In this document: positions 1 through 23,078 of the stretch, piece by piece
How positions within the stretch are numbered: the first letter of the stretch is position 1
Layout: each line of letters opens with the position of its first letter
Virus record (IMG/VR): IMGVR_UViG_3300033052_000121
Span: 1 to 23,078 of that record
Strand: one strand, 5' to 3'
DNA length: 23,078 nucleotides
From: a virus
Notes under the pieces: model-generated
Told to the model about the DNA's origin: nothing
The model's database searches: none
Seen by the model: only the letters and a program-made list of their open reading frames with translations
Made by a program: the position numbers and the translations under genes

Positions 1-150
1 ACCGTGCTCTCCACGAATGCCGCCGGCCCGGCGCGCTCGAAGTCCGACTACCGCAACATGCGCGCCGCCGACGTCGACCCGGCCACCCTGACCGCTCCGG
101 TACTCACCCTGGACGGCTACGTGTGCCCCGTGGCGCCGGAAAAGAAGTAA
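1..150 (+). CDS. C-terminal 49 residues of an unrecognised protein (5' end outside window)
   Basis: The reading frame is open from the first base and ends at TAA 148-150. The 49 visible residues are hydrophilic, end in APEKK, and contain no motif I recognise. The gene reads in the same direction as the late operon and ends 32 bases before the next start, so it is probably a phage gene co-transcribed with the portal block. Codon use (G/C at third positions) matches its neighbours. No function can be given from this fragment. Confidence 0.6.
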   Translation, partial: TVLSTNAAGPARSKSDYRNMRAADVDPATLTAPVLTLDGYVCPVAPEKK

Positions 151-182
151 TCCCCCCGAACCAACGAACGCAGGAGGCCCCC

Positions 183-404
183 ATGTGCGGCGGCGGACCA
201 GACTTACCACCCGAAAAAGACCCGAAGATCGAGCGCGAGAAAGCCGAGGCTGAGGCGACGGCCGCGGCCAATGCCAAGACTGCGGCGAACCGCCGGGCGC
301 GGCGCAACCAGACCCTGCTCGCCGTTGGCGCCCAAGGCGCGCCAGGCGCGGCCAGCACCAGCACCGTGCTCGCCCAGGGCAAAGACAAGCTGGGCGGGGG
401 CTGA
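183..404 (+). CDS. Small Gly-rich phage protein upstream of the portal (T7 gp7.3-like position)
   Basis: This 73-residue protein begins MCGGGPDLPPEKDPK, followed by a charged Ala/Glu/Lys helix-like stretch (about residues 15-42) and a Gly/Ser/Ala-rich end finishing GKDKLGGG. The start at 183 is preferred over the upstream ATG at 123 because a strong AGGAGG lies at 172-177. The stop at 402-404 is two bases before the portal start. Small proteins with an MCGGG start, an R-rich centre and a GKxxLGG-type end occur just before the portal in many podoviruses; T7 has its tail-assembly protein gp7.3 in this place. The position and C-terminal pattern support a minor virion role, but the sequence is too short and low in complexity to be sure. 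Confidence 0.6.
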   Translation: MCGGGPDLPPEKDPKIEREKAEAEATAAANAKTAANRRARRNQTLLAVGAQGAPGAASTSTVLAQGKDKLGGG

Positions 405-406
405 CC

Positions 407-2011
407 ATGTCCACTCTCGCAGTGCAACTGCTGCGCAGGAAGGCCGCGCTCGAGCAGCTGCGCACGCCGCATGAACAAGTCTGGCGCGACTGCTTCGACT
501 ACTCGTTCCCGGAGCGTGGCGACGGCTTCAACGGCGAGAAGAACGACGCCACCGCCCTCCAGGCCAAGCGCGCCAGGCTGATGGACTCGACCTCGACCGA
601 CGCCGGCCAGATCCTGGCGGCCGCCATCATGTCCGGCGGCACGCCCAGCAACTCACGCTGGTTCGGCCTGTCGACCGGCCAGGACACCGACGAGGAGAAG
701 CGCTGGTTCGACCTGTGCGCCGAGGTGATCTTCGAGAACATCCACGGTTCGAACTTCGACGCGGTGGGCTTCGAGGCCTGCACCGACATGATCCCCGCCG
801 GCTGGTTCGTCCTGTTCATCGACGTGGACCGCGACGAGGGTGGCTACCACTTCGAGCTCTGGCCCCTGGCGTCGTGCTACATCGCGGCATCGAAGCCGGG
901 CGGCCTGCCCGACACCTTGGTGCGCTCCTACGAGCTCTCCGCCGAGCAGGCGATCAAGGACTTCGGCCAGGATGGCGTCAGCGATAAGGTGCGCAAACTG
1001 GTGGACGATGGCAAGCCCGACGAGAAGGTCCGGTTCTGCCAGTCGATCTACCCGCGCAGCGCGGAGGCCGCCGGCGTGCGTGCCAAGAACTTGGCGTTCG
1101 CCTCGGTGCACATCGAGGTCGACAGCAAGCACGTGGCGCGCGAGTCCGGGTTCCACGAATGCCCCTTCGTGGCACCGCGCTGGGCCAAGCTGCCCAATAG
1201 CGAGTATGCGATCGGACCGATGTTCCGCGCCCTCCCCGACGTCAAGCAGCTGAACCGCCTCGTCTACCTGGAAGACACCAACCTGGACATGGCCGTCTCC
1301 GGCATGTGGATCGCCGAGGACGACGGCGTGCTGAACCCGCGCACCGTCAAGGTGGGCCCGCGCAAGATCATCGTGGCCAACAGCGTGGACAGCATGAAGG
1401 CGCTGCAGAGCGGGGCGAAGTTCGACCTGTCGTTCACGAAGAAGGAGCAGCTGCAGGCCGCGATCCGCAAAACCCTGATGGCCGACCAGCTCGCGCCGCA
1501 GGACGGCCCGGTGCGCTCGGCCACCGAGATCCACGTCAGGGTCCAAATGATCCGCCAGCTGCTCGGCCCGATCTACGGCCGCATGCAGGCGGAATGGTAC
1601 GCGCCGATGATCAACCGCTGCTTCGGCCTGGCCATGCGCGCCGGCGTGCTGCCGCCGCCGCCGCAGTCCCTGGCTGGCCGTGATTACAACGTCAAGTTCG
1701 AATCGCCGAACGCGAAGGCCCAGAAGCTGGAGGAGGTCAACGCGGTCGAGACTTCGCTGGTGGCTGTTGGCCAGATCGCGGTGGCCACGAACGACCCGAC
1801 CGTCTGGGACGCCATCAACATCGAGGAGAGCATCGGTGTCATCCTCGAAGGCCGCGGCGCCCCGGCGCGGATCGGCCGCTCGAAGGAAGACATCCAGGCT
1901 ATCCGCGAGAACCGGGCGAAAGCCCAGCAGCAGGCCGCGCAGCAACAGCAGCAGGCTGACATGGCCCAGGCGATGGCGCCGCAGATGGCCAGGAACATGG
2001 CACCGGCATGA
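407..2011 (+). CDS. Portal protein (head-to-tail connector, T7 gp8-like)
   Basis: The product has 534 residues, very close to T7 gp8 (536). It would form the dodecameric ring at one capsid vertex, serving as the DNA channel, the terminase docking site and the tail attachment point. The N-terminal region carries the family's typical segment LAAAIMSGGTPSNSRWFGL (about residues 70-88), preceded by helices with a WRDCFDYSFPE segment. The C-terminus is a Gln/Ala/Met-rich tail (after about residue 500), as often seen in these connectors. The ATG at 407 has a G-rich ribosome site (GGGGG 396-400) and follows the previous stop by two bases. The next gene overlaps the stop as ATGA. Position before scaffold and capsid is the normal podovirus order. 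The family call is secure. Confidence 0.95.
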   Translation: MSTLAVQLLRRKAALEQLRTPHEQVWRDCFDYSFPERGDGFNGEKNDATALQAKRARLMDSTSTDAGQILAAAIMSGGTPSNSRWFGLSTGQDTDEEKRWFDLCAEVIFENIHGSNFDAVGFEACTDMIPAGWFVLFIDVDRDEGGYHFELWPLASCYIAASKPGGLPDTLVRSYELSAEQAIKDFGQDGVSDKVRKLVDDGKPDEKVRFCQSIYPRSAEAAGVRAKNLAFASVHIEVDSKHVARESGFHECPFVAPRWAKLPNSEYAIGPMFRALPDVKQLNRLVYLEDTNLDMAVSGMWIAEDDGVLNPRTVKVGPRKIIVANSVDSMKALQSGAKFDLSFTKKEQLQAAIRKTLMADQLAPQDGPVRSATEIHVRVQMIRQLLGPIYGRMQAEWYAPMINRCFGLAMRAGVLPPPPQSLAGRDYNVKFESPNAKAQKLEEVNAVETSLVAVGQIAVATNDPTVWDAINIEESIGVILEGRGAPARIGRSKEDIQAIRENRAKAQQQAAQQQQQADMAQAMAPQMARNMAPA

Positions 2012-2244
2012 GCGACCACAACCCTACTCCGGAGCAGTACAAGGCGCTGTTCGAGGACGACCTACGCGGCGCGGCCATCCTAGAGCACCTGATCCGCACC
2101 TTCGCGCGTCCGGCTGTCGTCAAGGGCGGCATCGATGCGGTGCTGGAGACCTACCAGCGTGACGGCCAGCGCCGCGTGCTCGAATTCATCACCAACCAGA
2201 TCAACCGCGCCCACGGCGTGGACGTCAACAACCAGGAAGGATAG
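2008..2244 (+). CDS. Small Bbp19-like phage protein
   Basis: This 78-residue acidic to neutral protein overlaps the portal stop by four bases (ATGA), so it is probably translated by coupling; only a weak AGGAA lies well upstream. Its pattern is a short acidic start, then DLRGAAILEHLIRTF, then a Gly-Gly segment, then a helix with a GQRRVLEFITNQINRAHG ending. That general form (G/A-x-x-L-x-x-L at the start, EGxRxVxxxIxNxIN at the end) matches my memory of the Bbp19-like phage domain, a small protein encoded next to the portal or scaffold in BPP-1-like phages. Its biochemical role is not known to me. Residue-level support is moderate; the position supports a head-assembly gene. Confidence 0.65.
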   Translation: MSDHNPTPEQYKALFEDDLRGAAILEHLIRTFARPAVVKGGIDAVLETYQRDGQRRVLEFITNQINRAHGVDVNNQEG

Positions 2245-2248
2245 ACAC

Positions 2249-3139
2249 ATGCTTATCAAACGACTCATGCACCGCTACATGAACCAGGCCGGCGCCGAGG
2301 CCGCCCCTGGTGGTGCAGCCGCTGCCGCACCAGCAGCACCGGCGCCGGCGGCAGCACCGGCCGCCCCGGCACCTGGCGCGCCTGCAGCGGCCGCCCCCTC
2401 CGTCCTCGCCACCGCAGCAGCTGCAGCACCGGCAGGCGACCCGCCGACCACCGACTTCATCCCCGAGAAGCTGCGCGTCTTGAAGGAAGACGGCACCCTC
2501 GACCTGGACGCATCGTCGCGCAAGATGGCCGAAGCCTACGGCAGCCTGGAGAAGCGGTTCGGCGCTGGCGAGGCGCCGCCGAAGGACGCCAGCGAGTACA
2601 AGATCACCGTCCCGGACGCGCTCAAGGATGCGTTCGACCCAGCGACCGATGCCGGCATGCAGGGATTCCTGACCGGCGCGCACGCGGCAGGCCTCAATCA
2701 GGCGCAGGTCGACTTCGTGATGGGCAAGTACTTCGAGATGGCCCCGCAGCTCGCCGCCGGCGCCGCCGTGTACGACGCCAACACCGCCACCGCCGAGCTG
2801 AAGAAGACCTGGGCGACCGACGCCGACTTCAACCGCAACGTCAAGAACGCCTTCGTCGGCACCAACGCCGCGGCGCAGAAGGCTGGTCTGGATGTCAACG
2901 AGATCATGAACGGCCCCCTCGGCAACAACCCGCAGTTCCTGCGCCTGATGGCAGCGCTGGGCCCCGAGTTCCAGGAAGATCCGGGCGCCGGCGGCCAGAG
3001 CATGGCGACGCAGGAGGACATCAACACCCTGCTCGCCTCCGAGGCCTACACGAACCCGCGCCACGCCGACCACGCGAAGGTCAGCGCGAAGATCAAGCAG
3101 TATTTCGAGCGCAAGCACGGCACCGAAGCCGCCGGCTGA
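2249..3139 (+). CDS. Capsid assembly scaffolding protein
   Basis: The product has 296 residues. It would form the internal scaffold that guides capsid protein into a prohead and is later removed. The start at 2249 has a good ribosome site (AGGAAGG 2234-2240); the same frame is open further upstream only inside the previous gene. Residues about 15-65 are an extreme Ala/Pro/Gly-rich linker. After it come FIPEKLRVLKEDGTLDLDAS and SEYKITVPDALKD, a layout common in podovirus scaffolds, then a long helical acidic region. The C-terminus is a Lys/Arg-rich helix (about 270-296, KVSAKIKQYFERKHG), the usual place for the capsid-binding end. It sits between portal and capsid as expected. A strong terminator follows directly. 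Confidence 0.85.
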   Translation: MLIKRLMHRYMNQAGAEAAPGGAAAAAPAAPAPAAAPAAPAPGAPAAAAPSVLATAAAAAPAGDPPTTDFIPEKLRVLKEDGTLDLDASSRKMAEAYGSLEKRFGAGEAPPKDASEYKITVPDALKDAFDPATDAGMQGFLTGAHAAGLNQAQVDFVMGKYFEMAPQLAAGAAVYDANTATAELKKTWATDADFNRNVKNAFVGTNAAAQKAGLDVNEIMNGPLGNNPQFLRLMAALGPEFQEDPGAGGQSMATQEDINTLLASEAYTNPRHADHAKVSAKIKQYFERKHGTEAAG

Positions 3140-3159
3140 GCACCGCCCTCCCCCTCCCA

Positions 3160-3183
3160 GGCCCGCCCAGTGCGGGCCTTTTT
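3160..3183 (+). terminator. Intrinsic terminator after the scaffold gene
   Basis: A perfect 7-bp GC stem (GGCCCGC 3160-3166 with GCGGGCC 3172-3178) encloses a CCAGT loop and is followed at once by TTTTT (3179-3183). It stands 21 bases after the scaffold stop. This separates the portal-scaffold transcript from the capsid gene, at least in part. Confidence 0.85.
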
Positions 3184-3201
3184 CGTTCCTGAGCGCAAAT
3201 A

Positions 3202-3218
3202 GTCGGGATTCCGACCGG
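3202..3218 (+). repeat. 17-bp sequence repeated at 17460-17476 (copy 1, palindromic core)
   Basis: GTCGGGATTCCGACCGG occurs here and, identical over 17 bases, at 17460-17476. With a one-base gap the match extends to 20 bases (CAA follows both). The first 14 bases are a near-perfect inverted repeat (GTCGG, four-base spacer, CCGAC). This copy is untranslated and lies about 160 bases upstream of the capsid gene. Confidence 0.6.
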
Positions 3219-3226
3219 GCAACGGC

Positions 3227-3237
3227 GCAATCATTGC
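3227..3237. promoter_or_regulatory. Perfect 11-base palindrome in the capsid leader
   Basis: GCAAT-C-ATTGC is a perfect inverted repeat, nine bases downstream of the 17-bp repeat. It could be half of a protein-binding site or chance; nothing in the sequence identifies a binder. Confidence 0.25.
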
Positions 3238-3379
3238 CAGAAATCAAGGCCTGCGGTGGCGCGCAGACAACCTTCAAGCCCGAAACCTCGCGTTGCAGCC
3301 GATGCGAGGTCCGAACCACAGGCCCGGCGACGGACAACCTGACCAGGCGAAAACTCATTCAACTACTCAGGGATTCCTT

Positions 3380-4246
3380 ATGACCGCAACTATCACCCAA
3401 GCCTTCGTGCAGCAGTTCGACAGCACGATCCGCGTGCAGGCGCAGCAGAAGACTTCGCGCTTCGAATCGCGCGTCACCGACCGCGGCACCATCACCGGCG
3501 AGTCGTTCACCGCCAACAAGCTCGGCCTGGTGGAAGACACCCCGGAAAACAACGTCCGCCACGGCGACACCCAGTGGAGCGACATCGAGCATTCGACCCG
3601 CGTGGCCCTGATGCGCGACTTCTACCAGGCGCTGCCGGTCGACCGCGCCGACGAGCCGAAGGTTCTGGCCAACCCGAACGGCGACTACATGACGTCGCTG
3701 GTGGCTGCCTGGAACCGCCGCAAGGACGCGATCATCTACGCCGCCGGCCTGGGCAACTCGCAGACCAAGGAAGGCGCACTGGTAGCCCTGCCGGCTGGTC
3801 AGAAGATCGCCGCCGGCGGCACCGGCTTCACCAAGGCCAAGCTGATCACCGCGAAGAAGATCTTCCGCGCCAACGAGTGCGACAGCGAGGCGGATGATCC
3901 GCAGGAGCTGTACATCACCTACACGGCCGAAATGCTCGAGGACATCCTGGGCGACGCCACGCTGACCAGCGCGGACTTCATGGCCGTGAAGATGCTCCAG
4001 GAAGGCAACCTGGCTGGCAAGTGGATGGGCTTCAACTGGGTGCCGTACGAGAAGGTCAACAACGTCGGCGGCACCTACAGCGCGATGGCCTGGGCCAAGA
4101 AGGCAATCCACTTCGGTACCGGCTTCTTCGAAGGCAAGAGCCAGCGCCGCGGCGACAAGAAGGACACGATGCAGGTGTCGGCGGCCGGCTCGGTCGGCGC
4201 CGTGCGCGTCTGGGAAGACGGCGTCGTCCAGATCGACTTCGTCTAA
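3380..4246 (+). CDS. Major capsid protein (BPP-1/Bbp17-like podovirus type)
   Basis: The product has 288 residues. It begins MTATITQAFVQQFDSTIRVQ, a start typical of the phage capsid family that includes proteins like BPP-1 Bbp17: a short helix predicted to lie on the shell, then QQKTSRFESRV. The segments VEDTPENNVRHGDTQWSD and the late GTGFFEGKSQRRGDKKDT are characteristic of such capsids. Proteins of this group adopt an HK97-type fold. The start at 3380 is chosen because the product then begins with this conserved form; the upstream in-frame ATGs at 3293 and 3302 add unrelated residues. The ribosome site is modest (CAGGGA 3368-3373). It lies between two terminator-like elements with the cement gene, which fits high separate expression. 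Confidence 0.88.
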   Translation: MTATITQAFVQQFDSTIRVQAQQKTSRFESRVTDRGTITGESFTANKLGLVEDTPENNVRHGDTQWSDIEHSTRVALMRDFYQALPVDRADEPKVLANPNGDYMTSLVAAWNRRKDAIIYAAGLGNSQTKEGALVALPAGQKIAAGGTGFTKAKLITAKKIFRANECDSEADDPQELYITYTAEMLEDILGDATLTSADFMAVKMLQEGNLAGKWMGFNWVPYEKVNNVGGTYSAMAWAKKAIHFGTGFFEGKSQRRGDKKDTMQVSAAGSVGAVRVWEDGVVQIDFV

Positions 4247-4257
4247 GTCATCCAGTA

Positions 4258-4280
4258 GCGGCCGCCAGCTCGGCGGCCGC
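4258..4280 (+). other. Strong hairpin between capsid and cement genes
   Basis: A perfect 9-bp GC stem (GCGGCCGCC 4258-4266 with GGCGGCCGC 4272-4280) encloses an AGCTC loop, 11 bases after the capsid stop. The next bases are ATTAAATAG and the T-run (TTTTTT 4297-4302) is 16 bases away, so it is not a classical terminator. It could shield the 3' end of the capsid message, or act as a leaky stop that lowers cement protein output. Confidence 0.6.
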
Positions 4281-4313
4281 ATTAAATAGAACTCAATTTT
4301 TTAGGAGCCACAC

Positions 4314-4769
4314 ATGGCTGAAGTAAATACCACCCAAGGCGCCAACCTGGTCGCACGCAAGAAGGTGCTGCCGCACGAAGCGCACGGCCGCGTCCGCATC
4401 CTGGCATCCAAGATGCCCGCCGTGCACGCCGGCGCCGCCATCAACGATACGATCTTCCTGGGCCGCCTGCCGATCGGCTCGCGCATCCTGACCGACGGCA
4501 TCGTCGGCTGCGGCGCCGGCACCGCCACCTCCGTGCTCGACATCGGCCTGCGCAAGACCCGCGACGGTTCGGTCATCGACGCGGACGGCATTGCGGTCGG
4601 CATCGATATCGCCGCCGCCGGCACCAAGGCCGCCATCAACGGTGCACTGATCGCCAACGGCGCCGAGTACGTGACCACGGAAGAAGTGGACGTCTACGCC
4701 ACCGTGCGCGTCGCGGCGCTCGCCGCCAACCAGGTGCTCAAGGTCGAACTGCAGTACGTCGCCGACTGA
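4314..4769 (+). CDS. Capsid cement/decoration protein (Bbp16-like)
   Basis: The product has 151 residues and is rich in Ala, Gly, Val and Ile, with alternating beta-strand patterns and no long helix, as expected for a jelly-roll-like outer capsid protein. The ATG at 4314 follows a clear TTAGGAGCC (4301-4309). In Bordetella phage BPP-1 the major capsid protein is followed by the gene for Bbp16, a cement protein of similar size that forms trimers on the capsid surface. The order and the N-terminal form (NLVARKKVLPHEAHGRVRIL, then DTIFLGRLPIGSRIL) agree with that family. I judge the family by pattern and position only. A minor head or head-fibre protein is the alternative. Confidence 0.7.
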   Translation: MAEVNTTQGANLVARKKVLPHEAHGRVRILASKMPAVHAGAAINDTIFLGRLPIGSRILTDGIVGCGAGTATSVLDIGLRKTRDGSVIDADGIAVGIDIAAAGTKAAINGALIANGAEYVTTEEVDVYATVRVAALAANQVLKVELQYVAD

Positions 4770-4806
4770 CCGATTACGGTTGTCTCCTACCCCTCGGGGT
4801 ACTTCG

Positions 4807-4831
4807 CCGGGGCCATGTGCCCCGGTTTTTT
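4807..4831 (+). terminator. Intrinsic terminator after the cement gene
   Basis: CCGGGGC (4807-4813) pairs perfectly with GCCCCGG (4819-4825) around a five-base CATGT loop, followed by TTTTTT (4826-4831). It lies 37 bases after the cement stop and 14 bases before the next gene. Together with the terminator at 3160-3183 it brackets the capsid and cement genes. Confidence 0.85.
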
Positions 4832-4845
4832 CTTGAAGGTCCGAT

Positions 4846-5412
4846 ATGCCCAGCTCAGTTTCCGTCTGCTCCAACGCCTTGGTGATGCTCGGCGGCGCTC
4901 CGTTCAGCTCGTTCGAGGAGCCGAAGCCGCACGTGCGCATCGCCGCCAACCTCTATCCAACCGTGCGCGACGACGTGCTGCGGCTGCACAACTGGAACTG
5001 CGCCACCGACCGCGTGATCCTGGCGCCGATGGCCACGCCGCCCGCGTTTGATTTCGCCTACCAGTTCCAGCTCCCGGGGGACTGGCTGCGCACCATCCAG
5101 GTGGGCCGGAAGGGCGAAGCTCTGGAATACCGCTCGGAGCGGCAGCGCCTCCTGGCCAACGTCACCGCCCTCCCCCTGGTCTACTGCTTCCGCAACACGG
5201 TCGAGGACACCTGGTCGACCAACCTGATCCGCGTGGTCGAGCTGGCCATGGCCGCCGAGATGGCCTATGCCGTGACCTCCTCGACCTCGGTGCGCGACAG
5301 CTACCGCGACCAGTTGGCGCGCCTGCTCAAGGTGGCCAAGGCGATCGACGGCCAGGACGATCCGCCGGAAGAGTTCGCGGAAAGCGCGTTCGTTGAGTCC
5401 CGCTTCTCGTAA
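4846..5412 (+). CDS. Tail tubular protein A (T7 gp11-like adaptor)
   Basis: The product has 188 residues, close to T7 gp11 (196). In T7 this protein forms a dodecameric ring under the portal and holds the nozzle and fibres. The N-terminal segment CSNALVMLGGAPFSSFEE, the NLYPTVRDDVLRLHNWNCA block (about residues 35-53) and the later FQLPGDWLR form (about 74-82) are diagnostic for this family. The C-terminal half has the usual helix with AEMAYAVTSSTSVRDSYRDQ. The start at 4846 has AAGG at 4836-4839 just after the terminator stem. The gap to the next gene is nine bases. Family assignment is firm. Confidence 0.92.
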   Translation: MPSSVSVCSNALVMLGGAPFSSFEEPKPHVRIAANLYPTVRDDVLRLHNWNCATDRVILAPMATPPAFDFAYQFQLPGDWLRTIQVGRKGEALEYRSERQRLLANVTALPLVYCFRNTVEDTWSTNLIRVVELAMAAEMAYAVTSSTSVRDSYRDQLARLLKVAKAIDGQDDPPEEFAESAFVESRFS

Positions 5413-5421
5413 GGCCCGGCC

Positions 5422-7647
5422 ATGGCACGCGTAAATACCAACCAGACCAATTTCACCGCCGGCGAGATCTCCCCGAAGTGCTACGGCCGCGTCGACGTCT
5501 CGCGCTACCAGAACGGTGCAGCCGCCCTACCCAACTGCGTGGTCAACGTCCACGGCGGGGCGGAGCGCCGGCCCGGGTCCAAGTTCATTGCCGTGACCAA
5601 GGACTCCTCGAAGCGCTCGCGCCTGGTGCCGTACATCTTCAATACCACGCAGGCGTACATCCTGGAATTCGGCCACCTGTACATGCGGGTGTATGCCCAG
5701 AGCAGCGGCCAGATCCTCAAGGGCGGCGTTCCCTATGAGATCGCCACGCCCTACACCGAGGACATGCTGGCCGAGATGGACTACACCCAGGGTGCCGACA
5801 CGATGTTCCTCTTCCATCGCGCGGTGCCCATCCACATCCTGCAGCGCATCGCCGCCGACTTCTGGGCGCTCAAGCCTGCGCCGATCACGGTCATGCCGTT
5901 CGATGAGGTCGGCCACACCTTCCCCTTCGTTCTGACGCTTTCCGCGACCACCGTGGGGGCCGGCCGGACCGCTACCCTCGCTGCCCCGAACAATGCGTTC
6001 ATCCAGAGCGACGTTGGGCGCCGCATTGCCTACCAGGCGGGTGTGGCCCTGATCACCGGATACAGCGGTGGCGCCAGCGTCACCGTCGAGATCCAGAATC
6101 CCTTCCCTGTCGCCGCGCTGCCGGCGAACGAATGGCGACTGCTGGACTCCCCGCAGGTCCTGATCACGCCCTCGAGTAAAGATCCGATTGGCGGCGGATG
6201 CACACTGACGACCGCGGTCGAGGAAACCGGCGCGCCTGACGAGCCCCCGGTGATGATCGGCGTCGACGTTTGGCGCCCTGAAGACGTGGGCAAGTTCGTC
6301 CGCATCAACGGCGGCATGGTGCAGATCACCTCCTACCAGGATTCGTACACCGTCCACACCATCATCAAGGAGGAGCTGTCGTCGACCGTGGCTTCGCCTG
6401 CGAACGCCTGGACCCTCGAGGGGGCGGTCTGGAACAGCGGCAGCGGTTATCCAGGCACCGGCGCTCTCTTCGAGCAGCGCCTGGCGGTGGCCGGCTCGCC
6501 GAGCTACCCGCAAACGGTCTGGGGCAGCCGCATCGGCCTGTTCTACGACTTCACCATCGGCACCAACGCCGACGACGCTTTCAGCTTCTCCCTGCCCTCG
6601 ACCGGCCAGATCAACCCGATCCTACGCATGATCACGGCTAAGGCGCTGATGCCGCTGACCTATGGCGGCGAATACACGATGAGCGGCGGCGGCGACGAGC
6701 CGATCACCCCTACCAACGTCAAGGCGCCGAGCTCCTCGGTCTACGGTTGCAACCACGTCAAGCCGCTGCGCGTCGGAAACGAGGTCCTCTTCGTGCAGCG
6801 CGCCGGCCGGAAGATCCGCTCGCTGGCCTACCGCATCGAGTCGGATACCTACACGGCGCCCGACCTCACCGTGCTGGCGGAGCACATCACCACGTCCGGG
6901 ATCGTGGACATGACCTACCAGCAGGAACCCTATTCGCGGGTCTGGTGCGTGCGTGCCGACGGCAAGATGGCTGTCCTCACCCTCGACCGCGAGGAAGGTG
7001 TCGTCGCGTGGTGCCCGGAGCACACGGACGGTCTATACGAAGCCTGCGCCTCGATCCCGAATGCCACCGGCGACGAGGTGTGGTGCATCGTCCAGCGGAC
7101 CATCGGCGGCCAGGTGAAGCGCTATGTCGAGCGATTCGAGCCGACCTTCTACACGGACAGCGGGATCGTCGGCACCGACCCGGCCGGGAAATCGGTTTGG
7201 GCCGGCCTCGGCCACCTGGAAGGCAAGGAGGTCGCGGTGCGCGCCGACGGCGTCTACCTGGGCCTGTTCGCGGTTACCGGGGGCGAGATCGAGCTGCCGC
7301 GTACGGCGCAGGACGTGCAGATCGGCCTCCCCTTCACCAACAGCGTCACGCTGCTGCGTCCCGAGATCCAGACCGGCGAGGGCAGCATCCAAGGTACCGC
7401 GCAGCGCGTGCACGAGGTCTCGTTGCTGTTGATGGAGACCATCGGCTGCAAGATCAACGGCGAGGAGATCGCCTTCCAGGAGTTCGGAGACAAGATCCTC
7501 GACTACGCCCCGGACACCTTCTCCGGGTTCAAGCGCGGCGGCCTCACCGAGTGGTCGCGCGGGAATGAGCAGGTCACCGTGACCCAGGACGAGCCGTACC
7601 CCTTCCACCTGCTTGCGGTCGTTCGCAGGCTCACCGCCAATAGCTGA
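5422..7647 (+). CDS. Tail tubular protein B (T7 gp12-like nozzle)
   Basis: The product has 741 residues; T7 gp12 has 794. It would form the hexameric nozzle through which DNA and internal proteins leave the virion. The N-terminus NQTNFTAGEISPKCYGRVD, then RYQNGAAALPNCVVNVHGGA and ERRPGSKFIA (to about residue 60), is the characteristic start of this family. Further segments, such as LFEQRLAVAGSPSYPQTVWGS (about 350-370) and the beta-rich body, fit the known propeller-like fold. The start lies nine bases after protein A, preceded by AAGG (5411-5414). The stop is seven bases before the acetyltransferase start. Certainty of the family is high. Confidence 0.93.
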   Translation: MARVNTNQTNFTAGEISPKCYGRVDVSRYQNGAAALPNCVVNVHGGAERRPGSKFIAVTKDSSKRSRLVPYIFNTTQAYILEFGHLYMRVYAQSSGQILKGGVPYEIATPYTEDMLAEMDYTQGADTMFLFHRAVPIHILQRIAADFWALKPAPITVMPFDEVGHTFPFVLTLSATTVGAGRTATLAAPNNAFIQSDVGRRIAYQAGVALITGYSGGASVTVEIQNPFPVAALPANEWRLLDSPQVLITPSSKDPIGGGCTLTTAVEETGAPDEPPVMIGVDVWRPEDVGKFVRINGGMVQITSYQDSYTVHTIIKEELSSTVASPANAWTLEGAVWNSGSGYPGTGALFEQRLAVAGSPSYPQTVWGSRIGLFYDFTIGTNADDAFSFSLPSTGQINPILRMITAKALMPLTYGGEYTMSGGGDEPITPTNVKAPSSSVYGCNHVKPLRVGNEVLFVQRAGRKIRSLAYRIESDTYTAPDLTVLAEHITTSGIVDMTYQQEPYSRVWCVRADGKMAVLTLDREEGVVAWCPEHTDGLYEACASIPNATGDEVWCIVQRTIGGQVKRYVERFEPTFYTDSGIVGTDPAGKSVWAGLGHLEGKEVAVRADGVYLGLFAVTGGEIELPRTAQDVQIGLPFTNSVTLLRPEIQTGEGSIQGTAQRVHEVSLLLMETIGCKINGEEIAFQEFGDKILDYAPDTFSGFKRGGLTEWSRGNEQVTVTQDEPYPFHLLAVVRRLTANS

Positions 7648-7654
7648 GGTACCC

Positions 7655-8113
7655 ATGGAAATTCGAGTAGCAACACTGGACGACCTGCCGCGCATCCTCG
7701 AGCTCGGCGAGCTGCTGCACCAGGAGAGCCCACGCTGGGCCCGTCTTTCGTTCAACCGGGCCAAGGCCGCCCACTTCATCGCCCACCTGATCCTGGAGCC
7801 GACCGGCGTGGTGTTCGTGGCCGAGCACGGCGGCCTGGTAGTGGGCGGGATCGCCGGTATGGCCACCGCCCACTGGTCGAGCGACGACGTGGTCGCGCAG
7901 GAGGTGAGCTTCTTCATGGCGCCGGAAGCGCGCGGGCGCATGGCCGCGGTGCGGCTGATCTGCGCGCTCCGGGCCTGGGGCGAGATGCGCGGGGCGAAGT
8001 GGTTACAGGCGGGCACGTCGACCGGGCTGGACCCGGAGCGTACCGCAGGGCTTTACGAGCAGCTGGGATTCTCCCGCTGCGCAATTGGACTGGAGGTTGA
8101 ATATGGGAATTGA
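7655..8113 (+). CDS. GNAT-family N-acetyltransferase within the virion genes
   Basis: The product has 152 residues, a normal length for a single GNAT domain. Such enzymes move the acetyl group of acetyl-CoA to an amine. Visible parts are the first strand and helix (EIRVATLDDLPRILELGELL), the central strand FVAEHGGLVVGGIAGM (about 54-69), the strand EVSFFMAPEARGRMAAVRLI (about 83-102) with an R-x-R/G pyrophosphate-binding turn at R93-G94-R95, and a C-terminal GLYEQLGF (132-139) typical of the family. The ATG at 7655 has TGAGG eight bases upstream. It is translated between nozzle and ejection proteins and overlaps the next gene by 11 bases. GNAT genes do occur in this place in related podoviruses. 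The substrate is unknown; a virion or host protein is a reasonable guess. Confidence 0.85.
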   Translation: MEIRVATLDDLPRILELGELLHQESPRWARLSFNRAKAAHFIAHLILEPTGVVFVAEHGGLVVGGIAGMATAHWSSDDVVAQEVSFFMAPEARGRMAAVRLICALRAWGEMRGAKWLQAGTSTGLDPERTAGLYEQLGFSRCAIGLEVEYGN

Positions 8114-8570
8114 AGCAGTATTGATCGCCGGGGCCGTGGCCTCGGCCGGCGCCTCGATCTACTCGGGTGTGCAGCAGAACAAGGTGATGGAGGCGAACGC
8201 GGAAATGGCGCGCCGCGAGGCCAACCAGGAAGCGGACGCCGCCGTGGCCCAGGCCGAGAAGATCCGGCGTGCCGGGCGTGCGGCCGCCAGCCAAGCGAAC
8301 GCGGCCCTGGCTGCATCCGGTGTGGCGATTGGAGAGGGCACAGCCCTGCGCATCAATGAGCAGATCTACAAGGATTCCGAGGACGACGCCTTCAGCACCC
8401 TGCTCACGGGCGTGCGCCGCCACCGCTCGGCGAACGACCAGGCCGGCCTGATGGAATACGAAGGCCGGAGCGCACGCACGGCAGGCTTCCTGAACGCCGG
8501 CGCGACGATTCTCAGCTCGGCCAGCAGCTACGGCAAGTGGAAAACTTCCAAGGCTGGAGGTGGCGCATGA
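8103..8570 (+). CDS. Internal virion protein (T7 gp14-like), small ejection protein
   Basis: The product has 155 residues (T7 gp14 has 196). It begins with a hydrophobic, Ala/Gly-rich helix (about residues 4-22) of membrane-inserting type, followed by a long charged helix (about 25-65). The segment ALAASGVAIGEGTALRINEQ (about 72-91) and the following acidic run EDDAFSTLLTG are common to this class of phage protein. In T7 the counterpart is ejected and forms part of the channel through the outer membrane. The start at 8103 has GGAGG (8092-8096) with seven bases of spacing, and overlaps the acetyltransferase by 11 bases. The next gene starts at an ATGA overlap. Confidence 0.75.
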   Translation: MGIEAVLIAGAVASAGASIYSGVQQNKVMEANAEMARREANQEADAAVAQAEKIRRAGRAAASQANAALAASGVAIGEGTALRINEQIYKDSEDDAFSTLLTGVRRHRSANDQAGLMEYEGRSARTAGFLNAGATILSSASSYGKWKTSKAGGGA

Positions 8571-10591
8571 GGATCCCGACTGGCAACTTCGGCAACGTCG
8601 TCGCCGAGCCGCAACGGCAGGCCCAGGTGCGCAGCAGCGGCGCCGTCGGCCAGGCGCTGGGCAACGTGGCGAACGCCCTGGGCGGCGTGGCGCAGGACAT
8701 GCAGGACGTGGAGCGCGAGCGGCAGCAGGCCGAACTGAAGAAGCAGCGCTCGCAGGACGGCGTCACCCTCGCTACCCTGAACAATGATCTGTACGACCTA
8801 CACGACGAGGTCAGCCGTAGTGTGACCGAGGGCAAGCTGCCGGCTGGACAGGCGATTGCTGAGTTTAAGCGGCGGACCGGCGAAATCACGGGTGAGCGCA
8901 CGAAGGATATGACGCCTGACCGCCGCCAGGTCATCGATGAGCACCTTCTCCGAGCCACCGGCACGCTGGAGCGCAACCTCAACGGCGTCGTGCTGAAGCG
9001 CACCCAGCACGAGACCGGGGCGAATCTGGGCACGATGAAGGAACAGCTCGGACGCGCTGCGATGCGCAACCTGCCTGAGGCTGTCAACCAGTGGAATACG
9101 GCCGTCGACGCGATGGGCGTGGCGGCAGGCTGGGACGCCGAGAAAATCGCCGTCGAGAAGCAGTCTTTCTTGGAGACCTCGACCTTCAACTTCGCCAACG
9201 CCACGCTTGAGGGCGCCGCAGCGACCGGCAACGCCGACCTGGTGCGCGCCGCGCGCGCCAAAGTGGAAGGGCCGGAGGGCGAGGCCATCGATCCTGCGCG
9301 CCGTACCGCCCTGATCACGAAGGCCTACGGCTACGAGCAGGGGATCGCCGCCGCCAGCGTGCGCGAGCAAGAGCGCCTGAAGCGCGAGCAGGAGGCACGC
9401 GAGAACAAAGGCCGGGACGCCTACAAGGATGCGCAGGCCCTGGTGCTAAACGGCCGCTACCTGTCGACCGAGTACATTTCCGAGCTCTCCGCCATCACCG
9501 CCGGGACCAGCGCGGCGCCCGCCGTGCAGGAATTGGTGCGATCGCAGGGAGCCGTCGCCGGTTTCGCTTCCCTCCCCCTCTCTCAGCAGACCGCTACCAT
9601 CGAGCGCCGGCGCGCCGCCGGGTCGACCCCGGGCGTGGGTGTGTCCGCCGATCAGGAGCAGATGACGGCCGCCATGGAGCGAATCCGCGAGGGCAGCATC
9701 CGGGCATACGCTGAGAATCCGTGGACCGCTGCCCAAGAGCGCGGCGTCATCGCGCGCGCGCCTGCCATCCAGATGAACGACCTCGCGGGCGCCCAGGCGG
9801 TGCTGGCCGAGCGCATGAAGCAGATCGCCACCGTGGAAGCCGCGGCGGAGCGCAAGATCTCGCCCCTGCAGCCGCAAGAGGCCGAGCAGATCGGACGCCT
9901 GGTGCAGGCCCTGCCCCCGGACCAGCAGTCGGCGGCCCTGGCCACCTTCGGCAAGATGATCGGCGACGCCGACCGTCTGGCCGCGCTGGCGCGCCAAATC
10001 GATGCCAAGGACAAGGTACTCGGCACTGCCATGATCATCGGTGACCTGCAGACGACCCAGGGCCGCTACCTCAGCGAGCTGGTCATCAAGGGCGCGCGCG
10101 CGATCAAGGACAAGTCGATCACGATGGACGAGCGCAAGGAAACCGGCTGGCGCGGCGCGATCGCCAACGAGATCGGCGACGCTTTCCCCAACCAGGAAGT
10201 GCGCGAGAAGATGATCGACGCGGCCTACTACGTCCAGGCAGGCTTCGCTGCCGAGGGCGGCGGCGCCGACACCCGCCGAGCGGTGCGCATGGTGGCTGGC
10301 CGGATCGTGGACCGCAACGGCAGCCGGATCCCGCTCCCCCGGGGGATGGAGGAAGGCGACTTCGAGAAGCGCATTTCGTCAATCAAACCGGTCGACCTGG
10401 CCGCGCAGGCGCCCGGCGGCAAGGTCCTCGTTGGCAAAACGGCCGTGCCGCTCGATCAATTCGTCAATTCCCTTCCTGATGCCGCCCTGGTGCATGCTGG
10501 CCAAGGCCGCTACAACATCCGCGCCGGCGTGGGCCTGGTGACCAACAGCCAGGGCAAGCGCATCACAATCGAGGTACGCAATGGCAATTGA
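8567..10591 (+). CDS. Internal virion protein (T7 gp15-like ejection protein)
   Basis: The product has 674 residues (T7 gp15 has 747). It begins MRIPTGNFGNVVAEPQRQAQ, a start common to large internal proteins of podoviruses, and is almost wholly helical and charged: coiled-coil-like stretches at about 45-75 and 265-290 and many Gln/Glu/Arg-rich helices. There is no signal peptide or membrane segment. It probably forms a tube section spanning the periplasm during DNA entry. The start at 8567 is chosen for the GGAGG at 8556-8560 and the ATGA overlap with the preceding gene. It overlaps the next gene by 11 bases. The assignment depends on position, size and N-terminal pattern, since these proteins diverge fast. 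Confidence 0.7.
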   Translation: MRIPTGNFGNVVAEPQRQAQVRSSGAVGQALGNVANALGGVAQDMQDVERERQQAELKKQRSQDGVTLATLNNDLYDLHDEVSRSVTEGKLPAGQAIAEFKRRTGEITGERTKDMTPDRRQVIDEHLLRATGTLERNLNGVVLKRTQHETGANLGTMKEQLGRAAMRNLPEAVNQWNTAVDAMGVAAGWDAEKIAVEKQSFLETSTFNFANATLEGAAATGNADLVRAARAKVEGPEGEAIDPARRTALITKAYGYEQGIAAASVREQERLKREQEARENKGRDAYKDAQALVLNGRYLSTEYISELSAITAGTSAAPAVQELVRSQGAVAGFASLPLSQQTATIERRRAAGSTPGVGVSADQEQMTAAMERIREGSIRAYAENPWTAAQERGVIARAPAIQMNDLAGAQAVLAERMKQIATVEAAAERKISPLQPQEAEQIGRLVQALPPDQQSAALATFGKMIGDADRLAALARQIDAKDKVLGTAMIIGDLQTTQGRYLSELVIKGARAIKDKSITMDERKETGWRGAIANEIGDAFPNQEVREKMIDAAYYVQAGFAAEGGGADTRRAVRMVAGRIVDRNGSRIPLPRGMEEGDFEKRISSIKPVDLAAQAPGGKVLVGKTAVPLDQFVNSLPDAALVHAGQGRYNIRAGVGLVTNSQGKRITIEVRNGN

Positions 10592-12851
10592 AGACCTGTT
10601 CCAGAACGGCACCGACAAGGTACTGGACGACCGTGTGGCGCGGCCGCTGCCCGAGCGCCCGGAACCGCGCTCCTTCGGCGCCAACCTGTGGGGGGCGATC
10701 TCCGCCGCTCCTAAAGGCGTGGGCGCCGGGGCGAACGAGTCGGCCGGCTTTTTCTCCGACATCTTGGGCGCTTATAGCGAAGTGCAGGCCGGCTACGCCC
10801 GGCAACTCGATCCCGCGCTGCTGCTCGACGCTCAGGCGGCCGAGAAGGCGCGAGCGGACGGAGCGGGCTCGCGGGCACGCATCGACAGTGGCGCGGCCTT
10901 CAGCACCGACCTCGGCACCGGCTTCCGCGCCACCGCGCGCACCTTCGCGCCAGATCCGCAGAGCGCCGGCCAGGCCGAGCAGCTGCTGTTCGGCCTCACC
11001 CGATTCGCCACCAAGGCGGTGGGCTATTCGCTGGCAGCCGGGCCAGTACCGGGTGCGGTGCTGACCGGTACCGACGAGGGCATGACCGAGGCGGACCGGC
11101 TGAAGGCCCACGGCGTCGACATCGACACCCGCACGAAGGTGGGCGCCGTCTCCGGGGTCGCTGCGGGGGCCTCGGTCGCGCTGCCCGTCGCTGGCAAAAC
11201 GCTGGCACAAACCGCTGGCCTGGTGGTGGCCGGGGGCCCGGGCGGCTTCATTGCGCAGCAGGCGGCCAGCAAGGCGATCCTCGAAAACGCTGGCTACGAG
11301 AAGCTGGCGGACCAGTACGACCCATTCGACCCGGTCGGGCTGGTCGTCTCCACCCTGGTACCCGCCGGGTTCGGGGCGTACGCGCTGCGCGGCGCGAAGG
11401 CCCGGCCGCAGCCGGCAGCGGATCCGGCGGCCGCCCGCCAACTGGCCAGCATGGGCGGCAACGAGCGTATGGCCCTCCGGTACGACGATCCCCGCCTGGA
11501 CGCCTACGCGGTGACGGCGGCGCAGCGCGAGGGCATTCCTCCCGAGGCGCTGCTGGCTATCAAGAACGTCGGCGAGCGCTCCGGGTCGACCGCGGTGTCG
11601 CCCAAGGGCGCCAAGGGCGTGATGCAGTTCATGGACGACACCTGGACGGCCTACGGCAAGGGAGATCCGCGCGACCCCACCGCATCGATCGACGGTGCCG
11701 CGCGCTTCATGAAGGACCTGATCGCTCAGTACGACGGCGACGTGCGCGCGGCGATCGCGCACTACAACGGCGGCGGCAAGGCCGGTAAGGCGGTGAAGGA
11801 AGGCCGCGCGGCGCCGTCGAAGGAAACCCGGGCCTACCTGGAGCGCACCGACGCATTCATCGCCGAGCGCGCCGGTACCGAGGCCGGGCGCACCGCGGCG
11901 ACGGATCCGGATATCGTCGCCGCTGCCCGGGTGCAGCTGGTGCGCGAGACCATCGAATCCTGGAACCTGCGGGATCCGGCCGACGCCGCCGGCGCCCAGC
12001 AGCACCTGGAAGCCGTCCTGCGCGCAGCCGACCAGATTGGCGCCGGCACGCGCGTGGATATCGGCGCAACCATCCCCCTCGACACTCTCAGCCAGGCCCG
12101 CCTGCTCGACAACCTGGTCGAGCGCCTCGAGCAGTCCCGCGCCGAGCTGCTACCCGAAGCGGCCAACTTGGCCGACCCGGGCGTAGTCGCGCCGCTGCGG
12201 GCCGAGATCACCCAGCTCGAGCAGTCCCGGCCAGCCACCACCGACGAGGCGCTGCGCACGCTGGCCAAAGAAATCCAGGCCGCGCAAGGCGTCAGCTACA
12301 AGGCCGCGCTGTCAGCGGCGAAGAAGGAAACCGCAACCCGCCTGCAGGACGTCGAAACGCAGATCGGGCGCCTCCGCCAGCAGCTCGACGCCCACCGCGC
12401 CGCCGCCGAGACGCACAAGCAGATCGCCGACCTCGACGGCCAGATCGCCAGGGTGAGAGCGGACCGGGCCGCGATCGACGCCCCTACCCCACGCCCGGCT
12501 GCGCTGGCGGTCAAGCAGGCGGTCTCCCAGCTGCAGGAGGCACGCCCTCAGTTTGGAAAGCCAAAAGCGGAAACGAAGCCTGCGGATTTACCAGCGGCCG
12601 GAAACCCAGCACCGGCGCGGTCCGCGGTGGAAAAGGCCGGTGGCGCGGATGCCCCTGCGGCTTCTAGCCTGGACGCGCAGAGCGCCGAGATCGCGAGCCT
12701 GTCGCCCGACATGATGGTGCAGCTGGAAGGGATGGACACGCCGATGCGGCTGGCGGACGCCCTAGAGGCGGTGAAGGCGGAAGCGGCGCGAGAGGTGCAG
12801 GATGCGCCGCTGCTGCAGGTGGCTGCCGAGTGCTTCCTACGAAGCGCCTAA
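10581..12851 (+). CDS. Internal virion protein with lytic transglycosylase (SLT) domain, T7 gp16 N-part-like
   Basis: The product has 756 residues. Residues about 145-275 are hydrophobic and Gly/Ala-rich with possible membrane-active helices. Residues about 311-415 are an SLT-type domain: IPPEALLAIKNVGERSG holds the likely catalytic Glu332, followed by AVSPKGAKGVMQFMDDTW, matching the family's S-x-x-G-A-x-G-x-M-Q motif, and AIAHYNGGG for the A-x-Y-N-x-G motif. This enzyme would cleave the murein glycan strand to let the ejection channel pass. The C-terminal third is a Gln/Ala/Arg-rich coiled coil (about 500-635), and the final PLLQVAAECFL is a common end of such virion proteins. In T7 the transglycosylase is part of a 1318-residue gp16; here the equivalent seems to be divided between this gene and the one at 13041. 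ATG 10581 has GAGG at 10571-10574. Confidence 0.85.
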   Translation: MAIEDLFQNGTDKVLDDRVARPLPERPEPRSFGANLWGAISAAPKGVGAGANESAGFFSDILGAYSEVQAGYARQLDPALLLDAQAAEKARADGAGSRARIDSGAAFSTDLGTGFRATARTFAPDPQSAGQAEQLLFGLTRFATKAVGYSLAAGPVPGAVLTGTDEGMTEADRLKAHGVDIDTRTKVGAVSGVAAGASVALPVAGKTLAQTAGLVVAGGPGGFIAQQAASKAILENAGYEKLADQYDPFDPVGLVVSTLVPAGFGAYALRGAKARPQPAADPAAARQLASMGGNERMALRYDDPRLDAYAVTAAQREGIPPEALLAIKNVGERSGSTAVSPKGAKGVMQFMDDTWTAYGKGDPRDPTASIDGAARFMKDLIAQYDGDVRAAIAHYNGGGKAGKAVKEGRAAPSKETRAYLERTDAFIAERAGTEAGRTAATDPDIVAAARVQLVRETIESWNLRDPADAAGAQQHLEAVLRAADQIGAGTRVDIGATIPLDTLSQARLLDNLVERLEQSRAELLPEAANLADPGVVAPLRAEITQLEQSRPATTDEALRTLAKEIQAAQGVSYKAALSAAKKETATRLQDVETQIGRLRQQLDAHRAAAETHKQIADLDGQIARVRADRAAIDAPTPRPAALAVKQAVSQLQEARPQFGKPKAETKPADLPAAGNPAPARSAVEKAGGADAPAASSLDAQSAEIASLSPDMMVQLEGMDTPMRLADALEAVKAEAAREVQDAPLLQVAAECFLRSA

Positions 12852-13034
12852 GGCAGCGAGCCAGAAGATGCCCGCGAGTACCAGGCCGGCGCCCGTGATG
12901 CAGCCCATGATCTTCAGGTACGCCACGAACGCCTGCAGGCCGTGGCGCCAGCTACCGGAGCCGGCCCAGACCGTGAGCGGGATGATCAAGGTCATCACCG
13001 CAATTATTCCTAACATTTTGACAAAAGAGAGCAT
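12837..13034 (-). CDS. Small two-helix membrane protein, antisense to the late operon
   Basis: This 65-residue ORF (ATG at 13034 down to TAG at 12837) fills the only sizeable gap in the ejection-protein block. It has two clear hydrophobic segments: residues about 5-24 (LGIIAVMTLIIPLTVWAG) and about 42-63 (IMGCITGAGLVLAGIFWLAAL), joined by a short polar loop with WRHGLQAF. The plus strand of the gap has no credible gene, and so clean a two-span pattern is unusual for random antisense reading. It overlaps the 3' end of the transglycosylase gene by 15 bases and stops short of the next gene. The ribosome site is poor (GGGGC just upstream), and I see no clear promoter on this strand. It could be a holin-like or lysis-control protein, a superinfection-exclusion protein, or spurious. 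Function unknown. Confidence 0.5.
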   Translation of the reverse strand: MLSFVKMLGIIAVMTLIIPLTVWAGSGSWRHGLQAFVAYLKIMGCITGAGLVLAGIFWLAALGAS

Positions 13035-13040
13035 GCCCCG

Positions 13041-15536
13041 ATGAAACCACAGTGCAGAGCAGCTGTCCAGCAGGCCGCCGGCCGGAACTTGACCGACGCC
13101 GAAATCAGGAAGATCGATGACCGGATCAGCGCCACGATGCGCAACATGGCCCGGGCCGACCCGGCCGGCTGGCGCGGCAAGTCCGCCGACCAGCGCGTGC
13201 TGGACGCCGTGCAGCAGGCCATGGCCGATATCCAGGCCGAAGCGGCGCTCAAGGTGCAGCGTGCGCAGCTCCAGGTCGTCAAAACCGCCGCCATGGAGAC
13301 CCGGGTCGGCGACCTGATGGCGTCCTACGCGATCGGCCGCAGCAAGGCCCTGGTCAAGGAGATGGAGCTGACCGACAACTATGCCGAGGGCATCAAGCGC
13401 GAGACGATGAGCCACCTGATGGATCTGCTCGACGCGGTCGAAAGCAAGCAAGGCACCACCGCCGGCCGCAAGGCGCTCATGTTCCTCTTCGATGCCCAGA
13501 ACCCAGGCATGACGCGCGACCTGGCGATCGAGATCTACGGCAACGGCGCCGCCGGCACCGGCAACGCCCTGGCGCAGAAGGCGGCAGTGGCCTGGCTGGA
13601 ATCGATCGAGCAGCTGCGTCAGCGCTTCAATGCCGGCGGCGGCGACGTCGGCAAGCTGGAATACGGCTATCTGCCGCAGCCCCATGATCAGGGGCGCGTG
13701 CGCGGCAGCGGCGATGCGGCGGCGCGCGCCAAGTGGGTGCAGGACACTCTGCCGCTGCTCGACCGCAACCGCTACTTCCAGGAAGACGGCACCCGCCTGA
13801 CGGACCAGCAGCTGGCCGACGTGCTGAACGCTGCCTGGGACACCATCGCGACCGGCGGCCTGAACAAGATGACGCCCGGCCAGGGCGGCGGCAGCGGCGC
13901 GCGCGCGAACGCGGGCAGCGACAGCCGCCAGATCCACTTCAAAGACGCCGAGGCCTACCTCGCCTACATGGGCAAGTACGGCGGCGGCAGCATGTACGAC
14001 GCGATGCTGGGGCACATCGGAGGCCTGTCGCGCGACATCGCCCTGGTCGAGCGCTACGGCCCCAACCCCGCCCAGCAGATGAAGCTGCAGTTCGACCTGG
14101 CAGAGAAGGCGGACATCGGCGTCGAGCGCTCCTTCGGCATGACCCCACAGAGCTACTGGGACCTGATCAGCGGCAAGACCGGGATGGCCGAAAACGGCAA
14201 CCTGGCCAGGGTCGCGCAGGACGCCCGCAATATCCAGGTGTTCGGCAAGCTGGCGGGCGCGGTGCTGTCGAGCGTGACCGACATGGGCAGCTACTTCGTC
14301 ACCGCTGGCTTTAACAAGCTCTCCTACTGGGAGGCGCTGAAGAACATCGGCAAGCAGCTCGATGGCGACACCCGCGACTTCCTTACCATGCATGGCGTCA
14401 TCGCGGATTCGATGATCTCGAACCTGAATCGTTGGAGCGGCGACAACATCAAGAACAACTGGAGCGGCCGCCTGGCTAACTCCACGATGAAGTTGTCGCT
14501 GATGAACGCCTGGACCGACACGCTGCGCCGCGCATTCTCCATGACGATGATGAACGGCCTGGCCAAGCTGTCGAAAACGGAATGGGCGGCGCTGTCCGGG
14601 TGGGACCGGTCGCACCTCACCCGCAAGGGCATCACCGAGGCCGACTGGGAAGTGATCCGCGCCGGCCAGCTGACGAACTACCAGGGCGCCGACTTCCTCA
14701 CGCCCGAGGCCATCCACGCGAGCGGCGACGCGCGCTCGAGCGAGGTGGCGGCCAAGGTCATCGGCCTGATCACGGACGAATCCGAATACGCGGTCATCAA
14801 CCCCGACCTGGCCACGAAGGCGGCAGCCAGCGCGGGCGGCCTATCGCGCGGCACGGTGCGCGGTGAGCTGGCGCGCTCCGTCATGCAGTTCAAGAGCTTT
14901 CCGATCGCGATGATCTCGCGGCACTGGCGCCGGATGCTGGACGCGCCGCAGGGTGTTGACGGCGCGCCCGTGCTGGCCAATCGCCTGATGTACGGCGCCG
15001 CCATGATGACGTCGCTCACCGCGCTCGGCGCCATCGCCTACCAGAACAAGCAGATCGTTCAGGGCAAGGACCCGCTCGACATGACTACCCCGAAGTTCTG
15101 GACTCGCGCCATGGCCCAGGGCGGCGGCATGGGCATCGTCGGCGACTTCCTGCTGACGGACCCCACCACCAACCCGGGCGACTCCACGGCCAACGCGATC
15201 AAGAACGTGGCCGGTCCGACCGTGGGCAGCGTCTTCGATATCGGCTACAAGCTGGGCGTGGAGAACCTCTACGAAGCAGCGAACGGGGACGACACCCACT
15301 TCGTCGCCGAGGGCATCCGGACGGCCCGCAGCCACCTCCCCTACGTCAATCTCTGGTACGCCAAGGCGGCACTTGACCATGCTGGCCTACATGCTCTACA
15401 AGAGAACGTAAGCCCCGGCTACCTGTCGCGGATGCAACAGCGTGCGCAGCGGGACTGGGAACAGGACTACTGGTGGACACCAGGCACTGGCGCGCCTGAG
15501 CGCGCCCCGGACATGACAGCGATCGGAGGAAACTGA
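13041..15536 (+). CDS. Large internal virion protein (T7 gp16 C-part-like ejection protein)
   Basis: The product has 831 residues and is mostly helical. The N-terminal region (RNLTDAEIRKIDDRISATMR) and the centre (MYDAMLGHIGGLSRDIALVE at about 318-337, FGKLAGAVLSSVTDMGSYFV at about 401-420) resemble the C-terminal part of large podovirus ejection proteins. A hydrophobic segment near 653-671 (YGAAMMTSLTALGAIAYQ) may insert in a membrane. It has no transglycosylase motif; that activity is in the gene before it. ATG 13041 is preceded by AAGAGAG (13024-13030). Its stop overlaps the start of the small terminase by one base. I assign it by size, order and pattern. The role is probably the inner-membrane end of the DNA translocation channel. 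Confidence 0.75.
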   Translation: MKPQCRAAVQQAAGRNLTDAEIRKIDDRISATMRNMARADPAGWRGKSADQRVLDAVQQAMADIQAEAALKVQRAQLQVVKTAAMETRVGDLMASYAIGRSKALVKEMELTDNYAEGIKRETMSHLMDLLDAVESKQGTTAGRKALMFLFDAQNPGMTRDLAIEIYGNGAAGTGNALAQKAAVAWLESIEQLRQRFNAGGGDVGKLEYGYLPQPHDQGRVRGSGDAAARAKWVQDTLPLLDRNRYFQEDGTRLTDQQLADVLNAAWDTIATGGLNKMTPGQGGGSGARANAGSDSRQIHFKDAEAYLAYMGKYGGGSMYDAMLGHIGGLSRDIALVERYGPNPAQQMKLQFDLAEKADIGVERSFGMTPQSYWDLISGKTGMAENGNLARVAQDARNIQVFGKLAGAVLSSVTDMGSYFVTAGFNKLSYWEALKNIGKQLDGDTRDFLTMHGVIADSMISNLNRWSGDNIKNNWSGRLANSTMKLSLMNAWTDTLRRAFSMTMMNGLAKLSKTEWAALSGWDRSHLTRKGITEADWEVIRAGQLTNYQGADFLTPEAIHASGDARSSEVAAKVIGLITDESEYAVINPDLATKAAASAGGLSRGTVRGELARSVMQFKSFPIAMISRHWRRMLDAPQGVDGAPVLANRLMYGAAMMTSLTALGAIAYQNKQIVQGKDPLDMTTPKFWTRAMAQGGGMGIVGDFLLTDPTTNPGDSTANAIKNVAGPTVGSVFDIGYKLGVENLYEAANGDDTHFVAEGIRTARSHLPYVNLWYAKAALDHAGLHALQENVSPGYLSRMQQRAQRDWEQDYWWTPGTGAPERAPDMTAIGGN

Positions 15537-15907
15537 TGAGGCAGGATCAATACGAGAAATTGCAGGAATTGACCGAGAAGCTGACCGACGCCTTCATCGG
15601 CGAGGCGGATCCGGCCGTATGGCCTGGCCACGGGGTGGCGATCGCCGCGATGGACCAGCAGACCCGTGGTGACCGCTACTGGTGCAAGAAGAACGCCGCG
15701 GCGACCCTGTCCGTGATCGTGCGCACCACCAGCCTGATCGGCATCATCCAGCAGCGCAGCCTGGCGGGCGTGGCGGGCGGGGTCCCGGCGCCCGAGCAGG
15801 AACAGGAAGACGACAGCCTGGACGCCGAAGTGAAGGCCGCGGAGAAGGAAGCGAAGCGCCTGCTCGACAAGATGCAGAAAAGCATGACGAAGGCCCATGG
15901 AAAATAG
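15536..15907 (+). CDS. Putative small terminase subunit (TerS)
   Basis: The product has 123 residues. Its N-terminal half is helical, with PAVWPGHGVAIAAMDQQTRG and RYWCKKNAAATLSVIVRT (about 64-81); the C-terminus is a very charged helix (about 98-123). It lies directly before the large terminase, overlaps it by 11 bases, and has an excellent ribosome site (GGAGGA 15525-15530). In T7-like phages the small packaging subunit (gp18) holds this place. The WPG and RGDRYW segments recur in proteins found before podovirus terminases, as far as I recall. No helix-turn-helix is obvious, so the call rests mainly on position and size. Confidence 0.6.
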   Translation: MRQDQYEKLQELTEKLTDAFIGEADPAVWPGHGVAIAAMDQQTRGDRYWCKKNAAATLSVIVRTTSLIGIIQQRSLAGVAGGVPAPEQEQEDDSLDAEVKAAEKEAKRLLDKMQKSMTKAHGK

Positions 15908-17537
15908 GGTCAGCTTCCTGACGTTCTTCCTGATGTGGGCCAAGCTGCAGGGGTGGAAGGTTCCGCTCCTGCACGTGCGCATCTGCCAGTGGCTGGAGAA
16001 CTGCGCCGACCCGGTGCGCGTGCTGATGGTGTTCCGTGGCGCGTCGAAGTCGACGACCTACGCTGTTTACAAGGCCTGGAAGCTGTACCGGGATCGCAAC
16101 CGCCGATCGCTGATCTGGGCGGCCGACGGCGACTTGGCCAAGAAGCTCACCCGCGACACCATCAACGTGCTGCGCCGGCACCCGCTGTGCGCCGGCATGC
16201 TGCCGACCAAGCCGGGCGCGCAGACGTTCTGGGTGAACGGGTCGACCGACGCGCGAAACGCCAGCATGAACGCGGTGGGCGTGAACCAGAATGCGACAGG
16301 CTCGCGCGCCGACGACATCGACTACGACGACATCGAGGTCCCGAAAAACATCAAGACCGCCGAGGCCCGGGCCAACCTGAGGATGAAGATCGAGGAATCC
16401 ACCTTCATCGCGGTGCCGGGCTCCCAGGAAACCTACATCGGCACCCCGCACACCCACGACTCGATCTATCCGGAGTTGGTGGCCGCCGGCGCCGCTTTCC
16501 TGAAGATCCCCCTCTTCGAGAGCGGCGTCCGCTACGAGGACACCAGTACCCGGACCCGGTACCAGTTCGACTTCACGCCGGGCGAGGATGGCCTGTACGT
16601 CATGGTCGGGATCCACAAGTTCGCGCGTCTCCTGGTCGAGGGGCAGGACTACCGGGTCGAGGGCAACGAGGTGGTGCTGGCCAAGCCGCCCGGCGCCGTT
16701 CTGGACATCTACGCGCACTGCGCATGGCCAGAACGCTTCACGCGCGAGGACGTAATCAAGCGCCGGAAGAAGACCCGCACCCTCAACTACTGGGACAGCC
16801 AATACATGCTCGAAGCGAAGCCGATCAACGAATGCCGCCTCGACCCGGCGAAGATCAAGGCCTACGACCTGCAGCCGACGCTCGCGCGCGCGAACCGTCA
16901 GGTGCGTATGGAGCTGGGGAAGGTCCAGATCGTGAGCGGCCGGGCCTATTGGGACCCGTCCTTGGGCAAGAAGACCAGCGATGCGTCCGCCTTCTCGGTC
17001 GTCTACGACGACACCCTGGGGAATCACTACTGGCACGTGTGCGAGGGGCTGACCGGGGAATTCGCCGAGTTCAGCGATGCCCGCAACACCGAGATCATCG
17101 GCGGCCAGGTGCTGCAGGCCTGCGACATCATCCAGAAGGCGAACATCCTGCACGTCTATGTGGAGGTGAACAGCGTCGGCTCGTTCGCCGGGAAGCTGCT
17201 GCAGCGCGCTCTCAAGCAGCGCCGGCTGAACTGCGGTGTGACGGAGATTGTCCAGAACGCCAACAAGAACGAACGGATCCTGGGCGCGCTCGAAGCGCCG
17301 ATGAAGTCGGGCGTGCTGTGGGCGCACGTCGATGTCCTGAACGGCCCGCTCTGGGACCAGATGAAGGACTGGAACCCCAAGGTAAAGGAGCAGCCGGACG
17401 ACTACCTGGACAGCGGCGCTGGTGCGATCGAGCGGGCGCCAGTGCGCATTAACCATTTGGTCGGGATTCCGACCGGCAATACACGGGAAGATTGGCGCCA
17501 TTCAACGGGCGTCTTCGAGGTGACGCTCGAAACCTGA
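15897..17537 (+). CDS. terL: Large terminase subunit (T7 gp19-like packaging ATPase/nuclease)
   Basis: The product has 546 residues (T7 gp19 has 586). It drives DNA into the prohead through the portal and cuts the concatemer. The ATPase part has a Walker A-like motif FRGASKST at 46-53, the GSRADDIDYDDIE block at 135-147 (Walker B with the catalytic acid at its end), and the ETYIGTPHTHDSIY motif (178-191) for coupling. After LNYWDSQYMLEAKP (about 296-309), which is strongly conserved in this group, follow RLDPAKI and the nuclease part, opened by YWDPSLGKKTSDASAF (351-366) with Asp353 as the likely first metal ligand. Residues about 212-272 look like an extra beta-rich segment. ATG 15897 overlaps the small subunit gene by 11 bases. 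The frame is intact. Confidence 0.95.
   Translation: MENRVSFLTFFLMWAKLQGWKVPLLHVRICQWLENCADPVRVLMVFRGASKSTTYAVYKAWKLYRDRNRRSLIWAADGDLAKKLTRDTINVLRRHPLCAGMLPTKPGAQTFWVNGSTDARNASMNAVGVNQNATGSRADDIDYDDIEVPKNIKTAEARANLRMKIEESTFIAVPGSQETYIGTPHTHDSIYPELVAAGAAFLKIPLFESGVRYEDTSTRTRYQFDFTPGEDGLYVMVGIHKFARLLVEGQDYRVEGNEVVLAKPPGAVLDIYAHCAWPERFTREDVIKRRKKTRTLNYWDSQYMLEAKPINECRLDPAKIKAYDLQPTLARANRQVRMELGKVQIVSGRAYWDPSLGKKTSDASAFSVVYDDTLGNHYWHVCEGLTGEFAEFSDARNTEIIGGQVLQACDIIQKANILHVYVEVNSVGSFAGKLLQRALKQRRLNCGVTEIVQNANKNERILGALEAPMKSGVLWAHVDVLNGPLWDQMKDWNPKVKEQPDDYLDSGAGAIERAPVRINHLVGIPTGNTREDWRHSTGVFEVTLET
17460..17476 (+). repeat. 17-bp sequence repeated at 3202-3218 (copy 2, inside the terminase gene)
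   Basis: This copy is identical to 3202-3218 over 17 bases. Here it encodes Val-Gly-Ile-Pro-Thr-Gly near the terminase C-terminus. It lies 101 bases upstream of the tailspike start, as the other copy lies upstream of the capsid gene. Confidence 0.55.
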
Positions 17538-17550
17538 GCGTCGCAGGTAA

Positions 17551-17577
17551 GGCGGCGCTCCCCTTCAGGAGTCCGCC
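17551..17577 (+). promoter_or_regulatory. Hairpin covering the ribosome binding site of the tailspike gene
   Basis: GGCGG (17551-17555) pairs with CCGCC (17573-17577), and inside it CTCC (17558-17561) pairs with GGAG (17568-17571) around a CCTTCA loop, with a small internal bulge. The GGAG is the ribosome site of the tailspike gene, whose GTG start follows immediately at 17578. In this fold the site is hidden, which suggests restrained translation. Confidence 0.5.
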
Positions 17578-20388
17578 GTGCCCGTATCAGCCCAAGAAAC
17601 CGTATTTCGCCATATCGGCAACGGTATCACTGTCTCGTTCCCCTTCGGCTGCCAGGTCCTGCAAGCATCCGACCTCAAGGTCTATATCAACGATGCTGAG
17701 GTGACTTCCGGCTTCACCGTCGCTGGTATCGGCGTGCCCACGGGCGGCACCGTCACGTTCGATGTCCCACCGTCGGGTCTCGCCCAGGTGCGCCTCGAGC
17801 GCGACATCGTGCTGGAGCGCCTCACCGACTACCAGCAAAACGGCGACTTCCTCGCCAGGGTTGTCAACCCAGACTTCAACCGCCTTTGGATGGCGCTGCA
17901 GCAGCACCTGGGCATTCTGCGTCGCGCGTTGGTGGTGCCGAAATCCGATCTATCGGAGCCTGCGCCTCTGCCGAAAATTGCTGATCGTGCAAATAAGTTG
18001 CTGAGTTTCGACGAGCTCGGCAATCCCATTGCAGTCGCGCCGGCCGCACAGTCTGCCACCGCGGCATTGATCGAGCTGGCATCGGCCGCCGGATCCGCTC
18101 TGATCGGATATATCCACTCTGGTATTGGGGCAGTCAAGCGCTCGCTTCAAGAAAAGCTGCGCGACACCATCCACGTCAAGGACTACGGTGCGAAGGGCGA
18201 CGGCGTAACCGACGACACCCTGGCGATCGAGGCCGCAGGCAAGGCGCTTAAAAGTGGACAGACCTTGCACCTGGGCGACGGGACCTACCTCATCTCATAC
18301 AAAGGCGCCGCCTATTCCTCCGTCTACGGCAATGCCGTAATCGACCTGCTGAACAAGACCGACATCAGCATCTTGGGCGAGGGCGCCACTATCAAGGTCG
18401 TGAACCACGACATCACCGCCAAGGGCGGCTTGCGCTTCGCTAACTTCAAAGGCTGCAAGCGAGTGCGGATTTCGGGCATCAACTTCGACATGACGTTCTT
18501 GGGCAGCAATACCAGCGGCCAGTTCTATCCGTTCTGCGGCGCGATCACGGCGCTGGACGAGGACGCGCCGGCGCCCGACTTCAATGGCCTGAACAGCGAT
18601 TTTACGATCGACGGCTGCAGCTTCAAGCTGTATCACCCTGCGGGAAACTGGCAGACCACTGCGAACCCGTACCTGGGCGACGGGAACAACGGCTTCAAGC
18701 TCTTCAGCATTTTCGTGTCGGGCCCCTTCACTCCGACCGAGTATGACAACCAGTGCCGCAACGTCGTGGTGGATAACTGCACATGGCGCAAGGGCCATAA
18801 CGGGTATGGCATCTGGTTCTGGGCTTGGAACAACTGCCGCGTGACGAGCTGCGTCGTCGAAGACTGGGTAGCCAAATATTCCGACAACACCGGCAGTTTC
18901 GCCGGTGGCGGGGTTGCATGGGTTCGCCATATCCCGTTCCGTACCGCCGGCATGGTCGTCTCGGGGAACCAGTTCCGCGCAAAACCAACGTCCGAGCGAA
19001 TCGGTGCGTTTGCCGGCAAAGCACAGTTCTATGTGCAAGCGAACAATATCGGTGCGGCCAACTTGGCAAAGGGTGAGACGGTCGTATCAGGCAACAACAT
19101 AATCATGGGCGCCGGCGGCCAGGGTCTCGGCGATGAAGTGCTGTTCTTCAACACCTTCGGCACGCTGATCGTTTCTGGCAATACCATCGATGGCCACGAG
19201 GGCACGGTCACTACGGACGGTGGGTCCTTGGTGCTGAATTACTCACCAGGTGACACGGGTGGTCAAGGTGAATCCTCGCTGATCTTCACGGACAACACGA
19301 TTGGCACTGCTTACCTCGGCTCCGGGATCTTGTTCGTCAACGGCTCGAACGAAAGCGAAGCCAACCGACGCTGCAAGCACCTCGTTGTGACCGGCAACAC
19401 GATGGCGCGAGGCGACTTCTTCCTGCGCATGACCAGCTACGCGTACAAGACCTACGAGGGCGTTCGCTACGCGATCATCGCGGACAACGTGATCGACATG
19501 AATGGCGGGGCGCTGTTCCCTCCCCCGAGCGGCAACAATTACGGCATTCATACTGCATCGCTGGCCACCGACATCATCGTCATTTCAGGTAACGCATTTG
19601 CGAACACCACTGAGGCTATCAAATCGCCGGCGTACGCCAACAGCGCAAGCGCAAATATTCGGATTTGGGGGAACAGCTACAAAAACATCACGACGCCCTA
19701 CAACGCCGCGGCAAACCTGTTCCCTGCTGAGAAGTTCGATAGCGCGCCGGTGGTTTCGGCCGTCGGCAGCGACACCACCGTGCAGCCATATGTGTCGGCG
19801 CGTAACACCACGGGCAATTCCGAGGTAAAGCTATTCCAGCAGTCCACGACCTCGTACCTCATGGCGACTAACCAGCTTGAGGTCTACGCTGGCGGCGCGT
19901 CGCAGCTCAATCTGGGTGCCAACTATCTCCGGCCGACTGCCGACAATACCAAGACGCTTGGCCAGGCGGCCACGCGCTGGTCCACTGTGTACGCCGGAAC
20001 GGGCGCCATCAATACCTCGGACGAGCGCGCGAAGCAGCAGGTGCAGACGATCGACGTCCGCGTCCTCAGGGCTTGGGCCAAGGTCGGGTATGCACAGTAC
20101 AAGTTCAATGATGCTGTAGAGGCCAAGGGCGACGGCGCACGCTGGCACATCGGCGTCATCGCGCAGCGCGTCAAGGAAGCGTTCGAATCGGAAGGGCTCG
20201 ACGCTTTCTCCTTCGGGCTCCTCTGCTACGACGAATGGGACGACCAGCACGCGTCTGCGCTGGGCGAGGACGGCAACCCAACGGCGGAAGAGATCCTGGT
20301 GCAGCCAGCAGGCAACCGCTACGGGATCCGCTATGAAGAAGCGCTCGCGCTGGAATGCGCATACCTCCGTTCACGTCTCACGGCATAA
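17578..20388 (+). CDS. Tailspike: T7-fibre-type anchor, beta-helix (pectate-lyase-like) body, self-cleaving S74 chaperone
   Basis: The product has 936 residues and starts at GTG, chosen for CAGGAG at 17566-17571. Residues about 1-125 resemble the virion-binding N-terminus of T7 gp17 (strands such as DLKVYINDAEV, then VTFDVPPSGLAQVRLERD). RANKLLSFDELGNPIAVAP (137-155) is a common linker. From IHVKDYGAKGDGVTDDT (198-214), a signature of pectate-lyase-3-type right-handed beta-helices, repeated strands with VSGN and ADNV turns run to about 700. The end is a Peptidase_S74 chaperone: WSTVYAGTGAINTSDERAK, with the predicted self-cleavage between Ser814 and Asp815, and WHIGVIAQRV with His857. The spike probably forms a trimer that binds or degrades a capsule or other surface polysaccharide. 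The substrate cannot be read from sequence. GC content drops in the beta-helix part, as usual for exchanged receptor-binding modules. Confidence 0.93.
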   Translation: MPVSAQETVFRHIGNGITVSFPFGCQVLQASDLKVYINDAEVTSGFTVAGIGVPTGGTVTFDVPPSGLAQVRLERDIVLERLTDYQQNGDFLARVVNPDFNRLWMALQQHLGILRRALVVPKSDLSEPAPLPKIADRANKLLSFDELGNPIAVAPAAQSATAALIELASAAGSALIGYIHSGIGAVKRSLQEKLRDTIHVKDYGAKGDGVTDDTLAIEAAGKALKSGQTLHLGDGTYLISYKGAAYSSVYGNAVIDLLNKTDISILGEGATIKVVNHDITAKGGLRFANFKGCKRVRISGINFDMTFLGSNTSGQFYPFCGAITALDEDAPAPDFNGLNSDFTIDGCSFKLYHPAGNWQTTANPYLGDGNNGFKLFSIFVSGPFTPTEYDNQCRNVVVDNCTWRKGHNGYGIWFWAWNNCRVTSCVVEDWVAKYSDNTGSFAGGGVAWVRHIPFRTAGMVVSGNQFRAKPTSERIGAFAGKAQFYVQANNIGAANLAKGETVVSGNNIIMGAGGQGLGDEVLFFNTFGTLIVSGNTIDGHEGTVTTDGGSLVLNYSPGDTGGQGESSLIFTDNTIGTAYLGSGILFVNGSNESEANRRCKHLVVTGNTMARGDFFLRMTSYAYKTYEGVRYAIIADNVIDMNGGALFPPPSGNNYGIHTASLATDIIVISGNAFANTTEAIKSPAYANSASANIRIWGNSYKNITTPYNAAANLFPAEKFDSAPVVSAVGSDTTVQPYVSARNTTGNSEVKLFQQSTTSYLMATNQLEVYAGGASQLNLGANYLRPTADNTKTLGQAATRWSTVYAGTGAINTSDERAKQQVQTIDVRVLRAWAKVGYAQYKFNDAVEAKGDGARWHIGVIAQRVKEAFESEGLDAFSFGLLCYDEWDDQHASALGEDGNPTAEEILVQPAGNRYGIRYEEALALECAYLRSRLTA

Positions 20389-20398
20389 GGGCGCAACC

Positions 20399-20767
20399 AT
20401 GATCGACAAACCACCGCACCCACCCGCGAGCGAATGGGCGGAATTCGTCACCTGGGCATGGATGATCGGCATCTCCTTGCTGGGCGGCTTCGTATCGTTC
20501 GTCCGGAAAGTGCGTTCCAACCACGCGCGCGCCTGGAACTTCACCGAGTTCGTCGGGGAGATCTTCACGGCCGCCCTCGCCGGCATCATCACTGCAAACC
20601 TCTGCCAGTGGCTCGGCTATCCGCCATCCCTGACCTACGCTCTCACCGGCATCGGCGCTCACATGGGCAGCCGCGCGCTGTTCAAGCTCGAAGCGCTGTT
20701 CGACACGAAGTTTCCCGCAACCCCACTAGCGAAGGATCAAGACCATGAGCATCACCAGAATAATTGA
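20399..20767 (+). CDS. Holin (LydA/superfamily III-like)
   Basis: The product has 122 residues. It has a hydrophilic start (MIDKPPHPPASEWAEF), then a membrane helix at about 17-35 (TWAWMIGISLLGGFVSFV), a basic loop (RKVRSNHARAWN), and two further hydrophobic stretches at about 53-67 (IFTAALAGIITANLC) and about 71-90. The form, with GIGAHMGSRALFKLEALF after the last helix, fits phage holins of the LydA type. The C-terminus is a charged His/Asp/Glu tail. It would form holes in the inner membrane to release the endolysin. ATG 20399 follows the tailspike stop by 10 bases with AAGG (20387-20390); an in-frame ATG at 20333 lies within the tailspike and is less likely. It overlaps the endolysin gene by 23 bases. 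Confidence 0.82.
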   Translation: MIDKPPHPPASEWAEFVTWAWMIGISLLGGFVSFVRKVRSNHARAWNFTEFVGEIFTAALAGIITANLCQWLGYPPSLTYALTGIGAHMGSRALFKLEALFDTKFPATPLAKDQDHEHHQNN

Positions 20768-21290
20768 AGGCGTGCTCGATCGCGAGAAAGGCTACGTCAA
20801 CAACCCGAAGGACGCCGGCGGCGAGACGATGTGGGGAATCACGGTCGAGACGGCGCGTCGCAACGGCTATACCGGACCGATGCGTGACCTCTCGCGGGAC
20901 CAAGCCGCCAAGATCTACCTACACGAATATGTGATCGCGCCGGGCTTTATGCGGATTGCGGCCATCAGCATGCCCATCGCCGAAGAGCTGGTCGACTCCG
21001 GTGTGAACTGCGGCACATCCCGTCCCGGGCCCTGGCTGCAGCGCACCCTGAATCTGCTCAACCGCGAGGCGAAGCTGTTTCCCGACCTGGTCGTGGATGG
21101 CGTGCTGGGCCCGGCCACGCAGGCGGCGCTGATGTACACACTCCGACACCGCGGGGCCGACGGCGAAAAGGTGCTTCTGCGTTGCCTCAACAGCCTGCAG
21201 GGCGCCTATTACATGGAAATCACCGAGCGCCGGGCGGCGAACGAGGAGTTTTTCTTCGGATGGATTCTCAACCGCGTGGAGGCAGCATGA
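20745..21290 (+). CDS. Endolysin: GH108-type lysozyme with C-terminal peptidoglycan-binding region
   Basis: The product has 181 residues, a normal size for the family. Residues about 5-95 are the catalytic glycoside hydrolase 108 domain: LDREKGYVNNPKDAGGETMW holds the catalytic Glu14 in the family's E-G/K-G-Y motif, followed by GITVETAR and DLSRDQAAKIYLHEY. Residues about 100-178 match the peptidoglycan-binding type 3 domain that usually follows it (LVVDGVLGPATQAAL, then RAANEEFFFGWILNRV). There is no signal peptide, so export depends on the holin. The start at 20745 has AAGGA (20732-20736). The gene overlaps the holin before it and the next gene by ATGA. Confidence 0.92.
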   Translation: MSITRIIEGVLDREKGYVNNPKDAGGETMWGITVETARRNGYTGPMRDLSRDQAAKIYLHEYVIAPGFMRIAAISMPIAEELVDSGVNCGTSRPGPWLQRTLNLLNREAKLFPDLVVDGVLGPATQAALMYTLRHRGADGEKVLLRCLNSLQGAYYMEITERRAANEEFFFGWILNRVEAA

Positions 21291-21811
21291 CACCCCTGAT
21301 CCCGATCACGATGCAGCTGGCGCAGTTCGCGCCCGGCATCATCAAACTGCTCACCGGCAGCGACAAGGCCGAGGAGGTCGCCGGCAAGGTCCTGGACGTG
21401 GCCCGGACCGTGACCGGCATCGAGGATCCGGCGACCGTAGTGCACACGATCCAGACCGACCCGCTCAAGATGATGGAGTTCCAGCTGGCGATGGGCGCGC
21501 AGCAAGCCGACCTGGAACGCATGTACCTGGCCGACACACAGAGCGCGCGCGGCCGCGACGTCGAGCTGGCAAAAGCTGGTATCAGCAACCACCGCGCCAA
21601 TGTGCTGGCCGGCGCCGCCCTCCTCCTGGTCGTGGTCTGCCTGTTCATCGTCATCTGGAGCTCTGCCGCCGATGACTTCGCGAAGGCGACGATCAGCCTG
21701 ATCCTGGGCCGGGCGCTGGGCTGGGTCGAGCAGCTGTTCTCGTTCGAGTTCGGTACCACTCGGGCGAACAAGACGAAGGACGAGACGATCAACAAGCTGT
21801 CAGGCACCTGA
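21287..21811 (+). CDS. Membrane protein of the lysis module (3TM-holin-like)
   Basis: The product has 174 residues. It begins with a short amphipathic stretch (MTPLIPITMQLAQFAPGIIK), then a helical soluble part containing LYLADTQSARGRDVELAK-like residues (about 82-99), then one strong membrane helix at about 105-124 (NVLAGAALLLVVVCLFIVIW), a weaker hydrophobic stretch at about 133-147, and the motif FEFGTTRANKTKDE near the C-terminus. The motif of the type FxFGSSxxSxxKD after the last helix is found in holins of the three-helix (gene-transfer-agent) group and related lysis proteins. ATG 21287 has TGGAGG (21277-21282) and an ATGA overlap with the endolysin. It may be a second holin, an antiholin, or stand in for a spanin. 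Confidence 0.65.
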   Translation: MTPLIPITMQLAQFAPGIIKLLTGSDKAEEVAGKVLDVARTVTGIEDPATVVHTIQTDPLKMMEFQLAMGAQQADLERMYLADTQSARGRDVELAKAGISNHRANVLAGAALLLVVVCLFIVIWSSAADDFAKATISLILGRALGWVEQLFSFEFGTTRANKTKDETINKLSGT

Positions 21812-21836
21812 AGGACGGCCGGGAAGGCAGCTCAAT

Positions 21837-21847
21837 AGTGTTACACT
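21837..21847. promoter_or_regulatory. Palindrome and extended -10-like sequence before the last late gene
   Basis: AGTGT-T-ACACT is a perfect 11-base inverted repeat. It includes TGTTACACT, which resembles an extended -10 element (TG-N-TAnAnT type, four of six core bases). No good -35 is present at the usual distance. It could be a weak promoter with an overlapping operator for the gene that follows, or chance. Confidence 0.3.
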
Positions 21848-22152
21848 CCCCGCCCATGTACGGAAGAGTCAAACGTTTGCGGGAGCGCGGCCAGCGCATG
21901 TCGGATCGCGAGATCTCCCAGGCCCCATTCGCCGAGGGCGCGGTGCGCGTCTACGGCCTGGGCGGCGTCATCGTCGCTGCGGTGACAGATCCCGCCTCGC
22001 AGATCGGCGATCCGCTCATCCCTCTGCTCTATGAAGCCAAGCTCACCACGATGACCGACGGCGGCATGCTTCTGAAAGGCGAGGAGCGGCCTCAGGGCGA
22101 CGCAGGCCCGGCCTATGTGCAGGAGTGGTCGGTACGGTTCGAGTCGCGCTGA
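21838..22152 (+). CDS. Small uncharacterised protein after the lysis module
   Basis: With the GTG start at 21838 the product has 104 residues; this start has GGGAAGG at 21821-21827. ATG 21856 (MYGRVKRLRERGQRMSDRE) has no clear ribosome site but follows the promoter-like palindrome, and ATG 21898 (MSDREISQAPF) has GGGAG at rather long spacing. The protein has a basic helix at the N-terminus, a hydrophobic centre GLGGVIVAAVTDPASQIGD (too short and broken for a sure membrane span), and a charged end with MLLKGEERPQGDAG. I recognise no domain. It is the last plus-strand gene before a composition change and a tandem repeat, a place where phages often carry non-essential accessory genes. Codon use is like the late genes, so I think it is real. 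Confidence 0.65.
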   Translation: MLHSPPMYGRVKRLRERGQRMSDREISQAPFAEGAVRVYGLGGVIVAAVTDPASQIGDPLIPLLYEAKLTTMTDGGMLLKGEERPQGDAGPAYVQEWSVRFESR

Positions 22153-22153
22153 G

Positions 22154-22177
22154 CCGTTGGTATTTCCGTTGGTATCT
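22154..22177 (+). repeat. Tandem 12-bp direct repeat right after the last late gene
   Basis: CCGTTGGTATTT is followed immediately by CCGTTGGTATCT (11 of 12 identical). It starts two bases after the stop of the small gene. Short TTGGTAT-type direct repeats of this kind are often seen next to attachment sites of tyrosine-recombinase elements, where they can be arm-type integrase sites; that reading is inference here, as no integrase is in the window. Confidence 0.6.
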
Positions 22178-22652
22178 GCATAGACCCATCAATCGAAGCC
22201 CAGCATCCATGCGGGTTTCCGTCAATTCTCCGATTCCAGTCGGGGGGACCACCCGCAACCCTCCCCTGACATGCAAACGCTCACGCCGGATTTGGCGCGC
22301 TCGAATGCGGCAGCCGGACGCGTCCCCTCGAGACAGCGCGCTGGTTGGCGCATGAGGCACCGGGCCGTTGCATGATGGCCGGCATTGGCCATCCATGTCC
22401 GCTCAGCCGCCGTGCCGGACTCCTACCTCCGTGACGTCCCCACCGATCCGCAGTTCGTCCCGCAGGAGCATTCGATCCGCGAAGCAGCGGCTCTCCTGCG
22501 CACATTTTGTTCTGGAACTTGCAAACGCCCGAATTCCTTGCCTACCCCAAGAGCAGCTGGCCCAGCTCGACAACACCGTGGGATGCCCGCTCCTCGAAAT
22601 ACAAGCTCACGTGTGATCGCGCACGCCGTTCCAGCCGACTTCGAAGCCGGAT
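22178..22652. other. Stretch without a supportable gene; probable edge of the phage late region
   Basis: No frame here has a credible start, ribosome site or protein-like composition; the short open frames are rich in Arg, Ser and Pro, as in shadow reading. It contains a weak hairpin with a following TTT (CCC-A-GCA paired with TGC-GGG, 22199-22218) that may end the late transcript. A segment at 22226-22257 recalls the 3' end of a tRNA (a stem then GGGGGGACCA), and a 7-bp inverted repeat lies at 22374-22393. Base composition is less GC-rich in its second half. It could be a phage-host junction or a decayed region. Confidence 0.45.
22374..22393. repeat. 7-bp inverted repeat with six-base spacer
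   Basis: GATGGCC (22374-22380) and GGCCATC (22387-22393) form a perfect stem around GGCATT. CAT and ATG on the two sides could lengthen it with one bulged base. No T-run follows, so it is not a plain terminator. Function unknown. Confidence 0.3.
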
Positions 22653-23078
22653 TCACAGGCATTGTTCGGTGACCGGGGTGGGCTTGTCCGGATCAAAACG
22701 GTGCAGCTTGCATTCGCTTTTCTTGTAAGCCTCCACCTTCTTCGCCAGGACTTTGTTATGCAGGATGAGCTGAGAACCCCTCACGGACTTCTTGGTGAAC
22801 ACCATCACGTTCCCCTGCTTGTCCCAAATGAAGATATTCGGCTTCCTGTCCGCGAACCCGAACAGATCCATCTCGCCGCGTGGCTTCCCGTGTTTGCGCT
22901 TGAGCGCTTGCTGGAACCGAGCCAGTTCATCGTTCGTCAACCGCTTGAAGAGTGAATCGCCGGCTGCGATCGCCTGCAGCTCGGCGTTCACTGCAAAGCA
23001 CTCGTCGACGAACGCATAGCGCGACCGGCAGCCCTCAGAATCGACGCCTTCCATGGTGACCAGTTGCACCTGCTCCAA
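22653..23078 (-). CDS. C-terminal part of an unrecognised minus-strand protein (5' end outside window)
   Basis: The frame runs from the window edge to TGA at 22653 and gives at least 141 residues; the apparent TTG at the edge is probably not the true start. The protein is charged and globular in appearance, with QALKRKHGKPRGEMDLFGF, a strand-like NIFIWDKQGNVMVFTKKS, and a Lys-rich end. It has no membrane segment, and several Cys near the ends (CRSRYAFVDECF, SECK, EQCL). I recognise no family. It reads against the late operon and is less GC-rich at third positions than the phage genes (many Lys and Phe codons), so it may be a host gene or an accessory gene near a phage end. Confidence 0.6.
   Translation of the reverse strand: MEQVQLVTMEGVDSEGCRSRYAFVDECFAVNAELQAIAAGDSLFKRLTNDELARFQQALKRKHGKPRGEMDLFGFADRKPNIFIWDKQGNVMVFTKKSVRGSQLILHNKVLAKKVEAYKKSECKLHRFDPDKPTPVTEQCL

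What the first reader, a model, noticed from the sequence alone, without database searches (positions are those of the whole stretch)
12837..13034. Antisense two-span membrane protein in the gap between the two large ejection-protein genes
The late operon is otherwise packed with overlaps, yet about 190 bases separate the transglycosylase protein from the next ejection protein. On the minus strand this gap holds a complete 65-residue ORF with two clean hydrophobic helices and a short polar loop. Seen: the ORF, its fit to the gap and the helix pattern. Inferred: a small membrane protein that may act in lysis timing or exclusion of other phages, expressed against the late transcript. A weak ribosome site and lack of a visible promoter argue for caution.
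Basis: partly seen in the sequence, partly recalled or inferred. Interest (0 to 1): 0.55.

Follow-up and report, generated by a model that had tools for sequence, protein, structure and literature searches.

The report
Conserved antisense prophage membrane protein gene
A tiny membrane-protein gene, read backwards between two phage genes that help inject viral DNA, is a real and conserved gene; it probably helps a resident phage keep related phages out of its bacterial host, much as the unrelated SieA protein of phage P22 does.

Summary
The minus-strand ORF at 12837-13034 (65 aa) is a conserved protein-coding gene: 24 distinct short-form sequences (window included, down to 41% identity) share the frame without stops, and per-site silent change exceeds replacement change in 213 of 217 pairs. 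Five further relatives carry a longer homologous form; nine lack gene and gap, and the gapless state needs at least three changes on the tree. It lies between two ejection-protein genes of temperate podoviruses related to BcepC6B and epsilon15. The "missing" promoter and ribosome site may be explained: in about half of the short forms a -35-like hexamer lies 17 bp before a weak -10 made by the next gene's first two codons, 5-6 nt before the start codon, implying a leaderless message. The -35 uses a rare alanine codon (GCT in 13 of 18 carriers, 8% usage). Best explanation: a lysogen-expressed moron for superinfection exclusion at DNA entry, working like P22 SieA without detectable relationship to it. 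Expression and exclusion are inferred, not shown. No credible match in Pfam, PHROGs, NCBIfam or PADLOC.

The parts
12837..13034 (-). antisense membrane-protein gene ('ams', my label), 65 aa, predicted helices 2-26 and 29-64
13041..13046 (-). candidate -10 hexamer TTTCAT on the minus strand, formed by codons 1-2 (ATG AAA) of the downstream gene; 6 nt before the ams ATG
   Evidence: sequence; TTTCAT in 15 of 24 short forms
13064..13069 (-). candidate -35 hexamer TGGACA, 17 bp upstream of the -10, over codons 8-10 of the downstream gene
10581..12851 (+). upstream neighbour: internal virion protein with SLT transglycosylase domain (position of BcepC6B gp16)
13041..15536 (+). downstream neighbour: virion structural (ejection/pilot) protein, epsilon15/BcepC6B gp17 family, phrog_684

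Best explanation
The ORF is a genuine accessory (moron) gene of temperate podoviruses, carried antisense between two ejection-protein genes. Shown by computation: it encodes a conserved protein under purifying selection, predicted as two helices (2-26 and 29-64) with a basic stretch between the hydrophobic parts, and it is present or absent as a unit. Supported but not proven: it is transcribed from its own sigma-70-type promoter, whose -35 and -10 lie inside the first ten codons of the downstream ejection gene, giving a message that begins at or within a base or two of the AUG (leaderless, as for lambda cI). The late operon is read in the other direction, so late transcription would run against this promoter and the protein would be made mainly in the lysogen. 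Inferred: the protein sits in the inner membrane and stops DNA of related superinfecting phages from entering by binding or jamming the ejection-protein conduit, as P22 SieA is thought to do. Confidence by step: real gene about 0.97; own promoter and lysogenic expression about 0.65; DNA-entry exclusion about 0.5.
For: Gene: frame without stops in 24 distinct short forms, pN < pS in 213 of 217 pairs; window against L007 pS 0.32, pN 0.055; invariant P19, W23, G27; AlphaFold2 mean pLDDT 91.6, two helices. Moron-like: 8 gapless relatives keep 10-12 bp between the same two genes, a ninth at most about 16 (L053); the genes also abut in phiV10, epsilon15 and BcepC6B; the gapless state needs 3 changes on the tree, all forced by well-supported branches. 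Temperate: tyrosine integrase in 10 of 14 carrier records (short and long forms together); two carriers lie in bacterial genome records, Caldimonas mangrovi and a Rubrivivax MAG. Promoter: -35 match of 5/6 or better at 17 bp in 13 of 24 short forms, 1 of 5 long forms, 0 of 8 gapless and 0 of 3 outgroups with a placed start; summed -35 matches 100 in 23 short-form carriers against mean 80.9 (sd 2.4, max 90) in 1000 synonymous recodings, but 22 against 24.2 in 7 gapless; GCT at Ala8 in 13 of 18 carriers against 8% usage, first of 59 Ala columns, 0 of 7 gapless. No Shine-Dalgarno match of 4 or more bases before the chosen start in 28 of 29 forms. Precedent: P22 sieA is a minus-strand gene with its own annotated promoter right beside ejection gene 16; [quoted passage not shown]).
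Against: No expression or exclusion data were available. No detectable relation to SieA, HK97 gp15 or the phiV10 two-helix protein. The -10 TTTCAT lacks the usual A at position 2; the consensus scan found 0 promoters and 0 terminators in 12600-13300. 11 of 24 short forms lack a -35 match of 5/6, and in 5 of 24 (L006, L067, L070, L071, L073) the start codon is not 5-6 nt from the next gene's start. In three short forms a GGGG run gives modest anti-SD pairing (-5.4 kcal/mol). Synonymous conservation over the first scored window of the downstream gene is not raised (rank 492 of 522). With relatedness allowed for, short against gapless has only 3 independent pairs and cannot reach significance; the recoding test does not correct for relatedness.
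Confidence: 0.5

Rival explanations
1. A lysogenic-conversion moron with another job: a small inner-membrane protein that alters a host transporter, receptor, secretion or stress function, giving the lysogen fitness or blocking receptor-dependent entry rather than acting on the ejection conduit.
For: Same genetics (promoter signal, accessory presence, temperate carriers). Small membrane proteins often bind host membrane proteins (general knowledge). HK97 gp15 is a 62-aa moron product said to block DNA injection by an unknown mechanism (passage in PMC10883804).
Against: Does not explain why the carriers examined keep the gene at this one place between the ejection genes.
Confidence: 0.3
2. A lysis regulator (antiholin or pinholin-like hairpin).
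For: Size and two-helix form; a weak Foldseek match to a predicted 61-aa holin (rank 7, E 1.1).
Against: Antisense to the late operon; separate holin-like 20333-20767 and endolysin-like 20745-21290 genes in the window; gapless state reached at least three times; no fold match with E <= 0.001.
Confidence: 0.05
3. The antisense transcript itself is the function: RNA complementary to the downstream gene's ribosome site and the upstream gene's 3' end silences late genes in the lysogen.
For: A message starting at 13034 would cover the bases just upstream of the 13041 start; promoter signal.
Against: Selection is on the amino-acid sequence (pN under pS, no stops in 24), which an RNA role does not need.
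Confidence: 0.05
4. Chance ORF, or shadow of the overlapping + strand ORF 12802-13044 (80 aa, ATGA overlap with the next gene).
For: That + frame is open in the window and, judged by its ATGA-defined frame, in 15 of 24 short forms; the frame sharing wobble positions has the second lowest pN/pS ratio, 0.74.
Against: Internal stops in 9 of 24 short forms (in four of these nine the next gene does not start ATGA); no hydrophobic segment; the minus frame has no stops and the lowest ratio (0.60).
Confidence: 0.02

Closest known systems
P22 SieA (superinfection exclusion protein A)
   Same: Minus-strand gene with its own promoter next to the ejection-protein genes of a temperate podovirus; integral membrane protein; accessory (22 of 66 P22-like phages, PMC10883804 section 13); types with an extra N-terminal membrane segment, as in the long form here.
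   Different: 164 aa in the P22 record against 65 (long form 93-98) aa here; no detectable sequence relation (hhalign probability 0.5%); lies after gene 16, not between two ejection genes; exclusion proven for SieA only.
HK97 gp15 moron
   Same: Small (62 aa) moron product in the structural gene region, next to the tape-measure gene; named in PMC10883804 as blocking DNA injection (passage).
   Different: Same strand as the late genes; no detectable sequence relation. The original paper (Cumby 2012) is not held; only its citation was seen.
phiV10/66FD small integral membrane protein after gp17
   Same: Small membrane protein next to the gp17 homologue of related podoviruses; two predicted helices noted in the phiV10 record.
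   Different: Plus strand, downstream of gp17; no detectable sequence relation for the phiV10 protein.
lambda cI leaderless mRNA
   Same: Predicted start at or near a 5'-terminal AUG, no Shine-Dalgarno, lysogen-expressed (the last recalled for cI, inferred here).
   Different: A regulator, not a membrane protein; leaderless state here is predicted only. That cI mRNA is naturally leaderless was read in passages of PMC4965119.

Membership tests
P22 SieA family | sequence homology to SieA | tested here: not met
   hhalign A2 against P22 SieA: probability 0.5%, E 0.11; one SieA sequence only, so a weak test
P22 SieA family | integral membrane protein of about 164 aa with three predicted TM segments | tested here: not met
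   65 aa with two hydrophobic segments and two helices; the homologous 95-aa long form is predicted with three helices at moderate confidence (mean pLDDT 73.9)
P22 SieA family | minus-strand gene beside ejection genes | tested here: met
P22 SieA family | own promoter | tested here: inconclusive
P22 SieA family | excludes relatives at DNA injection | not testable with these tools
   needs plating assays
phage moron | inserted between genes that are adjacent in relatives | tested here: met
   9 gapless relatives; phiV10, epsilon15, BcepC6B with abutting genes
phage moron | own promoter | tested here: inconclusive
   constrained -35 with a weak -10 in about half of short forms; consensus scan 0
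phage moron | own terminator | tested here: not met
   0 terminator-like sites in 12600-13300
phage moron | expressed from the prophage | not testable with these tools
   no RNA data held; integrase in 10 of 14 carrier records only shows temperate carriers
holin/antiholin | co-oriented late lysis gene or match to a lysis family | tested here: not met
   opposite strand; no lysis family among Pfam or PHROG matches; separate holin and endolysin

The most novel reading that the evidence does not exclude
A new family of hairpin proteins that guard a lysogen by jamming the ejection conduit, encoded between the genes of the two conduit proteins they act on, so that lock and target travel together on one recombining segment. 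It is expressed by a leaderless promoter written into the first ten codons of one target gene.
Probability: 0.3. Interest if true: 0.75.

Novelty: new variant of a known kind. Interest (0 to 1): 0.55.

Why it matters
[quoted passage not shown] If this gene does the same, a second, unrelated and much smaller solution exists in another podovirus lineage and other hosts, with its presumed targets coded on either side, which makes the conduit-blocking idea directly testable. It also shows how a gene that annotation would miss (antisense, 65 aa, no ribosome site, promoter inside a neighbour's coding sequence) can be recovered by comparison.

Tried and rejected
Tried and rejected or leading nowhere. 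(1) The + strand ORF 12802-13044: internal stops in 9 of 24 short forms. (2) Consensus promoter/terminator scan: nothing. (3) Synonymous-conservation window at the start of the downstream gene: not raised, rank 492 of 522; single codons (Lys2, Ala8, Val9) stand out by their codon choice. (4) Phylogenetically independent pairs for the -35: too few. (5) Known families, searched with the window protein or with the 16 members of A1 (long forms not searched): best E-values 0.0019 to DUF6112 (Pfam, 3 of 16 members; for the window protein 10.3 bits against a cut-off of 25), 0.0057 in NCBIfam, 0.022 in PADLOC, 0.035 in PHROGs. (6) tblastn of the window protein: none in the phage records or plasmids. 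(7) 399 genomes of the order of Caldimonas: profile match in 2 of 399; one is Caldimonas itself, the other, G226 (E 3.5e-4, inside a 777-aa frame, no ejection genes in its 3186-base locus), is taken as chance. The downstream gene was found in 4 of 399; in the three besides Caldimonas it starts close behind or overlaps the preceding long open frame, and no copy of the small gene was found. One search had looked at the wrong end of two of these (L079, L080); one search mends that and shows that the L081 row began 5 codons late, so its promoter row is dropped. (8) Viral fold library: 0 matches with E <= 0.001. (9) HK97 gp15 paper not held. (10) Paper searches (listings seen) showed no description of this gene; they cover only the held open library and a few term sets.

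Rows left out: L021 (no upstream DNA), L049 and L054 (end before the gap), L068 (near copy of L067); L017 and L020 from the gapless set, L017; L029; also L006, L029, L067, L070, L071 and L073. In the tree the rows L028, L029 and L071 are partial. For L057 and L045 an upstream in-frame GTG/TTG was passed over for the ATG 5-6 nt from the next gene.

Full report
What is there. The minus strand of the 189-base gap between 10581-12851 and 13041-15536 holds a 65-aa ORF at 12837-13034. It overlaps the last 15 bases of the upstream gene, and its start codon lies 6 bases from the downstream gene's ATG. The neighbours are an internal virion protein with an SLT transglycosylase domain and a virion structural protein of the epsilon15/BcepC6B gp17 family; the gp17 homologue of phage Piluca is annotated as a pilot protein.

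Is it more than chance? By length alone, no: the window has 137 ORFs of 60 aa or more. By hydrophobic pattern, yes: of 156 ORFs of 40 aa or more that are not main genes, one has two or more strong hydrophobic segments, and its end is this gene. Conservation decides. A search with the protein itself found 5 relatives. The downstream protein brought 23 loci; of the 22 with upstream DNA, 14 have a 172-190-base gap with the ORF in it and 8 have 10-12 bases and no ORF. The upstream protein, an alignment scan and a bacterial-genome scan raised this to 24 distinct short forms including the window, 5 long forms and 9 gapless loci. Carriers found through the protein itself are not a fair sample for prevalence; through the two neighbours alone it is 22 carriers (17 short, 5 long) and 9 gapless of 31 contigs, the window not counted.

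Selection. In 217 pairs of the 24 short forms (those with 40-95% protein identity) mean pS is 0.580 and pN 0.349; 213 of 217 have pN < pS. It is the only one of the six frames without stops. The opposite frame that shares wobble positions comes next (ratio 0.74) but has 1.65 stops per pair. Against the nearest relative pS is 0.32 and pN 0.055. The + strand frame with the ATGA overlap has internal stops in 9 of 24 short forms.

Protein. P19, W23 and G27 are invariant in 24, and K6, I17, I18, V22, S26, Y39 and M43 nearly so. AlphaFold2 gives two helices, 2-26 and 29-64, mean pLDDT 91.6, pTM 0.62. Basic residues between the two hydrophobic parts (R30 and K37 or K41 in most) suggest a cytoplasmic loop by the positive-inside rule, though K6 near the N-terminus blurs this. 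Fold search gives no significant match. The five long forms (93-98 aa, gaps of 296-299 bases) align with the short forms over their last part (hhalign probability 96.75%, E 3.1e-10); the L050 protein is predicted with three helices (2-29, 35-56, 62-94) at moderate confidence, mean pLDDT 73.9.

Family and distribution. No credible match in Pfam, PHROGs, NCBIfam or PADLOC, nor of the window protein in 50,697 phage records or 72,556 plasmids. More distant phages examined have the two genes abutting: phiV10, epsilon15, BcepC6B, 66FD, Shamal, YeP5, Piluca, HB2107-3I and ST11-OXA245phi3.2, and three Burkholderiales-order genome loci; most of the 113 phage records with a gp17 match were not opened. 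Carriers are temperate: tyrosine integrase in 10 of 14 records, the four without including three of 17.7-32.3 kb that may be fragments. Two carriers lie in Sphaerotilaceae genome records. On a gp17 tree of 41 rows the gapless state needs 3 changes and the short form 5, so the gene was lost or gained several times.

Expression. On the minus strand the downstream gene's first ten codons read T(T/G)GACA - 17 bp - TTTCAT - 5 or 6 nt - start codon in about half of the short forms. A -35 match of 5/6 or better occurs in 13 of 24 short forms (12 of them with TTTCAT or CTTCAT as -10), 1 of 5 long forms, 0 of 8 gapless and 0 of 3 outgroups with a placed start. Because the protein sequence limits the DNA, the first codons were recoded synonymously with each gene's own usage: observed -35 matches (best of 16-18 bp spacing) in 23 short forms sum to 100 against a mean of 80.9 and a maximum of 90 in 1000 trials; the 7 gapless show nothing (22 against 24.2). 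The effect comes largely from Ala8 being GCT in 13 of 18 carriers, against 8% GCT usage, the highest of 59 alanine columns; the gapless have 0 of 7. Of 29 short and long forms, 28 have no Shine-Dalgarno match of 4 bases before the chosen start. This points to a leaderless message. Against it: the -10 is weak, the consensus scan finds none, 11 of 24 short forms lack a good -35, 5 of 24 have another start spacing, general synonymous conservation there is not raised, the recoding test does not correct for relatedness, and the independent-pair test that does has no power.

Mechanism. A self-promoted, antisense, accessory membrane-protein gene in a temperate podovirus next to ejection genes is the arrangement of P22 sieA. 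[quoted passage not shown] it is carried by 22 of 66 P22-like phages, and two of its three types have an extra N-terminal membrane segment (PMC10883804: abstract, passages, sections 7, 13, 21). The present protein is not detectably its relative. I therefore say that it most likely works like SieA, not that it is a SieA. Lysis control is unlikely (holin- and endolysin-like genes at 20333-21290). Another host-directed moron function remains the main rival.

Noticed in passing
L046 6337-6630, L050 6337-6621, L052 6316-6594, L058 6337-6621, L059 6289-6573 (minus): Longer (93-98 aa) homologues of the antisense gene in a roughly 300-base gap, with an extra N-terminal helix; L050, L058 and L059 have TATACT 7 nt before the start.
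   Followed up: partly
window 7613-8113: An acetyltransferase-like gene (phrog_1249) inside the structural operon.
   Followed up: no
window 15897-17537: The terminase large subunit lies downstream of the ejection genes and before the tail spike; in BPP-1 it lies at the other end of the structural block.
   Followed up: no
window 21811-23078: After the lysis genes the four ORFs tried have no PHROG match at E <= 0.001; content unclear.
   Followed up: no
L030 6485-6625; L033 6459-6626: phiV10 and 66FD carry a plus-strand small membrane protein right after gp17: a possible functional counterpart at another position, not detectably related by sequence (phiV10 only).
   Followed up: partly
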